Shown piece after piece: positions 1-64,000 of a stretch of 64,000 bases of DNA; within the stretch, counting starts at the first letter, position 1; each line of letters begins with the position of its first letter. This DNA comes from a virus, in IMG/VR virus record IMGVR_UViG_3300003691_000002, positions 1-64,000 of that record; one strand, 5' to 3'. A program made the translations under genes and the position numbers. The notes below the pieces were generated by a model. It saw only the letters and a program-made list of their open reading frames with translations, made no database searches and had not been told where the DNA came from.

Positions 1-2
1 AA

Positions 3-44
3 AGTCTATTTGGTTTGAACGCAAATGATTGGGAAATAATATAA
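3..44 (+). CDS. C-terminal end of a gene entering from the left (partial)
   Basis: An open frame enters from the window edge and ends at TAA 42-44, encoding only the tail SLFGLNANDWEII. Nothing can be said about function from 13 residues. An 11-base match (AAATGATTGGG at 23-33) recurs at 1005-1015, where another frame ends in a similar peptide (SLIPGLGINDWVVIS). This suggests related C-termini on both sides of the 262-924 gene. The position upstream of the lysis genes would suit a tail-fibre or host-recognition protein, but that is inference. Confidence 0.4.
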   Translation, partial: SLFGLNANDWEII

Positions 45-84
45 CCTGAGTTATTATACCATAGCTGGCTATTCGGCAAACCCA

Positions 85-258
85 ATGGGTTATCTGGAAC
101 TAACAGCAGGAGATGATATAACACTTGGCTCTACACTAACTGGGAACAGCCATCCAACAGAAACTAACAATAGTTGGACTGGGTTTAGCATAATCAATCT
201 TGACAGCTTAGTTCCCACAAGTACACCAACAACTAAACGATATTTTATAATATCTTAA
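85..258 (+). CDS. Short fibre-like C-terminal reading frame (57 aa, possibly a fragment)
   Basis: The frame is open from 40 to TAA 256-258, with the first ATG at 85. The peptide is rich in Gly, Thr, Ser and Asn with short alternating hydrophobic stretches, as in C-terminal beta domains of phage fibres, and it has no basic or catalytic pattern. It opens just before the upstream gene stops, in a different frame. It could be a fragment of the upstream fibre gene after a frameshift, an alternative C-terminal cassette, or a small separate gene. Its end (NLDSLVPTSTPTTKR) resembles the peptide read just after 262-924 (NIDSATTASSNIKK). No ribosome-binding site is evident. Confidence 0.3.
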   Translation: MGYLELTAGDDITLGSTLTGNSHPTETNNSWTGFSIINLDSLVPTSTPTTKRYFIIS

Positions 259-261
259 TTA

Positions 262-924
262 ATGAAATATTATAAAGACATACCAATGAACTTACGCAAA
301 GACTATAAGAAGAGAATGACTGGTAGATTCTGGTTACTCCTCAAGGCACGCTGTAAGTTTAATAAAATGTATAAGAGAAGACGTGAGTTATTTGAGATGG
401 GTAAACCTGAATGTAACTTAAATCTTCCAGAAGACCACATCTATTGGTTCTTTAATTGCTCTGAAGAAGTATGTGATAAATTAGACTACGTCTCATGTGT
501 CTATGGGGATAAAAACTTCAGAAACAAAGTAGGCTTTAACTATGATACTGCTTCCCCCAAGCAAAAGAAGAAACAAGCCAGATTGTGGTTAATCAAGAGA
601 AACCCATTATGGAATAGAATCCTACGCGAGGGAATAGAACTTGTAGGGAATAACCGTAAGTTGATTAAAATTATAACCTCCACAGGAGGTGCTTCAGAAT
701 GGAATTGGCGTGATAAGAGTGACCCAGGATATCAATGTATCATCTTCAAAACAGAAAATGGTATTAAAACATTCAGGTATTCTTACACTATTCCACTCTC
801 AAAGATAAATCCTATACACCTGATAGGCAGGCTGTTAGGATACAGATACAGAAATGTAATGCGTGGCGCAGGCAACTCACGTTATATCTATAAAAACAGA
901 TGGTTTAAAAAGCTCACCACCTAA
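262..924 (+). CDS. Unrecognised basic protein (220 aa) in a compositionally distinct patch
   Basis: I do not recognise this protein. It is strongly basic at the start (DLRKDYKKRMTGRFW, KMYKRRRELFEMG) and rich in Trp, Tyr and Arg, with the segment STGGASEWNWRDKSDPGYQ near residues 139-157. There is no signal peptide or membrane segment. The DNA uses more G and C at third positions than anything downstream, so it looks more recently acquired than its neighbours. It lies between two sets of fibre-like C-terminal fragments. A fibre-associated accessory protein or a mobile 'moron' gene are both possible. No HNH, GIY-YIG or LAGLIDADG motif is visible. The ATG at 262 is the first in frame after an upstream stop. 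Confidence 0.6.
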   Translation: MKYYKDIPMNLRKDYKKRMTGRFWLLLKARCKFNKMYKRRRELFEMGKPECNLNLPEDHIYWFFNCSEEVCDKLDYVSCVYGDKNFRNKVGFNYDTASPKQKKKQARLWLIKRNPLWNRILREGIELVGNNRKLIKIITSTGGASEWNWRDKSDPGYQCIIFKTENGIKTFRYSYTIPLSKINPIHLIGRLLGYRYRNVMRGAGNSRYIYKNRWFKKLTT

Positions 925-1041
925 TATTGATAGTGCTACAACTGCGTCAAGTAACATAAAAAAAATCTTATAGTACAAGAAAGTCTTATACCTGGTTTAG
1001 GAATAAATGATTGGGTTGTAATATCACCCGTTAAGCCATAA
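925..1041 (+). other. Non-coding stretch with remnants of two fibre-like C-termini
   Basis: Two short open frames without start codons lie here. One runs out of the end of 262-924 in another frame and reads SSPPNIDSATTASSNIKKIL before a stop. The other reads VQESLIPGLGINDWVVIS and a few more residues to TAA 1039-1041. Both resemble the peptide ends seen at 3-44 and 85-258. They look like duplicated or recombined fragments of a fibre gene, not functional genes. Confidence 0.35.
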
Positions 1042-1077
1042 TTATTAATTAAATTTTAAAAGATAAAAATAACTAAA

Positions 1078-1377
1078 ATGACATTTGAACAAATATATCA
1101 TACAATAAGTTTAGGTTCTATTTTAGCAATTGTTGGAATAATTGTCAAAGGTATACAATTTATTAAATCTTCTACTACTCATCAAACCAATATTGTTAAT
1201 CAAATTAACAATAATAGAAAAGAAATAGAGCGTATTGAAAAAGATTTATTAAGCATCAAAGATAAAATGGAATCAGATAAAGACATTATTTTAAAAAAAA
1301 TAGGTGAGTTAAGTGATAATACTCAGTCTAGATTGGATAAAATTCACGAATTAATTATAGGAATAATTCAAAAATAA
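1078..1377 (+). CDS. Small membrane-anchored coiled-coil protein (99 aa), first gene of the probable lysis cassette
   Basis: One membrane segment (about residues 12-29, LGSILAIVGIIVKGIQFI) is followed by a hydrophilic, Lys/Glu/Asn-rich helix that should form a coiled coil (residues 38-90). This short 'TM plus coiled coil' layout is shared by phage XhlA-type lysis accessory proteins and some spanins, but I see no diagnostic motif. It ends 1 nt before the next gene's ATG, so it is co-translated with a DUF5675-like protein, a 3TM-type holin and another TM/coiled-coil protein. A lysis or envelope-disruption role is inferred from that company. Confidence 0.6.
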   Translation: MTFEQIYHTISLGSILAIVGIIVKGIQFIKSSTTHQTNIVNQINNNRKEIERIEKDLLSIKDKMESDKDIILKKIGELSDNTQSRLDKIHELIIGIIQK

Positions 1378-1378
1378 T

Positions 1379-1825
1379 ATGGAAATAGTCTTAATAAGAT
1401 ATAATAGTGCAGAAGATTATACTGATGGGATTTTAATTATTGATGATGTTTTTGAATGTTATACATTAGAAGATGAATACAGAACTAAAAAAGTATACGG
1501 GGAAACCAGAATTCCAGATGGAACTTACTTCGTCGAACTTAGGACTGAAGGTAAATTACATCAAAGATACAAAGACAAATTTGGCGAAGATTTCCATAAA
1601 GGTATGCTTTGGGTTAAAGATGTACCTGGATTTCAATATATTCTTTTCCATATAGGTAATAATGATGATGATACTGCTGGATGTATATTAGTAGGATCTA
1701 CTGCAGATAAAGATAGAAATTTTATAGGTTCTTCTACAGCTGCTTATAAAGATATGTATCCTGTAGTTAGAGATGCTATACTTGACGGAGAATCCGTTAC
1801 AGTTACAATTCAAACTATTGCATAA
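1379..1825 (+). CDS. DUF5675-family protein (148 aa) of the lysis region
   Basis: The layout matches DUF5675 proteins, which are common in phage lysis regions: an N-terminal strand set (EIVLIRYNSAEDYTDGILII), a 'YTLEDE' segment, 'TRIPDGTYFVELR', and the conserved core around residues 84-103 with 'FHIGNNDDDTAGCILVG'. The Asp/Asn-rich turn followed by GCILVG is the most characteristic part. The biochemical activity of this family is not established to my knowledge; a role in cell-wall binding or degradation is suggested by its usual place beside holins. The next gene's ATG overlaps this stop codon by one base. Confidence 0.7.
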   Translation: MEIVLIRYNSAEDYTDGILIIDDVFECYTLEDEYRTKKVYGETRIPDGTYFVELRTEGKLHQRYKDKFGEDFHKGMLWVKDVPGFQYILFHIGNNDDDTAGCILVGSTADKDRNFIGSSTAAYKDMYPVVRDAILDGESVTVTIQTIA

Positions 1826-2382
1826 TGAGTACAGCTTTAGAAAGACTTAATAGCAGGCAAAATGTAAACGAAAATAAACTTTCTAGACAAGAAAAAAGGA
1901 AAGCACGTAGGAATGCCAAAAAAGGTAAAACTTATAAAGAAAGAAATGGGACTACTCGTGTAGGAGATTTTTTAAGAGGTTTAAAAAATGCTGCTCCAGA
2001 ATTAGTAGAAGCAGCAGGTAAAATAACAGGAATTCCAGGTTTACAAGCTTTAGGAGAACTTATTTCAGGTGATGCACAATTAACTGACTTTGAAAAGCAA
2101 ATAGCTTTAAAAGAGTTAGAAATGGACATGATTGAAATGCAAGAGTTAACTAAGAGACTTCAATCTGATAATGAACATTTAATTACCAGATTAGTTCGAC
2201 CAGTTAGTTATGCATTTGTTCTTCTTAATTTAGGTATTTTAATGTATTTTGATGGAAATGTAGGAGAGTTTACTATTGATAAAGAATGGTTACCTACAAT
2301 AAAATCACTAGCTTTGACTATGACTGGTTTTTACTTTGGAAGTAGGGGCATAGAAAAAGTTATTAAAACAATGAATGGATAA
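1825..2382 (+). CDS. Putative 3TM-type holin (185 aa)
   Basis: The first 40 residues are very basic (RQEKRKARRNAKKGKTYKE). A Gly/Ala-rich segment (about 55-75) follows, then an acidic amphipathic helix (about 88-118), then 'RLVRPVSYAFVLLNLGILMY' and a final hydrophobic segment 'LALTMTGFYFGSRGIEKV'. The R-(L/P)-x-RP motif before the penultimate membrane segment and the FYFGSRG ending are typical of the 'holin of 3TMs' family (PF11351), known from phages and gene transfer agents. It would form inner-membrane lesions at lysis. The ATG overlaps the previous stop, and its own stop overlaps the next ATG, so translation is coupled. Confidence 0.72.
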   Translation: MSTALERLNSRQNVNENKLSRQEKRKARRNAKKGKTYKERNGTTRVGDFLRGLKNAAPELVEAAGKITGIPGLQALGELISGDAQLTDFEKQIALKELEMDMIEMQELTKRLQSDNEHLITRLVRPVSYAFVLLNLGILMYFDGNVGEFTIDKEWLPTIKSLALTMTGFYFGSRGIEKVIKTMNG

Positions 2383-2606
2383 TGCAGTTTTTAGATGATT
2401 TTTTACAAAGTAATTCCAAGTGGTTGATAATTTTAATATTTTCAGCAGGACTAGTATATTCAGAATTTCAAGGAGTTAAAAGACAACAATCTACTTTAGA
2501 GCGTAGATTAGAAAATAAAATAAATATAATTAATGAGCAAGATGATGTTATACATGATTTAGAGTTAAGGTTGACAAGGTTAGAAACTACTCCCTGTACA
2601 AATTAA
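2382..2606 (+). CDS. Small membrane/coiled-coil protein (74 aa), possible spanin-like lysis protein
   Basis: A single N-terminal membrane segment (residues 12-27, NSKWLIILIFSAGLVY) is followed by a charged helix with heptad-like spacing (SEFQGVKRQQSTLERRLENK... LELRLTRLE) ending in TTPCTN. The layout resembles inner-membrane spanins (Rz type), which have one TM segment and a periplasmic coiled coil. No lipobox partner (Rz1 type) was found in another frame. It is the last gene of the cassette and is followed by a promoter for the next gene. Confidence 0.55.
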   Translation: MQFLDDFLQSNSKWLIILIFSAGLVYSEFQGVKRQQSTLERRLENKINIINEQDDVIHDLELRLTRLETTPCTN

Positions 2607-2617
2607 TTAAAAAAAAC

Positions 2618-2648
2618 TTGCATATATGAAAATTTTTTCGTATATTTG
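2618..2648 (+). promoter_or_regulatory. Bacteroidota-type promoter (-33 TTG / -7 TAnnTTTG)
   Basis: TTG at 2618-2620 and TATATTTG at 2641-2648 are separated by 20 nt. This matches the primary sigma-factor promoter layout of Bacteroidota (TTTG near -33, TAnnTTTG near -7). Transcription should start near 2654, about 19 nt before the ATG of the exonuclease gene at 2673. A second copy with the same spacing lies at 9772-9802. Confidence 0.75.
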
Positions 2649-2672
2649 TAGTTATATTAAATATAATTTTAT

Positions 2673-3602
2673 ATGGAATTAAATGAAATTAAAGAGTTTC
2701 TTAGAAATAAGCCTGGATATTTAAAAGAAGGTAAAAAAAGACTAAGAGATATTTTAAGAAAACAGGGATTTGCAACTACTTTGTATACCTGCGCTCAAGC
2801 ATTAAGAGAGGTTAATGCAGAATTAAGTGTTAAACCTAGTTTAAAAAAAGAACCAAAAATTTTATTTTATGATATTGAAACTGCTTATGGCCTAGCAAGA
2901 GTATGGAGACCAGGGTGGAAAGTAAAAGTATCTTATAGAGATTTTGTAGAGCATCCTAAAATTATTTGTATTTCTTGGAAATGGAATAATAGTGATGAAG
3001 TACATACTGTTTATTGGGATAAAAATAAAAATGATAAAAAATTATTAGAAACTTTTATACCAGAATTAAATAAAGCAGATTTTATTGTTGCTCATAATGG
3101 GGATAAATTTGATCTTCCTTGGATAAGAGCAAGGGCTTTAGCAAATAATATACCAATGTACCCTAGATATACCGCTGTGGACACATATAAGGTGGCTAGA
3201 AACACTTTTAAGTTCCCAGCTAATAGATTAGATGATATAGGTGATTATCTTGGCTTAGGACGCAAATTAAACGCTCCTTATGAATTATGGACAAAAGTTA
3301 TTGATGAGAATTGTAGAGAAACTTTAGATGAAATGATAAAATATTGTGAACAAGATGTTTTCTTATTAGAAGCTGTTTATAATAAATTATCTGAATTTAC
3401 TCTACCAACTCTTCATAATGGTACGCTTAATGGAGAAACAAAACAAACTTCTCCTTATACAGGTACAACAAATATAGAACATATTAAAACAACTACTACA
3501 AAAGCAGGTACAAAAAAACATACTATGCTTTGTAAAGATACCAATAGGTATTTTGAAATGTCAAATACAGATTACAATAAATTTAAGTTAATTAATCAAT
3601 AA
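2673..3602 (+). CDS. DEDDy-type 3'-5' exonuclease, RNase H-like fold (309 aa)
   Basis: The exonuclease motifs are in order: Exo I 'LFYDIETAYG' (about residues 64-73, D and E ligands), Exo II 'VAHNGDKFDLPWIRAR' (about 139-154), and Exo III 'YCEQDVFLLEAVY' (about 224-236), where Y-x3-D marks the DEDDy subclass. The nearest general relatives are the RNase_H_2/YprB-like exonucleases and the proofreading domain of family B polymerases; no polymerase domain is present. The N-terminal 55 residues are helical and basic. The C-terminal 60 residues are Thr-rich (GTTNIEHIKTTTTKAG). It lies among virion genes on the late strand, with its own host-type promoter, which is odd for a replication enzyme. DNA processing during packaging or host DNA breakdown are possible roles. 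Confidence 0.8.
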   Translation: MELNEIKEFLRNKPGYLKEGKKRLRDILRKQGFATTLYTCAQALREVNAELSVKPSLKKEPKILFYDIETAYGLARVWRPGWKVKVSYRDFVEHPKIICISWKWNNSDEVHTVYWDKNKNDKKLLETFIPELNKADFIVAHNGDKFDLPWIRARALANNIPMYPRYTAVDTYKVARNTFKFPANRLDDIGDYLGLGRKLNAPYELWTKVIDENCRETLDEMIKYCEQDVFLLEAVYNKLSEFTLPTLHNGTLNGETKQTSPYTGTTNIEHIKTTTTKAGTKKHTMLCKDTNRYFEMSNTDYNKFKLINQ

Positions 3603-3611
3603 TTTCTTACA

Positions 3612-4310
3612 ATGACACTAAATAAACTAATTTATGACGTAAGAGAGGCTCTGAGTCTTTATACTGATGATACAGAAGTATCAGATAGGTATATTATCTA
3701 TTTATATAATATTATACGTGCTGATTATTTAAGAAAAGATTTAAATAATTACCAACGCTCCTATGATATTTCTATAACTCAGACTTTTTGTGAGTCATTA
3801 GAGTTAGTGTCAGCAAATGAATGTAACGTAGATATAGAGTGTGATCAACTATTAAGAACTAGTAGACCTATACCTACCCCCTTAGAATTGCATACAAAAG
3901 TAGCTCTTAGCAGTGTAAAGCCCACTAATAGACTTGCTATACCTTTTAATTTTATTACTAAAAGGAGAGCTGCTTTTTTGCATGGGGCTAAAATTAAAAA
4001 AGCTTTGTATGCTTTTTTAGATGAAGATGGGTATATCTATGTAACTGCTCCTTCTGGAAATGAGCATAAATTATTGGATTGTTTAACTATAACTGGTGTT
4101 TTTGAAGACCCTTTAGAATTACAAGATTATACAGACTGTTGTGGATGTACTCCAGAAGAAGCTCCTTGTTTTACTTATGATAATACAGATTACCCATTAC
4201 AACCTCATTATGTAAATATTATAAGAGATGAGGTTGTTATGAAACTTGTAAATAAATTTAAACTTCAAGAAGACAAAATTAACGACGATATAAATGATCA
4301 AACGAGGTAA
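3612..4310 (+). CDS. crAss-like ring/head-tail connector protein (232 aa)
   Basis: The N-terminus 'TLNKLIYDVREALSLYTDDTEVSDRYIIYLY' is the typical start of a crAss-like structural protein encoded just upstream of the muzzle/tail gene. A conserved pair of Cys-containing segments follows (QTFCESLELV, ECNVDIECDQLLRTSRPIP). The fold should be mixed alpha/beta with an acidic C-terminal third containing 'DCCGCTPEEAPC'. I assign it to the neck/tail ring proteins by resemblance and gene order (ring - small basic protein - ring - muzzle). It would be a virion component at the portal-tail junction. It overlaps the next gene by 17 nt. The exact ring position cannot be decided from sequence. Confidence 0.65.
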   Translation: MTLNKLIYDVREALSLYTDDTEVSDRYIIYLYNIIRADYLRKDLNNYQRSYDISITQTFCESLELVSANECNVDIECDQLLRTSRPIPTPLELHTKVALSSVKPTNRLAIPFNFITKRRAAFLHGAKIKKALYAFLDEDGYIYVTAPSGNEHKLLDCLTITGVFEDPLELQDYTDCCGCTPEEAPCFTYDNTDYPLQPHYVNIIRDEVVMKLVNKFKLQEDKINDDINDQTR

Positions 4311-4797
4311 AAGTAAAATAAAAGTAGATTATGGGATGCCTGATTATTATAAGTTTTATAAAAAAAACTTAGAAAATCCTGTAGATAAACATAAATACAA
4401 ACAAGTCATAGAAGATTTTAATTTAGAATTACAAGACCTTTTGCTTTTTAAAGGAGTAACTTATAAAATGCCTGGTTTAAATTTTGAACTAGTACTTAAA
4501 AAATCAAAAAGAACTTCTAAAGTAAAAGACGGAAAGCTTTATACAAACATCCCTATTAATTGGGTAGCTACTAGAAAAATGTGGGAAGAGCATCCTGAAA
4601 CAAAAAATAATAGGTATGTAAGATACAATAATTCTCATAGTAATAACTATGTATTTAAGATATATTTAAAAAAATTTAAATCTGCTTTTAAATTTAGAAG
4701 CCTTTATAAATTTGATATTGTAAGACAATTTAAAAGAAAAATAGGGAAAGAAATAAAAAATCCTGATAATAATATTGATGCTTATTTACTCTACTAA
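4294..4797 (+). CDS. Conserved crAss-type basic protein between ring genes (167 aa)
   Basis: The protein is small and very basic, starting 'IKRGKSKIKVDYGMPDYYKFYKK' and containing 'YKMPGLNFELVLKKSK', 'INWVATRKMWEEHPE' and a Lys/Phe/Tyr-rich tail. I recognise this layout (a YY..YKK start, a 'lp.G.f.i.k.' strand pair, a 'W..Tk.~W' motif) as a recurrent crAss-like family of unknown function that travels with the tail genes. It has no membrane segment. It is translationally coupled to the upstream ring gene, and its stop lies 2 nt before the next ATG. Nucleic-acid contact is suggested by charge only. Confidence 0.6.
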   Translation: MIKRGKSKIKVDYGMPDYYKFYKKNLENPVDKHKYKQVIEDFNLELQDLLLFKGVTYKMPGLNFELVLKKSKRTSKVKDGKLYTNIPINWVATRKMWEEHPETKNNRYVRYNNSHSNNYVFKIYLKKFKSAFKFRSLYKFDIVRQFKRKIGKEIKNPDNNIDAYLLY

Positions 4798-4799
4798 TT

Positions 4800-5615
4800 A
4801 TGTTCAACGGAAAATACATATCATTAAAAGAAATATTATGGCAAGTATATAACTTACCATATACAGAAGAATTAAATTATACAGATGCAGCAGAATATGC
4901 TGTAGATGCTATAAGGTTAATAGGAGCTCCTTTAGCTTATATTGACAAGGTAGAAGCTACTTCATTAGTAGAATATAAAGCAGCTTTGCCTGATAATATT
5001 ATTACTATTAAAGGAGTTAAATTATTAAATGCAGGAGGGCAAGATATTGCTCTTAGAAGAGCCACTGATCTTTATCATCCTTCTATTCCTTGTAATGATT
5101 CTGGTCCTTCTATAAATACAGATACTACAGATTTACCCAATAGTCCTTATGATGAATCAAATCAAGGAGTTAACACTTCAGTTGTAGACACAGAAGCAGG
5201 TACTACTGGAGAAAGAATGAGTGAGTATACTTATATTACTAACGGAGGAGTAATACAAAGCTCTGTAAAAGAAGGAAATATAGAAATAGCTTACCAAGGA
5301 CTTGCTTGTGATACTGAAGGATTTCCTTTAATACCTGATAATATACAGGTAAAAGAAGCTATTAGATATTATATTACTTACAGATATTTAGAACCTTTAT
5401 GGGGTGCAGGAAAAGTAACTGATAAATGGTATAATAATGTAGAGCAAAAAAAATCTTTTTATATGGGCGCTGCAAACACTTCTATGCAGTTGCAAGGTAT
5501 AGATCATTTAGAATCTACTATGAACGCAGTAAATAGACTTATTGTAAATGATAAAGCTTATGATAATTTCTATATTGGGGCAGGACAAAGAGAACGTATT
5601 AAAAGGTATCATTAA
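4800..5615 (+). CDS. crAss-like ring/head-tail connector protein 2 (271 aa)
   Basis: The N-terminal helical part ('MFNGKYISLKEILWQVYNLPY... YTDAAEYAVDAIRLIGAPLAYIDKVE') and the strand 'AALPDNIITIKGVKLLNAGGQDIALRRATDLYH' are typical of the ring protein encoded directly before the muzzle/tail-stabilisation gene in crAss-like phages. The middle (about residues 100-140) is a low-complexity Thr/Asn/Asp linker. The C-terminal half ('IPDNIQVKEAIRYYITYRYLEPLWGAGKVTDKWYNNVEQKKSFYMGAANTSMQ') is helical, as in P22 gp4-like connector folds. Its stop codon shares a base with the next ATG. The role is virion assembly at the neck. Confidence 0.68.
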   Translation: MFNGKYISLKEILWQVYNLPYTEELNYTDAAEYAVDAIRLIGAPLAYIDKVEATSLVEYKAALPDNIITIKGVKLLNAGGQDIALRRATDLYHPSIPCNDSGPSINTDTTDLPNSPYDESNQGVNTSVVDTEAGTTGERMSEYTYITNGGVIQSSVKEGNIEIAYQGLACDTEGFPLIPDNIQVKEAIRYYITYRYLEPLWGAGKVTDKWYNNVEQKKSFYMGAANTSMQLQGIDHLESTMNAVNRLIVNDKAYDNFYIGAGQRERIKRYH

Positions 5616-8600
5616 TGGATAAATCATCTAAATATACATACAGAGGTATAAATCAAGATATATCAAAGGGTAAACATCTACCTGAATATTATTTTGAAGC
5701 CCAACATATTAGGATATTAGCTACTGATACACAATCTTCTTTAGGGGTATCTAATGAAAAAGGAAATGAAGCAGTAATAATTATTCCTTATGTAGATATT
5801 GATACTAATACTAAAGAAATAACTGTTTCAGAAACAGATTTTACAGGAGAAGTAATACAAACACTTTTTTATACTAATTCTGAAATAGATACTCAAATAT
5901 CTAATAGTTTACTTCCCGCTTCTTCTCAAGGGCAAAAGATAATAAGCACTGTAGATACTAGGGAAGGTATTGTTATTTTTACTACAGATGATTTAGGAAT
6001 GGATTGTATATGGTATGTCCCTGCTGTATTGCAAGGAGATTATACCATTAATTTACTATATGTAAGAAATCTTAACTTTAGCAGTAATAACCCAATTCAA
6101 GCTATATTTAATTATGAAAATGATATTATAGAGAAAATATATTGGGTAGATGGCAACAACCAACTTAGATTTCTTAATTTAGACCATAGTATTGCTAATG
6201 GAGATAATGAAGAATTAATTGATATTAATTCTAATACTATAAATTTTGTAGGTAACTTTGATTTGTCTCAGCCTGTTGTAACAGGTGTATTACAAGGAGG
6301 AGGTCATACATCTGGTATGATTCAGTATGCATACAATCTTTATAGACTTAATGCGTCACAAACTACCCTATCCCCTGTTACAGATTTAATACCTTTAGGT
6401 AAAGGAGATAACTTAGGAGGAGGTGATGTAAATGAAGTTGTAGGAGCTACTCCCGTTATTACTATTGATAATATTGACCCTGAATATACTAATATCAGGT
6501 TATATGCAATTAAATACACGTCTTTAAATCAAGACCCTAGTGTTAGTTTATTAGCAGACAGAGAAATAAATTCTTCAAATTCTTTTACTTATTTTGATGA
6601 TGGAACAATAGAACAGACTGTTTCTATTGAAGAACTTCTTTTTTTAGGTAGTAGTCCTATTATACCTCAACATATAGAGACAAAAGATAACATCTTATTT
6701 TCTGCTAATATTAAACAAAACAATTTTGATGTAGATTTAGATTGTAGAGCTTTTAGTTATCTACAAGGAACAAGTACTAGTTATATATTAAATAATATTA
6801 TTCCTGATGACGGCTTTACTTTAAGCATTCCAAATGCTATTACAGGTATAAATGTTCAAGATGCAGGTAGTGATGTAGTACAAGTAGATGGTACCTTTAG
6901 TAATATTCCTGAAGAATTTGATTGTATAAATCCTAACTATGATTTTTATAGATACAAAATTAATAGTAATGAGCAGGGAGGAACAGGTAAATATGTGGAA
7001 TATTCTATTAATCCTTTAAATGTATCTAATTCTTCTAGAAAAAGATTCTTTAAATCTGATGAAATATATAGAATAGGCATTGTATTTTATAACAGATTAG
7101 GTCAAAAAACCTTTCCTAAATGGGTAGCTGATTTAAAAGCTCCCACAAAAAACTTAGAAGGAAGTTATAATATTCTTGAGGTTTCTTTAACTGCAGAATT
7201 TTATACTTGGCTTGCTAATGATGCTAATTTTGAAACTGAAGATGATAGACCTACTGGTTATAAAATTATAAGAGCAGACAGACAGTTTAAAGACAGGACT
7301 GTATTGTATCAAGGTATATTATCTTCTGCTATGTTTCAGGTAAAAGGAGATGCAGCTAAAACTTACGAAGATTATTATACGTTATCTAATAGGCAAGCTG
7401 TTCAAGATGATGCTGTAAAAATGCCTTCTTGGGCTATTAGACCTTTTGAATCTAGGTTATATTTACAACCTGATATTGGCGGAGGCTCTAATGTAACTAG
7501 TGGTAGAGTTATAGAAACATTGCATCTTTCTTGGTTAAATGATGCTTTGGATATAAATGACGCTAATTCTACAGATGGAGGGGAGATTCATACCGCTGTA
7601 CAAAGAGACAATAAAATATCTCAAACTTTTCAGCATACTAAAATGATGCAATTTTTTAGTCCTGAAATTATGTTTGATTTAGCTTCTACTAAAGAAGGGT
7701 TAGAGTTAAAAGTAAATGGGGTATGCGTAACTACTAATGAAGTAGTAAGATCACAAGAAACTTTTATTGCAACATCTTTAAGAAAAAATGGAGGTAAATT
7801 TGAATATTTTCCTACTAGACAAATTATAGATGATTTTAATATAGCAGATACTTTTAATACTCCTGGAGGTAGAAGTCCTCGTTATATAGGTCCTTCTGGC
7901 GCGTCTGATACTGTAGATTTTTATCAATTCTATAGGGAGTTTAATTCCTTTGAAAGAAACACTAATAATAATACTTACCCTATTTATGGAAAACCTGAGC
8001 TTTTAATAGAAGGACAAAAGGAAATTTCTTATAATGGCGACCCTAAATATAAGTTTATTAATAGCTTAGAAATATTTGCATCTGATGGCAATTTAGATGA
8101 TTGTAGTAATGGAGATGTTAACTGTACTCCTATTGTAAGTATAAATTCTTGGGCTAATAAAAGCGCTTTAATAGTATTAGGAGATGCAAATGACACTACT
8201 AATGCAAGAACTAAGTTAGAAGATTTATATACAGATACTAGTAATACAAACCCTAATGGGGTTATTTCGGTAGATGTTATTGTACCTGTGCTGAATGTAT
8301 ATTTTGGAAATATATATGGGGGAAATAGCTTTGAAGATAAAAAACTTAACACTTATTATGAGATAGGTAGTTATACAGACATTCAAACTAATAATGTTTT
8401 TATTGATTCTCCTGGAGATACTTATGTTCAAAACTTCCAATTTTTAAGAATAGGTAAGACAAACACAGAAACATTTGATACAGGTATTCCACAATTTAGT
8501 GAAATTATATCTTTTCCTGTAGAAACAACTGTAGATTTAGAAAATAGAAATGATTTTAGTATATTTGATTGGGATAGTAATTTTCAACCTACTTTTGAGC

Positions 8601-9739
8601 AATATACAAATTATAATACAGTTTATTCTCAACAACCTACTTTAATCCCTTTTGTAAGCACTGGTAGTAATTTTAAACCTGTAGAGTTATTTGATACTAG
8701 AGTATATGCTTCTAAAGTAAAAATACCTGGAGAAGATATAGATAGTTGGACAGATTTATTAATAAATGAATTTGAAGATTTAGACGGTAAATATGGTCCA
8801 ATTAATGCTTTAGTTAATTTTAAAGACAATTTATATACTTTCCAAGATGAAGCTATAGCAGGATTATCTATTAACCCAAGGGTTCAAATACAAGGCTCTG
8901 ATGGAGTTGCAGTAGAATTAGGTACAGGAGAGGTTTTATATGATGTTAATTATATAACTACTGTATCTGGCTCTATAAATAAATGGGGAGTGTTATCTAC
9001 TAATAAAGGTATTTATTATTATGATGCTTTAAATAAAGGATTAGGAAGAGTTCCTGACGCAGTAGGACCTATTCTTTCAGATGTTAAAGGGCTTCATACT
9101 TATTTTAATAATAATTATAATTATAATGATCTTAAAATAGACAATCCTTTACTTGGTACTGGAGCATTATTAGGATATGATAACTTTAACAAAGATGTTT
9201 ATATATCTCTTTTACAAGGAGAAGAATCCTTTACTAGGTTATTCAATGAAAATCAAAATGAATTTGTCGATTTAAAATTATATTATCCTAGAAATTATAT
9301 ATATAAAGGACCCAGAATGTTGCTTACTAATAGTGATAGAACTAAAATTTATGAGCAATATGCAGGAGATTACAATAAATATTTTGAAGAAAGAATACCT
9401 TCTAAAATAACATTAATGTTAAATCCAGATAGTGATTATGTTAAGGTGTTTAATAATATTATATTTAATTCTGAAGTATACTTAGAAGATATTGAACAAC
9501 CCCAACGTACGCTTACTCATATTAGAGCTTATTCTGAACACCAAGATTCTGGAAGAATTCCTTTATTAATTTCTAGATCAAGTAATGTTAGGAGAAAACT
9601 AAGAGCTTGGAAAGCAGATATTCCTAGACAAGGTAGACAAAGAATGAGAAATCCTTGGATATTTTTAGAATTAGAATATGATAATACATATAATGGTAAA
9701 TTTATATTACATGATATTATAGTAAATTACACATTATAA
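5615..9739 (+). CDS. crAss-like muzzle / tail stabilisation protein (1374 aa)
   Basis: The first 60 residues ('KYTYRGINQDISKGKHLPE', 'AQHIRILATDTQSSLGVSNE', 'KGNEAVIIIPYV') are the hallmark start of the large crAss-like tail protein placed after the ring genes, called tail stabilisation protein or muzzle. The rest is beta-rich with repeated Asn/Asp/Gly turns, consistent with beta-propeller or beta-sandwich domains. The C-terminus is basic (RRKLRAWKADIPRQGRQRMRN) and ends 'GKFILHDIIVNYTL'. It is the largest structural protein of the tail tube and would line the exit channel for DNA and cargo proteins. The gene is intact. An AT-rich gap of 67 nt with a promoter follows. Confidence 0.8.
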   Translation: MDKSSKYTYRGINQDISKGKHLPEYYFEAQHIRILATDTQSSLGVSNEKGNEAVIIIPYVDIDTNTKEITVSETDFTGEVIQTLFYTNSEIDTQISNSLLPASSQGQKIISTVDTREGIVIFTTDDLGMDCIWYVPAVLQGDYTINLLYVRNLNFSSNNPIQAIFNYENDIIEKIYWVDGNNQLRFLNLDHSIANGDNEELIDINSNTINFVGNFDLSQPVVTGVLQGGGHTSGMIQYAYNLYRLNASQTTLSPVTDLIPLGKGDNLGGGDVNEVVGATPVITIDNIDPEYTNIRLYAIKYTSLNQDPSVSLLADREINSSNSFTYFDDGTIEQTVSIEELLFLGSSPIIPQHIETKDNILFSANIKQNNFDVDLDCRAFSYLQGTSTSYILNNIIPDDGFTLSIPNAITGINVQDAGSDVVQVDGTFSNIPEEFDCINPNYDFYRYKINSNEQGGTGKYVEYSINPLNVSNSSRKRFFKSDEIYRIGIVFYNRLGQKTFPKWVADLKAPTKNLEGSYNILEVSLTAEFYTWLANDANFETEDDRPTGYKIIRADRQFKDRTVLYQGILSSAMFQVKGDAAKTYEDYYTLSNRQAVQDDAVKMPSWAIRPFESRLYLQPDIGGGSNVTSGRVIETLHLSWLNDALDINDANSTDGGEIHTAVQRDNKISQTFQHTKMMQFFSPEIMFDLASTKEGLELKVNGVCVTTNEVVRSQETFIATSLRKNGGKFEYFPTRQIIDDFNIADTFNTPGGRSPRYIGPSGASDTVDFYQFYREFNSFERNTNNNTYPIYGKPELLIEGQKEISYNGDPKYKFINSLEIFASDGNLDDCSNGDVNCTPIVSINSWANKSALIVLGDANDTTNARTKLEDLYTDTSNTNPNGVISVDVIVPVLNVYFGNIYGGNSFEDKKLNTYYEIGSYTDIQTNNVFIDSPGDTYVQNFQFLRIGKTNTETFDTGIPQFSEIISFPVETTVDLENRNDFSIFDWDSNFQPTFEQYTNYNTVYSQQPTLIPFVSTGSNFKPVELFDTRVYASKVKIPGEDIDSWTDLLINEFEDLDGKYGPINALVNFKDNLYTFQDEAIAGLSINPRVQIQGSDGVAVELGTGEVLYDVNYITTVSGSINKWGVLSTNKGIYYYDALNKGLGRVPDAVGPILSDVKGLHTYFNNNYNYNDLKIDNPLLGTGALLGYDNFNKDVYISLLQGEESFTRLFNENQNEFVDLKLYYPRNYIYKGPRMLLTNSDRTKIYEQYAGDYNKYFEERIPSKITLMLNPDSDYVKVFNNIIFNSEVYLEDIEQPQRTLTHIRAYSEHQDSGRIPLLISRSSNVRRKLRAWKADIPRQGRQRMRNPWIFLELEYDNTYNGKFILHDIIVNYTL

Positions 9740-9771
9740 TAAATTATATTATAATTATTGTTAAAAATTAT

Positions 9772-9802
9772 TTGCTTTTTGTACAAATTTTTTGTATATT
9801 TG
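9772..9802 (+). promoter_or_regulatory. Bacteroidota-type promoter at the start of the cargo operon, possibly leaderless
   Basis: TTTG at 9771-9774 and TATATTTG at 9795-9802 are separated by 20 nt between TTG and the -7 box, the same spacing as the promoter at 2618-2648. A start about 5-7 nt after the -7 box would fall at 9807-9809, on or next to the ATG at 9807, so the transcript may have no 5' leader. This promoter could drive the unbroken run of cargo genes to 35032. Confidence 0.72.
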
Positions 9803-9806
9803 TAAG

Positions 9807-12800
9807 ATGCAAGAATTAGAATTCCTTATAAACCAATTAGTTAAAACTAAAGGAGGCACTCCCAAAGATTACTATGATCTTTTAGGGAGTGTTGCATTTC
9901 ATGAATCTGCTGGTACTATGAATCCTAGTATAAGACAATACGGAGGAGGTCCAGGTAGAGGAGTGTATCAGTTTGAAGAAGGTAAAAATGCAGGAGGTAT
10001 AACTGCTGCTAGAAGAACTAAAAGATTCTTGCAGAGTTTAGGAGCAAAAGTACCTAAATGGCTACAAGAAGCTGTTAAAGGTAATTCTTTAGATGCAACT
10101 AAATTAAAAAAAGAACAACAAGATGTTCTTTTTTTAGGTAATATGATAATGCATCCCAAAGCTGATTTTAAAAAAATATGGAATGGTGAAGAAACTGTTC
10201 CAGAATTTTGGGCTAATTATCATTGGGCAGGAAGTTCTGCACAACGAAAAAAGAAGTTAGAATCTTTTATGACTTCTTTAGAGAGATATAAAGAAGCAAA
10301 TCCAGATGCTTTTAATACTACTTTTGACCCAGAAGGTTCAGGTTATGACTATGCAACAGCGACTAAATATAATATACAGCCAGATGCCTCGGGACATTAT
10401 CCCAGCGTAGTGCCTGAAACTGGTCAAATTCTTAAAGGTAAAAAGCATCCTACTTATAGAGCAACTGCTAAAAAAGAAAAACAATTAGGCAGAGAGATTT
10501 ATAAAGGAGATGATAATCTTTATTATTCTAGAAAAGGTATTGGAGAATTAGCAAATACTAAAGTAAAGAAAGATAATACAATGGTCTTTCAGCCTATCAT
10601 TACTAATGATGTAATGAAAGACTTACCATCTACTTATGTACCTCCTATTGATGATGATTTAGAAGGATTAAATCAATTTGCAGTAGGGGGTCCTGTAGAC
10701 CCCCCTACAAAAAAGAAACCTCCTACAGTTGTTTATGGTACTCCTGAATATGCTAAAGCATATAGAGAAGGACTATTTGCAGAACTACCAAATGAATTAG
10801 ATGAGGTTGTTATTAATAGTAGTGTAGATTATAAGAAATATCCTTTGTATGATAGTCTTTCTGAAGATGAAAAAAAATACTTTAATGATAACAGCCCTAT
10901 TGGTAGAGCAATTAGAAGAAAGGCTTACACTAAAAAATCATTAGCCAGTGATGCTAAAAATATAGCACCACAATTAATTGAAGGAGCAACAGAAGCTTTG
11001 CAAATTCCTCAATCTGCTATGGTAGAAGGTATACAAGCTGTAAGAGGAAAAAATTATAACTTTGCAGATGCTTTACCTGGAAGTAATAATCAGCGCAGAC
11101 CTTCTCAATTTATTGGATATAAAAATCCTACAGGCATTTTACAAAATGTTGTTAATTTTGGTATTGATGCTCTTACTGACCCTGTAGATTTATTAGGAGC
11201 AGGTTATGTGGGAGATATTGGCAAAGTAGCAAAAGCTGCAAATAAAACTGATTTAGGTTTTGCTAGAAATAATCCTATTTCTTTACTTGTTGATTCTATT
11301 GAAAAAGGTATTTATAAGCTTGATTACAAAGATTCTCATCCTAAAATAAAAAAATATTTTGACGAGCAAGTAGACTTTTTTAAAAGTGAAAAAGGGAAAG
11401 ATAGGTTACAAGGAATGGGAATTGTAGGGGATAGATACACTAACTTCATAGATAAGTTAGAAAAATTAAAACTTACTTCTGGTCCTGAAACAGGGTCTTT
11501 ATATTCGCCAGGATTTGGAAAAATGCATATAAATATGTTCCAAGACAATAGTAGAGAGCTAGGAGATATAAGTTATAAATCAATAGTAGATCATGAGTTT
11601 GGGCATTTTATACAAGACCATAAAAACAGCCAATTAACAGGTAGATTAGCACAATTTCCTTTTAGAACATATGGAGATTGGGCTATGTCAAAAATAGATA
11701 TTAAAGATAAAACAATTGCAGATGTACCAAAAATTTTAAAAGACCCTAACATATCTTTTAAGCAATTTATAAAAGAATCTGATGGATATGCAACTAAAAG
11801 AGCACAACCAACATGGGCAGATGTAAAATTAGGAGAATTAAAATTAAAAAAAGGTAATAAAATACCTTCTAAATTAGAGAGAGAATTTTCTAATAGAGCT
11901 CAACAACATGATTATTTTAGAAGAGGTAATGGAAAATACGGAACAAACGTAGATAATATGACTGAGCGTTATCCTTTTCTAAGAGAGTACAGGCAAGCTA
12001 TGGTGGATAGAAAATATCTTAAAGATAAGTGGGAAGAGATTACTCCTGAGAAAGTTGCCTCTTTTCAAAGAGTATATCCTAAAATAAGATTAAATAATAT
12101 TATGAATAATACCCCTGCTAATCATCAACTTATAGCTGATCTTTTAAATTATACAGCAGGTAGTATTCCTATAGCCACACAACTGCCTAAAGAAAACAAT
12201 AAATATGCAGAAGGTGGGTCAGTAAATTCTAATTGTGGTGGTCCAGGTCAGCCTCCTTGTAAAGAAAACGATTCTTTACCAAAATATTTAACTCCCACAA
12301 AAAAAGGTTTTAAGTTAAACCCATATGAATTACCTGATACTAATAAACTAGAGCATGAAAGAAAATGGATGCTTAATTGGTTAAAATCTCCAGGAAGAAA
12401 TAAACAATTTGAATCGTTATCTAGAACTCAGTACGAAGAAGATCACCCACTAAAAAATTGGTGGTATAATAATGTTCCATCCGAAAAAGAAAAAAAAGAA
12501 CGTATATTAGAAGAATATAATAAAGAAATAAAAAATATAGTTTTAAATAATGTAGAAACTGTTAAATATAAAGGAGGAGTAGATGTTCCTGGTAATACTT
12601 ATATGTCGTCTGCAATAGGTGCTTATTCTCCTTTGGGTCATTATATCTATTTCCCATATTGGTTAGAAGATCCTGAAAATACAGATAAAGGAGCAGCTGC
12701 TCATGAAACAGCCCATGCTTCACGTATTGATAAATTTAAAGGTTCTAAAGATATACTTACAAATGTTTTAAAAAATGATAAAAAGTACAAAAATTTAAAT

Positions 12801-13277
12801 GATCGGTATCTTGGTAGTTTTAGTGAAATATATGCTAGAATATTTGGGATAAGAAGAGAGCTTGATATTAAACCAGACGAAGTTGTAACTCCTGAGTTAC
12901 TTCTTAAAAAAGAAAAAGAATATTATAAAAAAAATAATATAGAACCAGACTACCAAGAAATTAAACAAATAATGGAACAGAAATCATTAATTGAATTAAT
13001 GAATTTATTAGTACAGAATGAAAAGCATACATTAAAGCAAAAAGGAATAAGCCCCGCAGCTTATGGGGGTAATGTTTCAAATCAAAGCCCTCAGTTTTAT
13101 AGAGAAACTAATTCTTATGATGAAGGTGGTAGTCATGAATCAAATATTAATGGAGGAATACCAATAGGTACTTCTTCTAATGGTAAACTAAATACAGTGG
13201 AAGAAGGAGAATTTTCTTATAACTTCCCTAAACAAGGAAAATTTATTTTTAGTAATAGAATTAATTATGAAAATTAA
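9807..13277 (+). CDS. Virion cargo protein with lysozyme-like N-terminus and two zincin (HExxH) domains (1156 aa)
   Basis: I chose ATG 9807; an upstream TTG at 9792 lies inside the -7 promoter box. Residues 1-150 look like a lysozyme/lytic transglycosylase fold: the catalytic-type Glu is in 'AFHESAGTMNP' (E33) and the Gly/Gln segment is 'GGGPGRGVYQFEEG'. Two separate metalloprotease motifs follow: H596-E-F-G-H600 ('SIVDHEFGHFIQDH') and H966-E-T-A-H970 ('GAAAHETAHASR'). Short Gly-Gly motifs (FAVGGPV, YAEGGSV, YGGNVS, DEGGSH) separate the modules. It is the first of six giant proteins transcribed together after the tail genes, as crAss-like cargo proteins are. Likely roles are local peptidoglycan digestion and proteolysis during injection, or virion maturation; this is inference. 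It overlaps the next gene by 11 nt. Confidence 0.75.
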   Translation: MQELEFLINQLVKTKGGTPKDYYDLLGSVAFHESAGTMNPSIRQYGGGPGRGVYQFEEGKNAGGITAARRTKRFLQSLGAKVPKWLQEAVKGNSLDATKLKKEQQDVLFLGNMIMHPKADFKKIWNGEETVPEFWANYHWAGSSAQRKKKLESFMTSLERYKEANPDAFNTTFDPEGSGYDYATATKYNIQPDASGHYPSVVPETGQILKGKKHPTYRATAKKEKQLGREIYKGDDNLYYSRKGIGELANTKVKKDNTMVFQPIITNDVMKDLPSTYVPPIDDDLEGLNQFAVGGPVDPPTKKKPPTVVYGTPEYAKAYREGLFAELPNELDEVVINSSVDYKKYPLYDSLSEDEKKYFNDNSPIGRAIRRKAYTKKSLASDAKNIAPQLIEGATEALQIPQSAMVEGIQAVRGKNYNFADALPGSNNQRRPSQFIGYKNPTGILQNVVNFGIDALTDPVDLLGAGYVGDIGKVAKAANKTDLGFARNNPISLLVDSIEKGIYKLDYKDSHPKIKKYFDEQVDFFKSEKGKDRLQGMGIVGDRYTNFIDKLEKLKLTSGPETGSLYSPGFGKMHINMFQDNSRELGDISYKSIVDHEFGHFIQDHKNSQLTGRLAQFPFRTYGDWAMSKIDIKDKTIADVPKILKDPNISFKQFIKESDGYATKRAQPTWADVKLGELKLKKGNKIPSKLEREFSNRAQQHDYFRRGNGKYGTNVDNMTERYPFLREYRQAMVDRKYLKDKWEEITPEKVASFQRVYPKIRLNNIMNNTPANHQLIADLLNYTAGSIPIATQLPKENNKYAEGGSVNSNCGGPGQPPCKENDSLPKYLTPTKKGFKLNPYELPDTNKLEHERKWMLNWLKSPGRNKQFESLSRTQYEEDHPLKNWWYNNVPSEKEKKERILEEYNKEIKNIVLNNVETVKYKGGVDVPGNTYMSSAIGAYSPLGHYIYFPYWLEDPENTDKGAAAHETAHASRIDKFKGSKDILTNVLKNDKKYKNLNDRYLGSFSEIYARIFGIRRELDIKPDEVVTPELLLKKEKEYYKKNNIEPDYQEIKQIMEQKSLIELMNLLVQNEKHTLKQKGISPAAYGGNVSNQSPQFYRETNSYDEGGSHESNINGGIPIGTSSNGKLNTVEEGEFSYNFPKQGKFIFSNRINYEN

Positions 13278-15303
13278 CAAAGACATAAACAGCAGACTTA
13301 ACAAAATGTTAGGTATACCTAAATGGGTACAAGCCGCTACACCTGCTGAAGAAGCTAAAAAAATAGAAAGAAAGTTTAAGGATAGAAAAACTCCTGAAGC
13401 TATGAGAACCAAGGAAGATCTTTTGTCTAAAGTAGCGGAAAAACAAGAGATGGTTAAACAAATGATGGAGCCTGAAACTCCTGCAGTTCCTTTAGATCAA
13501 ATGCCTAACCAAATGGCAAATGGAGGCGCTATTGCAGATACTTTAACTCAAACAGGGCTTGGAGTAGCTGGTACTGTTATAGGGGGACCAATTGGAGGAA
13601 TGATAGGAGGAGCTTTAGGGCAAATTGCAGGACCTATGGTTGGGGGGTTATTTGGACAAAACCAAGTAAACGAAGATATTAATAATAATGCTTTGGCTAC
13701 TAATATGTCTCAAATGGCATATGGAGGTATGACAGACCCTATAGGAAAGAAAACTAAAACAAAACCACCTACTAAAATAAATCCTTATGATGCATTAGAA
13801 GCGTCTATGACAGGTATACAACAACCTAATCTTAATTTAGGTCCATATGCAACTGCAGGATATTTAGATGTACAAAATCAAGGTACTAATTATATAGTTA
13901 GTCCTACAGGTAAAAATCCTCAAAACTATCAAGGATTTCAGCAGCAATTAAAAACCTTGCAAAAGCTTAACCCTAATGCTATTATAGAACCAAACTATTT
14001 ACAATTCCAAAATAGAATGGGTTATGGAGGAAAAACTAATAGTTATCCTGATGGAGGCTTTCCTAATATTATGCCTTATATAAATAACCTTGCAAAATTT
14101 CAAGGAGATCCTTCTTATCCACCTTCTGTTTATTCTAATCAAGAGATGAGGGGTATTCAATTACCCAAAGTTCCGAGAGTAACTATGGATACTGGAGCTG
14201 GTATTCCACCTTCTGTATTCTCTACATTTGAAATAGGGGATGGATTAAATCTTACCCCACCTCCAGCTTATCCTGAGATAACTCCTAACGCTTTTAGTCC
14301 TCAAGGAGTAAGCTTAAAAAACCGTTTTGCTGGTACTCCTTCTGTAGTAGGACAAATGGAAAGAGATGGTTGGAGAGGTAACCCTATAGTAGACACAGGT
14401 GCATCAATGCCTCCAGGAGTATTTTCTAAACAAGAAGGATCTTTATTACCAAGACAAAACTTTATAAGGCCAGGGATTAAACCACCAGTAGTAAGTCAAG
14501 GAAAAACCAATACAAATATTTCTTCTGCACCTATTGCTCCTTCTACTCCTGTTCCTACTGTAAAAAGAGAAAATACTCCTAATTTAATTAATTATGCAGG
14601 TACTATGCCTGCTGCTACAATGTCTTCTTTAAAAGGAACTACAATGCCGCAATCTGTTGGTGATGAAGCAAAGAAAAATGCTCCAGGTATGAAAAAATCT
14701 AATTCTTCTGGATTAGGAGAAGTTATGCCTTATTTAGCACAAGCAGGAAGACTTGCTCCTTTACTTGGTAATTTATTTAATCCAATTAAACAAGCCCCTC
14801 CTGTTAGAAGAGAAAGAATAATTGGAAATAATAATTTAGGTAGAATAGATCAAAACTTTATTGTTAATCAAGCGAATCAAGCTACTGCTAATGCTGCTAA
14901 TATGATGAGAGCTAACTCTGGTGGAGATAGTGCAAGACTTTATAGTGGATTAGTAGGAGCTACTAGAGCAGGTGCCGCAGGAGCTTCTTCAGGTGCGTAT
15001 CAAGCTCAAGCAGGTAATATAGATCTAAATCTTAAAGAAAATCAGTTAAATCAAAGACAAGCTTTATCAAATCAAGCAATGGGTAATTATGATACTATTG
15101 ATAATATGGCTAACTTTGGAAACACTCAATCTTTAAGACAAGCAAAGCTTAACGCTATTTTAAATTCTATTGGTTCTTTAGGAAAAGAAACTTCTGATAA
15201 AGAACTAGTAAAAGAAATTTACGGATATACCTGGGATGGTAAATTTGTAAGAGATAAGCAAGGTAATATTGTAGCTATGTTTGGAAGTTATTTAAATAAA
15301 TAA
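13267..15303 (+). CDS. Virion cargo protein with glycine-zipper segment (678 aa)
   Basis: A basic, amphipathic N-terminus (KINKDINSRLNKMLGIPKWVQ) is followed by a glycine-zipper hydrophobic block at about residues 98-136 ('GTVIGGPIGGMIGGALGQIAG'), which could insert into a membrane. The centre is Pro/Asn-rich with repeats of the type 'PPSVYS', 'PPSVFS', 'PPGVFS'. The C-terminal third is a Gln/Asn/Ala-rich helix ('NFIVNQANQATANAANMMRAN'). Gly-Gly motifs (MANGGAI, MAYGGMT, MGYGGKT, PDGGF) match those in the preceding protein. I recognise no enzyme. A role in forming the trans-envelope channel or filling the capsid is plausible from composition and position. Confidence 0.6.
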   Translation: MKINKDINSRLNKMLGIPKWVQAATPAEEAKKIERKFKDRKTPEAMRTKEDLLSKVAEKQEMVKQMMEPETPAVPLDQMPNQMANGGAIADTLTQTGLGVAGTVIGGPIGGMIGGALGQIAGPMVGGLFGQNQVNEDINNNALATNMSQMAYGGMTDPIGKKTKTKPPTKINPYDALEASMTGIQQPNLNLGPYATAGYLDVQNQGTNYIVSPTGKNPQNYQGFQQQLKTLQKLNPNAIIEPNYLQFQNRMGYGGKTNSYPDGGFPNIMPYINNLAKFQGDPSYPPSVYSNQEMRGIQLPKVPRVTMDTGAGIPPSVFSTFEIGDGLNLTPPPAYPEITPNAFSPQGVSLKNRFAGTPSVVGQMERDGWRGNPIVDTGASMPPGVFSKQEGSLLPRQNFIRPGIKPPVVSQGKTNTNISSAPIAPSTPVPTVKRENTPNLINYAGTMPAATMSSLKGTTMPQSVGDEAKKNAPGMKKSNSSGLGEVMPYLAQAGRLAPLLGNLFNPIKQAPPVRRERIIGNNNLGRIDQNFIVNQANQATANAANMMRANSGGDSARLYSGLVGATRAGAAGASSGAYQAQAGNIDLNLKENQLNQRQALSNQAMGNYDTIDNMANFGNTQSLRQAKLNAILNSIGSLGKETSDKELVKEIYGYTWDGKFVRDKQGNIVAMFGSYLNK

Positions 15304-15305
15304 TT

Positions 15306-17246
15306 ATGATTGCAAATAGATATACTCAAGCAGAATTTCCAGAATATAATCCTTATTCTTTGCAGGAGCTTATGATGGCGCCTGCTTATAAAAGAGAAAA
15401 ACACGATGCTATTAATGCTGGGATATCTGAGTTAGAAACACAGCTTGCTCAGATTGATTCATTACCTGAAATGACTCCTGCTTTAGAAGAAGAAAGAAAT
15501 AGACTTTATAATGAATTAGAAGGTCTTTCTACACAACTTGCACAAGAAGGATTTAACCAAGCTTCTAAGAGTGATTTTTTAAAGTTTAATAAAGATTATC
15601 AACTAGCTTTAGGTCCTACGGGCAGAGTTGGCCAGATTGCTAATGCTAAAGCACAGTATGATATAGAAAGAGCAAACTTGTTAGAAAATGCTGTTAATAT
15701 GGGCTTTAGTCCAGAAGGAGCTATGAATATGTTTAACCAAGGATATCAAGATTATATAAAAAAATTTAATGAAACAGGTGTTATAGATCCTTTCTTTGCT
15801 CCTACTCCTCCTCAGTTTCATTCTATTGAACAAGATCTTGCTACTCTTAGTAATTTGATGACTTCAAATGTAAAAGATAATTTTCAAGATGGTTCTTATA
15901 AAATTAAAGGTACACCAGAAGGGTTATATGTTATAGATTCAAGAACAGGTAATAGAGTAGAAGAAGAAAATGCCAAACAAATAGAGCAACAACTAAATTT
16001 CTTACAAAACAAATGGCTTAAAGAAGGGGGAGCTGGATATAAAACTCTTAATTGGCATAACCTTTCACCAGAAGTAGCAGAGCAAATGATTCAGGCAGGT
16101 GTAGGAATGCAAGCATTTAGTAAAGTTCAGGATGCTCAAAAACAAGATTTTAGAGTAATAGCCCCTTCTTCAAGTAGCAGAAAAGGTCTAACAGGAGTTG
16201 GGTTTATTAATAATTTAGTCCAAGGATTAGATTCAAAATTTGTAGATGGTAATTCTCCTTTATTAAATACTAAGGCTTATTCTGAAGCTGAATATACTCC
16301 TGAAGGAAACTTAATAGAATCAGGAAAATTCGATACTTACCAAGAAAAAGTTAATTGGTACAAAGAAAATGGATATGAAATATCTCAAAAAGAAGGCGAA
16401 TTAGCTGTTGCAACTATAAGAGATGATGGTAGGTTAGCTTTATCTATGGGTACAGGTTTAGGACCTACTGGTTTCTCTCAGCAAAATACTATAGTTATTC
16501 AAAAAGATGGTAATCATTTAAAAGAAGATTTAAATAAAATGAGAGCTGAAAATCCTCAATTGGCTAATCTAAATGATCAAGAGCTAGTAGAGAGATTACA
16601 AAACTTCCAAATAAAGTTTGAAAAAGCTTACTCTGGCTCTACTATCCCTATTGGAGCTGATTTTGAATGGATGAATGATCAAATTTTTGGTAATCAAGCA
16701 GGTGGAGGAGAAAAAAGTATAGGTAGAATCTTTAATAAAGGAGTTCTATATAATGGAGAAGAGTTGCCGATGGATTTGGTATTAGACGAACTTGGGTATG
16801 ATTCAGATGAATATAATGATTTCTTAGAGCAAGGTAAGCCTACATTAAAAGGATATATGCCTGCTCTTGGTAAATGGCTTGCTACTGCATTAAATGCTGA
16901 TGGTGAACCTGTTAATTTCTTTGTAGAAGCTCCAGAAAATATATCTATACTTACACAAGATAGTCAAAATATTACTAATGCTATTATGGCAGGACAAGCT
17001 TTTGCTAAATTAGGACCTGCTTTTAATCCTCAAGGTCAACAAATAGGGTTTAAATATCTTGTTAATGATTATGATAATCCTCAAATAGTCTTGTCTACTT
17101 TTAATGTAGATAATATATCTGAACTTCTTACTAATCCAATTGTAGGGCAAGTTGGTTATGAAAAACATATGAGAGATGAATTAACTAATTTAAATGCTAA
17201 TTTAAATTATTTGAACATGTCTGGTATTGATAAAACTACTAATTAA
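15306..17246 (+). CDS. Virion cargo protein, helical N-terminus (646 aa)
   Basis: The first 120 residues form long helices ('ELETQLAQIDSLPEMTPALEEERNRLYNELEGLSTQLAQEG') following a start 'YTQAEFPEYNPYSLQELMMAPAYK', a common opening in internal virion proteins. The remainder is mixed alpha/beta without catalytic motifs I recognise. It starts 2 nt after the previous stop, and its stop shares a base with the next ATG, so it belongs to the same cargo operon. The function is not known; it probably packs in the capsid or portal channel with its neighbours. Confidence 0.58.
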   Translation: MIANRYTQAEFPEYNPYSLQELMMAPAYKREKHDAINAGISELETQLAQIDSLPEMTPALEEERNRLYNELEGLSTQLAQEGFNQASKSDFLKFNKDYQLALGPTGRVGQIANAKAQYDIERANLLENAVNMGFSPEGAMNMFNQGYQDYIKKFNETGVIDPFFAPTPPQFHSIEQDLATLSNLMTSNVKDNFQDGSYKIKGTPEGLYVIDSRTGNRVEEENAKQIEQQLNFLQNKWLKEGGAGYKTLNWHNLSPEVAEQMIQAGVGMQAFSKVQDAQKQDFRVIAPSSSSRKGLTGVGFINNLVQGLDSKFVDGNSPLLNTKAYSEAEYTPEGNLIESGKFDTYQEKVNWYKENGYEISQKEGELAVATIRDDGRLALSMGTGLGPTGFSQQNTIVIQKDGNHLKEDLNKMRAENPQLANLNDQELVERLQNFQIKFEKAYSGSTIPIGADFEWMNDQIFGNQAGGGEKSIGRIFNKGVLYNGEELPMDLVLDELGYDSDEYNDFLEQGKPTLKGYMPALGKWLATALNADGEPVNFFVEAPENISILTQDSQNITNAIMAGQAFAKLGPAFNPQGQQIGFKYLVNDYDNPQIVLSTFNVDNISELLTNPIVGQVGYEKHMRDELTNLNANLNYLNMSGIDKTTN

Positions 17247-20200
17247 TGGAAGAAGAAAATTTATTATTAGGTGATATACAGTCTAGGGGAATGTCAGCTT
17301 CCCCTAATCCATTAATTGCGGATATAGCTGCAAGAAACTCTTTAAGCTATGAATCTGCATTTAACTATAGTGGTATTGTACCTGTTGGTGGAATAGGATT
17401 AGGAGAGTCTAGATATGATAAACCTAATATACCTTTTTCACAGTTATATAATTTAGATGAAATTAGGGCTAGAAGACAGCCTTGGCTTGCTAAATTTGGA
17501 GCTGGTTTTGGTAGAGTAGGAACTAAAGCAGTTTCTGAAATAGCCAAAATGCCTGGTGTATTAGGAGGAATTGTTGGAGGTGCAATAGGGCAAGCAATAG
17601 ATTTAGCCACAGGTGAAGATAATACAGACTTTGTTAAAACAGCTTTTGATAATATTTGGATTAATTCTATAGCTGACGCAGAAGAACATATTAATGAGGA
17701 GGTTTTACCTGTATATGTTAGAAAAGCTGTACAAGATGGAAATCTTTGGGATAAAATTACTTCTATTGATTTCTGGGCAACTGACGGTGCAGATGGTTTA
17801 GGATATATTGTAGCAATGTTAGCTCCAGGACAAGCTATTAGTAAACTTGGATTAGGTTCTAAACTTATGCCTACTAAGGCTTTAACTGCTATGGCTAAGT
17901 CTACTGATGATGCAGCAGCTACTTTAGCATCATTAGGAATAAAACCTTCAAATGCAGATATTGGACTTGCTGCTGTAGCTAATACTATTTTTGAATCTGC
18001 TGCAGAAGCTAAAGGTTCTATGGATTCTTTTGAGCAATCTCCAAAATATCAAGAAGAATTAGAAGAAAGAATAAATAAAAATTATAATGAGATAATTGCT
18101 AATGCGCAGGGCAATCCTGAAATAATACAAAATGCTAAAATTCTTGCACAAGAAAAAGCAGAAAAAGAAATGCAAGAATTAAAATCTGGTATAGGAGCTA
18201 AAGTTTTTAAATCCAATGTGGGTATATTAATAGGTCCTAACATAGCAATGTCTAAAATATTATGGGGAGGAAGAGCTGCTAGAGGAGCTAGAAATCAAAT
18301 AACTAAAGAAGGTGTTGAAAAAGTTGCTAATCCTTCCACTTTAAAAAAGATTAAAAATTGGGGAGATGAATGGGGCAAAGGTGTATTAAGAGAAGGATTT
18401 TGGGAAGAAGGGCTGCAAAGTACTGCAGAAAATTACTTTACAGAAAACCCAGAAAATACTTTAGGAGATTTTTTAACAGATGCTCCTAAAGAGTGGCTTA
18501 AAACATTAGGTACTACAGACGGGCAAGTAGCAGTATTTCTTGGCTCAGTTTATGGTGGTACAATGTCTGCAGCAGCTAATAGTTATAAAGCTAAAAAAGA
18601 TAGGGAAACTTTAAATAGGCTTATAGAAAGAGGAAACAATTCTTTAAATCAATTAGCTTCGATTTTTCAATCTAGTGATGTTTTTGAAACTGTTATAAAT
18701 GAACAAGGAGAAGAAGAAGTAGTTTATGTAAAAAATGAAGAAACAGGGGAGTTAGAAAAGAAAGTAGACCCTGTTAAATTAAGAATGAAATTAGAGGGGG
18801 ATTTAAAATTTGAAGCCCTTTCTGCTATATTTGATGTTGCTAAAGAAACAGGTGATAAAAGACTTTTAGACGCTGTTAAAAACAAAGCTTACACAGAAAT
18901 GGTTATACCTTTTATCTTAGATGATAAATTAGGTGTAGAAACTCTTAGACAAGCTTTAGATGCGCATGGTAAAATTGCAGAAGCAACACAAGGTAACAAT
19001 CTTGATATAAATGAAATTAAATCAGATATTTTAAATAAAGCTACTTATTTAAAAAATCAATATAATCTTTTTCAGGATTTTTCTAGGTCTCTTATAAAGC
19101 TAAATGCTGATAATGTAAAAAACAAAGATTTTGATATTTTCTATGACAAATTGTTAGAGCAATATTTAGTATCTCATTCTGAGTTACAATTTTTAGAAAA
19201 AAGAAAAGAAAAATTAACAGAAACTATTACAGAGCTTGGTAATAATAATAGAAGGTTTCCAGATGCTGCAAATATATTATTGGACCCTAAAAACCAATCT
19301 TTAATTAGAGATGTTTTACAATCAGACCCAAGATTAGAAAAAGCTTATACAGAGTATTTAACGCTTGACCCTTCTATTGAATCTAAAAAAGATGTAATAG
19401 AGGACGTATGGAATCAAGATAAAAGTAATGAAGCGTTTCAAAAATTTGTAAATGATTCTAGAGAGTTAGAAAGAAAATTAGAACAAGCTAAAAAAGTACA
19501 AACTGTTTTAGATGATATTGCTAATTCTTCTAATTTAGAGGAATTAGATAATATCCTTATACCTGAAGGTATAGATAATGAGACAAGAGATCTTATAAAT
19601 GCCACTAAAAAAGAAAGAAAAGAAGAATTAGAAGCAGCAGAAGAAGAGGAGGCACAAAAAGCTAAAGAAGACGCTGACTCTTCTTTAAATGAAAATGAAA
19701 GAGAGAGTTTAGAGAAAGAAGCGTACATTAAAAATCTCAAAGAAAACTTTGCAGAGGGAGATATTATTACTGTACCTGACTGGCATAAAAATGCAGGAGA
19801 TGATGTAACTATTACTAAAATTAATAAAAAATCTATCTCAGTAGAAGATAGTAAAGGCAATAAGTTTTTAATTAAATATGAAGACTACTATGATGCTGCT
19901 GCTTCTAATGATATTCTTACAGTTTATTCCACAGAAGGAAATGTTCTTACTGAAGAAGATAGACAAGTAACTAAAGTAGTAAATGCAAAAGAAGATACTA
20001 GATTAGAGCAGGAATCTTTTGATACTCCTGTAATGATTAGGAATGATGAGCTTGACCAAATTTTTAACTTTATAGACCCTGCAGTAGAAGTTTTTGAAAG
20101 AAACCCTGTAGACAAAAAAGGACATAAAGTTTATTTTGAAATTGCTGGAACTACTACAGAAACAACTTTATCTAAAGAAGAAAAATCTGAGTTAAAAAAA

Positions 20201-23200
20201 TTAAAGGATGAACAAGAAATACTTAGAAGAAAATTAGCTCTAGCTCAAGGAGATTTTTCTAATTTTGAAAAAAACTGGTTTATTTATTTACCTGAAACTC
20301 ACGAAAAATACCCTAATGCTAAGTTAAAAGTAGTAAGAAAAAATAAAAAATCTTTTTCAGTTCAATTTTTATATGGCAAATTAAAAGATACTAAGGGAAA
20401 TATTACTTTTGAAAGTATTACAAAGGGAGTTACCTCTGAGTATATTTCTACATTACAAGAACAATTAAAATCTGCACAAGATAGAATAAATAAATACAGG
20501 CAAACTCCTGTATTAAAAAGAGAGGAATTACCTCCTAATGTTTTAAAGGCATTAGAAATGTGGGAAGCTGCTACTAGTGTAGATGAAAATGGTAAAGTAA
20601 CTATTGACCAAGACACTATTGATGAGGAGTTTTTAATTAACTACTTACCTATTAATGCCAAGTTTTCTAAAAGCTTAATGGCTCCTTTACACACTAAGTC
20701 TGATAAAGCTAGTGCTGTTAAATTTAATGCATTATTTAATGCAAAAACTAAAAGAATTAGAACAACTATAATTAAAGAAATTCTTTCTGGTACTCCTATT
20801 AATGACTTAAATACAGTTATTAAAGGACAAATGAATGGTACTATTAAAGCAGATGAAGGAACTCCTGGTAGAGCTGCTGTTAACTCCGTACAAGACCTTT
20901 ATGAATTTCAAGGAGATATAAGTAATATAAAAGCGGATAGACTATTTATTGCTAATGAAGTAGGTAAATTAGAAAATACTAAAGGAAAAACTATTACTTT
21001 AAATAGACCAGTAGCTCCTGGTGAATTATATGTATTAATTCATACAGCTGCTGGAATGCCTTTTTATTTAAAACTAAATGTAGAAAAATTAGATCAAAAT
21101 ACTGCAGAATTCCTGTATGATCTATATAAAGAAAGATTTAAAAATGTAGCTGCAGGTAAACAAGTAAGGCTTAAAACAATGTCTGAAGAGTTATATAATA
21201 AGTTCTTGACTCAATACTCAGATGTTGTACCTTTACTTGGTAAAGATGAAAAAGATATTACTGTAAAAGATGTAATAGATTTCTTTATATATGACAGGTC
21301 TAGTAATAAAAAATCTAGAACAAGATTTATAAGCCAAGAAATTTTTGTTATTGGTAAAGATGAATTTACAAAAAAAGATTTTGAAAAACCAGAAGAAAAA
21401 GAAAGATTTATAAGTGCTTTAATGGATGTCAAAAGACACCATATAAGATTTAAAAAGAGAAAGAATGCTCCTAAAAAACAAGCTACTTTAGAAAATGTAG
21501 CATACCGTAGGTATATGTTTGGTAATAAAATAATATCTACTAATGCAGTTGTTAATGAGCCTACTTTCCAAGGTAAGACCACTATTTATTTAGATACTTT
21601 TTCTTTACGTGTTAAAAATAAACTATCTGATTACAATCCTGGAAAAGCTAAAGTTTATAAAAAACAATTAAGAGGTACTAATAAACAACTAAGAAAATAT
21701 TTTCCAAAGCTTGCAGAAAGATATGTATCTCTTACTACTAATGAGCAAGGTTATACTGTAAAGAATGAATCAGGTTTTTATCAAAGAGCTTCTAGATTAA
21801 AAAATCTTACTCCTTACCAGAAAAAAGATGCAACATTTTTTAAAGCTGTAAAGAGAGGTACTATTATAGATAACATGTTTAGGCAATTCTTTGCTTACCC
21901 TATGAATAGATTTCATTTTATAGAAGAAGGAAAAAGAACTGTAGATAATGTTAATGGGGCTTATAATAAAAAATATGCAGACAATAAAGAAATAGAAGGA
22001 ACAGATATAGAAATGACTACTGAGTTCTTTGAAAATTTATTTGATGTTTTTCAAAGCTATGCAGATTATTTTTATAAAAACAATTATGTAATATATTCTA
22101 ACGCTCCATCTGCTGTAGGAATTTTTGGTGACAAAGAAGATACAGATACTTATTTTGGAGGTACTATTGATTTACTTGCCTATAAAGTAGATACTGGAGA
22201 GTATCATATGTTTGATTTAAAAACTACTTTTAAAGATAGAAGTTTTTTCTATAATAATCCTAAAGAAGATAAATATAACTATAAAAATGGAGATCAAATA
22301 CAATTAAATGCTTATAGAGAATTATATTATCAATTTGCTGGAATCCCAGTATCTAGAATGTTTGTTATTCCTTTGACCACTAGAGCCTCACAAGGTAACA
22401 AATATGAAAATATTGGTGAAGATAAAAATCAAAAAATATTAGATGTAGAAGAATTTGATCTTAAAAAATATTTTGAAGAAAAATGGCTTCCTGCAATAAA
22501 AGCTAAAAAGAAAAAGAATACATCAGGAAAACCAACTCTTAATTATTCTAGTATATTTGGAGATAATCCTAATACTGCTAGCAGCAATGTTACAATAACC
22601 TCTACTGTTAGAGAGGCTTTCATTGGTTGGGTAAAAGAAGGCCCAGATGTGATTGAAAAATATAGTATAGGTATACCTAAAGGTTCAGGAACAAGTGCTG
22701 CTATAGATGTTTATTATATTCATCCTGCAGGTATGTTAGCACAAAGACAAGACCCAACTAAAAGGGATAATTATGTATTGGTAACCAACCCTTCAGTAAT
22801 TAAAAAAGTTATAACAACATATTTTGAACTAGCAGAAAAGCAGGCAAAAATGGTAGCAGTACAAAGTAAAAAACTGCCTGCTTTACAAGAAAAGAAAGCA
22901 GAATTACAAGCTGCTTTAACAGGTGTTACAGACCCAGCTAAAATTAAAGCTATAAAAGCTAACATTGCAGCTAAATATAAAGGAAAAGTACCAGGGTCTA
23001 TGGACATTTTAACAATTCAAAGTTTTAAAAAGTTGTATGGGGAACTTTTAGAAATAAAAGATGAGGTATTAGAAAATTTTAACAACTCTATTTCAGGAGC
23101 AGTTACAACTACTATTCCTTCTGTTAACCCTAATACAGATACCCCTACAATTCCTACAACTCCTGTACCCCCTACTCCACCAGGAGAAAATAATACTCCT

Positions 23201-23455
23201 GTACCTCCGTCAGGGAATGGAGTTCAACAAGACACTGTTATTAATTTAAGTAATATGTCAGAAGAAGAAAAAACTGATTTGTTTGATAATTTAATGAAGA
23301 GTACTTATGCTACACCTGTACTATTAAAGGCTTTTCAAAAAGAAGCAGCTAAATTATCAAATCCAGAAAAGGGAGAATTAATTAATACATTTATATCTTT
23401 ACTTAAAGATAAAGGTATAACAGAGGAAGAAATATCTAAAAAATGCGGATTATAA
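17246..23455 (+). CDS. Giant cargo protein with PD-(D/E)XK nuclease domain (2069 aa)
   Basis: Hydrophobic Gly/Ala segments lie near the N-terminus ('GVLGGIVGGAIGQAIDLATG', 'GLGYIVAMLAPGQAISKLG'), a long charged coiled-coil region spans about residues 430-860, and beta-rich modules follow. Near residues 1590-1710 is a RecB/Cas4-like nuclease core: 'GGTIDLLAY' (D1642), 'YHMFDLKTT' (D1657, K1659) and 'DQIQLNAYRELYYQ' (Q-x3-Y). These are the D...(D/E)xK and QxxxY features of PD-(D/E)XK nucleases. A Pro/Thr linker (about 1955-1990) precedes a helical C-terminus. Its place directly before the virion RNA polymerase marks it as an injected cargo protein. The nuclease could attack host DNA early or process phage ends; that is inference. 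Confidence 0.72.
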   Translation: MEEENLLLGDIQSRGMSASPNPLIADIAARNSLSYESAFNYSGIVPVGGIGLGESRYDKPNIPFSQLYNLDEIRARRQPWLAKFGAGFGRVGTKAVSEIAKMPGVLGGIVGGAIGQAIDLATGEDNTDFVKTAFDNIWINSIADAEEHINEEVLPVYVRKAVQDGNLWDKITSIDFWATDGADGLGYIVAMLAPGQAISKLGLGSKLMPTKALTAMAKSTDDAAATLASLGIKPSNADIGLAAVANTIFESAAEAKGSMDSFEQSPKYQEELEERINKNYNEIIANAQGNPEIIQNAKILAQEKAEKEMQELKSGIGAKVFKSNVGILIGPNIAMSKILWGGRAARGARNQITKEGVEKVANPSTLKKIKNWGDEWGKGVLREGFWEEGLQSTAENYFTENPENTLGDFLTDAPKEWLKTLGTTDGQVAVFLGSVYGGTMSAAANSYKAKKDRETLNRLIERGNNSLNQLASIFQSSDVFETVINEQGEEEVVYVKNEETGELEKKVDPVKLRMKLEGDLKFEALSAIFDVAKETGDKRLLDAVKNKAYTEMVIPFILDDKLGVETLRQALDAHGKIAEATQGNNLDINEIKSDILNKATYLKNQYNLFQDFSRSLIKLNADNVKNKDFDIFYDKLLEQYLVSHSELQFLEKRKEKLTETITELGNNNRRFPDAANILLDPKNQSLIRDVLQSDPRLEKAYTEYLTLDPSIESKKDVIEDVWNQDKSNEAFQKFVNDSRELERKLEQAKKVQTVLDDIANSSNLEELDNILIPEGIDNETRDLINATKKERKEELEAAEEEEAQKAKEDADSSLNENERESLEKEAYIKNLKENFAEGDIITVPDWHKNAGDDVTITKINKKSISVEDSKGNKFLIKYEDYYDAAASNDILTVYSTEGNVLTEEDRQVTKVVNAKEDTRLEQESFDTPVMIRNDELDQIFNFIDPAVEVFERNPVDKKGHKVYFEIAGTTTETTLSKEEKSELKKLKDEQEILRRKLALAQGDFSNFEKNWFIYLPETHEKYPNAKLKVVRKNKKSFSVQFLYGKLKDTKGNITFESITKGVTSEYISTLQEQLKSAQDRINKYRQTPVLKREELPPNVLKALEMWEAATSVDENGKVTIDQDTIDEEFLINYLPINAKFSKSLMAPLHTKSDKASAVKFNALFNAKTKRIRTTIIKEILSGTPINDLNTVIKGQMNGTIKADEGTPGRAAVNSVQDLYEFQGDISNIKADRLFIANEVGKLENTKGKTITLNRPVAPGELYVLIHTAAGMPFYLKLNVEKLDQNTAEFLYDLYKERFKNVAAGKQVRLKTMSEELYNKFLTQYSDVVPLLGKDEKDITVKDVIDFFIYDRSSNKKSRTRFISQEIFVIGKDEFTKKDFEKPEEKERFISALMDVKRHHIRFKKRKNAPKKQATLENVAYRRYMFGNKIISTNAVVNEPTFQGKTTIYLDTFSLRVKNKLSDYNPGKAKVYKKQLRGTNKQLRKYFPKLAERYVSLTTNEQGYTVKNESGFYQRASRLKNLTPYQKKDATFFKAVKRGTIIDNMFRQFFAYPMNRFHFIEEGKRTVDNVNGAYNKKYADNKEIEGTDIEMTTEFFENLFDVFQSYADYFYKNNYVIYSNAPSAVGIFGDKEDTDTYFGGTIDLLAYKVDTGEYHMFDLKTTFKDRSFFYNNPKEDKYNYKNGDQIQLNAYRELYYQFAGIPVSRMFVIPLTTRASQGNKYENIGEDKNQKILDVEEFDLKKYFEEKWLPAIKAKKKKNTSGKPTLNYSSIFGDNPNTASSNVTITSTVREAFIGWVKEGPDVIEKYSIGIPKGSGTSAAIDVYYIHPAGMLAQRQDPTKRDNYVLVTNPSVIKKVITTYFELAEKQAKMVAVQSKKLPALQEKKAELQAALTGVTDPAKIKAIKANIAAKYKGKVPGSMDILTIQSFKKLYGELLEIKDEVLENFNNSISGAVTTTIPSVNPNTDTPTIPTTPVPPTPPGENNTPVPPSGNGVQQDTVINLSNMSEEEKTDLFDNLMKSTYATPVLLKAFQKEAAKLSNPEKGELINTFISLLKDKGITEEEISKKCGL

Positions 23456-23456
23456 T

Positions 23457-26400
23457 ATGGTTTGTAGTAGAAGTGTAAAATATTTAGGGAAAGACTCAAG
23501 CGTAAAATCTTTGTTATTTGATAAGTTATATCAAATAACAAAAGATGAAAAATACGCAGAGGATTTATATAACCAATTTAATACTGATTATTTCAAAAGA
23601 GAAGTTTTCGGAGATTTTACTAGTATAAATAGTGAAACTGAAGATTTATTTTTAAATAGAGTAGATGAAAATAATGAACCTCTTCTTATTTATAATTCAG
23701 ATATAGATAAATATTATTATATAGATTTATACGGACAAAAAGTTTATGAGCCTCAGCAGCAAGGATTGGAAATGTTCTTTACTAAAGAAGATTTAGATAT
23801 GCTTGTAAATACAATGGCTCTTAAATATTTTCAAACTTTAAATTATGATTTTGAAAATAATAATGCTGTTATTAAATTAAATAATATTTCTATTCAAGAT
23901 ATAGTAGAGCAATTTATAGATACTAAAATAAAAGAATTTCAACAGTCTGGTGATTTTATTAAAATGGCTTTAGCTCCTTCTTTAGAAGGTTCTAAACAAT
24001 ATATGAATGAATGGACTAAAAAGATAAGACAATTCTTTTTATCTAAAAAACTTATTATAAATGATTCAGTAGATTTTGAAACTGCTGAAGATTATTTAGA
24101 GCAAATAGAAGAGCAAGGTAAAGAAAATATTATAAGACCTGATGCTTGGACTACTGATAGAAAAAATACAGTTGCAAACAATATTAAATTATTTTTATCT
24201 TTATATAAAACATCTGAATTAAATAAATTTGGAGAATATAATTTTGTAAATTTTGAAGATGTTTTTACAAACTTAAATCAGATACTTTCTAATGTAGTAG
24301 CTGACTTAGATGAAAATGGTAATTTAGAAGATTTATATGAAGTCTTCTTAGAAGAAATAGGTAAATATGCTAAATATAAACCTTTTCTTCAAACTCTTTA
24401 TGATGATTTAAAAAGAGTTACTAATGAGGATTTTAAAAATAGATTTGTAAATACTTTCTTTTTAGCTCGTAAAAAATTCTTAGGAACTATATATGGGTAT
24501 GATGATAATGGTAATTTAAATGTAACTGTACAAGATTTTTCAGAAGTTACATCTAGAAAAAATGTAGTATTGTCTAAATGGAAAGACAATATGGAATTAA
24601 TGGATGTCACTGGCACTACTTTAGCCCAAGCAATGTCAGTGTTAAATCCAGCCTTAATAGCTTATAGTAAAGAGCCTAATGAGAATACTATTGAAAAGTT
24701 AAAAGATTCTTTTATGGAGGTACTTGCTTCTGTAGGAGTTACTATAACTAGGCAAAATTTAGACTTTTTATTAGAGACTCACAAAAAATTTGATGATCCA
24801 GGAGAAGCTCTTGCTTTTATGGCTACTCAAGCAGTAAGGGCTGTAAAAGAAATTGGTAAAACAAGTCCTGGAGCAGAAGTGCTTAGAAATTCAGCTTTTG
24901 TAAATTTAGCTTCTGGAGAAGCTTTCTTTTTTGATAAAGGCTCAGATGCTTCTTTCTTTTCTGTTGGTAAAAGTAGATGGTTATATTCTTTATATTCCCA
25001 CCTAGAGAAAATATTTATAGAATGGAAAAATAATCCTGAAGCATTAAGGTCTCATTTTAATAGTTCAGCCTGGACTAAAGGTAGTTTTTATGCTAAAAAA
25101 TTATTAGCTCTTGATTTAGAAGATGATGTAACAGATGAAGAAAGATTAGAGTTAATGCAACAAAGACTTGAAGATTTAGATGTCTTTGTATTTAACTCTT
25201 TTCAAACAGATAGAGCAGCTAAAGAGGCAGTAGATAATAAAAGTATTGAGTATATAGATAGGATAACTGACTATATCAATAAAATGCTTAACCATCATAA
25301 GAATGGTAAAACTTTTCATAACACTGCTTTAGCAGGAGATAAAAATAACCAATATCAAATAGTTTGGGGTGATTGGGTTCATCAAGAAACTAATGCTGAA
25401 AAAGGTACAGACGGTAAATTAATAATTAACGAGGATGTTAAAGATATTTTCTGGAATTATTTTAAAGCAGAATATTATCGTATAGAAGAAGCACATCAAA
25501 GACTAGAAAATCAGGAAGAGCCTATTGTTAATTATGATCAAAAAGCCCTAGAGATGAGCTTATTTCCATCTCTTTCACCTGTTCAAAATGGTAAAAATGT
25601 AGCCAAGCCAAAAGGTCTTAGTAAGCCTATTTATTATAAAGGGCGTCCTATATATAAAGACATAGAATCTAGAAAAGCAGATATTATGCCTTTAATCGTA
25701 GAGGCATTACATACTAAAATAAAAGAAACTTATAAAATATTAGAAGACGCAGGAGTTTTATATTATACATATCAAGGATTTAGAAAGCTTAGAAATGTAG
25801 ATTTTGATATTTTAAGAAGTTATATTCCTACAGATAATTTACAAAGACCTGTTAGACCTCTTTCTGAAAAAGCAAAAGATACAAGAAGAGCTAATATTGA
25901 AAATGGTTTATTTAGTTTAATATCAGATGTTACTGTAAACAGTTTAATTTCTCAAATAGAGTACTCTATGCTTATAGCTGGGGATGTAGCTTTTTACAAA
26001 AACTTTAATGATTACAAAAAAAGAATACAGCAAACATATACAGACGGACAGTATTTAAATAGATTGTCCTCAGATGAAGTTTATTTTAATATTGCCGTAA
26101 TTAATAGTGTAAAAGTTCCAGCTGTTAATTTAGACCTTATTAAAAAACATATAGATGATCCTTCAATTATAGACGCATATTCTAATGTAAATAATGCTGA
26201 TGGACAGGCTTGGATTACTCCTCAAAGGTGGAAATTTATTATGGATAAATTAGGTAAATCAGGACCTATTTTAGATTCTACCTATAAAAAAATGTTTGAA
26301 AGAGAACCTGTATTTACTTTAGAAGAATTAAAATTACTAGCACAGCCTTTAAAGGGTGTATATTTTAGTAATAGAAATGGGCATCCTATATATTTAAAGT

Positions 26401-29400
26401 ATTCTCAAGCTGTTATATTGCCTAATCTTATGCGCAATACTCCTATAGAAAAGTTGTATAAGAAAATGGTAGAAGATGAAAATGGCAATGAATTGCCTTT
26501 TAATGAACAAACTCACGAGCTTGTTACTTTGGATGGTATTAAAGTAGGCGCAATAGCTCCTACAACAGTACATAAAGCAGATGGCTCTATAGCAGAGGAT
26601 ATTCAACTAAATCAAATGCAGCTTGAAAATTATTATTGGAAGCTGCAACAAGACCTTCCCACAAAAGGAATTAAACCTAGGGATTTAGGTAGCCAAATAC
26701 AAAAAAATGTATTTCAAGGAATTGCTTTCTTTCCTGTGGAAGAAAGGTTTGATCTTGGTGGGAAAGAGCTTGATAAAAATGAAATGATTAAACATCTACA
26801 TAATATATTTGGCGTAATGTCAAATAGATCGATGTTAGATTTAGTACAAAGTTTGGGAATTAATTCTAAAGGGGAGATTAAAAATGTAGATGCTCTTTAT
26901 AGAAATATTATTCAACAACTAAGTAAAAGAGATACCCCTAATCAAGTAATGATTGAAGCATTACAATATGGAGTTTCTCCTTTTGGTATACCTGGAAGTT
27001 ATGAACTATTTCAAAATGTCTTTAGTAAGATATGGAATGATAACACTATAAAAATTAAAACAAATGGTGCAGGGTATATTCAAATGTCTGATTTTGGACT
27101 TAGTTATGATGAGGCTAAAAGGAAAAAAGGAATAAGATTTACTCCTTGGTTTGATAAAGAGGCTGGAAAACTTTCACCCCCTGTAATTGGGATTAATCCT
27201 GTTACAGGAAAAGAAGTGATTAAGCCTGCTGGCATATTTCTATCTGGTTCTTTTATTGCAAAACATATACCTGATTACAGAAAATTTACAGATGAACAAC
27301 TTTTTGGTAAATATGATGCAGAAACTGGAGAATTATTAGAACGAGGCAAAATAGATGAAAGGATATTAAAGAATATTGTGCACTATCGTATCCCTAATCA
27401 AGGGTTTTCTTCTAATGACCCTGTTACTGTAATGGGTATACTCCCAGATGAGATAGGAGATACTGTAGTTGTTTATACAGGTATTACTACTAAAACAGGT
27501 TCTGACTTTGATATTGATAAAGGATATTTAATGATGCCTGCTTATAAAGCAGATTATCCTGAAGGAATAAAAGTAGAAGTTAGAAAATATATAGAATATC
27601 AAAACTGGACTTATGAGGATGTTATAAATGAATTATATAATTTACAAGTATTACCTAAAAATAATAAAAAATTAAATTATAATATTTTAATTGATTTTAT
27701 TATCAATGACCCTACTTATGAACACTACGATGAATTTAGAAGTGTTTTAGAAATTCAAAAATTACAAAGAAAAACAGCTAAAAAATTAATTTATATTGAA
27801 CCTGATCACAATGCTCCACTGGAAACACAAACTATGGAGCAATTACAAAATCATTTATTAGAAGCTTATATATCAGTTTTTACAAATAAAAACAACTATA
27901 AGTTGTTAATGAATCCTATTGATTCTTCTGTTATTGAAAATGATATTAAATCATTTTTAGATGTACCAGAAACTTCTGATCTTTCTGGCTTCTCTGGTAT
28001 AGAAGATTTGGAATTGAAAAATAAATTAATGACAGGAAAAGCAGGATTAGGACAAGCTGTTAACTATACTGTTGATTATGGTAGGGGCTCTATGGCTAAT
28101 TTATCTATGTTAGATGCCACTTTCCCTATGGGAAGAGATACATTAGATAGGCAAAGTAGTTTAGAATTAACTGATGAAGATTTAAAATTCTATGTAAAAG
28201 AGTTTAATTCTAAGATGCCTAAAGAATTACATATAACTTATGAATTTGCACAGGAAAATCTAAGAGATATAGAGATTGCAACTTCTTTTATGACTATCAT
28301 TAACGGGTTTGTAGATGTTGCTAAAGATGATTATTTAGTACAAGGTAATTGGAATTTAGCTACTAATGCTGTAGGTCTTAGTATGCTTAGAGCAGGAACA
28401 CATCCTTTTATTATTACCAGGTTTTTATATCAACCTATAGTAAGAGAATATGTTAATTTCTTAGAAAGAGTTAATTCTCAAACTTTAAAAAGAGAAGGTA
28501 GTAGAATTAAATTATTTAAGCTAGAAAAAATACTAGACGAATTTAAAGAAAACAGTAATCTTACTTTAAATGGTAATACTATAAATGTATATCAGTTAAT
28601 GAAAAGGCATTTAGGGTATTCTGATGTACAATTTTTAAATAAAAAACGTATTGAAAAAAGTGAAGAAAGTATTGAAAATACTTATGAGAGATTATATGAA
28701 GAATTGCACGAAGCCTTTGATTTAGGTGCAGAAGATCAATATGAAGAAATACAAGAGATAGCTGAAAAAGCTAGAGACCTTTTATATTCTTATTTTTTAA
28801 GTCCTCAAACATCAGGTGTAAGTTACTTTTCATTAAAACATTTAACTAATCAAATTAAAAACCCTACTCTAGCAGGGCAAAAAGGTTACTTAGAATATTT
28901 TGAAGACACAAGAAAATTAGGTAGGAATTTAAATAAAGTAGTACAGGCAAATAAAACAGACGTAGAGGGTAAAGGTAAAAATGCTACGAGTAATTTAATT
29001 AAATTAAATATTATAAATAAGTTATTAACTTATATTGAAGAAGAAGAAGTTGCTGGTTATGAAACAATGCTTTTTTATGATGGTAAAATGACATCTGTTG
29101 CACACGCTATTAATAATAGTCTTAGTGAGCCTTTAAAAATAATGTTAAATAACCCTACATTATTTCCTACAGTTAATAGCTCTGCTATTAAAACTTTTAA
29201 TTATATTTCAAGAAGACTTAGTAAATTTAAATTAGACAATCAAGATTTAGGAGATACTCTTGAAAGAAATTATTATTCTTATTTAATGTCTGGTTTTGGT
29301 CCTTTTCAATTAAATACAGAGCAAAGGAAACAACTGTTGCTTAATATGCCTGATAGGGTAAGAGCTATGCAAATTTTATACCCTGAAAATGCTTTGTTAG

Positions 29401-30776
29401 AAGAGCTAGTGTTGATTACAAGTGAAGATACTGGAATTACTTATATAAATTCTACTATTAGTAAAAAAACTCCTGATAGAATAAAAGAAATGGTTTCTGC
29501 ATGGGAAGATCTTTTAGAAGAAGAGGCATTTTTTGCAGAAGATTTAATTAAATATTCTTATATACATTCAGGATTTAACAGAAGGATAAATTCATTTCAT
29601 GAGTATATCCCTCCAAAATGGTTTAATTTAAATAGATTAAATTCTTATCTTTACCAGTTAGATAAAGATCTTCCTGATGTTGTTGATATAAATTTTGTAG
29701 ATCAGTTCTTTAGAAATAATATAAATATTTCTTTTGGAAGTGTAACATTATGGCCTGGTAACTCTACTTATGACTATACTATAGACAAATCAGGAAAATT
29801 AGTTAGGTTAGGCCCTGTAATTGAAGACAAATCAGAAGCTAAATACTTAGCAAAAAGAACTATACGTTCTAGCAATCCTAATATTCCTGATAGAGATGTT
29901 TATTATAAATTAATAGGTATTAAAAGTACTAAAGCGGGGCTTAGAGGTATTTATGTTATTACTTCTCCTTTAGGTCTTATAGATGGTAGAAATAGATTTA
30001 CAGAATATAATATATTAAATAAAAACAATGTTGCTTATAATTTTTCTATGTTTGATGCAATTAATGAGCAGAGTTTTAAAAAGATTGATTTAATGAGTAT
30101 TGTTAATACTATTGAAAATAATTCAAAAGATATTACAAATTTAGATAAAGATGTATTCTTAGACACTCCTGTAGTTGATGAAGAATTTATGGCTGGTGGG
30201 TTTAGAACAGAAGAGTTACAAAGTAGTGATATAGAAAATGAGCAGCCTCCTACAAGAGTAGAGGTTAATAAAATTATATCTGGAGGACAAACTGGGATAG
30301 ATAGATTAGGATTAGAAATAGGACAAGAGCTGGGGATATTAACAGGAGGAACTGCTGCTCCAGGTTTTGTTACTGAGGAAGGTAAAGATGATTCTTTAGC
30401 TGATTTTGGTGTTGAAGAAATATCAGAAGATTTACAGCAAGGTAAAAAAGGCAGACAATTTTATTTACCTAGAACAGAGCAAAATGTCATTAATTCTGAT
30501 GGTACTGTATATTTTAGTGAAAATAAAAGTTCAGCTGGACTTAGAGCAACTAAAAATTTTGCAGATGGTTATGATAAACCTTTTATTTTAAATCCTACAG
30601 CAACAGAATTAAGAGAATGGATAGACAAAAATAATATACAAGTAATAAATGTTGCTGGTAATAGAAGCAGTAAAATGTCAGAGGAGTTTGTAGAAATAGT
30701 AAGAGAAACTATGATAGAAGCATTAACTCCTCAAGAGCTTTCTACAAAAGAGGGTGATAACTTTGATTTTTGTTAA
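23457..30776 (+). CDS. crAss-like virion DNA-dependent RNA polymerase with C-terminal SLOG-type domain (2439 aa)
   Basis: The catalytic loop 'TKTGSDFDIDKGY' carries D1350, D1352 and D1354. It is preceded by 'RIPNQGFSSNDPVTVMGILPDE' and 'GDTVVVYTGI', the second double-psi beta-barrel pattern of the single-chain RNA polymerase shown for the crAss-like phage phi14:2, which is related to cellular two-barrel polymerases. The enzyme is injected with the genome and transcribes early genes. Residues about 2270-2430 are an extra domain: 'KIISGGQTGIDRLGLEIGQE', 'GGTAAPGFVTEEG', 'RTEQNVINSDGTV' and 'INVAGNRSSK'. This order is typical of the Rossmann-like cpYpsA/'molybdenum carrier' family (PF12694) of the SLOG superfamily, which bind nucleotide-type ligands. 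Such a fusion is not standard for the polymerase. The gene starts 1 nt after the previous stop. Confidence 0.88.
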   Translation: MVCSRSVKYLGKDSSVKSLLFDKLYQITKDEKYAEDLYNQFNTDYFKREVFGDFTSINSETEDLFLNRVDENNEPLLIYNSDIDKYYYIDLYGQKVYEPQQQGLEMFFTKEDLDMLVNTMALKYFQTLNYDFENNNAVIKLNNISIQDIVEQFIDTKIKEFQQSGDFIKMALAPSLEGSKQYMNEWTKKIRQFFLSKKLIINDSVDFETAEDYLEQIEEQGKENIIRPDAWTTDRKNTVANNIKLFLSLYKTSELNKFGEYNFVNFEDVFTNLNQILSNVVADLDENGNLEDLYEVFLEEIGKYAKYKPFLQTLYDDLKRVTNEDFKNRFVNTFFLARKKFLGTIYGYDDNGNLNVTVQDFSEVTSRKNVVLSKWKDNMELMDVTGTTLAQAMSVLNPALIAYSKEPNENTIEKLKDSFMEVLASVGVTITRQNLDFLLETHKKFDDPGEALAFMATQAVRAVKEIGKTSPGAEVLRNSAFVNLASGEAFFFDKGSDASFFSVGKSRWLYSLYSHLEKIFIEWKNNPEALRSHFNSSAWTKGSFYAKKLLALDLEDDVTDEERLELMQQRLEDLDVFVFNSFQTDRAAKEAVDNKSIEYIDRITDYINKMLNHHKNGKTFHNTALAGDKNNQYQIVWGDWVHQETNAEKGTDGKLIINEDVKDIFWNYFKAEYYRIEEAHQRLENQEEPIVNYDQKALEMSLFPSLSPVQNGKNVAKPKGLSKPIYYKGRPIYKDIESRKADIMPLIVEALHTKIKETYKILEDAGVLYYTYQGFRKLRNVDFDILRSYIPTDNLQRPVRPLSEKAKDTRRANIENGLFSLISDVTVNSLISQIEYSMLIAGDVAFYKNFNDYKKRIQQTYTDGQYLNRLSSDEVYFNIAVINSVKVPAVNLDLIKKHIDDPSIIDAYSNVNNADGQAWITPQRWKFIMDKLGKSGPILDSTYKKMFEREPVFTLEELKLLAQPLKGVYFSNRNGHPIYLKYSQAVILPNLMRNTPIEKLYKKMVEDENGNELPFNEQTHELVTLDGIKVGAIAPTTVHKADGSIAEDIQLNQMQLENYYWKLQQDLPTKGIKPRDLGSQIQKNVFQGIAFFPVEERFDLGGKELDKNEMIKHLHNIFGVMSNRSMLDLVQSLGINSKGEIKNVDALYRNIIQQLSKRDTPNQVMIEALQYGVSPFGIPGSYELFQNVFSKIWNDNTIKIKTNGAGYIQMSDFGLSYDEAKRKKGIRFTPWFDKEAGKLSPPVIGINPVTGKEVIKPAGIFLSGSFIAKHIPDYRKFTDEQLFGKYDAETGELLERGKIDERILKNIVHYRIPNQGFSSNDPVTVMGILPDEIGDTVVVYTGITTKTGSDFDIDKGYLMMPAYKADYPEGIKVEVRKYIEYQNWTYEDVINELYNLQVLPKNNKKLNYNILIDFIINDPTYEHYDEFRSVLEIQKLQRKTAKKLIYIEPDHNAPLETQTMEQLQNHLLEAYISVFTNKNNYKLLMNPIDSSVIENDIKSFLDVPETSDLSGFSGIEDLELKNKLMTGKAGLGQAVNYTVDYGRGSMANLSMLDATFPMGRDTLDRQSSLELTDEDLKFYVKEFNSKMPKELHITYEFAQENLRDIEIATSFMTIINGFVDVAKDDYLVQGNWNLATNAVGLSMLRAGTHPFIITRFLYQPIVREYVNFLERVNSQTLKREGSRIKLFKLEKILDEFKENSNLTLNGNTINVYQLMKRHLGYSDVQFLNKKRIEKSEESIENTYERLYEELHEAFDLGAEDQYEEIQEIAEKARDLLYSYFLSPQTSGVSYFSLKHLTNQIKNPTLAGQKGYLEYFEDTRKLGRNLNKVVQANKTDVEGKGKNATSNLIKLNIINKLLTYIEEEEVAGYETMLFYDGKMTSVAHAINNSLSEPLKIMLNNPTLFPTVNSSAIKTFNYISRRLSKFKLDNQDLGDTLERNYYSYLMSGFGPFQLNTEQRKQLLLNMPDRVRAMQILYPENALLEELVLITSEDTGITYINSTISKKTPDRIKEMVSAWEDLLEEEAFFAEDLIKYSYIHSGFNRRINSFHEYIPPKWFNLNRLNSYLYQLDKDLPDVVDINFVDQFFRNNINISFGSVTLWPGNSTYDYTIDKSGKLVRLGPVIEDKSEAKYLAKRTIRSSNPNIPDRDVYYKLIGIKSTKAGLRGIYVITSPLGLIDGRNRFTEYNILNKNNVAYNFSMFDAINEQSFKKIDLMSIVNTIENNSKDITNLDKDVFLDTPVVDEEFMAGGFRTEELQSSDIENEQPPTRVEVNKIISGGQTGIDRLGLEIGQELGILTGGTAAPGFVTEEGKDDSLADFGVEEISEDLQQGKKGRQFYLPRTEQNVINSDGTVYFSENKSSAGLRATKNFADGYDKPFILNPTATELREWIDKNNIQVINVAGNRSSKMSEEFVEIVRETMIEALTPQELSTKEGDNFDFC

Positions 30777-30778
30777 TT

Positions 30779-33700
30779 ATGAAGTGTGCAGTACAATTTA
30801 AAACAAAAGAGTTTTTACAAGACAATAATTTAATTGACTCTAATAATAATGTATTAAACTTAGAGGAATTTAAAAAAGCAGCAAGAACTCTTGATAATTT
30901 AGCTTTTTCTAAGTATTCAGTAGATACCTTAGACAATAGTTTATTTTCATTAAGGAATGAGGCTGATGGGATAAAGGTAGAGTATAATGAAAATATGTTT
31001 AATATTTTGCAAAATGCAGAAGCGGAATATTATACAGAATCTTTTCAATCTTTACTTGAAAAATATAAGCAAAAAGTTAACTCGTTACGTGTTAATAATA
31101 ACTATGTTGAAGGTGATTTAGTAAGCGCTTTAGAGGATATAGAATTTACAGAAGTAACTGCAAGTACTACTTTATTTAATACGGAAAGACCTTCTAATGC
31201 TAATGAGGCTATAAAAAGAATTTTAGAAGAAGATTTAGATGGGGAAGTTAGGGAACTTTTAGAGCAAATAGTAAGGAAATTTCCTGAGCTTAAAACTAAA
31301 ATTCAATATGTTAGTGCTAAAGCTTTACTTGCTAAAACAAATGAGCCTGCTAATGTGATGGTCTATGACAGAATAAATAATGTTATATACGTTAGCCCTG
31401 AACTAATTAAAGAAAGAGGTTACTCTGCTAGTTACATAAGTAACACATTTGTACATGAGGTAATGCACTCTGTTACTCTAAAGGCTTTATTAGACCCTAC
31501 AACCATAGAGCAAGAGCTTTTCTCAGAGCAAGTGGCACTGGAGTATACCAGACTAAAAGAAAAGGCGTCAGAAGAGCTTAAAAACAGTAAAGGATTTGCC
31601 AATAAAGAGGAGTTTGTAGCAGAAATGTTCTCTAATCCTGATTTTAGACAGGAAGTGAATAGATTAGACAAGAATTTTTTCGATATGCTTATTAACTTAA
31701 TAAGACGCATATTTGGATTCAAAAAAAATAATGTTTATAATAGGTTAATTAAATCAGGAGTAAGAGGATTTTCTCAAGAAAATATTAATAATGAAAATGC
31801 TCCAGTTTATTATCTTAAAACAGATGAAAATTTTAAAGTAGATAATACTACTTTTGATAAAAGACTTGCTAATACTATAAAGAAAATCAATAATTCTATT
31901 GATCAAAATATAAAACAAATTAAAGGTAAATTAGAATATCGTAAAGAAACTAATTATAATACAGAAGTATTAGATGAAATACTTTTAACACTTCAAGCAA
32001 TAGAAAATGATATTCAAACTACTATTCCTTTAGAGCAAATTAAAGCAATTAATGATTTTGTAAAATTAATTCAAAGATCTTTAAATACTTTAAATGCAGG
32101 ACTTGCAAGAAGAGACCCTGAAAATTTAGAATACACTCGTAATCTTATTCAAAATTATACTGATATTATTTCTTATTATGAGGTTATAGAAGAAATTAAA
32201 GATATTGTTGTTGATTTAGAAACTTCTCGTCCAGAAAATATTTCCGAAGAAGATATAAAGAAGATAGCTGGAGCTACTAATTATACTTTAGGATTATTTT
32301 ATAATGTACAAGGACAGCTGCATTCGTTAATTAAAGAACATATGTTTGATACTTTAAATGATATTAAATATCATAAAGAAGTAGAGAATAAACATTATCA
32401 AAGATTAAAACAAGAACATAAAGATGCTAATCTTATAGGAGATAGGGAACAGTGGATTATACAAATGATGTCTACTCGTGATAAAGAAAGAATAGATGAA
32501 GATGTTAAAATAGCTACTGAAGAATTAATTGCTAATCCTGTATTTGATATTAGTTCTTTTACTCTTAAATTTGTTTCTAGTGTTAATGTAGGTTCTAAAT
32601 TTGTTCAAATATTAGAACATATGTTAAATGAAATATACACAGAAAGAAATAGTGAAAGAGAAAAAGCAGATCAAGAATTTCAAGATATTTTTACAGAAGC
32701 AGTTCAAACTAAAGGAACAAATAATATTAAAAAACTTTATAGTAATCTATATGAACAAACTGCTGATGGAACTTATTATTTAAAAGGAGAATATTCTGTT
32801 AAATTTTTAGATGAGGTAATAGGTAAAATCAATACTGTTAGAGAAAAATATGATGAGCAAATTGAAGAACTTCAATTAACTTACTTAGGTACAGACCCTG
32901 ATAGTGATTTTTATCAAGCTCAAAATGATAAGGTAAGAGCTTTAGTTGAAAAAAGAAATACAGAAATAAAAGCTATTGAAGATGCTAATTATGATTATGG
33001 CGCTGAAAATGAAAAAATAATTAAAGATAAATGGAAAAATGATTTATCTTCTTTATCTGAAATAGATAAAAAACTTTTAAGTTTCTTTACTAAATCTTCA
33101 GAAGATATTCGTAAGCTTTCATATTCTGCTCCTATAATGATGAGCAATATTAAATATTATGGGAATGGAAAATTTTACACTTTACCTAAAATTTCTAAAT
33201 CTGATACAGAAAGATTAATTGTAGATAAAAATGCAGTAGGTTATGTAAAAGATAAATTTGCAGATAGAAATGTAAGAGTTGATGACGTAGGGTATGTAGA
33301 AGAAATGTCTACAGTTGCAGGTAAAAAGATTTTACAGAAAAAATTGTGGTATAGAGACCCTGTTGGAGTATTTGATTCTAAAAATCAATCTTTAGATTTA
33401 ATGACGATATTCCGTTTAGATTATATAAACGCTCTTAATTATAATATAAGACATCAACATGAAGATAAATTAAATTATTTATTAGAAATAGCTTCTGCAA
33501 AAGAAAAGTTTTATAAAAAGAAAGGAAATTTATTAGTAGTCAATCCTAAATTAGAGCAAGCAAAAGTAATTGATGGTGAACAATCTAATACTGCTGCTTT
33601 AATGAAACATATGATGGAAACTAGATTTTATGATGTAATGGCTAAAACAGGTACTACTTTTTTAGGAATGGAAGCGCATAAAATAGTCGATATGCTTAAT

Positions 33701-35032
33701 AGTACATCTGCACTACTTACTTTGTCTTTAAATTTTGCTTCAGGAACTGCTAACGTAATAAATGCTAATGGGCAATTATTTATAGAAAGTTTTGCAAAGG
33801 GTTATCATATAACAGCAAAAGACATAGCTAAAGCTAATGCTTTATATGGTAATAATTTACCTGAAATATTGAAAGATACTACAAGACCTGTAAATAGGTC
33901 TTTAGTTAATCAGATTCATGAATACTTTGATACTCAAGGATTAAGAAATATGTCTAATGTTAATTTTATTATAACAGACATGCTTAAACTTGGTATGAAT
34001 AAAGAAGCTTTAAGAGTATTTCAAGAGTCTGGAGAACATTGGATTCAATCTACTGTAGCTTTAAGTATTTTAAATAATATTAAAGTTTTAAATGAGAATA
34101 GTCAATTTATTGATAAAGATGGTAAAGTAGTAAAATCTAAAGACAAAGCAGCATCTGTTTTAGATATGATGTCTGTAGATAAAACTACTGGTGCTTTACA
34201 AATAAGTGATAAATTTACTTATACTACTCATTCTAAATTAACTAAATGGAATGAAGGAGGTAAAGAAAATGTAACTAGTTTAATCCATAAAAAATTAGAC
34301 GATATAATTGGTAACTACAGACAGACTCATCAGCCAGAAGTAATGAAACATTGGCTAGGAAAACTTGTATTATTATATCGCAAGTTTTTAGTACCAATGG
34401 CTATTTATAGAGGTAAAGGATTAAATACTGTAGGAATAAGAAAAGAAAACTTACAAGAAAAAGATAGACCTTTTAATTATGCCTTACAAGAATATGATGA
34501 AGGTTATTATACTACATTTTTTAGATATGTTTTAGATTCAATTAAAAGAAGAAAATTCTATTTACTTTCTAAAGGGGAAGTTTGGAAAAATCTTACTGAT
34601 TTTGAAAAACATAACATAAAAAAGTTTGTAGTAGAAACAGTTATGATATATGGTATGCTTCCTTTACTTGTAGAGTTTGCTGCAGCTTCTGCTAAAGCAG
34701 ATACTTCTCAAGATGATGAAGAATACTTATTCTTTTTAATATATCAAATTCGTAGATTAAGAACAGAATTAGCACAATACAGAAGTTATAATGAAGCTTT
34801 TAAAATGTTAAGATCCCCTATTCCTTCTGCACGTTTGTTTGAAACTACTTTAGATATATTTACTACATCACTTAATCCTACTAAATGGGGAGAAGTATAT
34901 GAAAATGGACATAATAAAGGTAAAAATAAAATTATTACTAAAACTATGAAACAAATTCCAGTAGCTAAAGAATTCTATAGAACTTATAAAGATTTATTTG
35001 AATTTCAAAATAGTTATTTTGGTAATAGATAA
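30779..35032 (+). CDS. Giant cargo protein with zincin metallopeptidase domain (1417 aa)
   Basis: ATG 30779 is preferred over a TTG 9 nt upstream that overlaps the previous stop. A gluzincin-type site lies at H226-E-V-M-H230 ('NTFVHEVMHSVT'). The likely third ligand is in 'NKEEFVAEMFSNPDF' about 45 residues later, a spacing and motif typical of phage-borne zincin domains. Long helical, Lys/Glu-rich segments follow (residues 340-800). A hydrophobic region 'STSALLTLSLNFASGTANVI' lies near residue 975 and another 'ETVMIYGMLPLLVEFAAASAKA' near 1290, possible membrane contacts. It is the last gene of the + strand unit and is followed by a strong terminator. It would be co-injected with the RNA polymerase; targets of the protease are unknown. 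Confidence 0.72.
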   Translation: MKCAVQFKTKEFLQDNNLIDSNNNVLNLEEFKKAARTLDNLAFSKYSVDTLDNSLFSLRNEADGIKVEYNENMFNILQNAEAEYYTESFQSLLEKYKQKVNSLRVNNNYVEGDLVSALEDIEFTEVTASTTLFNTERPSNANEAIKRILEEDLDGEVRELLEQIVRKFPELKTKIQYVSAKALLAKTNEPANVMVYDRINNVIYVSPELIKERGYSASYISNTFVHEVMHSVTLKALLDPTTIEQELFSEQVALEYTRLKEKASEELKNSKGFANKEEFVAEMFSNPDFRQEVNRLDKNFFDMLINLIRRIFGFKKNNVYNRLIKSGVRGFSQENINNENAPVYYLKTDENFKVDNTTFDKRLANTIKKINNSIDQNIKQIKGKLEYRKETNYNTEVLDEILLTLQAIENDIQTTIPLEQIKAINDFVKLIQRSLNTLNAGLARRDPENLEYTRNLIQNYTDIISYYEVIEEIKDIVVDLETSRPENISEEDIKKIAGATNYTLGLFYNVQGQLHSLIKEHMFDTLNDIKYHKEVENKHYQRLKQEHKDANLIGDREQWIIQMMSTRDKERIDEDVKIATEELIANPVFDISSFTLKFVSSVNVGSKFVQILEHMLNEIYTERNSEREKADQEFQDIFTEAVQTKGTNNIKKLYSNLYEQTADGTYYLKGEYSVKFLDEVIGKINTVREKYDEQIEELQLTYLGTDPDSDFYQAQNDKVRALVEKRNTEIKAIEDANYDYGAENEKIIKDKWKNDLSSLSEIDKKLLSFFTKSSEDIRKLSYSAPIMMSNIKYYGNGKFYTLPKISKSDTERLIVDKNAVGYVKDKFADRNVRVDDVGYVEEMSTVAGKKILQKKLWYRDPVGVFDSKNQSLDLMTIFRLDYINALNYNIRHQHEDKLNYLLEIASAKEKFYKKKGNLLVVNPKLEQAKVIDGEQSNTAALMKHMMETRFYDVMAKTGTTFLGMEAHKIVDMLNSTSALLTLSLNFASGTANVINANGQLFIESFAKGYHITAKDIAKANALYGNNLPEILKDTTRPVNRSLVNQIHEYFDTQGLRNMSNVNFIITDMLKLGMNKEALRVFQESGEHWIQSTVALSILNNIKVLNENSQFIDKDGKVVKSKDKAASVLDMMSVDKTTGALQISDKFTYTTHSKLTKWNEGGKENVTSLIHKKLDDIIGNYRQTHQPEVMKHWLGKLVLLYRKFLVPMAIYRGKGLNTVGIRKENLQEKDRPFNYALQEYDEGYYTTFFRYVLDSIKRRKFYLLSKGEVWKNLTDFEKHNIKKFVVETVMIYGMLPLLVEFAAASAKADTSQDDEEYLFFLIYQIRRLRTELAQYRSYNEAFKMLRSPIPSARLFETTLDIFTTSLNPTKWGEVYENGHNKGKNKIITKTMKQIPVAKEFYRTYKDLFEFQNSYFGNR

Positions 35033-35055
35033 ATAATTTAATTTTTTAATTAATA

Positions 35056-35094
35056 AAAAAAGAGCATCTTTATAAATTAAAGATGCTCTTTTTA
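35056..35094. terminator. Bidirectional rho-independent terminator between convergent operons
   Basis: AAAAAGAGCATCTTT and AAAGATGCTCTTTTT form a 15-bp perfect inverted repeat around a loop of about 7 nt, with an A-run on one side and a T-run on the other. It therefore works in both directions. It lies 24 nt after the last + strand gene and about 30 nt beyond the stop of the last minus-strand gene. Confidence 0.92.
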
Positions 35095-35124
35095 GTAAAA
35101 CAAATGGTTATTTAATAATTATGT

Positions 35125-35877
35125 TTATTTTTTTATTCTTAAATTTGATAAATCATACATAGTGAGTTCTATATTATCTAAACGATTAAATTGTTTTACT
35201 AATTTATCAAATGTTCTTTTATGATTAACTTTTAAAAATTTTAATGCTTGCTTAAAAGTAATTGATTCAGTTATTATTTTTCTTTCTCTTATATATCTTT
35301 TTGCTTTTGTTTTGTAATCAACTTTATCCATATGTTTTAAAAATATATTCTGTTTTATTAACTTTTCTAAATCTTTTTCTGTTTTTTGTGTATTAATAAA
35401 ACACCTAGTAAAAATATGTTCATTTTTACTTATATCTTTTAAATCTTTTTCTTTAAAATAAGTACGATTTAATTTTAATAAATACATCCGCATATCACTT
35501 TGATTAGAACTAGTATACTTTTTACTAAATACTATTTCTATAAAAGGAAAATATGTTTTAAAAAGTTTTTTTACTTTGTCATAAGACCATTCTTTTTCAT
35601 TAATATCTATTACCCATAATGGTTTCATCATCATATAAACTTTAAAAAAAATAATATAGACAATATTTTTTTTTATTTCTTCTTGATTTTTAAATTCAAA
35701 ATGTCTATTGACACTATAAAAAATAGAATCTATATTACTTATAGAGCCTACTTGACAATTACCAGTAATATTATAATTTAATTTTGATCTATAAGTTCCA
35801 AATACATTATCAAAAGATATTTTTACAGTGTGATCTGTTGAAGAATCTGATTCTGTAAATTCAATAAATGCTTTCAT
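35125..35877 (-). CDS. Unrecognised protein (250 aa), last gene of the minus-strand unit
   Basis: I do not recognise this family. The protein is rich in Lys, Phe, Tyr and Ile, with a beta-rich first half ('VKISFDNVFGTYRSKLNYN') and a helical, strongly basic second half ('KTKAKRYIRERKIITESITFKQALKFLKVNHKRTFDKLVKQFN') that could be a helix-turn-helix-like or nucleic-acid-binding region. It has no membrane segment. The start lies 3 nt downstream of the metallophosphoesterase stop, so they are co-transcribed. It ends just before the shared terminator. Confidence 0.6.
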   Translation of the reverse strand: MKAFIEFTESDSSTDHTVKISFDNVFGTYRSKLNYNITGNCQVGSISNIDSIFYSVNRHFEFKNQEEIKKNIVYIIFFKVYMMMKPLWVIDINEKEWSYDKVKKLFKTYFPFIEIVFSKKYTSSNQSDMRMYLLKLNRTYFKEKDLKDISKNEHIFTRCFINTQKTEKDLEKLIKQNIFLKHMDKVDYKTKAKRYIRERKIITESITFKQALKFLKVNHKRTFDKLVKQFNRLDNIELTMYDLSNLRIKK

Positions 35878-35880
35878 TTT

Positions 35881-36420
35881 TTAAAATCTAGTTTTTAATC
35901 TTTTATTTATTTCTTCTAATGTTATAGGCTCATAATGTAATTGTTCTGCTGAAACATTAAAATAATTAGGATGTAATATTTCAACATCTTTTTTAAATTC
36001 AAAATCCCAAGTATAAGCATGTATATTATTTTCATGTAAATGACCATGAATATTTATACTTGCTCTATAAGTTAATTCTTTAGGATGTATAGGTATATGA
36101 GTTAATAAATATTTATTTTTATATTTTATAGGCCCTGAAACATGATCTACATGTTTTAATAATTCTCTAACATCTTGTCTTCTGTCGTGATTTCCTAAAA
36201 CTACATATTTCTTTCCTTTTAATAAATCTAATAATTCATAACCTGCTTTCTTCTCCATAGTAATATCACCTAATATATAAGTGACATCTTTTTTATGAAC
36301 AACTTTATTCCAAGTTTCAATAATATGTTTGTTCATTTTTTGTGCATTTTCAAATCCTCTGAAAGAAGCACAATTTTCGTGATTAAAATGTAAATCTGAA
36401 ATAAATCTTACTACGCCCAT
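35881..36420 (-). CDS. Calcineurin-like metallophosphoesterase (about 179 aa)
   Basis: The ordered metal-ligand motifs are all present: 'FISDLHFNHEN' (DxH), 'YILGDIT' (GD), 'VVLGNHDRR' (GNHD), 'LLTHIPIH' (H) and 'NIHGHLHEN' (GHxH). The family hydrolyses phosphomono- or diesters (nucleotides, cyclic nucleotides, DNA ends); the substrate here is unknown. I prefer the ATG at 36420 ('MGVVRFISD'), which puts the first strand at the N-terminus and overlaps the upstream gene by 10 nt. A longer start at 36450 is possible. Similar small phosphoesterases are common in large phages. Confidence 0.87.
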   Translation of the reverse strand: MGVVRFISDLHFNHENCASFRGFENAQKMNKHIIETWNKVVHKKDVTYILGDITMEKKAGYELLDLLKGKKYVVLGNHDRRQDVRELLKHVDHVSGPIKYKNKYLLTHIPIHPKELTYRASINIHGHLHENNIHAYTWDFEFKKDVEILHPNYFNVSAEQLHYEPITLEEINKRLKTRF

Positions 36421-36716
36421 ATTTGTGGAATTAAAGTTGATATATACCATCCTAATAAAAATCCTACACTGCTAGGTATTGGAAATAAAATATTTTTTCC
36501 AAATTTACTAACGTATTTATTTCTATTAAGTATTTTACTTTCTAATTGTTTTAATCCATAGTAGGCAAAAAAAATAAACCACCATAAATTACTAATTACT
36601 GCTCCAATAACTATTGCGCTAAAGAAGCCGTAAAGAAAATTAACAAAAGCATGTTTTGTTATTTCTTGTATTGATACTTCTGTATCTAAAACTTTTCTTT
36701 TTTTAGTATAGTGCAT
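36411..36716 (-). CDS. Small membrane protein (101 aa)
   Basis: A hydrophilic basic start (HYTKKRKVLDTEVSIQEIT) is followed by hydrophobic segments at about residues 26-56 ('FLYGFFSAIVIGAVISNLWW') and 80-98 ('SVGFLLGWYISTLIPQIW'), giving two or three membrane spans. No family recognised. It overlaps the genes on both sides by 10-14 nt, so it is translationally coupled with the nucleotidyltransferase-like protein and the phosphoesterase. A host-takeover or superinfection role is possible but unsupported. Confidence 0.58.
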   Translation of the reverse strand: MHYTKKRKVLDTEVSIQEITKHAFVNFLYGFFSAIVIGAVISNLWWFIFFAYYGLKQLESKILNRNKYVSKFGKNILFPIPSSVGFLLGWYISTLIPQIWA

Positions 36717-37611
36717 TCTCTCTAAATGTTTTTAAAAAGCTAAGATTAATTTTATTTATTATTTCAACATAATTTAATAATATAAAATTTCTAATAAATA
36801 GTTCATTTTCTTTTGCAGAATAAAAAAAATACATTATTGTTTTTAACATATGATCAAAAGAAAATTCTTTAAATAAATTATCATGAATTTTATTATCTTC
36901 ATCAAAAAAATTTTCAATATAATATGCTTGTAAAAAATCAATACAAAAATTTAATTTTTCTTCTTCTGTTAGCATATTAAAACATTTTATTGAATAATGA
37001 TTTGGTAATAAAAAACTTACTTTATAAACAGCAGATTTTAAATACATAGTATCTGTTTTATAAAATAATTGTACAATTTTGCCTAATGATTTTTTAAAAG
37101 GGGTTGCTTTTTTAATATCATCTTCATAGCAAGTTTGTGCGCTATATGTTGAAAAGTAATCTCCTGCACTTATGGCTTTTTGTATCTTTTCATTTGTTAT
37201 ATATCCATTACAATTTAATTGTTCAAGTAATTTAGGATACATATAATGAAAACCTAACATTCTATTATGCCAAACTTCTATATCATAATGAATCTTAAAT
37301 AAATTAAGACTATTAAAAATAAAAGTAGTAATAGGAGATGCTATTTTTGTTTTATTAAAAGCTAATTCATACCTATAATAATATTTGGCATATTTTAAAT
37401 GCAATGGGTTATAAAAACATAATGTATCTAAAAAGCTATCTACATTTTTATATAATCTAATTCCTTCATCTTTAAAATAAAGTTCATATTCTTTATTTTT
37501 AATAGAGTCTAAAAAATCATCAACTTCATGATCAAAAGCAATAAATTCTTTATCTATAATATCATGAGATGAATTGTAATAATTAATAGCTATATCTCCT
37601 ATTACTAACAT
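36703..37611 (-). CDS. Unassigned protein with possible nucleotidyltransferase-like start (302 aa)
   Basis: The opening 'MLVIGDIAINYYNSSHDIIDKEF' resembles the G-S-x-A-(I/L)-N-Y ... D-x-D start of the phage-encoded nucleotidyltransferase-like families, but the aspartate pair is degenerate (DKE), so activity is doubtful. The rest is helical with many Tyr/Phe/Lys residues ('HNRMLGFHYMYPKLLEQLNCNGYI'), a layout also seen in that group. It starts 2 nt after the SF2 helicase stop, so it is in the same operon. The assignment is weak. Confidence 0.5.
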   Translation of the reverse strand: MLVIGDIAINYYNSSHDIIDKEFIAFDHEVDDFLDSIKNKEYELYFKDEGIRLYKNVDSFLDTLCFYNPLHLKYAKYYYRYELAFNKTKIASPITTFIFNSLNLFKIHYDIEVWHNRMLGFHYMYPKLLEQLNCNGYITNEKIQKAISAGDYFSTYSAQTCYEDDIKKATPFKKSLGKIVQLFYKTDTMYLKSAVYKVSFLLPNHYSIKCFNMLTEEEKLNFCIDFLQAYYIENFFDEDNKIHDNLFKEFSFDHMLKTIMYFFYSAKENELFIRNFILLNYVEIINKINLSFLKTFRENALY

Positions 37612-37613
37612 TT

Positions 37614-38813
37614 TTATTTTTTAATGTGATTTATACATTCTTTTAGGTTATTAAAATAAAACATTTTTAAATTTGAAATATTACTAAAAATTTTATTAAA
37701 CCAAACTTCTTCTTGGGTATTTTTAGTTACAAATATAAAAACTCTTCCTATTTTATTATTCTTTCTTAATCTTCCGATTCTTTGAATAAAATCTTTATCT
37801 GTACTATAATAAGACATTATAATACAATTATCAACATTATTAAGATTTGCTCCTTGTTTTAATTTTTTAAAACTTCCTATAACATTTGTAATTCCTTTTT
37901 CAAAGTTATCTCTTATTGCTGTATTTTCTGCATCAGTGTTACGAGAGCTTACAACATTATTTGTAACTTTATATAAGGAGTCTAAAGAATTACTAAATAT
38001 TATAGTTTTACTTTTTAAATGTTTTAAAATTTCTTTTGTTGCAGCTATTTTTGAAGGTAAATTATATAATATATTACTTCTTTTATGAGAAGTTATTCTT
38101 ATTTTTAATTTTTTAGTTTCTTCGTCAGAAATAAACCACGCTGTTTTATGTTGTTTATCCCAATATGAGTATGCTGCATCTTCAGTTTGATAGAATCTTT
38201 TCTTTTTATTACCTGCTTCTATAGTTTTATTTTTGTTATCTAATTCATGATTTATAACAAAAATTTCTAATTCTCTGGTTGTACCATCTTTTTGACCGTC
38301 TTTAACAGTATATTTAAAACAAATAGGAGCTATTTTATTTAATAAATCTCCTTTAGTATAAGATACAATTTCTGTTTCATATAAAGTTTTAGTATTAATA
38401 GTAGCAGATAATCCTATAATTGCATCATATTTATTATTAAAATAAAATTTAGAATATGCAGGAGTTAAAGAATCATGTATTTCATCAGCAATTACTAATC
38501 CAATATCATTTCTTCCCTTCCATTTATAAACTGTTTGATAACAATAAAAATGTAAATTATAGTCTTCTAAAACATTTTTATCAAAAAGCTTGTTAAACTT
38601 ATCAATATCATTTTTTAAATCTTTAATTCTATCTGTTGCTTCTGCTAAAAATAAATGTATTTTACCATCATTTTTAGGCATTGTATATAAAGCATGTAAA
38701 GATATAAAAGTTTTTCCTAAACCAGTTATGATTTCACAAGTACCTTTTTTATCTTTTTCGATCCATTTATGTAAAGCTTCTGTTTGAATTTTATTTCTAA
38801 CAGAGTCTAACAT
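37614..38813 (-). CDS. SF2 DNA/RNA helicase (399 aa)
   Basis: Motif I is 'EIITGLGKTF' (G33-K34-T35), motif II is 'VIADEIHDS' (DEIH, residues 110-113), motif III is 'IIGLSATI' and motif VI is 'FIQRIGRLRKNN'. 'KTIIFSNSLDSLYK' (motif IV) and 'LKQGANLNNVDNCIIMSY' (motif V) complete the two RecA-like lobes. It is at the short end for the family and has no extra domains, resembling phage UvsW/Snf2-like helicases used in recombination, fork remodelling and repair. It follows the terminator behind nrdA, so a promoter should lie in the 51-nt gap, but I see no clear host-type box there. Confidence 0.85.
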   Translation of the reverse strand: MLDSVRNKIQTEALHKWIEKDKKGTCEIITGLGKTFISLHALYTMPKNDGKIHLFLAEATDRIKDLKNDIDKFNKLFDKNVLEDYNLHFYCYQTVYKWKGRNDIGLVIADEIHDSLTPAYSKFYFNNKYDAIIGLSATINTKTLYETEIVSYTKGDLLNKIAPICFKYTVKDGQKDGTTRELEIFVINHELDNKNKTIEAGNKKKRFYQTEDAAYSYWDKQHKTAWFISDEETKKLKIRITSHKRSNILYNLPSKIAATKEILKHLKSKTIIFSNSLDSLYKVTNNVVSSRNTDAENTAIRDNFEKGITNVIGSFKKLKQGANLNNVDNCIIMSYYSTDKDFIQRIGRLRKNNKIGRVFIFVTKNTQEEVWFNKIFSNISNLKMFYFNNLKECINHIKK

Positions 38814-38831
38814 AAAAAATTTTTTTTAAAT

Positions 38832-38863
38832 AAAAAAAAGGGCAGTGAAAACTGCCCTTTTTT
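38832..38863 (-). terminator. Rho-independent terminator after nrdA
   Basis: GGGCAGT (38840-38846), loop GAAA, and ACTGCCC (38851-38857) form a 7-bp GC-rich stem extended by flanking A and T runs. On the minus strand it ends in a T-run, directly after the stop codon of the ribonucleotide reductase large subunit. The flanking runs would also allow termination on the + strand. Confidence 0.9.
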
Positions 38864-38864
38864 A

Positions 38865-40493
38865 TTATGCTTCACAAGCTACACATTCATTAATGTCTCT
38901 TGCAAAAGATTGTGCTGCACTTTGACTAAATTGATAATACAAAGTTTTAATTCCTTCTTCCCACGCATATAAATAAAGTTTATTAATTTCTTTAGCTGGT
39001 ACAGAAGGATGAATCATAAGATTCAATGATTGACTTTGGTCTATAAATTTTTGTCTTTGTGCTGCTTGTAATATTAATTCTTTTGGACTTATTTCAATAA
39101 AAGATTTAAATACTTCTTTTGTTGGAAAATCTAAATGTTGACAACTTCCATCATTGTCTAAAATAGATTGCCATACTTCAGGAGTATTTAGATCATATTT
39201 TTCAAGTTCCTGTTCAAGTATTTTATTTTTATATACAGATTTAGATTTAGCTAAATCTTTTACAAAATAATTAGACTTAATAGGCTCAATTCCCATTGAA
39301 ACTTGTCCTAAAATAAAACTACTAGATTTTGTAGGTGCTATAGCTAAAAGAGTAGTATTAGCAAATCCTTCTCTTAAACATTTATAACCTAAATGTTCAT
39401 AACACCATCGAGAAGCATAGTCACTTCTCTCTTTTAAAGTAGAAAATATTTCATGATTTATTTGTTTAGTTTTTAAAGATTCAAATTCAATAAGTTTAGA
39501 TTGTAAATAAGAATGATATCCTAATACACCTAAACCTAAAGCACGATGTTCTTTAGCAAATTTATGTGCTCTTCCCATTCCTGGTAATTTAGAAGACTTT
39601 TCAATAAAATCTTCCATAACAGCATTTAAAAAAAGAACATAAGTTTCTATTGCGTCTGTATTTTTTATTTCATCCCAATGCAATAAATTTATACTACCTA
39701 AACAACAAACAAAAGAACTATAAGAATCAGTTGGTAATTGTATTTCTGAACATAAATTACTTGCTGTAATTTCTAATCCTAATTCTTTATAAGGAGTATT
39801 ATTGTTACTGTTATCTTTAAACATAATATAAGGAAATCCAAACTCACTTCTTCTTTGAAGAACTTTAGCCCAAACTTTTCTGTTTGGAGATTCTGGATTA
39901 TTTATCATATCATGTAACCAATCGTCTGTAACAGTTACAGCATATTGTAAATTTTGTATAGGATTTCCTTCAATACCAATATCTAAAAAATCCATAATAT
40001 CAGGATGTTCAATAGGTAGATATAAAGCACAGGCACCTCTTCTAGCATCTGATTGTTTACATTTGTCTATAATAGTATCGTACATTACAGCATAATGTAC
40101 AGGACCGTCTGCTTTACCTCCAGTACTAATATTAGCACCACGAGGTCTAATATTACCTAAATAAGCAGAAGTACCACCTCCATATTTAGACATCATTCCT
40201 ATTTCTCTACCTGCATTCAAAATACTGTCTAATGTATCGTCTACATTAGAACCATAACAACTAATCGCTAATGCACGTTCATAACCAAAGTTGGTCCATA
40301 CAGGAGTAGAAAGAGAATAAAATCCTCTTTGCATATAATCCTCAAATTTTTGAGAAAAATTTTTAATTCCTAATATTTTTTCTGCGTGATTAGCAATATC
40401 TTTAATTCTTTGTTCAGGAGTAATATTTTCTTTTAAATATCCCCTTGACAAAAATATTCTACTTTCTTCATTTAGCCAATAATACTTTTTCAT
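38865..40493 (-). CDS. nrdA: Ribonucleotide reductase, large (alpha) subunit, compact (542 aa)
   Basis: This is a class I alpha chain that reduces ribonucleoside diphosphates to deoxyribonucleotides. Visible active-site features are the redox cysteines in 'AISCYGSN' and 'VCCLGSINL', the catalytic N246-x-C248-x-E250 in 'SNLCSEIQLP', the 'GGTSAYLGNIRPRGA' segment, and the C-terminal thiol pair in 'ECVACEA' that accepts electrons from thioredoxin or glutaredoxin. At 542 residues it is much shorter than the bacterial enzyme (about 750) and lacks the N-terminal ATP-cone, so the usual dATP inhibition should be missing. It follows nrdB by 2 nt, and its end is marked by a terminator. It feeds phage DNA synthesis together with thymidylate synthase. 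Confidence 0.95.
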   Translation of the reverse strand: MKKYYWLNEESRIFLSRGYLKENITPEQRIKDIANHAEKILGIKNFSQKFEDYMQRGFYSLSTPVWTNFGYERALAISCYGSNVDDTLDSILNAGREIGMMSKYGGGTSAYLGNIRPRGANISTGGKADGPVHYAVMYDTIIDKCKQSDARRGACALYLPIEHPDIMDFLDIGIEGNPIQNLQYAVTVTDDWLHDMINNPESPNRKVWAKVLQRRSEFGFPYIMFKDNSNNNTPYKELGLEITASNLCSEIQLPTDSYSSFVCCLGSINLLHWDEIKNTDAIETYVLFLNAVMEDFIEKSSKLPGMGRAHKFAKEHRALGLGVLGYHSYLQSKLIEFESLKTKQINHEIFSTLKERSDYASRWCYEHLGYKCLREGFANTTLLAIAPTKSSSFILGQVSMGIEPIKSNYFVKDLAKSKSVYKNKILEQELEKYDLNTPEVWQSILDNDGSCQHLDFPTKEVFKSFIEISPKELILQAAQRQKFIDQSQSLNLMIHPSVPAKEINKLYLYAWEEGIKTLYYQFSQSAAQSFARDINECVACEA

Positions 40494-40495
40494 AG

Positions 40496-41470
40496 TTAAA
40501 ATAAGTCACTTCCTGTGATAGGTTTTGATTTTTTGTTATAATCTATTTGTTTTTTGTAAAAAAAGTCTCCTTCTTTAGTAGATTTTAACTCTACTTCAAA
40601 CCAAAGAGTAGGTTCTAATAATTCAATGTTAACTTCAAATAAAGGTTCTAAACCAATTTTTTCTAAAGAGTTATTAAATCTATTTTTAATAAATTCCTGC
40701 ACAACTCTTTGAGGTAAAAAATCTAATTCTCCCTTTTCAAAAATCCAATCTAATACTTTGCATTCAGCTATATAAGCTTTTTTGCAAGCAGAATAAATTA
40801 ATTTATTAAAATCTTCATCAAACCACTCAGGGTTTTCTTTTTTTATAATATTGATAATTTCAACACCAAAATTACCATGTATATCTTCTTCCTTTGATGT
40901 AGCTTCTACTACATTAGATATACCTTTAAACAGATTTTTGTCTTTATTAAAAGACATTAAAATCAAAAATTGGCTAAATAATGACACATGTTCAATAAAA
41001 AGAGAAAAAAGTAATACACTTTTAGTATAAAGCTTATCACTCTTGCTACGTGTACCATCTAAATATTTAGTAAGATAGCTAATTCTATCTTTTATAGCTG
41101 GTACTTCTATTACCTTTTCAAATTCTTTTTGTAAACCTAATACATTTAATAATTCTGCATAGGCATCTTTGTGTCTTACTTCGGATTCAGCAAAAGTCAT
41201 TCCAACATCTCCTATTTCAGGTATAGGCATTCTTTTATACATGTCTGCCCAAAATGTTTTAACACTGACTTCTATTTGTGCTATTCCTAGCATGGATCGT
41301 TTAATTGCTTCCTTTTCAACTTCAGTTACGTTTACTTTATAATCAGATATATCAGAAGTAAAATTAAATTCTGTATGCAACCAATAAGAATGTCTAATTG
41401 CATTTTTAAATTTAATTAATTCTGGATATTGATATGGAAGAATATTAATCCTTTTCTTAAATATACTCAT
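40496..41470 (-). CDS. nrdB: Ribonucleotide reductase, small (beta) subunit (324 aa)
   Basis: This ferritin-like subunit makes the tyrosyl radical used by NrdA. The di-iron ligands are visible: 'HTEFNF' (Glu in place of the first Asp), 'ESEVRHKDAY' (E-x2-H with the radical Tyr four residues later), 'FIEHVSLF' and 'KEEDIHGNF' (E-x2-H). The C-terminal tail 'DYNKKSKPITGSDLF', ending in an acidic-aromatic pair, would dock on the large subunit. Length is normal for the family. The start is about 26 nt after the stop of the upstream gene of unknown function. Confidence 0.95.
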   Translation of the reverse strand: MSIFKKRINILPYQYPELIKFKNAIRHSYWLHTEFNFTSDISDYKVNVTEVEKEAIKRSMLGIAQIEVSVKTFWADMYKRMPIPEIGDVGMTFAESEVRHKDAYAELLNVLGLQKEFEKVIEVPAIKDRISYLTKYLDGTRSKSDKLYTKSVLLFSLFIEHVSLFSQFLILMSFNKDKNLFKGISNVVEATSKEEDIHGNFGVEIINIIKKENPEWFDEDFNKLIYSACKKAYIAECKVLDWIFEKGELDFLPQRVVQEFIKNRFNNSLEKIGLEPLFEVNIELLEPTLWFEVELKSTKEGDFFYKKQIDYNKKSKPITGSDLF

Positions 41471-41496
41471 AAGCTAATATACTTACTAACTTATTA

Positions 41497-42054
41497 TCAA
41501 ATGTGTAATGTTTGTTTGTTTAATTGAATTGTTTCTTTTTCTTTAGACATTATATCTGATAATTCAGCATCATCAGAAAGAGTAACATTCAATTCTTTTT
41601 CTATTGATTTTTTTAAAATCTCTTCTCTATATAAAATATGTTTTATTCTTAATAAAAAACCAATAGCATCTGGCTTCCTATGATAAATATGTGTAAAAAA
41701 CTCTAAAATAAGTTCTTTAGCATCTTCTTCATATAAAGAATACTTACCTTGAATAAAACAATTATATTCATATAAATATTCTTCTGGAAACTTAAATACT
41801 AATACAATAGTTTCTTTAGAAGAATCAATTAAATCTATAAAATATTCATTATTTGTTAATGAATATTCATATTGTTTAAAATCATCTGTATCTATATATT
41901 CTAGTTCTACAAATATACAATTTTTATATTTATTTTCACTATCAAAAATATAAGTATTAAGAATATTATTGTAATATTTTTTATTAAAATTTACAACTTC
42001 TGATAATAATGGTAGTAAGTAAGTTTTTGATTTGTTAGACTTACTTTTTTTCAT
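41497..42054 (-). CDS. Conserved phage protein of unknown function (185 aa)
   Basis: The start 'KKSKTYLLPLLSEVVNF' (partly preceded by a basic stretch), the strand 'NTYIFDSENKYKNCIFVELEY', and 'FKFPEEYLYEYNCFIQGKYSLYEEDAKELILEFF' form a pattern I recognise from many tailed-phage genomes. It is an alpha/beta protein of about 170-190 residues without a known activity. The C-terminal 50 residues are charged and helical. It sits between the exonuclease and nrdB genes, in the same transcript. No catalytic residue set is evident. Confidence 0.6.
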   Translation of the reverse strand: MKKSKSNKSKTYLLPLLSEVVNFNKKYYNNILNTYIFDSENKYKNCIFVELEYIDTDDFKQYEYSLTNNEYFIDLIDSSKETIVLVFKFPEEYLYEYNCFIQGKYSLYEEDAKELILEFFTHIYHRKPDAIGFLLRIKHILYREEILKKSIEKELNVTLSDDAELSDIMSKEKETIQLNKQTLHI

Positions 42055-42067
42055 TACATAAAAATAT

Positions 42068-43069
42068 TTATTCTAAAGTTATAAATGAATCTTCTAATTT
42101 TAACCTTCCTTTAGATTCATAAATTTTTTTAGATAATTTAAATTCGTTGTGATTAATATGCCATTTTATTTCTTCTAACAACTCATTTAAACCTTTATAT
42201 TTTATACCAGAAGTATCGGTAAAACCGTTTTTAGATGCCTTTAGCCATTTTTTAGTTGTTTCATATACTAAAGGAATCCTTTCATATCGTGAGATATATA
42301 AAAATTCAAAAGGTAATAATTTATATCCTTTTAATCCTGTTAATTTTAAAAAAGTAGGGAATGCAAGGGTATAAATTAAAGCTTGGAGATCATATCTCCA
42401 TTTTAAAAGACTTGTTATAAATTTACTACAACTATCTTTTCCTGTTTTCAAGTCAATAAATTTTACAGTCTTTTTTTTGTGGTCTATTAAAACTTTATCA
42501 ATAATGCCTCTAATTTTGAAGCCTGATTTTTCAAACGTAAATTTAAATTGATTATAATGTTCTAAATTATTATTAAAAATATAACTAGAATTTTCGTGGG
42601 TTAATAATACTTCCACTACTTCTTTTGCAAACTCTAAATCTTCAGAACTTACAATAGTTTTATTTTTAGAATCAAATTTAGCATGAATATAATTCCAAAA
42701 TTCTTCAGAATTTAACTCTTGTAAAATACGTTCATCTTTCCAGCGAGGCCATAACTTATTTTTTTTACAAAGTTCTAGCATCTCTTCTATAGAGGGTATT
42801 TCAATATAATTATCTAAAATTATATTGCATAATTTAGCAAGATTACCTATAGGCTTACCGCCATCAAATACAAGATAAATCTTATTAAAATTATGTTTAT
42901 TTAGCAATAAATCATCTATAAGAGAACCAAGTCTAATTCCATCAGAGTCTATTTCTTTTTTAACTCTAACAAGTGCTTCCGCACCATTTTTGTTAAAATC
43001 GACAATACGACTATAAGATAAGGCACGATCAAATTTCTCTAGATCATATAATGCATCTAATTCATTCAT
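42068..43069 (-). CDS. PD-(D/E)XK exonuclease of the RecB/Cas4 type (333 aa)
   Basis: The nuclease core is near residues 180-245: 'FKIRGIIDKVLIDHKKKTVKFIDLKTG' (spans split here as G-x-x-D and I-D-L-K-T) followed by 'RYDLQALIYTLAF' (Q-x3-Y). This is the D...D/E-x-K plus QxxxY signature of lambda-exo/Cas4/RecB-like nucleases. No cysteines for a Cas4 iron-sulphur cluster are arranged around the core. With the RusA resolvase, Sak4 ATPase and SSB it gives the phage a complete recombination set: end resection, annealing, junction cutting. Confidence 0.82.
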   Translation of the reverse strand: MNELDALYDLEKFDRALSYSRIVDFNKNGAEALVRVKKEIDSDGIRLGSLIDDLLLNKHNFNKIYLVFDGGKPIGNLAKLCNIILDNYIEIPSIEEMLELCKKNKLWPRWKDERILQELNSEEFWNYIHAKFDSKNKTIVSSEDLEFAKEVVEVLLTHENSSYIFNNNLEHYNQFKFTFEKSGFKIRGIIDKVLIDHKKKTVKFIDLKTGKDSCSKFITSLLKWRYDLQALIYTLAFPTFLKLTGLKGYKLLPFEFLYISRYERIPLVYETTKKWLKASKNGFTDTSGIKYKGLNELLEEIKWHINHNEFKLSKKIYESKGRLKLEDSFITLE

Positions 43070-43115
43070 TTAAAATTTAAACGACCACTTTTTAATTGTT
43101 TTTGTTTCATAAGCA

Positions 43116-43559
43116 TTATAAAATTTTTAAATAAACACCAGGATTTTCTTTGTCGTAAGAATAATAATTTCCTTTCAACAAAAGTGGAAAAGGTAAAAAA
43201 TAATCCATATTATCATCTTCAATAATGTTATGTGCTACTAATAAATCTGCAATTATCTGCACAGCATTATGAAAATCAAATTTATGTCTAGTTCCACGTA
43301 CAAAATGGATACCTATTTTTAATGGGTATTTTTCCTTTTCCACTTGAGCTTTAAATTCCTCAATGTATTCTAAAAATAAATTAGGTCTAGTTATATATTC
43401 TTTAACTGTTTTTTTACTTGCAGAAAAAGATTGTATACCTAAACTTCTTAAATATTTAGTTACTGTTTTGGAATGAAAAACTCCTCTTTTAGTTTTAATT
43501 TTACTGTTTTTTAAACTTGGAACATTTCCAGGTATAAATACTTTACCATGTGATTTCAT
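43116..43559 (-). CDS. RusA-like Holliday-junction resolvase (about 147 aa)
   Basis: 'IPGNVPSLKNSKIKTKRG' near the start is the N-terminal motif of RusA-like endonucleases. The acidic active-site cluster is in 'RHKFDFHNAVQIIADLLVAH' and 'IIEDDNMDYFLPFP', matching the D-x-D-N...D-x-L and E-D-D-N pattern of the family. It would cut four-way or branched DNA during recombination and before packaging. I start it at ATG 43559 ('MKSHGKVFIPGN'). A longer frame from 43640 would add 27 residues without family similarity and lies inside the upstream gene. It overlaps that gene by 17 nt. Confidence 0.8.
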   Translation of the reverse strand: MKSHGKVFIPGNVPSLKNSKIKTKRGVFHSKTVTKYLRSLGIQSFSASKKTVKEYITRPNLFLEYIEEFKAQVEKEKYPLKIGIHFVRGTRHKFDFHNAVQIIADLLVAHNIIEDDNMDYFLPFPLLLKGNYYSYDKENPGVYLKIL

Positions 43560-44283
43560 TTTTATTGTGTTCACTAAGTTTTTGATTAATTTCGTCAAGG
43601 ACAGAAGCAGACCATACTTTTGCTCCTTTTTTATAACCAACTTCTTTAATTAAATCATCAACAATAAAAACATCATGTTTTTCCGTATCAATACAATGTT
43701 TAAATTCATTAGCAATATCTTCTCCTAAAAATAAAAAACATAAATATGCTTTTTTATTTAAAACAGATAAAATAAATTCAGTAAAATTTTTCCAAATATT
43801 CTTATGTTTGAATCTTTCCTTTCTACTTAATGTTTGAAAAGAAGGCAATAAAAAAACGCCTTGTTTCATATAAGAATTCATGGTAGGACTAAAATTTAAA
43901 TTTAAAGTACCAAGAGCATTTTCTATAGAAGTATTCCAATAATGAGAAAAAAAAGGTAATCCAAATTCAGTAAGAGAATTAATTCCACATCCTCCTACTA
44001 AAGCATGAGGATACACTCCATTAGGTATAATTACAACTTTTATACGAGAAAATTCAGTAAGTCTAAAATTTTCAAATAAATTTTCTTTTTTTGGAAAAAC
44101 AATTTCTTCGTAATCATTTTTATAAACTTCATTTAAAAAAATCATCAAATTATATAAATAAGTTGAAGACATAAATTTTTGAGATTTTTTTAAAACTTTA
44201 TACCAAGATTTTCCAAATAATTTTTTATAATCAATATTTAATACATAAGGAACTTTTACTTTCTTTATATTATTTAAATCCAT
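43543..44283 (-). CDS. Degenerate uracil-DNA-glycosylase-like protein (246 aa)
   Basis: The fold signature of family 1 uracil-DNA glycosylases is visible: 'RIKVVIIPNGVYPHALVGGCGI' stands where the water-activating GQDPYP loop should be, 'MKQGVFLLPSFQTLS' matches the 'QGVLLLN..LT' segment, 'WKNFTEFILSVLNKK' the following helix, and 'VWSASVLDEINQKL' the C-terminal HPSP...F..IN..L region. The catalytic Asp of GQDPYP and the His of HPSP are both replaced. It is therefore probably not an active uracil glycosylase, unless chemistry has shifted. It may bind DNA, uracil bases or a partner enzyme. Its place is between the amidoligase island and the resolvase. Confidence 0.62.
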   Translation of the reverse strand: MDLNNIKKVKVPYVLNIDYKKLFGKSWYKVLKKSQKFMSSTYLYNLMIFLNEVYKNDYEEIVFPKKENLFENFRLTEFSRIKVVIIPNGVYPHALVGGCGINSLTEFGLPFFSHYWNTSIENALGTLNLNFSPTMNSYMKQGVFLLPSFQTLSRKERFKHKNIWKNFTEFILSVLNKKAYLCFLFLGEDIANEFKHCIDTEKHDVFIVDDLIKEVGYKKGAKVWSASVLDEINQKLSEHNKNEITW

Positions 44284-44285
44284 TT

Positions 44286-45992
44286 TTAAAAATTATTTTC
44301 TAAATCTCTTAGTACTTCTTCTTCTTCTACTTGTTGTATTATTTCTGCTACTGCTGGTACTTCTTCATTATGATTAACAAATCTTATATTTGCAGCTTGA
44401 AGGTTACTACGATTAACCAAAGAATAAAAAGCATTTTTAAATTCTTTTTTTGAATTATTTAAAATATATCTAAAATCTACAGAAACAGGAGGACTATACA
44501 AAAGATTAGATTCATTAAAAAGAACAGGAGCTTCACCTTCTAATACTTTATTTTTAAAGTATTGTTGTCTTTTTCTCCAATAATCTTTTATAACTTGTGC
44601 AAGTTTATTATCTTGAATTTCACTAATAATTATATAATTTAAATTTAATTTAGTAATAAGTCTTAAATCATTTTTAAGTAATTTATCAACATTATTATTA
44701 ACAAATTTTATAATAGCAATACAAGTAAATAAATAAAAGATTACTTTATTAACATCAAAAGTAGGAGTATGAATTCTAAATTCTACAGTTTTTTTATTTC
44801 CAAAAACTATTGGAATTAAATTAACCCAATGATACCTACTTCTAATATTCCATTTAGCATTTCCATTAGGGTCGCTTGGATGATTTATAACTTCATCCAA
44901 GTTACTTTTATAATGACTAAATGGAATTCCTCCTGATAATTGAGAAAATAAAACATCAAATCCTACTTCAGGCTTACTAAGTAATGAATAATAAAATGTA
45001 TCTCTATCTAATTCTTTAGTATAATCTTTTCTTTTTACTCTATATTTTTTACTTTTATATAAAGGAAAAGCAGAATAAAAATCATCTTGAATTAAATAAA
45101 GAACTTTATATAACCCTAATAAATGTTTTGGAGTTCTTTTTAAACCTGCTACATGTAAATGTAAAGAACATTCATAATCTTCTTTAGTATATCTTTTAAG
45201 TTTTTTTAAACTTTTAATTAAACTAAAAACACCTTTAACACCTGAATAAGGAATAGTAGCATATTCTAAACCTTGTATACTTCCATCTCTTAAAGGAATT
45301 AATCCTAATTTTTTACAATCTCTTTCAGGAACTTTTCCTCTTACAGTTTCAAATTCAAAACCAAAACTATAATTTTCTTCAAAAAAATATCTAAATTGTT
45401 TTAAAAAACTATCTATTTCTATATCTACATTACATTTATTATAAATTTCTATAGCAGTATTTAAATAATTTTTTGAATCATATAACAAGCCTCTTTTTTC
45501 TTCTTGATTACATTCAGGTAATGAAATAAATTTATATGCTCTTGTACGCTTAACATGTTCATATATTTCAGTTTCTAAATTATATTTATAATAACGTGAG
45601 TTATTAAAAATATTATCATTTAAAACATTAAAAAATCCCTCAGAAGATTCTACTAATAAAGGAGCTATTTTATCTAAAGGAGATAAACTAAAATGTCCAA
45701 AAATAAGTTTATCTTTTTCAATACCTATTACTCCTTTAACAAATGTGTTATCTTTTTTGATTATATATCTTCCAATTCTATGATCAAAAATTATTCTTTC
45801 TGTTTCAGCCCTATACCATTTTTTAACTTCTGGGATATAATATACATCTCCAGAATTTTTAATATGTATATTACCTTTTTTATAATATTTACCATACATA
45901 AAACGGCAATTTATAATAGGTAATTTTTCTTGTGAAACAGTTGTGACTAATTTATTTTTTATATATTTACTACTCATAATAAAATTAATCAT
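44286..45992 (-). CDS. Amidoligase (Amidoligase_2 type) with long N-terminal extension (568 aa)
   Basis: The glutamine-synthetase-like amidoligase core spans about residues 210-420: 'SFGFEFETVRGKVPE' (GxExE metal ligands), 'LRDGSIQGLEYATIP' (D-x-S and E), 'CSLHLHVAGL' (HxH), and 'KTVEFRIHTPTF' (E-F-R). These are the motifs of the Amidoligase_2 family (PF12224), predicted to join a carboxylate and an amine using ATP. The first 200 residues are beta-rich and unassigned. The C-terminus ends in an acidic helix (EIIQQVEEEEVLRDLE). It overlaps the class II amidotransferase gene by 8 nt and is the last of six amide-chemistry genes. The substrate is unknown. Confidence 0.78.
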   Translation of the reverse strand: MINFIMSSKYIKNKLVTTVSQEKLPIINCRFMYGKYYKKGNIHIKNSGDVYYIPEVKKWYRAETERIIFDHRIGRYIIKKDNTFVKGVIGIEKDKLIFGHFSLSPLDKIAPLLVESSEGFFNVLNDNIFNNSRYYKYNLETEIYEHVKRTRAYKFISLPECNQEEKRGLLYDSKNYLNTAIEIYNKCNVDIEIDSFLKQFRYFFEENYSFGFEFETVRGKVPERDCKKLGLIPLRDGSIQGLEYATIPYSGVKGVFSLIKSLKKLKRYTKEDYECSLHLHVAGLKRTPKHLLGLYKVLYLIQDDFYSAFPLYKSKKYRVKRKDYTKELDRDTFYYSLLSKPEVGFDVLFSQLSGGIPFSHYKSNLDEVINHPSDPNGNAKWNIRSRYHWVNLIPIVFGNKKTVEFRIHTPTFDVNKVIFYLFTCIAIIKFVNNNVDKLLKNDLRLITKLNLNYIIISEIQDNKLAQVIKDYWRKRQQYFKNKVLEGEAPVLFNESNLLYSPPVSVDFRYILNNSKKEFKNAFYSLVNRSNLQAANIRFVNHNEEVPAVAEIIQQVEEEEVLRDLENNF

Positions 45993-47805
45993 TTTCTTCT
46001 AAATCGATTGATAAAACAGAAACTAAATTTTCAATATAATCAGAAGTAAAATCTATTATATGTTGGCCAATTGCATTTTGTGATAATTTTTCATCTTCTT
46101 CTAACAAATCTAAGACTGCTTTATTATCTAAAATAGAATTTTCAACTAATTGCAAAATTTCTTCTGAGATATTATCTACTGTTTCTTTTTCTTCTTCTTT
46201 TTCTTCTTTATATGCTTCTAGAATTTCATCTACAATTTCTGTAGAGGATTTTGCTACAATATTACTAAAAACATTAGTTTTAATTGTTTCATAATATGTA
46301 CAAAATCCTTTATTAATAGTATAAATTCTAGAAGCTCCTAAAGGAGCAATTATTCCTGTAAAAACTTGACCATTTAATATTAAAGGTTGTTTATTTGTTA
46401 AAATACTATTTACAGGGTGAACAGAAGCAAAAGAAAGCCTGGAAGGATTTAACATATTTGGATTATTATCTTCAATTGTTTTTACAGCTTCCCAATCAAA
46501 AGTAGATCTTAATTCTATGCCTTTATATATTGGTTTAATAAAAGCATCTATATTAGTAAAGTCTTTATCTTTAAAAGGTATAAAAGTAGTTTTAGAAGGT
46601 TTAATTACAAAATCTTGTGCTTCTAAACAGAAATTAGAGTTTTTTAGATTTTTTAGTCTCCTTCTAGCTGCTTTTAAATCATCTTGAGATAGTAAATAAA
46701 AACCACATCCTTTTATCCAAGTATATAATCCTGTAACTAAATGACCATTTCTTTTATATCTAAAATTATTAAAATAAATATTCTTTCCAGAAACATTTAT
46801 TTCTTCATAAAAAAGATCATAAGAAGAAGTAGCCACGTCTGGTAAAACATACTGTCTTTTTTCAGGAAGAAAGTTATAATCTCTTTTTTTAGCCCCTCCT
46901 CTTGCGTAGTTAGATTTATTATTTTCTTTTGGTTTACTAGAAACATAATATTGATTGTGCTTTCTAGTTATTACTGTTTTTTCTGCTGTTTTTAAGCAAC
47001 CATTTTTAACTTTGTAAACAGTATTAAAATCTAAGTTAATAATGTTTTTACCACCAATAATTTTTAAACCTTCTTCTTGAGAAGAAAGATAAAGACTATT
47101 TTTATTTTGTTGCCAAGCATATAAAGGTCTTTCTTCTGTTCCTTCTAAAGCATTAAAAGTTTTTTTAGATTTACCTTTATAAAAATAAATAGTATTAGGT
47201 TCATCAACTTTAAACCAAATTAAAGCTGCAGCCCCTTGATATTGTTCTAATACTGAGTAATCATCAGTTTTAGATAAAATTTCTAATAAAATTTCACTAT
47301 CTATTTTTGGTACAACAACAGTAGAATTTGCTTTTTTTACTTCTTTATCGGTCTCTACTTCAAACTTATTAGCTAATGTAATATCATTGTGTAATGTACC
47401 ATTATGAACACCTACAAAAATTGTTTTTTTGTTTTTATTTTTAAAACCAAAAGGATGAGCATTTTCTTCAGTATGAGCACCCCTAGTAGCTTGTCTAGTA
47501 TGGCCTATTACTACAGGATATTTATAAGGTTTTTTATAACCATTTGCTAAAACAAAATCTCTATAGAGTTTATTTTCTCCAGTTCCTTTTTTAATAGCAT
47601 TATCTGATACAACTCCACAAGAATGTATTCCTCTTGCTTGGTTTAGTATCCCTAATAAATCAAATTTTAATTTATCAAAGTCTTTTGGAGTTTTACCTGC
47701 CCAAGCAAAAATACCACAAAATAAAATATCATGTTTATTTTTAAAAATAATATTTAATCCTGTAGAAATAGTTAATAATATTAATATTAAATTAAGTAAA
47801 TTCAT
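45985..47805 (-). CDS. Class II (Ntn) glutamine-amidotransferase-like protein with hydrophobic leader (606 aa)
   Basis: Residues 30-270 are an Ntn-type glutaminase domain: 'CGIFAWAGK' supplies the nucleophilic Cys (C30), 'RGIHSCGVVS', 'VIGHTRQATRGAHTEENAHPF' (GHTR-A), 'GVHNGTLHN' (HNG) and 'DSEILLEIL' follow the family order. In active members Cys is the first residue; here it follows a 29-residue hydrophobic leader (MNLLNLILILLTISTG...), and no in-frame Met precedes it. Either the leader is removed, as propeptides are in some PurF and glutamate synthases, or the frame start is different. Residues 300-520 form an unassigned domain and the last 80 are acidic. It would release ammonia from glutamine, or act as a peptidase, for the neighbouring ligases. 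It overlaps both neighbours by 4-8 nt. Confidence 0.8.
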   Translation of the reverse strand: MNLLNLILILLTISTGLNIIFKNKHDILFCGIFAWAGKTPKDFDKLKFDLLGILNQARGIHSCGVVSDNAIKKGTGENKLYRDFVLANGYKKPYKYPVVIGHTRQATRGAHTEENAHPFGFKNKNKKTIFVGVHNGTLHNDITLANKFEVETDKEVKKANSTVVVPKIDSEILLEILSKTDDYSVLEQYQGAAALIWFKVDEPNTIYFYKGKSKKTFNALEGTEERPLYAWQQNKNSLYLSSQEEGLKIIGGKNIINLDFNTVYKVKNGCLKTAEKTVITRKHNQYYVSSKPKENNKSNYARGGAKKRDYNFLPEKRQYVLPDVATSSYDLFYEEINVSGKNIYFNNFRYKRNGHLVTGLYTWIKGCGFYLLSQDDLKAARRRLKNLKNSNFCLEAQDFVIKPSKTTFIPFKDKDFTNIDAFIKPIYKGIELRSTFDWEAVKTIEDNNPNMLNPSRLSFASVHPVNSILTNKQPLILNGQVFTGIIAPLGASRIYTINKGFCTYYETIKTNVFSNIVAKSSTEIVDEILEAYKEEKEEEKETVDNISEEILQLVENSILDNKAVLDLLEEDEKLSQNAIGQHIIDFTSDYIENLVSVLSIDLEEND

Positions 47806-48608
47806 TTAATTAAAATATTTGATTCTTCTATAATAGATTTTCTTAGTTCTAATATTTCTTCATTAGACATTTCATGAGCATTTAATATAGCGTTCTCATG
47901 TTTATATTGTAGTTCTTTAAAATAAGGAAAACTAGCTAATTCTATAGCTGCTAAAGTATTAACAAAAATAGTTGTTTGTAATTCTTTTGTTTTTAGCCAA
48001 AAATTAGAAAGAGTTCTGTATTCTAAACCATAAAATTTATCTCTATAATTGCCTAATTGCCCGTAATATTGTTTTCTTTCTTTATCTGGGTCAATAACTA
48101 AAGCTAATAACCCTAAAGTAATATCTAAAGCTTTCACTAATCTCATATTAGCTAAATCATTAGGAGAAGTATATCCTATATGAATATGTCCCCCACACAT
48201 TCTAGTGGTGTAATCTTCAGAAAATTGTAATTGATTTTGCTCAAAAGTATATACATTAAAATCAGGATCACAACCAAACATACGAGCTTGTCTACTAGTT
48301 AACTCTTCCTTTTTAAAAGTATGTGTAGTTGAAAAATCTAATTTATGATTTTTATTATTTAATTTTAGATAAATATTTAAATAATCTAAAACTAATTGTA
48401 TATTATTTAGAAATTCTTTTTCAGAAACGCATGGAGGAATATTAAATTCTACCATTACATTGTCTTCTTGAACAAAATATCCTTCTTTATTTAAAACAGG
48501 TTTTGGATTGTTTTTAGTTCCTCCAATTAGCCCTTCTGCAGAAATAATTTGTGATCCATCATTCACAAACAATTCTGGGTCAGCTCCTATTGTTACATTT
48601 TTATACAT
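47802..48608 (-). CDS. COOH-NH2 ligase, phage type 2 (268 aa)
   Basis: 'TIGADPELFVNDG' at the N-terminus (D-x-E-x-F metal/ATP ligands), 'EDNVMVEFNIPP' (VEFN), 'RMCGGHIHIGY' (GGHxH) and 'GLEYRTLSNFWL' (EYR-LSNFW) are the diagnostic motifs of the phage COOH.NH2 ligase type 2 family (PF14395), a glutamine-synthetase-fold amidoligase. It is predicted to form an amide bond with ATP on an unidentified carboxylate. Length matches the family. It overlaps the class I amidotransferase by 8 nt and the class II one by 4 nt, so all are made together. Confidence 0.88.
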   Translation of the reverse strand: MYKNVTIGADPELFVNDGSQIISAEGLIGGTKNNPKPVLNKEGYFVQEDNVMVEFNIPPCVSEKEFLNNIQLVLDYLNIYLKLNNKNHKLDFSTTHTFKKEELTSRQARMFGCDPDFNVYTFEQNQLQFSEDYTTRMCGGHIHIGYTSPNDLANMRLVKALDITLGLLALVIDPDKERKQYYGQLGNYRDKFYGLEYRTLSNFWLKTKELQTTIFVNTLAAIELASFPYFKELQYKHENAILNAHEMSNEEILELRKSIIEESNILIK

Positions 48609-49299
48609 ATAAATAATCTAAAATAATATTTCTTATAAAATCTAAAGTTTCTTGAGGTACTCCTTCAAATTCAGGATGTCCTTGTATAGCTAATCCATTT
48701 ATTTTAGGATAATAAACTATTTCTGGTTCAATAAAATTATTTGCTAATTCTATCTCTTCATTTTTTCCATTTAAATAAGTATCGCTTTCAAAAAATTTTG
48801 ACCAAGCAATAAGCTTATAATCATCTTCAGGTAAATTAAAAGGATACATCATTTGATGGTGTGTAGAAGTCATATCAAAACTTTTAAACCTATTATTGCC
48901 CCGCATTACCTCTATGAAATGATTTTTAGTATGATTTGTTACGTGTTGAATTAATTTACCATCAGCACGAACAGTCAAATATTGGGCTCCTCTACAAATA
49001 CCTAATTTTTTTATTTTATAAGGTAAATAATTAAATAATAGACCACATCTTAAATCTCTTTCTTCATTAACAAATGTATGTCTACCATTTTTTTCTCCAT
49101 ATAAATTAGGATTTACATCTTCCCCGCCAGTATAAATAAGCAAATCTTTATCTAAATTTATTTTTATTTTACTGGTATTTAAATCATCAAGAAATTTTTT
49201 TATATTATTTACTTCTATAAATTCAATTTCTTCATTAAAAACAAAACTTAAAAATTTTTTATAATTTTTGTTTAATAGAGATTCACTGATAATTTTCAT
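48601..49299 (-). CDS. Class I glutamine amidotransferase / gamma-glutamyl hydrolase-like protein (232 aa)
   Basis: A flavodoxin-like hydrolase: 'LLIYTGGEDVNPNLYGEKNG' (oxyanion and substrate loop of the peptidase C26 group), 'KLGICRGAQYLTV' with nucleophile C102, 'STHHQMMYPF', and 'NGLAIQGHPEFEGV' with the catalytic His-x-Glu pair. The family removes the gamma-amide of glutamine or cuts gamma-glutamyl bonds; the 'TGGEDVNP' loop favours the gamma-glutamyl hydrolase side. It lies between the ATP-grasp and COOH-NH2 ligase genes and overlaps both, so a shared pathway is likely. Confidence 0.87.
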   Translation of the reverse strand: MKIISESLLNKNYKKFLSFVFNEEIEFIEVNNIKKFLDDLNTSKIKINLDKDLLIYTGGEDVNPNLYGEKNGRHTFVNEERDLRCGLLFNYLPYKIKKLGICRGAQYLTVRADGKLIQHVTNHTKNHFIEVMRGNNRFKSFDMTSTHHQMMYPFNLPEDDYKLIAWSKFFESDTYLNGKNEEIELANNFIEPEIVYYPKINGLAIQGHPEFEGVPQETLDFIRNIILDYLYV

Positions 49300-50089
49300 T
49301 TATTTTTTTATTTATTATTTTTGGTAATATTTCTTTATATTTTTCAGCTGTAATTTCTCCAAAAGAAGGTGCTGAATTAATTTCAATAATAACAAAAGCT
49401 GGAAATTTATTATTAGATTGAACTCTTACATCAACAGCCCCAAAATCTAGACCTACTGCATTAAGAGCTTTTACAGACTCATTTACAATATAATCCCAAT
49501 TATCAGGTTTGTCAAAAAGTTCATTTTTTTCTAATATCCAAACACAATTTAAATTATTTTTAAACCATTTATGTTCATCTGGAGTATTATTTTTAATCAT
49601 TTTTCTACAAGAATAAAAAACACCATCTTTTGTAACATGAAGTCTATATTCTTTATTAAAATTATAAAAACGCTCAAAAATAAAATTATTTAATTCTCCA
49701 GAATGCTTATTTAAAAAAGAATTTAAATCTGTAGCATTATCAATTTTTTCATTACCATTATTCCTACTTCCAAATCTTCTTTTAGCTATAATAGGAAAAG
49801 GCATATTTTCAAAATTTACTATTTCTTTAGTAATGCAATTAAAAAAATTGTAATTTTTATAAAAAGTAAACCATATAGGAGTTCTTACATCTGCTTCTAA
49901 AAATTTATTTTTCATTTTTAATTTATCAGATGAGTTTTTTACTGCTTCTATTGTGTTTACCTCAATATTTGCATTTGATATAGTAGTTGAACCAAATCTA
50001 ACAACTACTGTTTTTTCAACTTTTGGTAAAATTCTTCTCAATACATTATGAGAAGGATGTCTACTTCTAATTCGTGGTCTATACTTCAT
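49283..50089 (-). CDS. ATP-grasp ligase, RimK-like (268 aa)
   Basis: The ATP-grasp elements are visible: 'FPIIAKRRFGSRNNGNEKI' (first Lys plus glycine-rich loop), 'FIFERFYNFNKEYRLHV' (E-x-F...E-Y-R), and the metal-binding 'DFGAVDVRV' and 'FVIIEINSAPSF' (E-x-N). The best family match is the RimK/LysX type, which adds amino acids to carboxyl groups. The N-terminal 'PKVEKTVVVRFGSTT' is typical of phage versions. It overlaps the gamma-glutamylcyclotransferase-like gene by 11 nt and the class I amidotransferase gene by 17 nt. The acceptor could be a protein terminus, a peptidoglycan peptide or a small metabolite. Confidence 0.85.
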   Translation of the reverse strand: MKYRPRIRSRHPSHNVLRRILPKVEKTVVVRFGSTTISNANIEVNTIEAVKNSSDKLKMKNKFLEADVRTPIWFTFYKNYNFFNCITKEIVNFENMPFPIIAKRRFGSRNNGNEKIDNATDLNSFLNKHSGELNNFIFERFYNFNKEYRLHVTKDGVFYSCRKMIKNNTPDEHKWFKNNLNCVWILEKNELFDKPDNWDYIVNESVKALNAVGLDFGAVDVRVQSNNKFPAFVIIEINSAPSFGEITAEKYKEILPKIINKKINENYQ

Positions 50090-50504
50090 CTACAATTTTA
50101 TGTACTTTATTAATCATACTTTGATCATTCCAATCTCCAGAATCAACTATAGGTAAATTTTTTAAATCTATTCTATTACCTGCCAGGTAAACAAAAGCAT
50201 TTCCCCAAGGAGTAGGAATAATATCTTTATTATAAAGATTATTTTTTCCTTCCCCAATATAGCCTTCAAGATTATCTAATTGTTTTGCTGTATTTTCATT
50301 ATCTATTTCAAAAACATCCATTGTAATAGAAGTTGCACTTCTATTTGTTTCTATTATAGCAGGAAATGCTCCTAAACTAAACATTGTATAAATAGGTTCT
50401 GTTCTAAAAGTTCCTAAATGTTTTGAATCTTTTAAGAAAGTTTTATAATTATTATGTCCTAATCTTAAAGTTCCATAAACTGCTACTAATACTTTATTTT
50501 TCAT
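50079..50504 (-). CDS. Gamma-glutamylcyclotransferase-like protein (141 aa)
   Basis: 'VAVYGTLRLGHNNYKTFL' is the substrate-binding YGTL-x-G-x-x-N motif of the gamma-glutamylcyclotransferase/AIG2 fold. 'LDNLEGYIGEG' contains the catalytic-type Glu (L-D-x-x-E-G), and 'WGNAFVYLAG' the following strand. The family cyclises and releases gamma-glutamyl groups as 5-oxoproline. It is the first gene of the six-enzyme amide-chemistry run and follows the primase by 2 nt. It could release or recycle a gamma-linked product made by the ligases. Confidence 0.87.
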   Translation of the reverse strand: MKNKVLVAVYGTLRLGHNNYKTFLKDSKHLGTFRTEPIYTMFSLGAFPAIIETNRSATSITMDVFEIDNENTAKQLDNLEGYIGEGKNNLYNKDIIPTPWGNAFVYLAGNRIDLKNLPIVDSGDWNDQSMINKVHKIVDEV

Positions 50505-50506
50505 AT

Positions 50507-51535
50507 TTAAAAAGGTAAATAAATTTCTTTTTTATATATCTCTATACTTTTCTTTCTTCCCCAAACTTTTATTAAATCACTAAAATCTTTACATTGATAT
50601 CTATCAGGTATAGTAATTGATTTTAGTCCAAATTTTGTAGCTAATTCTTTAGCTTTAATTTGTCCAACATTTTCTTCTTTATCATAATCATTGTCATACC
50701 AAATATAAATATGTTTAAATCTTTCTTTTAACTGATCTATAATATGTTGTTTGGGTAATACTGTTTCTGATTGTAATGCTACAGCAGGAATTCTTAAATT
50801 TTCTACAATTGCCATTACATCTTTTAATGATTTTGTAATAATTAATTCTTTATGTCTTAAAGGTAATTGTTCCCATCCTTGCCAAACAGAATAATTATGA
50901 TTATTTAAAAATTTATATTTTTTATTATAAGGTTGATATATTTTTAAAGATGTTTTATTATCTTTTTTCTCAACATAAGAATAAGCATATTTATCTGCTT
51001 TTACAGCAGAACCTTCTTTATTATAAAAAATATAACTAATAGGGGAAACTCTGTATTTTTTTAATGTATATAAAGAAATTCCAAATTTTTCCCAAAACAT
51101 TATATCATGTTCTTTCCATTGTCTTGTTTTTTTTGCTAAGATTTTTCCAGAACTTTCAGATAATAATTTTTCTCTGCTTTTTGTATTTTTTTCTTGTTTA
51201 TAATTAGAAGCTTCAATTTCTTTATAATTAAAATGCCATTTTAAATTAAAATCAACAATAATTTTATTTAATGCTTCATAATAAGATAAATTAAACAATA
51301 GTTTAACAAATTCTATACAATCACCTTTATACTTAAAATCATTAAACCATATTTCTCCTGTTTTTTTATTTAAAAAAAATCTCAACGAAGGAACATTTTC
51401 TTCTCTAAATAAAGATTTATAGCTTTTAGATAAAGCAATATCTTGTTGCATATAATATCTATATATATCTATATCTTGTATATAAGAAAAAATATGTTCC
51501 TTAGAAGGATCTTTTTTATTTAAATTAATAGTCAT
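50507..51535 (-). CDS. DnaG-like primase with TOPRIM domain (342 aa)
   Basis: The first 100 residues resemble a primase zinc-binding module without its cysteines ('FREENVPSLRFFLNKKTGEIWFNDFKYKGDCIEFVKLLF', here split across a PSxxF motif and D-x-x-x-F-V), as in other crAss-like primases. The centre is the RNA-polymerase domain. The TOPRIM fold has 'ELIITKSLKDVMAIVEN' and 'IYIWYDNDYDKE' (DxD). The usual TOPRIM Glu before the 'KD' is replaced by Lys. It would make RNA primers with the DnaB helicase. The ATG overlaps the stop of a small membrane-protein gene. Confidence 0.75.
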   Translation of the reverse strand: MTINLNKKDPSKEHIFSYIQDIDIYRYYMQQDIALSKSYKSLFREENVPSLRFFLNKKTGEIWFNDFKYKGDCIEFVKLLFNLSYYEALNKIIVDFNLKWHFNYKEIEASNYKQEKNTKSREKLLSESSGKILAKKTRQWKEHDIMFWEKFGISLYTLKKYRVSPISYIFYNKEGSAVKADKYAYSYVEKKDNKTSLKIYQPYNKKYKFLNNHNYSVWQGWEQLPLRHKELIITKSLKDVMAIVENLRIPAVALQSETVLPKQHIIDQLKERFKHIYIWYDNDYDKEENVGQIKAKELATKFGLKSITIPDRYQCKDFSDLIKVWGRKKSIEIYKKEIYLPF

Positions 51536-51666
51536 TACATTGGAGGTGTTAATACCATATAAATACTACCAAGAATAGCTATTAAAACCATTGTCCAAAT
51601 TAAGCTAAAACCTATTTTTTTAGCTGTATGTTTTTTTATAGCATATTTTTTATAATCATTTTTCAT
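51535..51666 (-). CDS. Small single-span membrane protein (43 aa)
   Basis: ATG 51666 to TAA 51535-51537. A basic N-terminus (KNDYKKYAIKKHTAKKIG) precedes one membrane segment (FSLIWTMVLIAILGSIYMVL) and a short TPPM tail. The stop shares its last base with the primase ATG, and the start overlaps the previous small gene, so it fits tightly in the operon. Function unknown. Confidence 0.55.
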   Translation of the reverse strand: MKNDYKKYAIKKHTAKKIGFSLIWTMVLIAILGSIYMVLTPPM

Positions 51667-51763
51667 TGTTTTTTTGTTTATAATTAATCCGCAACAGTTC
51701 AATTAGTCCTGCTGTAATACCAATTAGAGCTAACCATAATATCGGGTCATTAATTGCTCTCAT
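51656..51763 (-). CDS. Very small membrane protein (35 aa)
   Basis: ATG 51763 to TGA 51656-51658. The peptide has one hydrophobic segment (PILWLALIGITAGLIELL) and a basic end (RINYKQKNNEK). It overlaps the next gene's ATG by 11 nt in typical phage coupling. The coding call rests on this overlap and the clean membrane segment. Function unknown. Confidence 0.45.
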   Translation of the reverse strand: MRAINDPILWLALIGITAGLIELLRINYKQKNNEK

Positions 51764-51777
51764 CGTTGTTTTAGTTT

Positions 51778-51948
51778 TTAATTTTTGTTTAATTCTGTTA
51801 AACAAACATTCATAATATAAGTCTGTTCTTTTTTTAATTCTTCAGGAAAAACTTGTAAAGCAAATTGATATAGAAATTCAAAAAATTCTTTATCTGCTTT
51901 AAATTCTTTTTGTTTTTCTTTTTGTGTTTTTCTATAAACAACTTCCAT
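51778..51948 (-). CDS. Small charged protein (56 aa)
   Basis: ATG 51948 to TAA 51778-51780. It is helical and Lys/Glu/Phe-rich (VVYRKTQKEKQKEFKADKEF, then FFEFLYQFALQVFPEELKKE). No family recognised. It lies 14 nt before the 35-aa gene and just after the terminator of the SSB gene, so it is the first gene of the primase/amidoligase transcript as far as terminators show. Confidence 0.5.
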   Translation of the reverse strand: MEVVYRKTQKEKQKEFKADKEFFEFLYQFALQVFPEELKKEQTYIMNVCLTELNKN

Positions 51949-51962
51949 AATTAGTTTTAAAA

Positions 51963-51990
51963 AATAAGGGGGAAATTAATCCCCCTTATT
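51963..51990 (-). terminator. Rho-independent terminator after the probable SSB gene
   Basis: AATAAGGGGG (51963-51972) and CCCCCTTATT (51981-51990) are a perfect 10-bp inverted repeat around an 8-nt loop. On the minus strand it is followed by a T-rich stretch. It lies 11 nt beyond the stop codon of the gene at 52001-52585 and divides the replication block into two transcripts. Confidence 0.9.
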
Positions 51991-52000
51991 TAATTAATTA

Positions 52001-52585
52001 TTAACTCCAATTCTCTACATCTTGAACAGGATTATCTTGTTTCATAACGCCTTCATCAGTGTCAGGAATAAGTTTTTCCATTAAATCACTTGGTTTTTTA
52101 AATAAAGTAGGTTTTTCACCTGCTCTTTCTATAAAATCAAAAAACCTAAGACTCAAATAACCTTTTTTATTAGGATAAGCTAATGTACCAAAAGTAACAT
52201 AAACATTATATTTATGATTACTTGCATTTTCTTTTACTAATTTAAAAAGAACATCAAAAGCTTCTTTTGTGCTATTAACTTCTGGAAAAACATAGTCTTT
52301 CCCCATAACAACCTTTGCAATTTGCAAAACTCTATTAATTTGAAGTTTAGCATATTTTTGATTAGCTTCTTCTGTTTTTTGAGGATTAGGTTGTGGATAA
52401 TAAAAACCCTCATTGATAACAGCGCCTGTTTCATCTGTTACGATGAGTTTATAATCAGGTCTATTTTCTGGTTCATCTACTGCTCTTTTTTCAATAGCAA
52501 TATCTACACCTTCTACTAGTCCTGCCTGTCCATTATTAAAAATAGGTTTTGAAGTGTTAAATTCGTTACTGTTTAAATCTATCAT
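52001..52585 (-). CDS. Probable single-stranded-DNA-binding protein (194 aa)
   Basis: An OB-fold-like beta-rich body ('IAIEKRAVDEPENRPDYKLIVTDETG', 'YNVYVTFGTLAYPNKKGYLSLRFFDFIE', each given in part) is followed by an acidic, flexible tail (LIPDTDEGVMKQDNPVQDVENWS), the hallmark of phage SSBs. It lies directly behind the Sak4-like annealing ATPase, the usual partner of an SSB in these phages, and is followed by a strong terminator, as expected for an abundant protein. I did not find a family-specific motif, so the call rests on layout, tail and context. Confidence 0.62.
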   Translation of the reverse strand: MIDLNSNEFNTSKPIFNNGQAGLVEGVDIAIEKRAVDEPENRPDYKLIVTDETGAVINEGFYYPQPNPQKTEEANQKYAKLQINRVLQIAKVVMGKDYVFPEVNSTKEAFDVLFKLVKENASNHKYNVYVTFGTLAYPNKKGYLSLRFFDFIERAGEKPTLFKKPSDLMEKLIPDTDEGVMKQDNPVQDVENWS

Positions 52586-52622
52586 ATTGTTTTAATTCCG
52601 TCCATATACCTACCACTTTTTA

Positions 52623-53393
52623 TTAATTAATAAAAATATCTGTCCAATTTATTTTTATTTCATCAGTTTGTGGGTCTGATTCGGCAACAATAATTTCTTT
52701 GCCCTTCAGATGAGGTGATCTTGCTCCTGATAACAAGTTAGGAGAAGAATTAAAATTAATAATAGTTTGATTGTCTTTTCGATATAAATATCCTACAGCA
52801 TCTACTTGAGAACAAAGAATAGAAGAAGCTTTACCAGTTAAAGCAAGACCTCTTTCTGTCATTTCTTTGCCTTCTCTTTCAACTAATTTGTCTTTTACAT
52901 GTCCTAATATAATTAAAGTATCACAAATTTCTTTTAATTCGTTAATAACCATACTAAGAGCATCTCTAGTATATTTATAACCTGCACCGTTTGGTAAAGT
53001 AGTAACATCTGTACCAACCCAGTTTCTACCCATTGAAGTTTTTTTATACAATTGATTAGCAAGAGGTAAAACAATATCTTCCAATGCCGTTACAGTATCA
53101 ATTGCAATATAAGGATAAATTTTCTTACCCTTTTCTTCATTTTTCTCTTTAATAAGTTCAATGTACTTTTTTAAAGTAGAAATAGGTAGTTCTTTATTTT
53201 TAGATGCTTCTTTAATAATATCAATTTTTAAAGCATCTACAAAATGAGAACCAGATTCTAAATCAAAAATTAAACAACCAGGTAAAGCTGCTACAAGAGT
53301 AGTTTTACCCATTTTTGGCTGACTAAATATAACCACTGTTTCAGGGTTAACTCGATCAGCCTCAATTTTTTTAAATGGTAATTCCATCATCAT
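52623..53393 (-). CDS. Sak4-like RecA-fold ATPase / single-strand annealing protein (256 aa)
   Basis: Walker A is 'VIFSQPKMGKTTL' (S24-T31) and Walker B is 'YIAIDTVTAL' with the acidic D. 'LIFDLESGSHFVDAL', 'LIILGHVKDKL' and 'GRNWVGTDVTTLPNGAGY' are the other conserved blocks of the phage AAA_24/Sak4 group. Sak4 proteins anneal complementary single strands with SSB help. The gene is next to the SSB candidate and not far from the exonuclease and resolvase, which supports a recombination role. It starts with three consecutive Met codons; the true start among them cannot be fixed. Confidence 0.85.
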   Translation of the reverse strand: MMMELPFKKIEADRVNPETVVIFSQPKMGKTTLVAALPGCLIFDLESGSHFVDALKIDIIKEASKNKELPISTLKKYIELIKEKNEEKGKKIYPYIAIDTVTALEDIVLPLANQLYKKTSMGRNWVGTDVTTLPNGAGYKYTRDALSMVINELKEICDTLIILGHVKDKLVEREGKEMTERGLALTGKASSILCSQVDAVGYLYRKDNQTIINFNSSPNLLSGARSPHLKGKEIIVAESDPQTDEIKINWTDIFIN

Positions 53394-53442
53394 ATTATAT
53401 CTTATGTTTTTAATTAATAAAACACAGATACATTGTTAAAGT

Positions 53443-54498
53443 TTATGATAATGCCAACATTTCTGCCGGAATTTTACCTTGAGATTTATATCCTTTTAAG
53501 ATATAATCATCAATCTCACTTTTTTCTAAGTCTTTTAAATTTTTTAAATTTTTTTTAATTTTTAAAGTACAATTACTAAATCTAAAATTTGTACTTCTTT
53601 TTAATTGTGTTTTTACGGCTTCAAAATGAGGATGATATATGTGAACATTCCTCAAATCCCCAATTAATTTTCCTGGAATATAACCTGTTATTTTAGAAAG
53701 TATATGCATTAATAAACCATAAGAAGCAATATTAAAAGGTAACCCTAAGAAAGTATCTACAGAGCGTTGCTCCCATACTAAATCAAATCCATATCCACCT
53801 TTTTTAAGAGGATAACACATAACTTGAAATCCTTTATGACATGGTGGTAGAGCCATCTGGTCAAGTTCCCCAGGATTCCAAGCAGTTACAATAAGCCGGG
53901 TAGACATAGGAGTTTTAATCATATCATAAATGAGATAATCAATTTGGTCTAAATAACTACGTTTTAAATACTCTATCCTAGTATTTCTCCAATTATATGA
54001 ATGTTTTTCATAAACTGGCAAAGAATCTACAAACCATTCACGCCATTGAGCTCCATACACCCTTCCTAAATCTCCTAATGTATAATCAGGAATACTTTGA
54101 AATTGATATAATTCTTCTATAGTTCTATTTAAAATAGTTTCTATAAATTCTTCAAATGTAAAAATATTTTGTGATTGAGCAAAACCTTGTCTTACTAAAC
54201 TATTATAACGCTCTTTATAATGATTATAAGCATCTTTATTCCAGATATGAATATCATTATCAATAAGATATTTAATATTGGTATTTCCTTTTAAAAACCA
54301 AAGAAGTTCTCCTACTACACCTTTCCAATATAATGTTTTAGTAGTTATAGCTGGGAAACCTTCAGACATATTATATTCAAACCTATAACTTGGTATTTCT
54401 CTTCTTAAAACTTCTTTTCTATTAGGGTCTTGATAATCATAACCTGAATTAAAAATTTTATTTAAAAGAGTATGATATTTTTTATCAATTAATGCCAT
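53443..54498 (-). CDS. thyA: Thymidylate synthase, ThyA type (351 aa)
   Basis: The enzyme methylates dUMP to dTMP with methylenetetrahydrofolate. Motifs: 'FPAITTKTLYWKGVVGELLWF', 'DLGRVYGAQWR', the arginine pair 'TPMSTRLIVTAWNP', the catalytic Cys in 'MALPPCHKGFQV' (C220), 'RSVDTFLGLPFNIASYGLL' and 'DLRNVHIYHPH'. The length exceeds the common bacterial 264 residues because of an insertion near residues 80-175, as in several other ThyA forms. The last residues are 'IPAEMLALS', not the usual '...AVxxxV'. It overlaps a 37-aa gene at its start. Confidence 0.95.
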   Translation of the reverse strand: MALIDKKYHTLLNKIFNSGYDYQDPNRKEVLRREIPSYRFEYNMSEGFPAITTKTLYWKGVVGELLWFLKGNTNIKYLIDNDIHIWNKDAYNHYKERYNSLVRQGFAQSQNIFTFEEFIETILNRTIEELYQFQSIPDYTLGDLGRVYGAQWREWFVDSLPVYEKHSYNWRNTRIEYLKRSYLDQIDYLIYDMIKTPMSTRLIVTAWNPGELDQMALPPCHKGFQVMCYPLKKGGYGFDLVWEQRSVDTFLGLPFNIASYGLLMHILSKITGYIPGKLIGDLRNVHIYHPHFEAVKTQLKRSTNFRFSNCTLKIKKNLKNLKDLEKSEIDDYILKGYKSQGKIPAEMLALS

Positions 54499-54598
54499 TT
54501 ATTTCATTTTTTTTCTTTTTTAATTTTCTAAAATATCTTTTAATATCTATATCAGGTCTTTGATGTAAATAATGTCTTCTTCTTGAATATTTACTCAT
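54485..54598 (-). CDS. Small basic protein (37 aa)
   Basis: ATG 54598 to TGA 54485-54487. It is very rich in Arg, Lys, His and Tyr (SKYSRRRHYLHQRPDIDIKR) and ends just inside the thymidylate synthase gene, overlapping it by 14 nt. The start is 6 nt after the stop of the upstream gene. It may bind nucleic acid; the coding call rests on the tight fit. Confidence 0.45.
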   Translation of the reverse strand: MSKYSRRRHYLHQRPDIDIKRYFRKLKKKKNEINGIN

Positions 54599-54603
54599 AA
54601 TTT

Positions 54604-55350
54604 TTATTTTGGAATTTTTGGTATTAAATCATAATTAGATTTAGCTTTTTTACTTCCAATAAGGTTTGCTAAACAAGTATATTCTTTTCTAGAAATTCTT
54701 TTTAAAGTTTTATGACTTATTTTTCTATGACAGGGAGAAATATTAGAATGATTAAAAATTTTTTGATAACCTAAATTGTTCCAATCTAAATTTTTATTAT
54801 AAATTCTTAATAAAAATTTTAAACTATCTTCTCCCTTTTCTCTTTTATTTTGTATAAGTTCTTTATAATAAGAAGTTCTTTTTAAACCATTACTATGCCA
54901 AAAAATTCTTAAAAAATTTAAAATAATAAGATTTTTTAAATATGAATTTGTAAAAAACTCATAATAAATATAACTTTTATCGTTGTAAGTTACTAATTTA
55001 CAAGTAGTGAATTCATTAATATAAGATATTGTAGCAAGTAAAGCTTTTTCATCTCTTTTATTCCATTTATGTCTTGTATTATTTTCTAACTTATTAGCTC
55101 TAAATTTTGATATGAATATTCCTTTTACATTTTTAATATCTGTACCATTAGCAACATATTCTGTATCATTATTTAAAAAATTTTTAAGTCCTGCAAAACA
55201 AAAAGTATTACTAACTTTTTGAAATTTTTGTTTTGATAATTTTCTATTACTTGTTAAATTACGATCACTATATACAAATAAATAACAATCGTAAGAAGGA
55301 ACAGCTCTTACAAAACATGGTACTTTTGGGTCATAATAATCTAAATTCAT
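54604..55350 (-). CDS. Unrecognised basic protein (248 aa)
   Basis: I start it at ATG 55350 ('MNLDYYDPKVPCFVRAVPSY'), 2 nt beyond the previous stop. A longer frame back to 55527 would add 59 residues lying entirely inside the upstream gene. The protein is Lys/Asn/Tyr-rich and alpha/beta, with 'SYDCYLFVYSDRNLTSNRKLS', 'SNTFCFAGLKNFLNNDTEY' (both partly quoted) and a basic C-terminus with 'SPCHRKISHKTLKRISRKEY'. No family recognised. Confidence 0.55.
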   Translation of the reverse strand: MNLDYYDPKVPCFVRAVPSYDCYLFVYSDRNLTSNRKLSKQKFQKVSNTFCFAGLKNFLNNDTEYVANGTDIKNVKGIFISKFRANKLENNTRHKWNKRDEKALLATISYINEFTTCKLVTYNDKSYIYYEFFTNSYLKNLIILNFLRIFWHSNGLKRTSYYKELIQNKREKGEDSLKFLLRIYNKNLDWNNLGYQKIFNHSNISPCHRKISHKTLKRISRKEYTCLANLIGSKKAKSNYDLIPKIPK

Positions 55351-55351
55351 T

Positions 55352-55738
55352 TTAGGATAATATGGTAGTATTATTTTTTTCTTTGAATTGTATAGTGCCG
55401 TTTTGTATTTTAAAATATTTAATCGGTTTATTATGTTGTTGAGCATACTTAATTTCTGCTTGAACCCCTGTAGATTGTAATACTTTATTATAGCCTTCTT
55501 CTGGTATAAGTACAAATACTTCATCACAAAAATCTATGAATTGATAATCAATTTTTTGCCAAAATTCCCAATTACCTGGAACTTCATATTCTGATATTAA
55601 AGTTAAAGGATGACTATGTGTTATAGGACTAAATACATTATATCCTTGTTGTAATAATAAAATAGTAGCAATATTTACTTGTTTATAAGAACTGTCTCTC
55701 ATTCCAGAATAAGGAACTGCTAAATATATTTTTTTCAT
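55352..55738 (-). CDS. Nucleoside 2-deoxyribosyltransferase-like protein (128 aa)
   Basis: 'KKIYLAVPYSGM' at the N-terminus, 'GYNVFSPITHSHPLT' after the first helix, 'WQKIDYQFIDFCDEVFVLIPEEGYNK' and 'STGVQAEIKYAQQHNKPIKYF' follow the order of the small DUF4406/DUF1937 proteins of the nucleoside deoxyribosyltransferase superfamily (Y/P-y-s, D-x-x-x-l-x-x-C-D, S-x-G-x-x-x-E). The Glu of 'GVQAEI' would be the nucleophile. They act on the glycosidic bond of nucleosides or nucleotides. Together with the dNTP pyrophosphohydrolase nearby, it suggests base salvage or an altered dNTP pool. Confidence 0.75.
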   Translation of the reverse strand: MKKIYLAVPYSGMRDSSYKQVNIATILLLQQGYNVFSPITHSHPLTLISEYEVPGNWEFWQKIDYQFIDFCDEVFVLIPEEGYNKVLQSTGVQAEIKYAQQHNKPIKYFKIQNGTIQFKEKNNTTILS

Positions 55739-56040
55739 TTATTATTTTTTTCTTTTTTCTTCTTATTCAATGGTATAAAAGTGCCTATGCTACTTCCTAT
55801 CATATAACCTAAAATTGGAAACCAACTATCCTTGAGAATAGCATTTACACCAATGGTCATAGATAATAGCCATAATACTGATATAACATTAGTACTTATT
55901 ATTGCTTTTGTTATTTGTAAATTATTTACATGAATAATATTTAAACTACGAGCATAAAAAAATATTATTTGTAATATACAAATTAAAAAAGAAGAAAAAT
56001 AAATATTATCAAGCCATTGTATCATCTTTGAATCTGTCAT
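55735..56040 (-). CDS. Small membrane protein with three spans (101 aa)
   Basis: Hydrophobic segments at about residues 13-32 ('FSSFLICILQIIFFYARSL'), 47-68 ('STNVISVLWLLSMTIGVNAI') and 72-90 ('WFPILGYMIGSSIGTFIPL') are followed by a Lys-rich end. No family recognised. It overlaps the pyrophosphohydrolase gene by 32 nt and the deoxyribosyltransferase-like gene by 4 nt. A later start would shorten the first overlap but would cut into the first hydrophobic span. Function unknown. Confidence 0.52.
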   Translation of the reverse strand: MTDSKMIQWLDNIYFSSFLICILQIIFFYARSLNIIHVNNLQITKAIISTNVISVLWLLSMTIGVNAILKDSWFPILGYMIGSSIGTFIPLNKKKKEKNNK

Positions 56041-56332
56041 CTAAATCTTTACGAAATAAAAACATATAAGATAAAAACATAGCATTACATAAAATGTGTC
56101 CTACATGATAAAGTTTACTTTCTTTATCATTATCTTCTCCTTCCATAAAAGAAATTATATGTCTTTGCATACTTTCTAATATTTCTGTCCACTTTAAACC
56201 TTTTTTCCAATTGTGTGCATCATATTTGTTAGCTCCAAACATTAATACTTCTACCATTGGTTTTAAAGCAGAAAAAGAAACTAAAGACCATTTTAATTTA
56301 TTTTTATTTTCTCTTATTCCTAAATTTTTCAT
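56009..56332 (-). CDS. dATP/dGTP diphosphohydrolase-like protein, DUF5664 (107 aa)
   Basis: An all-helical NTP-pyrophosphohydrolase: 'KLKWSLVSFSALKPMVEVLMFGANKY' (split), 'HNWKKGLKWTEILESMQRHI', 'SFMEGEDNDKESKLYHVGHILCNAMFLSYM'. The E-x2-x-R-H, G-E-x-x-D-x-E and H-x2-H-x3-N positions are those of the dATP/dGTP diphosphohydrolase family (PF18909, formerly DUF5664). It would remove selected dNTPs and so shape the nucleotide pool. Its ATG lies only 7 nt beyond the terminator hairpin that follows dnaB. Confidence 0.8.
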   Translation of the reverse strand: MKNLGIRENKNKLKWSLVSFSALKPMVEVLMFGANKYDAHNWKKGLKWTEILESMQRHIISFMEGEDNDKESKLYHVGHILCNAMFLSYMFLFRKDLDDRFKDDTMA

Positions 56333-56338
56333 AAAAAT

Positions 56339-56362
56339 ATTCCCCTCAATTAAGAGGGGAAT
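56339..56362 (-). terminator. Rho-independent terminator after dnaB, directly before the next start codon
   Basis: ATTCCCCTC (56339-56347) and GAGGGGAAT (56354-56362) form a perfect 9-bp stem with a 6-nt loop. On the minus strand a short T-rich run (ATATTTTT) follows and runs into the ATG of the dNTP pyrophosphohydrolase at 56332. The hairpin would therefore also sit in, or just before, any leader of that gene. Confidence 0.85.
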
Positions 56363-56366
56363 TTTA

Positions 56367-57305
56367 TTAATTATTAATTTGTTTTAAAGAAGTATATACT
56401 TTTTGCATATTTGTTATATCATCTGGTTTAGGTAATTCTTTAAAAAAATTAACTGCACCATCAAAAAACAAAGGAGCAACAGTACCTCCTCCTCCACTTC
56501 TACCTCCCAAAATTTCTAAAAATCTGATATGATCTCTAAAAGCTTTAATATCATACCCCATATATTCTGGAAGTTCATGTCTAAAGGGACTAAATAATCC
56601 CATAATTAAATCAGCATCACGTTGAGTTAATTTACAATCACCTAATCCATTCAAGGTAGGTTTAAGTTTATTAGCTTTAGCGTGTTCAAGAGATTCTTGA
56701 GAAGCTGCTTGTTGTTGAATAACAACAGGTATATAATTATATTTATTTCTAAGTAAAATCAAATAATCAGAAGATAATTTTGTAATAGCTTGGTGTAAAC
56801 TTGTATTATTTTCAGGAGTAATAAGTCCAACATGATCTATTATTATCATAACATATTCATCTGGATTATTAGGCTGATAATAATCATCTATCTCTATTTT
56901 TTGTGTTTTACCTGTTTTGGGATCAGTAATCTCAATTTCTTTTTTATGTTGAGTACCATTAGCTTGCGCGTATTCTCTTAGTATTTTATAAATTCCAAAA
57001 GGATTTCTAATGTTATCTATAAAAGTTACTAATTCTTCTATTTTTTCAAAATAAGGTTTGTATTCCTCTATTTTTTTTAAAATTTCTGGTGACAATATTT
57101 TACTACTTTTAGTACTTCTAAGATCACTAGGAGCCACTCTAATGCCTTCTTTTAAATATAATATATTAGAAAAAGCAGAGAGCATTTTTTGTTCTTTAGA
57201 CATTTCTAAACTAAAATAAAATATTTTTAATTTTATGTTTAGATTTTCATCAATTACTTTGCGAATAGGATTATAAACAAATAACCAATCAGTTATTTGC
57301 GTTTT
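56367..57305 (-). CDS. dnaB: DnaB-like replicative helicase, exon 2 (312 codons)
   Basis: This exon begins with 'KTQITDWLFVYNP', completing the Walker A motif left open in exon 1 (ANTKVG + KT). Further RecA-core features are 'IFYFSLEMSKEQKM' (motif 1a), 'YVMIIIDHVGLITP' (Walker B), 'YIPVVIQQQAASQ' (motif 3), 'GLGDCKLTQRDADLIMGL' and 'IRFLEILGGRSGGGG' (motif 4, arginine finger region). The family unwinds DNA ahead of the polymerase as a hexamer. The N-terminal domain of bacterial DnaB is absent. An apparent start (TTG at 57308) overlaps the last base of the intron and is not a real start. With exon 1 the protein is 367 aa. Confidence 0.9.
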   Translation of the reverse strand, partial: KTQITDWLFVYNPIRKVIDENLNIKLKIFYFSLEMSKEQKMLSAFSNILYLKEGIRVAPSDLRSTKSSKILSPEILKKIEEYKPYFEKIEELVTFIDNIRNPFGIYKILREYAQANGTQHKKEIEITDPKTGKTQKIEIDDYYQPNNPDEYVMIIIDHVGLITPENNTSLHQAITKLSSDYLILLRNKYNYIPVVIQQQAASQESLEHAKANKLKPTLNGLGDCKLTQRDADLIMGLFSPFRHELPEYMGYDIKAFRDHIRFLEILGGRSGGGGTVAPLFFDGAVNFFKELPKPDDITNMQKVYTSLKQINN

Positions 57306-57382
57306 CAATTTGTTACTAAAAAAGAAAATTCTTTTTCGATTAGGCCATTTCTGCCTAATTCTATAATTTAATATATAAAAAA

Positions 57383-58129
57383 TTATTCTACTAATATTAC
57401 TTCCTCATAAACAACTGAATCAAATACTACTGCATTTGAAAAATCTAATTCACTTTTATTAATAATCCAAACTTTAATATTGTTACTAGATTTTACATTA
57501 TGGGTTGTGTGAGTTAAAACTGAAGGATAATTAGATAAAACAGTATCAATAATACCATATCTAAGTTGAGCTTTTACTTCTGGTATTTCTTCCTCTTCTG
57601 CATCATTAAATTTATTATTTTCATCTGCTATATTAGTAGATAATAAAAAAAGAGTATTATCCATTTCTTCCATAACAGTGTTTATAGTAGATGCAAAAAT
57701 AGCTTCTGTAACAATATTTTTATCTTTTACTAAATTGTTATAAGTTAAAAATTCATCAAATACTTTATTATTTAGTAAAGAAGAAATAAAAGGATTAATT
57801 CCATAAATTTCTAAAATAGCACAACTAATAGGAGATTGTGTGTAAGAAAAGTTATCAAAAATATTTTTTAAAGTAAATATTTTTCCTTCATTATATATTA
57901 AAGATAAATCTGTATTTTTTTGATGTAATTTTAACTTATTAATATCAAATTTTTCTTCTTCTTGTTTAACAATTTGGAAAAGTGATTTACTATATTGTTG
58001 AAGAAGATTTAAATCATTTATAATTTCATATTTATCTTCTGTTTCATTTTCAACATTATAGATTTTATTAACAGATATTCTAAAATTTTTAGAATTTGTA
58101 CATCTAATTTGTGTTGTCTTGAGATTCAT
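57383..58129 (-). CDS. Intron-borne protein of unknown function (248 aa)
   Basis: The start 'TTQIRCTNSKNFRISVNKIY' followed by 'DKYEIINDLNLLQQYSKSLFQIV' resembles a small beta-barrel module found in many phage hypothetical proteins ('C..n.......g..Y.v.......i.nD.g....y....F'). The central part is helical ('NTVMEEMDNTLFLLSTNIAD') and the end is strand-rich ('NNIKVWIINKSELDF'). No endonuclease motif (LAGLIDADG, HNH, GIY-YIG, His-Cys) is visible. It lies inside the dnaB intron between the P7/P3-like segment and the 3' splice site, so it would fill a loop near P8 or P9. Confidence 0.6.
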   Translation of the reverse strand: MNLKTTQIRCTNSKNFRISVNKIYNVENETEDKYEIINDLNLLQQYSKSLFQIVKQEEEKFDINKLKLHQKNTDLSLIYNEGKIFTLKNIFDNFSYTQSPISCAILEIYGINPFISSLLNNKVFDEFLTYNNLVKDKNIVTEAIFASTINTVMEEMDNTLFLLSTNIADENNKFNDAEEEEIPEVKAQLRYGIIDTVLSNYPSVLTHTTHNVKSSNNIKVWIINKSELDFSNAVVFDSVVYEEVILVE

Positions 58130-58179
58130 TTTTATAATTTTTTATATTTTATATTTATAGTTCGGACTGTCTCATCAAC

Positions 58180-58296
58180 CTAATTACAACATTTTTTACA
58201 TTGTAATGCTTGATGTAATAAATAATCAGGTACATAAAATATATTTGTACAATTATTATTACAACATTCTTTTGGTTTTTTTACATTATAATCCAT
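58180..58296 (-). CDS. Intron-borne small Cys-rich protein (38 aa)
   Basis: ATG 58296 to TAG 58180-58182. Six cysteines are arranged as 'KECCNNNCTN' and 'QCKKCCN', giving two C-x-x(x)-C pairs about 17 residues apart, enough for one zinc site. The centre is 'IFYVPDYLLHQAL'. It overlaps the end of the 144-aa gene by 11 nt and stops just before the P7/P3-like intron segment. It could be a tiny zinc-ribbon DNA- or RNA-binding protein. Too short for a family match. Confidence 0.5.
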   Translation of the reverse strand: MDYNVKKPKECCNNNCTNIFYVPDYLLHQALQCKKCCN

Positions 58297-58720
58297 ATTT
58301 TTTTAATTTTTCATCAAGTAATGGTTTTTCTTCATCTGGTAAAGAATCCCAATATTCCATTAAAATAAAATATACTTTTTTATAATCAGGTTGTTCCTTG
58401 TCAGTCTCTACACCGTTTTGTAAAATTAATTCAATTTCATACAAAGTATTTATAGATGTTCTTTTTCCATTTTGATAATCTATACATAATTGTTTAATTT
58501 TATCAAGTGACGGCACGGGATTGTCTTCAACTAATAAATTGTAATCTGGTTTATTATACCAATCTTCTCTATATTTAGTTTTTTCTTTTTCAATTTCTTG
58601 AACTTTTTCATCTACTAATTGTTTAAGAAGTTCTATTTCATTTTTATGAAAAATTAGATTAAAATTTAATTTATATTGAATATTTTGTAAATCTACATAA
58701 TTTATTGGTATTTTTTTCAT
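58286..58720 (-). CDS. Intron-borne protein of unknown function (144 aa)
   Basis: The N-terminal 55 residues form a charged helix ('KNEIELLKQLVDEKVQEIEK'). The rest is helical with 'PDYNLLVEDNPVPSLDKIKQ' and a C-terminus 'DSLPDEEKPLLDEKLKKYGL'. No family recognised and no nuclease motif. It is in the same transcript as four other ORFs within the dnaB intron. A stretch in this gene (58400-58411, minus strand GUAGAGACUGAC) could pair with the P7-like strand at 58173-58157 and may therefore serve both coding and ribozyme structure. Confidence 0.55.
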   Translation of the reverse strand: MKKIPINYVDLQNIQYKLNFNLIFHKNEIELLKQLVDEKVQEIEKEKTKYREDWYNKPDYNLLVEDNPVPSLDKIKQLCIDYQNGKRTSINTLYEIELILQNGVETDKEQPDYKKVYFILMEYWDSLPDEEKPLLDEKLKKYGL

Positions 58721-58758
58721 TGATTACATTTTATAATATTAAAGATTTTCCCCGTTTG

Positions 58759-59043
58759 CTAAAATTTTTCTTGCACAAATTTTAAAAACTCTGCAATAAT
58801 TTTATCAGGATTTTCATTTTTATAAATTTGGCAAAATTGGCGTGCTAACTCTAATAATGATTCATAGTAATCATCTTGAATTAACTGAATGTTCCTAATT
58901 TCTATTAAATTAGGAAATTTAACAGGAAGTTTTCTTTGTAGACTATTAACATTGTCTACTCTTACAAATTTTGTTATGATTTTCTCATCAAAAATTGTAT
59001 CATCATCTGTTTCTACAAGTAATTCAAGAAAGTATGTTTTCAT
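58759..59043 (-). CDS. Intron-borne protein of unknown function (94 aa)
   Basis: A beta-strand start ('KTYFLELLVETDDDTIFDEK') is followed by 'VRVDNVNSLQRKLPVKFPNL' and a helical C-terminus ('YYESLLELARQFCQIYKNEN'). No family recognised. It overlaps the 127-aa gene by 4 nt, so the two are co-translated. It ends immediately before a GC-richer segment (GCAAACGGGG) that looks like part of the intron core. Confidence 0.55.
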   Translation of the reverse strand: MKTYFLELLVETDDDTIFDEKIITKFVRVDNVNSLQRKLPVKFPNLIEIRNIQLIQDDYYESLLELARQFCQIYKNENPDKIIAEFLKFVQEKF

Positions 59044-59423
59044 TTTCTTTTACGAGAATAAATTATTGAAGAGTCAGGTAATAAAATATAATCTTTGCCT
59101 CTAAAAGCATATCTAAGAATATCTTTTGGATTTTTCTCTATACTTTTTCCTACTACTCTATTATTTATATCCATTAAATAAATACTTCTTGTATTATTTC
59201 TTTTATTAATATTGATAGTAGGAGTAAGTAAATTTAATTTTGCTTTTTTAGAAATTCTTTTAGATAAAACTTTAATAGTTTTATAAATAACATCTTTAAG
59301 AACTATATTTTCTCCAGTAATTTCTTTTAAAGCGTGTAAATTAAATCCTTCTTCTTCGGGAAAAAATTCATTTATTACCTCTAATACAATTAATTCTTTT
59401 TCATTTTTTGTATCTACATTCAT
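59040..59423 (-). CDS. Intron-borne protein of unknown function (127 aa)
   Basis: A helical acidic N-terminus ('NEKELIVLEVINEFFPEEEG') is followed by 'YKTIKVLSKRISKKAKLNLL' and strands 'NTRSIYLMDINNRVVGKSIE'. It could be a winged-helix-like regulator (helix-helix-wing order), but I see no family motif. It is the first ORF in the dnaB intron and starts 22 nt after the P2 stem. Confidence 0.52.
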   Translation of the reverse strand: MNVDTKNEKELIVLEVINEFFPEEEGFNLHALKEITGENIVLKDVIYKTIKVLSKRISKKAKLNLLTPTININKRNNTRSIYLMDINNRVVGKSIEKNPKDILRYAFRGKDYILLPDSSIIYSRKRK

Positions 59424-59478
59424 TTTAACTTAATTCGGAATTTGCTGTAAATGTTACCACTTACAGGGGCAAAACTTT

Positions 59479-59643
59479 ACCCACTTTCGTATTCGCAGTT
59501 AGTAAATAATATTTACCTTGTTCAATACCTGGATTTTCATTTTCAAAACGAGGTAATCCCCAAGGAATACAATTCACATGACCGTCAAGGATTCTGTCTC
59601 TACGATCATTTATATCTTTTAAAACTCTATTATATAAGCTCAT
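59479..59643 (-). CDS. dnaB: DnaB-like replicative helicase, exon 1 (55 codons)
   Basis: 'DRRDRILDGHVNCIPWGLPRF' is the linker-like lead-in of DnaB-type helicases (the 'G....i..glp.l...~gG' segment). 'GIEQGKYYLLTANTKVG' runs into the Walker A motif and stops after its first half. Without splicing the frame would read five more residues and end at TAA 59461-59463. The start codon shares bases with the previous gene's stop, so translation is coupled. The remainder of the gene is at 56367-57305. Confidence 0.88.
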
Positions 59644-60260
59644 TAAGATAATTTACTTGTCCAATCGTCATCTGTATTGGCTCCTTGTAGAATTTCATCT
59701 ACATATGCAGAAAGACGAGAAGCTTCATTTTTTTTAGTGTCTTGTTTGTATATAAAATAATCTGCTCTTTGAAGAAATCTAGGGTCTCTACCTTCAGTAT
59801 TAATATAAAGATCAACAGCTTTTAAAATCACATCTAATTCAATACCTTTATTGGCTTGAATCCATCTTTTTAGTTTTGATTTAACAGCGGTTCTATCTCC
59901 CATAGCTCCTACTTTAAGACCTTTCCATTTACTCCTAAAAACATCTACAAAATTATCAATTTGTTCATTTAATTTTCGATCAGATATTTTTATTGTTTTT
60001 TTCTTTTTTTCAAATTGTAAATCTGCAGATATAGTATAGAATTCAATTAATTCTTTACCTGCTTCTCTAAGAGTAATATTATTTGTAGTAATTTTAATTA
60101 ATTTTTTATCTTCTAATGTTTTTAAATTCTCTTCAGTTAAAGAATCAACATTAGGAGATAATTTATCACCACTAAACAAATAATATAGAAATAATAATTC
60201 ATCAAAAGTTATTTTATAATAATCAAGAACATTTTTGTCAATAATCAAAAAAGTCCTCAT
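59643..60260 (-). CDS. Putative helicase loader / replisome organiser (205 aa)
   Basis: The N-terminal 75 residues look like a winged-helix unit ('YKITFDELLFLYYLFSGD', 'LKTLEDKKLIKITTNNITLR'). After a basic linker (KKKKTIKISDRKL) comes a helical domain: 'FVDVFRSKWKGLKVGAMGDR', 'KSKLKRWIQANKGIELDVIL', then 'FLQRADYFIYKQD', the last resembling the 'L..aeyFi.k.....' end of phage DnaA/DnaD-type initiators and loaders. Its stop shares a base with the dnaB start. The role is inferred from this fusion of layout and position; no signature motif. Confidence 0.55.
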   Translation of the reverse strand: MRTFLIIDKNVLDYYKITFDELLFLYYLFSGDKLSPNVDSLTEENLKTLEDKKLIKITTNNITLREAGKELIEFYTISADLQFEKKKKTIKISDRKLNEQIDNFVDVFRSKWKGLKVGAMGDRTAVKSKLKRWIQANKGIELDVILKAVDLYINTEGRDPRFLQRADYFIYKQDTKKNEASRLSAYVDEILQGANTDDDWTSKLS

Positions 60261-60423
60261 TTGTGTCTGTATAATTTACATTGATACTATGAATGTAATC
60301 CTCTGCTATTTCAGAAGAAGTTTTACCAGTTCCTTCACATATATTACATTTTTTTTTATATTTGCCTCTAAGAACTATTTCTCCTGTACCTAAGCAACAA
60401 GGACATTCTACATCTTTACTCAT
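60238..60423 (-). CDS. Small DnaJ-type zinc-finger protein (61 aa)
   Basis: 'VECPCCLGTGEIVLRG' and 'KKCNICEGTGKTS' are two C-x2-C-x-G-x-G repeats, equal to half of the DnaJ cysteine-rich domain and able to bind one zinc. I use the ATG at 60423 ('MSKDVECPCC'); an ATG at 60444 adding seven residues is also possible. No J domain is present. Phages carry such mini zinc proteins often; the role is unknown. It overlaps the putative helicase loader by 23 nt and follows an 84-aa gene. Confidence 0.65.
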   Translation of the reverse strand: MSKDVECPCCLGTGEIVLRGKYKKKCNICEGTGKTSSEIAEDYIHSINVNYTDTNEDFFDY

Positions 60424-60433
60424 ATTTAAATTG

Positions 60434-60688
60434 TTAAAATACATCCTTAAAAGATAAAGTGTATTGATGTCCTCCTATGTCAATGTTTCTACTTTTTTCT
60501 TGTTCAAGAATATTTATAATTTCATATATAGACATATCAAGTTCAAACCACTCTAACAATTTATTTTTTATAGTGATTAAATCATCTTTGTAGATTTCAT
60601 ATAAATAATCTACTGCAAATTGAGGTTTATCATAAAAAGTAATAAATTGTTTTAAACTTTCAAGTTTTTTTGTATCAATTTTTGTCAT
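60434..60688 (-). CDS. Unrecognised small protein (84 aa)
   Basis: A helical, acidic protein ('TKKLESLKQFITFYDKPQFA', 'IKNKLLEWFELDMSIYEIIN') ending in strands 'GGHQYTLSFKDVF'. No family recognised. It begins 1 nt after the DNA polymerase stop and runs into the zinc-finger gene, so it is part of the replication transcript. Confidence 0.55.
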   Translation of the reverse strand: MTKIDTKKLESLKQFITFYDKPQFAVDYLYEIYKDDLITIKNKLLEWFELDMSIYEIINILEQEKSRNIDIGGHQYTLSFKDVF

Positions 60689-60689
60689 A

Positions 60690-62657
60690 TTAATGATTCC
60701 AGAAATTAGTTATTACAGCAGAAGCCTTTAATGGTATAATTTTACACCATTTATCTCCTGCTTTTTTCATACACTTTTCTAAGTTAGTAGCTACTAACTC
60801 TGCAATCTCTTGGTTACATTCTACATTAATTTCATCATGTACTATATTAGTAATAAATACTTTTGTTTGCAGATTTGATTTAAGTATCCAATTTCTAAAT
60901 AATATAGTAGCATATTTTGTAATACTTCCTGCTTCTCCTTGAATAGGATAATTTAAAGCATTACGTTTAATTTTACTTACTTCTGTAGGAGATTTAGGTT
61001 CATAAAACCAATTTTTCCTATTAGTAATATTATCAATTAAAATATAACCTGTTTTGAGAGTTCTACGTTGTACTGTATCAAAATAAAGTTTTAAACCAGG
61101 AAAGGCTTTAAAATAAGCGTCATAAACTTTATCACCTACTTCCGTAGATACTCCTAAATTTTCAGCAATAGTATAGCCATTGCCACCATAGTTAATGGCA
61201 AAACCAGCAGCTTTGGCTATTTGCCTTTTATCTTTGTGATTGTCTTTAATTTCTTTTAGAGATAAATTTGCAAGTTCTGGAAATATTTTAGATGCTACAA
61301 AGCTGTGCATATCTCCAAGACCTTGTTTATAAAAAGAAATTAAATCTTCATCACGAGATTTATTTGCAAGAATAATTTGTTCTTGTCCAGAATAGTCTGC
61401 ATTTACAATTTTAAATAAGGAAGGTGCATCAAATGCTTTTCTGAACTCTTCTTTTGCTGGTATATTTTGAAGATTAGGACCACTGCTACTAATGCGACCA
61501 GTGGCAAGAATTTGTTTATAATTACTATGTAATCTACCTGTAATTGGATGAATATGTTTAAAAAAATCTTTTCCAAAGGTAGTACAAGATTGTTCATATT
61601 CTTTGTATAATAAATAATCTTCAATAAAAGTCTTTAAATCTTCTGGTATATCTTTATTAATTGTATTTAAAGAGCTTTTAACAACATTAGCATTAACAGT
61701 ATAAGATAATTCTTTTGTAGTAGTAGAAACAGCTTGTGGGCATATATTCAAATGTTTAAATAAATCTACAACCTGTTTAGGACTACCCCAATTTATATTG
61801 GTTTTAATTTCATTTGAAAATAAATCTAATTGTTTTTCTATAAATTTACTATCACCTAAATTATTTAAAACAAAATTATTTAGTTTATTTTCGTACTGTT
61901 TAAATATAACTAAATTATCTTCATAAGTTTTTAACCATATTTCTTTATTGAAATGCATTCCTTTATATTCAATGTCACCTAAGACTTCTATGAATAACAT
62001 TTCTAATTTTAAACATGGCATTAAATTATGTCTTACAATTTTATTGAGTTGTGCTGTTCTTATTTTAAGAGGATAATAAATATCCCAAGCACCATACTCA
62101 ATTTCTTCTTTTTTAAAATCTTTTTGACCAATAGTACTAAAATTAGACCTGGTGTTTTTGTCTATATCTATATCTAAATACTTTTGGACAATAGCTTTTA
62201 AAGAGAAGTTTGTTTTATAACCATTTTTTAAAATTTGCTCCACAATCATAGTATCGTATAAATTATTTATACGAACATTATAATTGTGTAATATATGTTT
62301 ATATTCAAATTTTAAATTGTGCCCTACTACTACAACAAGAGGGTCTGTAAGTAAAGACAATATACTGGTTATATTATTAATTTTTCTTACATCAATAATA
62401 TATTGTCTTTCTAAATCACCTATCTGAAACATTATTATTTCAGATAAGTAAGGATCTAATCCTTCTTTGTTTTTATAAATCTTACCTTTATAAAATTTAT
62501 CTTTTATTTGTTTGTCAATCTTTCCGCCAAACTTACGGGTTGTTTCTATATCTAATGAGATTATTTTTTTCTCTTTTAGATAATTATAACAATCTTCTAA
62601 AGTAGCACTCTTAAACTCAGAATGATTAAATCCTATTGTAAAAATGCTTAAATTCAT
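60690..62657 (-). CDS. polA: Family A DNA polymerase with 3'-5' exonuclease (655 aa)
   Basis: Residues 1-200 are the proofreading exonuclease: 'ISLDIETTRK' (Exo I), 'VVGHNLKFEYKHIL' (Exo II) and 'YGAWDIYYPLKIR' (Exo III, Y-x3-D). The polymerase part has motif A 'IVNADYSGQEQIILA' (D421), motif B 'DKRQIAKAAGFAINYGGNGY' and motif C 'NIVHDEINVE' (H607-D608-E609). There is no 5'-3' exonuclease domain, as in T7-type replicases, so this is the replicative polymerase. Ser-Gly follows the Tyr in motif A, as usual. The gene is intact. Confidence 0.95.
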   Translation of the reverse strand: MNLSIFTIGFNHSEFKSATLEDCYNYLKEKKIISLDIETTRKFGGKIDKQIKDKFYKGKIYKNKEGLDPYLSEIIMFQIGDLERQYIIDVRKINNITSILSLLTDPLVVVVGHNLKFEYKHILHNYNVRINNLYDTMIVEQILKNGYKTNFSLKAIVQKYLDIDIDKNTRSNFSTIGQKDFKKEEIEYGAWDIYYPLKIRTAQLNKIVRHNLMPCLKLEMLFIEVLGDIEYKGMHFNKEIWLKTYEDNLVIFKQYENKLNNFVLNNLGDSKFIEKQLDLFSNEIKTNINWGSPKQVVDLFKHLNICPQAVSTTTKELSYTVNANVVKSSLNTINKDIPEDLKTFIEDYLLYKEYEQSCTTFGKDFFKHIHPITGRLHSNYKQILATGRISSSGPNLQNIPAKEEFRKAFDAPSLFKIVNADYSGQEQIILANKSRDEDLISFYKQGLGDMHSFVASKIFPELANLSLKEIKDNHKDKRQIAKAAGFAINYGGNGYTIAENLGVSTEVGDKVYDAYFKAFPGLKLYFDTVQRRTLKTGYILIDNITNRKNWFYEPKSPTEVSKIKRNALNYPIQGEAGSITKYATILFRNWILKSNLQTKVFITNIVHDEINVECNQEIAELVATNLEKCMKKAGDKWCKIIPLKASAVITNFWNH

Positions 62658-62668
62658 ATTTAAAATAT

Positions 62669-62911
62669 TTAGTCTTGTCTAACTAAATACTTTTTACAAA
62701 ATAAATTTAAGATTTTAATATAAATGTGATTTTTATTATATTTATATATTCTTTGGGTGTCGTTATGAAAAATATGAAGATATAAATTTCCTTTTAATAT
62801 AACAAATTTTTCACGTATTCTATATTCTTTAATACTTTTTCTTTTAAGATTTGCAAGTATTTTTTTTCTACGCCATACATATTTATTTTTAAAAGTTTTT
62901 ACATGTATCAT
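62669..62911 (-). CDS. Unrecognised small basic protein (80 aa)
   Basis: The sequence is very basic ('KTFKNKYVWRRKKILANLKR' and 'YNKNHIYIKILNLFCKKYLV') with a strand pair 'IREKFVILKGNLYLHIFHND' in the middle. No family recognised. It lies 11 nt before the polymerase start and follows a 64-aa acidic gene by 3 nt. Function unknown. Confidence 0.5.
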   Translation of the reverse strand: MIHVKTFKNKYVWRRKKILANLKRKSIKEYRIREKFVILKGNLYLHIFHNDTQRIYKYNKNHIYIKILNLFCKKYLVRQD

Positions 62912-62914
62912 AAT

Positions 62915-63109
62915 TTAAAATACTAGATTGTAATTTTTTTCTTCTAATATGGAATATAAAAATTCTGCTACAAATACACTTTTTTCATTAATTAATTCTA
63001 TGTCAGAACTTAATGTAGTATATAAATTAATAATACACCCAAAAGAATAAGCTTGTTCAATAAGTTCTATGTAATATTCTAAAATAGCTAATATATCTTT
63101 TTCTGACAT
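62915..63109 (-). CDS. Unrecognised small acidic protein (64 aa)
   Basis: It is helical and acidic ('SEKDILAILEYYIELIEQAY', 'NEKSVFVAEFLYSILEEKNY'), without membrane segments or cysteine motifs. No family recognised. The charge is opposite to that of the next gene's product, and the two genes lie 3 nt apart, so a pair acting together is conceivable. That is speculation. Confidence 0.48.
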   Translation of the reverse strand: MSEKDILAILEYYIELIEQAYSFGCIINLYTTLSSDIELINEKSVFVAEFLYSILEEKNYNLVF

Positions 63110-63135
63110 TTTTATATAATTATAGCATAAATAAT

Positions 63136-63399
63136 TTATTTAAAAAATCCTATAAAAAAAAGAACAATAAAAACTAAATACCCAATGGGCAATATAATTT
63201 TCTCATAAACTGCCTCTGTTTCTGCGTCCAATAAAAAAGTTTTTGTGTAAAATACAATACTTACACCTGTAAAAATTAAGAAGAAACCAGAAATAAGGCT
63301 TAAATAATCTCCTCCATTAATAATTTGATGTATAAGCATACCTATTCCCAGTAATATTACCAGGAATGGGTATACTTGTTTAATTAAATTTTGTTTCAT
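63136..63399 (-). CDS. Small membrane protein (87 aa)
   Basis: Three hydrophobic segments are visible: 'VYPFLVILLGIGMLIHQI', 'YLSLISGFFLIFTGVSIVFY' and 'ILPIGYLVFIVLFFIGFF', with short charged loops (DAETEAVYEK). No family recognised. It follows the beta-barrel-like gene by 7 nt, so the two may be co-expressed and act at the envelope. Confidence 0.55.
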   Translation of the reverse strand: MKQNLIKQVYPFLVILLGIGMLIHQIINGGDYLSLISGFFLIFTGVSIVFYTKTFLLDAETEAVYEKIILPIGYLVFIVLFFIGFFK

Positions 63400-63406
63400 T
63401 TTATTA

Positions 63407-64000
63407 TTAATTTAAAATAATACCTATTGATAAGAATCCTGATGGATTTTCAAACATTTGCCATTTAGAATTATCACCATTTAATGCTTTTATATCATAT
63501 CTGGCAGTGAAAGAGCCTGAAAATTCTAAATAAAATCTAGAATGAAATATTCTATCCCATCTAATTTTACCTATTATACTTGGATTAAAAGTAGTTAGTT
63601 CTGGATTAAACATAACCATTCCATCTCTTCCTACAAATTCACCTTGCACTCCAGTTAAAAAAGCAAGAGTAGAATCGTTATTGGGATCAGCAAAATATCC
63701 ACTTCTAAGACTAAATGTAGCTATTTCTCTATTAATAGATATTCCTATAGAGGTATAATCTATTTGTTGAAATACGCTTAAAAATAAATGTCCTTCCCAA
63801 TAATCTCTATTAATGCTAAATCCACCTTTCCATACAAATGCTTGAGTGTTTCTTCTAACACCTTCATCATTTTTTTTACCGCCTACAATAGCATTTTTAA
63901 CGTCAAAACCATTTATAATAGAGATTCTATCTTCTCTATCAGGTTGCCAACCTATTTGTCCTGTACAAGTAGCTGTGTATATAATTAATATTGCTGCAAT
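63407..64000 (-). CDS. Possible outer-membrane beta-barrel protein (partial at the right edge, 197 aa visible)
   Basis: The frame is open to the window edge, so the start is missing. The first visible residues 'IAAILIIYTATCTGQIGWQP' look like the end of a signal peptide with a cut after Ala or Cys. The body alternates polar and aromatic residues ('FVWKGGFSINRDYWEGHLFL', 'TSIGISINREIATFSLRSGY', 'RWDRIFHSRFYLEFSGSFTA') and ends 'GFLSIGIILN', with a hydrophobic final strand as in outer-membrane barrels. An inner Met at 63649 is not a likely start because the barrel-like pattern begins well before it. A phage-made outer-membrane protein could alter the receptor or block superinfection; this is inference. 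Confidence 0.55.
   Translation of the reverse strand: MAAILIIYTATCTGQIGWQPDREDRISIINGFDVKNAIVGGKKNDEGVRRNTQAFVWKGGFSINRDYWEGHLFLSVFQQIDYTSIGISINREIATFSLRSGYFADPNNDSTLAFLTGVQGEFVGRDGMVMFNPELTTFNPSIIGKIRWDRIFHSRFYLEFSGSFTARYDIKALNGDNSKWQMFENPSGFLSIGIILN

Follow-up and report, generated by a model that had tools for sequence, protein, structure and literature searches.

The question raised by this locus is why a virion RNA polymerase (RNAP) of a crAss-like phage carries, beyond its conserved core, a domain of the SLOG superfamily. crAss-like phages are the dominant human gut viruses and are widespread outside the gut too. The window, the whole 64,000-nucleotide stretch that was analyzed, is part of an 88,690-base IMG/VR phage record and contains the following features.

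17246..23455, plus strand: upstream giant cargo protein, homologue of phi14:2 gp67 (BLASTP to gp67, E 5e-22).
23457..30776, plus strand: crAss-like virion DNA-dependent RNA polymerase of 2439 aa, homologue of phi14:2 gp66 (PDB 6vr4, E 2e-168).
29727..30776, plus strand: RNAP tail beyond the conserved core, a variable accessory-domain slot closed by the terminal cysteine (core/tail limit by HMM; comparison with 155 polymerases).
30159..30272, plus strand: probable flexible acidic linker TPVVDEEFMAGGFRTEELQSSDIENEQPPTRVEV from core to domain (read from the sequence and the gp66 alignment; gp66 ends here).
30273..30680, plus strand: cpYpsA (SLOG superfamily) domain, aa 2273–2408, cysteine-free (Pfam PF12694, E 1.6e-23; AlphaFold).
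30771..30773, plus strand: codon of the terminal Cys2439 of the RNAP (a cysteine lies within the last five residues in 128 of 140 RNAP ORFs).
30779..35032, plus strand: downstream giant cargo protein, homologue of phi14:2 gp65 (BLASTP to gp65, E 5e-65).

The polymerase is encoded by one ORF of 2439 residues whose frame is unbroken throughout. Its assignment to the gp66 type follows from sequence homology along its length (32% identity to phi14:2 gp66 in the alignment), from the DxDxD active site, present as DFDID at nt 27504 within the motif TGSDFDIDK (aa 1350), and from its position between homologues of gp67 and gp65, the latter with an HExxH motif at aa 226. The characterized phi14:2 gp66 (PDB 6vr4) has the same DFDID site and the same flanking genes but stops where the extra domain begins in the window and lacks any accessory domain. 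Proteomics annotation of phi14:2 indicates that the gp66-type RNAP of relatives is packaged in the virion, and crAss-like virion RNAP cargo is ejected, so that it must cross the tail partly unfolded and then refold inside the cell (PMC10172136).

The first-pass annotation had reported a SLOG-superfamily domain fused to this polymerase, and the assignment was borne out by profile and structure. The Pfam PF12694 (cpYpsA) score was 83.5 bits (curated cut-off, 26.2), and the match covered profile positions 1–131 of 145. The four ordered motifs read earlier in the last ~170 residues were all located as described: SGGQTGIDR at aa 2275 (nt 30279), GGTAAPGF at aa 2297 (nt 30345), RTEQNV at aa 2339 (nt 30471), and NVAGNR at aa 2398 (nt 30648). 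The domain does lie in the C-terminal part of the protein, but not at its very end, since ~30 residues and a conserved terminal cysteine follow it. The GxD/E family signature of the predicted nucleotide site is present as G2280-I-D2282, within SGGQTG-I-D; in YpsA, this motif (G53, E55) has been linked to ligand binding (PMC6459960). An alignment of 18 diverse copies contained 16 invariant columns, the G and D of the GxD motif among them. Structure prediction, proposed earlier as a check, returned a confident Rossmann-like SLOG fold (AlphaFold pLDDT 94.1, pTM 0.90). PDB 3imk, which matches the domain in sequence at E 8e-14, was also matched by Foldseek with a TM score of 0.83, and the best four structural matches by VIA were 3imk (cpYpsA, Z 22.9), the Moco-binding protein 6y01 (Z 9.7), YpsA 2nx2 (Z 7.3), and the defense protein ShosA 8zva (Z 7.0), values below 8 being weak if taken alone. 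The window domain thus resembles 3imk over nearly the full PF12694 profile and in fold; the two differ in that 3imk is a stand-alone cellular protein annotated as a putative molybdenum carrier, whereas the window domain belongs to a phage polymerase of the injected type and contains no cysteine. Maribacter phages Molly and Colly, which infect Bacteroidota hosts, encode a cpYpsA domain 41% identical to that of the window, but as a separate small gene and not fused to a virion protein.

Other phages were then searched with the domain only, in metagenomic contigs; the best 80 matches of each scan formed the sample, and domain counts came from iterated local profiles. Among the 78 distinct phage copies classified, 41 were stand-alone genes, 4 lay in mid-sized proteins, and 21 lay in giant proteins in which no RNAP was detected; a further 9 shared a polypeptide with a crAss-like RNAP core, and 3 were in a giant protein directly adjoining the RNAP. 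The linear form was found C-terminal to the RNAP core in the window and in at least six further contigs (L021, L133/L201, L197, L207, L216, and L231), as the comparison with other crAss-like polymerases suggested by the first-pass annotation had called for. Because the frame is open and the fusion recurs in these contigs, a fusion created by sequencing error is excluded. The domain was also found N-terminal to the core (L198 and L203), in permuted or split form (L009, L105, and L189, the last also cited as N-terminal to the core), and in the neighboring giant protein instead of the RNAP (L022, L071, L090, and L204). It therefore need not sit on the polymerase. In a tree of 159 domains, the copies from RNAP blocks clustered, requiring 5 changes compared with 11.7 after shuffling. 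The copy closest to the window domain, among the matches listed, belongs to another RNAP (L197, 63% identity), and the best cellular match among those listed came from Larkinella (Bacteroidota, 48%).

To describe the tail independently of this domain, RNAPs were gathered by their catalytic region with the tail ignored, again from the best 80 matches of each scan, giving 154 distinct ORFs whose 3′ end was closed and, with the window, 155 polymerases. Their tails ranged from fewer than 100 to more than 1600 residues. Across scattered lineages, the slot held cpYpsA, DprA-like SLOG, NADAR, DUF7831, helicase, or AlkB domains, or nothing, and some other RNAPs of the set carried up to four accessory domains. 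Pfam applied to the 88 tails of at least 200 residues identified DUF7831 (10), SF1 helicase (10), cpYpsA (5), NADAR (3), AlkB-type oxygenase (1), and ART-PolyVal (1); PHROGs added Dda-like helicase (10), phrog_2072 (9), and DprA-like SLOG (5) on the same tails. With local profiles, cpYpsA, DprA-like SLOG, or NADAR was present in 17 of 155 tails, an earlier count of 36 of 155 having been reduced because it included uncertain families; NADAR-B matches Pfam weakly (E 0.0003–0.007). DprA-like matches were also obtained within RNAP cores of the gut lineage, but they resemble iteration drift and were left uncounted. Three labels were also withdrawn: a "Macro-like" reading of DUF7831 (AlphaFold pLDDT 74, no structural match above Z 3.4), DUF4326 for the HFGNPF domain (Pfam E 0.23 only, hence "DUF4326-like"), and "SLOGx" for the VSIGGNRG domain, which lacked Pfam support. 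T, P, S, and Q abound in the linkers flanking the cassettes. Of the 5 cpYpsA tails, 4 carried a second domain of the SLOG, NADAR, DUF7831, DUF4326-like, or phrog_2072 type, compared with 31 of 150 others (p 0.009), a comparison confounded by tail length and in which several of the families have no assigned function.

On the RNAP tree (FastTree, long branches), the number of separate changes equals the number of occurrences for cpYpsA (5), NADAR (3+6), and DUF4326-like domains (9), and each phrog_2072 occurrence is likewise a separate change. The sisters of the window RNAP have a tail with nothing recognized (L038) and a tail with DUF7831 (L048). Where cores share 20–31% identity, the domains share 50–84%, a contrast that may partly reflect small domains evolving slowly and RNAPs fast: cpYpsA is 53–57% identical between RNAPs whose cores share 28–29%, NADAR-B of L015 and L054 is 84% identical with cores at 20%, and NADAR(-A) of L016 and L116 is 64% identical with cores at 31%. 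Different rates of evolution could by themselves produce such a contrast; closely related pairs, however, display the exchange directly. Between L115 and L116, identity is 100% along a stretch of 13,693 bases and 99.98% in the 6.4 kb past the tail, save for a NADAR cassette that occupies 480 bases in L116; L115 has 15 bases at that site. L155 (which shares its contig with L016) matches L152 at 88% identity before the tail and at 94% after it, and between these conserved flanks one has NADAR and the other a DUF4326-like domain. The NADAR-B cassette of L149 is absent from L157, with 83–84% identity on either side. The stretch that separates the polymerase core from the final residues is a swap site, and the single fusion noted at first is one instance of it. 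Relatives have different domains at this position, so the polymerase appears to have a second role, as an exchangeable carrier of tools that act early against the host. The slot is not confined to NAD signaling, since several cassettes (helicase, AlkB, zincin, PD-(D/E)XK, and DUF7831) have no relation to NAD.

To our knowledge, no phage cpYpsA domain has been assigned a ligand, an activity, or a phenotype. On balance, and by a narrow preference, we regard the window domain not as a regulator of the polymerase but as an injected accessory tool with host nucleotides as its target, probably derivatives of NAD/ADP-ribose. A folded cpYpsA/SLOG module would ride into the host within the injected virion RNAP, as one of many interchangeable cassettes that linkers place after the polymerase core and before the terminal cysteine. 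In the cytoplasm, it would bind, and possibly cleave, a nucleotide of the host; a derivative of NAD+/ADP-ribose from a defense system is the likeliest candidate, and protection could be in place ahead of any phage gene expression. The cargo reading is preferred because the domain is absent from near relatives, replaced, relocated, or placed on a neighboring protein, and because phage SLOG, NADAR, and Macro domains have been argued to act on soluble ADP-ribose signals of host defense (PMC9503650). That the domain acts independently of transcription seems likely; that its ligand is a defense signal of the NAD/ADP-ribose type is plausible at somewhat less than even chances. From knowledge of the family (PMC6459960 and PMC9503650), we infer that it may bind or destroy a host signal nucleotide, as the first-pass annotation had proposed. 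A domain slot on an injected RNAP would offer a testable answer to the encounter of crAss-like phages with host defenses in the first minutes of infection: the content of the slot should match the defenses of the phage's hosts, and the slot supplies a list of candidate counter-defense domains, some in natural pairs with and without the cassette.

The first-pass annotation had also raised the tuning of early transcription. The SLOG domain would then be an allosteric sensor that reads host NAD/ADP-ribose or another nucleotide and adjusts early transcription by the RNAP to which it is fused, a reading to which the covalent fusion lends itself and for which Iyer et al. 2022 (PMC9503650) provide a precedent, SLOG fused to nucleic-acid enzymes having been proposed there as a sensor switch. 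We consider it unlikely. Regulation by the domain sits poorly with nearest sisters that lack it (L038) or have DUF7831 in its place (L048), with a phi14:2 gp66 that has none, and with a tether that is probably a flexible linker. The domain also occurs N-terminal to the core (L198 and L203) or on a separate neighbor (L022, L071, and L204), and the slot holds unrelated domains, which makes transcriptional tuning the weaker alternative.

A role in phage housekeeping (NAD salvage, nucleotide metabolism, or cofactor binding), with fusion to the RNAP serving only for co-delivery, is given the same low probability. YpsA-family genes do adjoin NAD salvage genes (PMC6459960), the second structural match of the domain is the Moco-binding 6y01, and cellular homologues are widespread, mainly in bacteria. 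However, the repeated gain and loss even among close relatives is more typical of an arms race than of core metabolism, and the domain co-occurs with NADAR and other conflict-type domains of phages. Much less probable still is a near-neutral hitchhiker, a module acquired by recombination at a tolerant C-terminal site and without important function; the slot does tolerate many unrelated inserts, and also their absence, but dN/dS between pairs of related RNAP-block copies is 0.12–0.24, which indicates purifying selection that has kept the domain functional, and the invariant columns with the GxD motif and the intact predicted fold point the same way.

The general idea of an injected, multidomain polymerase is established. 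Polyvalent proteins (Iyer et al. 2017, PMC5512222) are large, multidomain, and packaged in virions, and in them an RNAP is joined to predicted early effectors; the window case falls under this concept, with RNAP and cpYpsA as distinct domains of one polypeptide and packaging taken from the literature. The case described there is the single-subunit N4 RNAP with ART and metallopeptidase domains, whereas the group described here has a two-barrel crAss-like RNAP with SLOG, NADAR, and other domains, and exchange of cassettes is directly evident in it; PMC5512222 makes no use of the words SLOG, YpsA, or crAss. The viral SLOG network of Iyer et al. 2022 (PMC9503650) concerns the same superfamily, predicted to act on ADP-ribose derivatives of host immunity; there, viral SLOG domains mostly stand alone and are fused sporadically to HTH, HNH, exonuclease, SF1 helicase, and guanylate kinase, and no RNAP fusion was found in the available part of the paper. 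Thoeris ThsA (SIR2-SLOG) and the anti-Thoeris proteins (Tad sponges and RyDEP) may have a ligand class in common with the window domain, namely cADPR isomers, but they belong to different families. ThsA-type proteins join SIR2 or a macro/TM effector to SLOG; only cpYpsA and RNAP were found on the window polypeptide, which has no SIR2. A literature search found no description of SLOG or NADAR fused to crAss-like RNAPs, and PMC10770324 mentions only "large proteins of unknown functions" as fused to crAss-like vRNAPs. Polyvalent injected proteins, including the N4-type RNAP-ART fusion (PMC5512222), are thus already known, and what is new is the swap pattern around the tail domain of crAss-like RNAPs.

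The three giant cargo proteins are nearly cysteine-free, save at the ends that adjoin one another. The window RNAP has two cysteines in 2439 residues, Cys3 and Cys2439; the upstream gp67-type protein has a single one at position 2067 of 2069, and the downstream gp65-type protein a single one at position 3 of 1417 residues. The pattern is the same in phi14:2 (gp67, C1797 of 1797; gp66, C3 and C2179 of 2180; gp65, C3). No cysteine lies between the termini in 91 of 140 RNAP ORFs, where 0.4% would be expected from composition. The C-terminal cysteine of the RNAP and the N-terminal cysteine of the downstream protein co-occur in 124 of 128 pairs, and the upstream C-terminal and RNAP N-terminal cysteines agree in 45 of 50 (p 0.001). 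An N-terminal cysteine is present in 40 of 41 RNAPs encoded alone and missing from 33 of 39 ORFs that place a long upstream part ahead of the fused RNAP, and terminal cysteines are rare at the outer ends (upstream protein N terminus, 1 of 26; downstream protein C terminus, 2 of 110). Because gene fusion abolishes the junction cysteines, the pattern suggests head-to-tail coupling and is what coupling through the termini would look like.

The domain follows the same rule. Cysteine-free cpYpsA copies make up 12 of 12 from RNAP blocks and 21 of 22 from other giant proteins, compared with 7 of 45 stand-alone phage copies and 36 of 80 cellular copies, which supports joint delivery with the giant protein. 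Delivery at DNA entry, assumed at first, accordingly gains from this shared cysteine-free make-up and from the known virion location of gp66-type RNAPs. The least probable of the alternatives, a separate small protein made from an internal start and acting like a stand-alone phage cpYpsA, can point to an in-frame ATG within the linker (such as ATG 30189) and to the existence of stand-alone phage genes (Maribacter phages; 41 of 78 loci sampled), but has very little probability given the continuous frame and a cysteine-free composition that the RNAP-block copies share with giant proteins and that stand-alone copies mostly lack.

Disulfides join other parts of the crAss001 virion (PMC10172136). 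We tentatively consider, as a possibility held with less confidence than the ligand class above, that the gp67-, gp66-, and gp65-type giants are delivered as a train, coupled by terminal cysteines, probably as disulfides that would come apart under the reducing conditions of the cytoplasm, and have otherwise been stripped of cysteine. Just before its coupling cysteine, the RNAP tail would serve as a cargo bay, with domains (here SLOG) exchanged by recombination in the linkers and delivering nucleotide-signal and other effectors before phage gene expression. If the cysteine pattern reflects covalent coupling, it bears on the ordered ejection of very large proteins through a phage tail. Internal cysteines do occur in 22 of 140 RNAP ORFs, and these exceptions appear to belong mostly to the crAss001-like part of the tree.

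Two pairs of compared phage contigs (L-numbers) carry natural variants of the exchangeable domain, or cassette, in the tail of the crAss-like virion RNA polymerase (RNAP).

L115 12428-13900; L116 12428-14365: RNAP tail without (L115) versus with (L116) the NADAR cassette
L155, about 5107-5532 (shares its contig with L016); L152, about 13076-13429: NADAR versus DUF4326-like site

Contig comparison revealed that the 13.7 kb upstream of the RNAP tail is the same in L115 and L116, and that the 6.4 kb downstream is 99.98% identical; in the tail itself they differ by one in-frame NADAR cassette, making them a natural with/without pair. In the closely related RNAPs of L155 and L152, one possesses NADAR and the other a DUF4326-like domain, with the swapped domains located between conserved T/P/S/Q-rich linkers.

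Other RNAP tails contain an AlkB-type oxygenase (L069), ART-PolyVal (L126), or a Dda-like SF1 helicase (L006, L008, and L046). DUF7831 is among the commonest tail domains (L004, L048, L051, L086, L093, L133, L136, L161, and L192); its AlphaFold model was moderate, and a search with this model for a structural relative found none. In L158, L182, L183, L190, L131, and L143, translation with table 11 splits the RNAP genes into several short ORFs, a pattern that the recoded stops or introns known from crAss-like phages would produce.

The cpYpsA domain also occurs within giant phage proteins of 2,000-4,600 aa in which RNAP was not detected (L025, L026, L027, L031, L206, L227, and others), where it is nearly always cysteine-free. 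These proteins are further candidates for injected multidomain proteins.

Cysteine is nearly absent from the three giant cargo proteins of the window, save at their mutually adjoining termini.

17246-23455, + strand: upstream protein, C2067 of 2069
23457-30776, + strand: RNAP, C3 and C2439
30779-35032, + strand: downstream (gp65-like) protein, C3

The layout in phi14:2 (L003, 3440-19643) matches, and single-ORF fusions of the upstream protein and RNAP usually lack the junction cysteine. These sequence patterns suggest head-to-tail coupling of the three proteins.

Two further features were observed in the window.

31454, + strand: HExxH zincin-like motif (aa 226, gp65-like protein)
44286-47805, - strand: adjacent amidoligase-like and glutamine amidotransferase-like genes

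Zincin-like domains are also present in some RNAP tails (L163, L167, L092, and L109), and the motif and domains could have a role in processing or early infection. The amidoligase-like and glutamine amidotransferase-like neighbors are possibly a peptide-modifying pair.

Follow-up and report, generated by a model that had tools for sequence, protein, structure and literature searches.

Genomic context of the six genes

Six neighbouring genes for enzymes of amide-bond chemistry lie within a 64,000-nt stretch of viral DNA (hereafter the window), and the locus raises the question of what such a set does for a crAss-like phage. The six open reading frames were confirmed at 44286-50504, co-directional on the minus strand and each overlapping the next (Table 1), with overlaps of 11 nt for GGCT/ATP-grasp, 17 nt for ATP-grasp/GAT-I, 8 nt for GAT-I/PF14395, 4 nt (ATGA) for PF14395/GAT-II and 8 nt for GAT-II/Amidoligase_2. 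The primase ends 2 nt before the GGCT gene and the amidoligase 2 nt before the start of the uracil-DNA glycosylase (UDG)-like gene, which makes the six genes one stretch of a longer gene run. The preliminary description had called them an island; they belong to the replication operon, the run continuing unbroken into the primase upstream and the UDG downstream.

The crAss-like assignment proposed at that stage was borne out, the nearest phage being Cellulophaga phage phi14:2 (Steigviridae). Structural and replication genes are closest to Steigviridae within the Crassvirales, with a virion protein matching phi14:2 at 49.6% over 100% and the primase nearest to phi14:2 and cr108_1. The UDG-like gene of the window lies in the position of the annotated UDG of phi14:2 and crAss001. 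No match to known defence proteins was returned by PADLOC.

Table 1. Features of the gene cassette and its flanks in the window.
Feature	Coordinates	Strand	Match or sequence
Uracil-DNA glycosylase-like protein (UDG), downstream slot flank	43543..44283	-	NCBIfam UDG 5.6e-20, below cut-off
Amidoligase_2 with ~200-aa N-terminal extension	44286..45992	-	PF12224 1.3e-5; phrog_2443 5.6e-27
Class II Ntn glutamine amidotransferase (GAT-II)	45985..47805	-	GATase_6 PF13522 2.1e-10; glmS/purF N-terminal domains
GAT-II hydrophobic leader, 29 residues, ahead of Cys30	47719..47805	-	MNLLNLILILLTISTGLNIIFKNKHDILF, followed by CGIF
PF14395 COOH-NH2 ligase, glutamine synthetase/GCS fold	47802..48608	-	PF14395 6.6e-15; phrog_3815 2e-67
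Class I amidotransferase fold, C26/PuuD-like (GAT-I)	48601..49299	-	Peptidase_C26 PF07722 8.6e-12
RimK-like ATP-grasp ligase	49283..50089	-	phrog_2599 1.3e-33; TIGR00768 rimK_fam 4.5e-9, below cut-off
Gamma-glutamylcyclotransferase-like (GGACT/YtfP family; GGCT)	50079..50504	-	PF06094 1.9e-16; phrog_2520
DNA primase (Toprim), upstream flank of exchangeable slot	50507..51535	-	phrog_12622 2.4e-70

Catalytic residues of the encoded enzymes

The family given earlier to each of the six genes was supported by Pfam/PHROG profile matches, and the active-site residues, on whose alignment that description had been staked, do align. The locus has the composition of an Iyer 2009-type phage amidoligase cassette, with PF14395/Amidoligase_2, ATP-grasp and class II amidotransferase genes in one direction; catalytic residues are intact in every enzyme, and the fold match of Amidoligase_2 is weak.

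The ATP-grasp ligase has profile matches to alpha-L-glutamate ligase (1.7e-10), cyanophycin synthase and RimK in the PDB, and its residues E147, R149, H151, K163, D220 and E236 are invariant (n=62). Membership of the R2K clade was rejected (PF18299 E 0.094, 13 bits against a cut-off of 26.2), the enzyme being RimK-like instead. An AF2 model of the PF14395 ligase (pLDDT 94.9, pTM 0.92) matched YbdK in Foldseek (2.4e-5) and also plant GCL, GshF and GS, with D10, E12, D49, E54, H141, R189, E196 and R198 invariant (n=62). For Amidoligase_2 (pLDDT 87.4) the Foldseek matches, to YbdK-like proteins, PafA, GCL and GS, were weak; E213, E215, D236, S238, E243, H278, H280, Y387, E404 and R406 are invariant (n=63). 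The possibility that phrog_4877 had become fused to the N-terminus of the amidoligase in crAss-like phages was discarded, as no profile similarity was found.

The catalytic-motif residues of GAT-II (Cys30, R58, H102, R104, N135, G136 and D169) are invariant or nearly so (n=60). The leader of Table 1 precedes Cys30, which no start codon adjoins, the preceding codon being TTT. Of the 35 dereplicated loci that make up the window's branch once two loci outside the tree are removed, 16 have a comparable leader, the window among them; it is absent from all scored gammaproteobacterial-branch loci and also from close relatives of leader-bearing loci. Where present, the leader would target GAT-II to the membrane, and its removal would be needed to free the Cys nucleophile.

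The GGACT/YtfP-family protein has a predicted catalytic Glu80 within LEGY that is nearly invariant in 45 homologues, and its relatives in the PDB are YtfP and GGACT. GAT-I, whose triad (Cys102, His208, Glu210) is invariant (n=42), has Lin1909, SpuA and PuuD as PDB relatives, and its nearest NCBIfam families, gamma-glutamyl-CDP-amidate hydrolase and PuuD, both score far below cut-off; its sequence points to a probable gamma-glutamyl hydrolase. Because GAT-I is closest to such hydrolases, GAT-I and GAT-II are probably not both ammonia sources, a correction to the preliminary description. Ligation and gamma-glutamyl removal remain the likely chemistry, given the nearest solved relatives (RimK/alpha-Glu ligases, PuuD/SpuA, YtfP/GGACT and the YbdK/GCL/GS fold).

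A rule under which GGCT and GAT-I are mutually exclusive, interchangeable gamma-glutamyl removers was dropped. Within the gammaproteobacterial-type branch of the PF14395-seeded sample, 12 loci have GGCT and 13 have GAT-I, none having both. However, no more than six changes of each gene can be counted on the tree, for which a sign test is not significant, and four ATP-grasp-seeded loci (L160, L163, L166 and L172) carry both genes.

Co-conservation and distribution of the cassette

That the six-gene grouping is not due to chance follows from the partner counts in 41 dereplicated loci with full flanks, seeded with PF14395 alone. ATP-grasp, GAT-II and Amidoligase_2 were each present in 41/41, all on one strand, and GGCT and GAT-I in 32/41 each. 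Seeding with the ATP-grasp ligase gave GAT-II in 42/42, Amidoligase_2 in 41/42 and PF14395 in 38/42. Through eight gene orders (137 loci) the core enzymes keep to one strand. The scattering that would have refuted the preliminary description is not seen, the core being almost always together; the claim that the genes act together is supported by this co-conservation through varied orders from two independent seeds.

The cassette is essentially virus-specific: a set of 84,980 genomes of bacteria and archaea has 8 PF14395 loci, each on a metagenome-bin contig of <50 kb. Outside crAss-like phages it occupies other genomic contexts in many phage groups, and many phages infecting Bacteroidota, Proteobacteria and Cyanobacteria retain a six-enzyme, ATP-costly pathway. 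Mass spectrometry of a Kuravirus SU10 preparation, a concentrated lysate that may include non-virion proteins, detected ATP-grasp, GAT-II and a YtfP/UPF0131 protein interpreted here as GGACT (PMC4281155).

Annotated cassettes of this kind already exist for LUZ24-like phages and for phi14:2; new here are the core co-occurrence and virus restriction, the slot swap, the GAT-II leader and the digest argument against whole-genome base modification. The phi14:2 cassette (g037-g041, NC_021806) shares with the window the primase-UDG slot, the order GGCT, ATP-grasp, PF14395, GAT-II, amidoligase and a hydrophobic GAT-II leader, at 32-51% protein identity over five enzymes, but lacks a C26/GAT-I gene. 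The phiEco32/LUZ24-like cassette (Kuravirus, Bruynoghevirus; PMC3890496) carries PF14395, Amidoligase_2, GAT-II, ATP-grasp and GGCT co-directionally near primase/helicase genes. It differs from the window in its order, COOH-phrog_4877-AMDL-GAT2-ATPg-GGCT, in lacking GAT-I and in a GAT-II that begins at the catalytic Cys itself, without a leader; it also has phrog_4877 and a tandem upstream pair, which the window probably lacks. Neither phrog_4877 nor the tandem CFG-motif pair lies between the window's cassette genes, and phrog_4877 was not found in the 88.7-kb record in a search without positive control. The CFG-motif pair (22 proteins including cr108_1) was rejected as a universal component, the CFG profile having no match in the window.

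Exchange at the primase-UDG slot

Both flanks, primase and UDG, are seen in 44 loci, and in 37 of these the cassette is found between them. Among Steigviridae, this slot holds the amidoligase cassette in phi14:2, cr108_1 and the window, a cassette with E1 (ThiF 8e-16) and JAB protease, probably also with ubiquitin-like and E2-like proteins, in the gut relatives crAss001 and cr111_1, and rIIA/rIIB-annotated genes in cr116_1. Three Suoliviridae have no module there. The rIIA/rIIB genes and the empty slots count against one fixed function for the slot, which may be a general exchange site.

The crAss001 cassette (gp75-gp79, PRTRC-like) occupies the identical slot and shares a logic of conjugation and isopeptide cleavage, but no homologous proteins, E1/E2/JAB standing in place of amidoligases and gamma-glutamyl hydrolases. 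The two cassettes occurred together in 0 of the genomes tested. ThiF (PF00899) was found neither in the window record nor in 14 long cassette-bearing records, PF14395 was absent from crAss001, cr111_1, cr116_1 and FpV4, and a search with a control found no homologues of crAss001 E1, JAB, Ubl or E2-like proteins in cassette loci. The window cassette itself was rejected as a ubiquitin-like (PRTRC-like) conjugation system, as E1/ThiF and JAB are lacking.

That a ubiquitin-like cassette can take the place of the amidoligase set speaks for a target among proteins or peptides and yields a concrete hypothesis of covalent protein/peptide tagging. A stronger form, speculative and distinctly unlikely, is that the Steigviridae slot exchanges two non-homologous conjugation systems, the amidoligase set being the equivalent of E1/E2/JAB with amino-acid or short-peptide tags, de-conjugation by gamma-glutamyl hydrolases and partial membrane tethering via the cleavable leader of GAT-II, its ammonia-supplying subunit. 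If so, phages would have assembled a protein-tagging system from amidoligases.

A proposed tagging pathway

The reading tentatively preferred, and a reasonable possibility, is ATP-driven, glutamine-fed peptide/protein tagging with gamma-glutamyl editing, serving host takeover or counter-defence. The six genes would form a single virus-specific amide-bond pathway, expressed in the early or replicative phase. Intact enzymes, co-conservation and the slot swap are what the computation shows, whereas the reaction order, the glutamyl donor and the target are inferred. GAT-II would release ammonia from glutamine, while the RimK-like ATP-grasp and the two glutamine-synthetase-fold amidoligases would convert carboxylates to acyl phosphates at the expense of ATP. 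The activated carboxylates would then react with ammonia or an amino acid, glutamate being the likeliest, and the C26 hydrolase and GGACT would strip gamma-glutamyl groups in editing, deprotecting or de-conjugating. The target would most likely be a host or phage peptide or protein, so that the set may act as a small tagging and de-tagging system. Cultured pairs for testing the tagging hypothesis exist, namely phi14:2 versus crAss001, with PaP3-like and Kuravirus phages likewise available on laboratory hosts.

Parts of this chemistry have cellular parallels. The PuuA-PuuD gamma-glutamyl pathway pairs a GS-fold ligase with a C26 gamma-glutamyl hydrolase, as does the window, which differs in lacking the oxidoreductases and in its additional ATP-grasp, GAT-II and GGACT. 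In butirosin synthesis, BtrJ and BtrG provide gamma-glutamyl protection with an ATP-grasp ligase and a GGACT-type remover, both types being present in the window, which has further ligases and no acyl carrier protein. No tag protein was recognised within the cassette. The membrane leader would also suit an envelope target.

Alternative targets

Synthesis of a gamma-glutamyl or amidated metabolite, or supply of nitrogen metabolism, aiding replication or neutralising a defence signal, is possible if rather unlikely. Small gamma-glutamyl amides are substrates of PuuD/SpuA-like hydrolases and of GGACT, PncB and PRPP synthetase adjoin the cassette in Leptolyngbya phage Lbo-JY46, and the phage-ZRK32 study reads such genes as nitrogen-metabolism AMGs (PMC10945688). 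However, unlike ordinary AMGs, the PF14395 cassette has no cellular counterpart found in genomes, and three ligases with two gamma-glutamyl hydrolases exceed the needs of glutamate supply.

Modification of the host envelope, with amidation of, or addition of amino acids to, the peptidoglycan stem or surface peptides to block superinfection, is unlikely. PMC10580990 cites Iyer et al. 2009 as having proposed it for phiEco32. The membrane leader of GAT-II in the window and part of its branch would agree with it, as would the mostly diderm known hosts of the cassette. In MurT-GatD, lipid-linked wall precursors are amidated from glutamine, a point in favour of an envelope role; yet a Mur-ligase domain, as MurT-GatD would require, is absent from the six genes and the tested neighbours. 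The patchy occurrence of the leader described above and the placement of the cassette in early/replication gene runs also argue against an envelope target.

Modification of DNA bases, an option of the preliminary description and taken here as the attachment of amino acids or amides to phage DNA bases to block restriction, is highly improbable. The cassette does sit in a replication operon, and Gordonclarkvirinae, whose member KarlSchell_Bas89 has the cassette, withstand restriction-modification although no modification pathway is known for them (PMC11990801). But RsaI, HpaI, EcoRV, SmaI and HaeIII all cut DNA of phage tf, which Taq and Klenow polymerases can also copy (PMC3517423). DNA of LUZ24-like phages including P2-10 is cut by EcoRI, HindIII, Sau3A and AluI (PMC3634792), and that of Delta by BamHI (PMC8540360). 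A PF14395 match is present in each of tf, P2-10 and Delta, and these published digests of cassette-bearing phages already weigh against whole-genome base modification, a main alternative. The window thymidylate synthase is, moreover, an ordinary one, above the NCBIfam cut-off.

That unrelated accessory genes merely gathered in one exchange slot is barely credible: slot contents do differ within Steigviridae, but the four core enzymes stay linked through eight gene orders and, beyond the slot, across many phage groups, and the co-occurrence counts contradict it.

Organisation and conservation of the amide-bond cassette

The window derives from an 88,690-base virus record whose closest relative is Cellulophaga phage phi14:2 (Steigviridae), in which the cassette genes are already annotated. 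The six genes, for GGACT (GGCT), an ATP-grasp enzyme, a class I amidotransferase (GAT-I), a PF14395 ligase, a class II Ntn amidotransferase (GAT-II) and Amidoligase_2, were correctly located in the preliminary description; they share one strand with overlaps of 4–17 nt, and profile matches upheld each family assignment. The 'island' with boundaries was not borne out, as neither end has a gap: the primase gene is 2 nt upstream, and 2 nt downstream comes a UDG-like (uracil-DNA glycosylase) gene, with RusA-like and PD-(D/E)XK genes after it.

Co-occurrence was surveyed by scanning IMG/VR with the PF14395 profile, yielding 80 loci, of which 41 were dereplicated with full flanks. ATP-grasp, GAT-II and Amidoligase_2 were present on a single strand in 41/41, GGCT and GAT-I in 32/41 each, and at least one of these two in 39/41. 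From ATP-grasp seeds, GAT-II was found in 42/42 loci, Amidoligase_2 in 41/42 and PF14395 in 38/42. The genes are thus not scattered, the core four (ATP-grasp, PF14395, GAT-II and Amidoligase_2) occurring together from both seeds; they were complete in 137 loci, a count that takes in overlapping stretches of the same contigs, in eight orders and never on mixed strands. Of 62 dereplicated loci, 53 had a replication or repair gene no more than 5 kb away (median 403 bp), always on the cassette's strand. Carriers include Zobellviridae, Grimontviridae, Bruynoghevirus, Kuravirus-type phages and a cyanobacterial phage. Among 84,980 cellular genomes, the PF14395 scan returned eight loci, every one on a short metagenome-bin contig, and the cassette therefore looks viral within the sensitivity of this pattern scan. 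GGCT and GAT-I are duplicated in one subgroup (loci L016, L026, L028, L032, L040, L044, L056 and L084).

Active sites and folds

Catalytic residues, which the preliminary description expected to align in genuine enzymes, were invariant or nearly so in all six (42–63 homologues per alignment). These comprise the GAT-I triad C102/H208/E210; GAT-II C30, R58, H102, R104, N135, G136 and D169; GGACT E80; ATP-grasp E147, R149, H151, K163, D220 and E236; and sets of acidic, His and Arg residues in both amidoligases. The ATP-grasp enzyme is RimK-like by profile and PDB relatives, and PDB relatives place GAT-I as PuuD/SpuA-like and the GGACT product as YtfP/GGACT-like. A PDB sequence search with the PF14395 ligase found no relative; its model (pLDDT 94.9) matches YbdK, plant glutamate-cysteine ligase, GshF and glutamine synthetases. 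The Amidoligase_2 model (pLDDT 87.4) matched the same superfamily weakly, including PafA, with no E below 0.001. The cassette is a real, functional-looking, virus-specific amide-bond pathway.

Mass spectrometry of phage SU10 detected ATP-grasp, GAT-II and a YtfP/UPF0131 protein (PMC4281155), which are therefore expressed. Cassette genes were also annotated in UFV-P2 (PMC3890496). For the phiEco32 versions, Iyer 2009 (as cited in PMC10580990) proposed cell-wall modification that guards against superinfection, and those of phage-ZRK32 were read as nitrogen AMGs (PMC10945688).

A hydrophobic leader on GAT-II

In the window GAT-II, a hydrophobic N-terminal segment of 29 residues precedes Cys30. 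Because the codon before Cys is TTT, no start codon yields a free N-terminal Cys. Propeptide-bearing GltB and PurF are cleaved before Cys, and leader-bearing GAT-II would need a similar cut. The hydrophobic stretch is followed by charged residues, suggesting an N-out/C-in membrane anchor. Segments with mean Kyte-Doolittle hydropathy of at least 2.0 occurred in 47/178 GAT-II proteins, all N-terminal, and in 0–2 proteins per family for the remaining five enzymes. Outside the gammaproteobacterial-type branch, a scripted count gave 17 leaders and 20 Met-Cys forms; after dropping partial loci L043 and L074, absent from the tree, the window's branch holds 16 and 19. The gammaproteobacterial-type branch had a leader in 0/24 scored loci. 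Close relatives are split, L015 having a leader and L011 Met-Cys.

Module exchange between primase and UDG

crAss001 shares a subfamily with phi14:2. Its slot, from primase gp80 to UDG gp74, holds five different genes instead of the amidoligase cassette. Gp76 belongs to the E1/ThiF family (8e-16); gp77 resembles JAB proteases (4.9e-4, under the Pfam cut-off, with an HSHx7SxxD motif present). Library searches gave no match for gp78 or gp79; gene order would place gp78 in the E2 position, and the gp79 N-terminus appears to have a ubiquitin-like pattern. Annotations of this set extend only to thiamine biosynthesis and metalloprotease. Such E1/JAB cassettes are widespread in gut Steigviridae and Flavobacterium Fpv phages.

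The cr111_1 slot shares the gene set of crAss001, and in Flavobacterium phage FpV4 a homologous E1/JAB set adjoins UDG and primase. The cr116_1 slot holds rIIA/rIIB-annotated genes, and in three Suoliviridae the slot is without such a module. By tblastn, the crAss001 E1 matched 78 records, phi14:2 and cr108_1 not among them, and ATP-grasp matched only these two among Crassvirales records. Searches for ThiF in the window record and in 14 long records that carry the cassette were negative, as were those for PF14395 in crAss001, cr111_1, cr116_1 and FpV4. The slot contents thus show that entire modules are exchanged, two of which make and break amide linkages. This supports, without proving, a protein- or peptide-tagging role, which is the leading hypothesis for the cassette and a tentative one.

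Modification of phage DNA by the cassette would accord with its presence in at least one member of the Gordonclarkvirinae, which resist restriction by a cause not established (PMC11990801). In other carriers, however, the DNA is susceptible to many restriction enzymes and is copied normally (PMC3517423, PMC3634792, PMC8540360), so whole-genome base replacement by the cassette is unlikely, though rare or site-specific modification may occur.

Neighbouring genes in relatives

PncB, NAMPT and PRPP synthetase-related genes occur in only one or two surveyed loci: PncB and PRPP synthetase adjoin the cassette of Leptolyngbya phage Lbo-JY46, and in Salmonella phage 7-11 PRPP synthetase and NAMPT lie ~5 kb upstream of it. 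The ~190-aa family phrog_4877 lies between PF14395 and Amidoligase_2 in LUZ24/Kuravirus-type cassettes. Near the PF14395 ligase lie tandem pairs of fast-evolving genes (~300 aa), most members having an N-terminal CFG-like motif.

Table. Positions of features in the window and in surveyed loci (L-numbers, each with its own coordinates)
Feature	Sequence	Position	Strand	Basis
GAT-II hydrophobic leader before Cys30	window	47719-47805	(-)	translated window sequence
Tandem ~300-aa pair	L004	5908-7838		
Tandem ~300-aa pair	L003	9347-11482		
Tandem ~300-aa pair	L005	8000-9986		
Tandem ~300-aa pair	L007	7228-8978		
Tandem ~300-aa pair	L002	10353-12254		
phrog_4877	L004	8648-9226		
phrog_4877	L003	12796-13410		
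phrog_4877	L005	10815-11420		
PncB and PRPP synthetase, Lbo-JY46	L090	1-3340		
PRPP synthetase and NAMPT, phage 7-11	L005	2005-4568		
E1/JAB cassette, crAss001 gp75-gp79	L174	4583-9805		
rIIA/rIIB-annotated genes, cr116_1	L176	8608-12764
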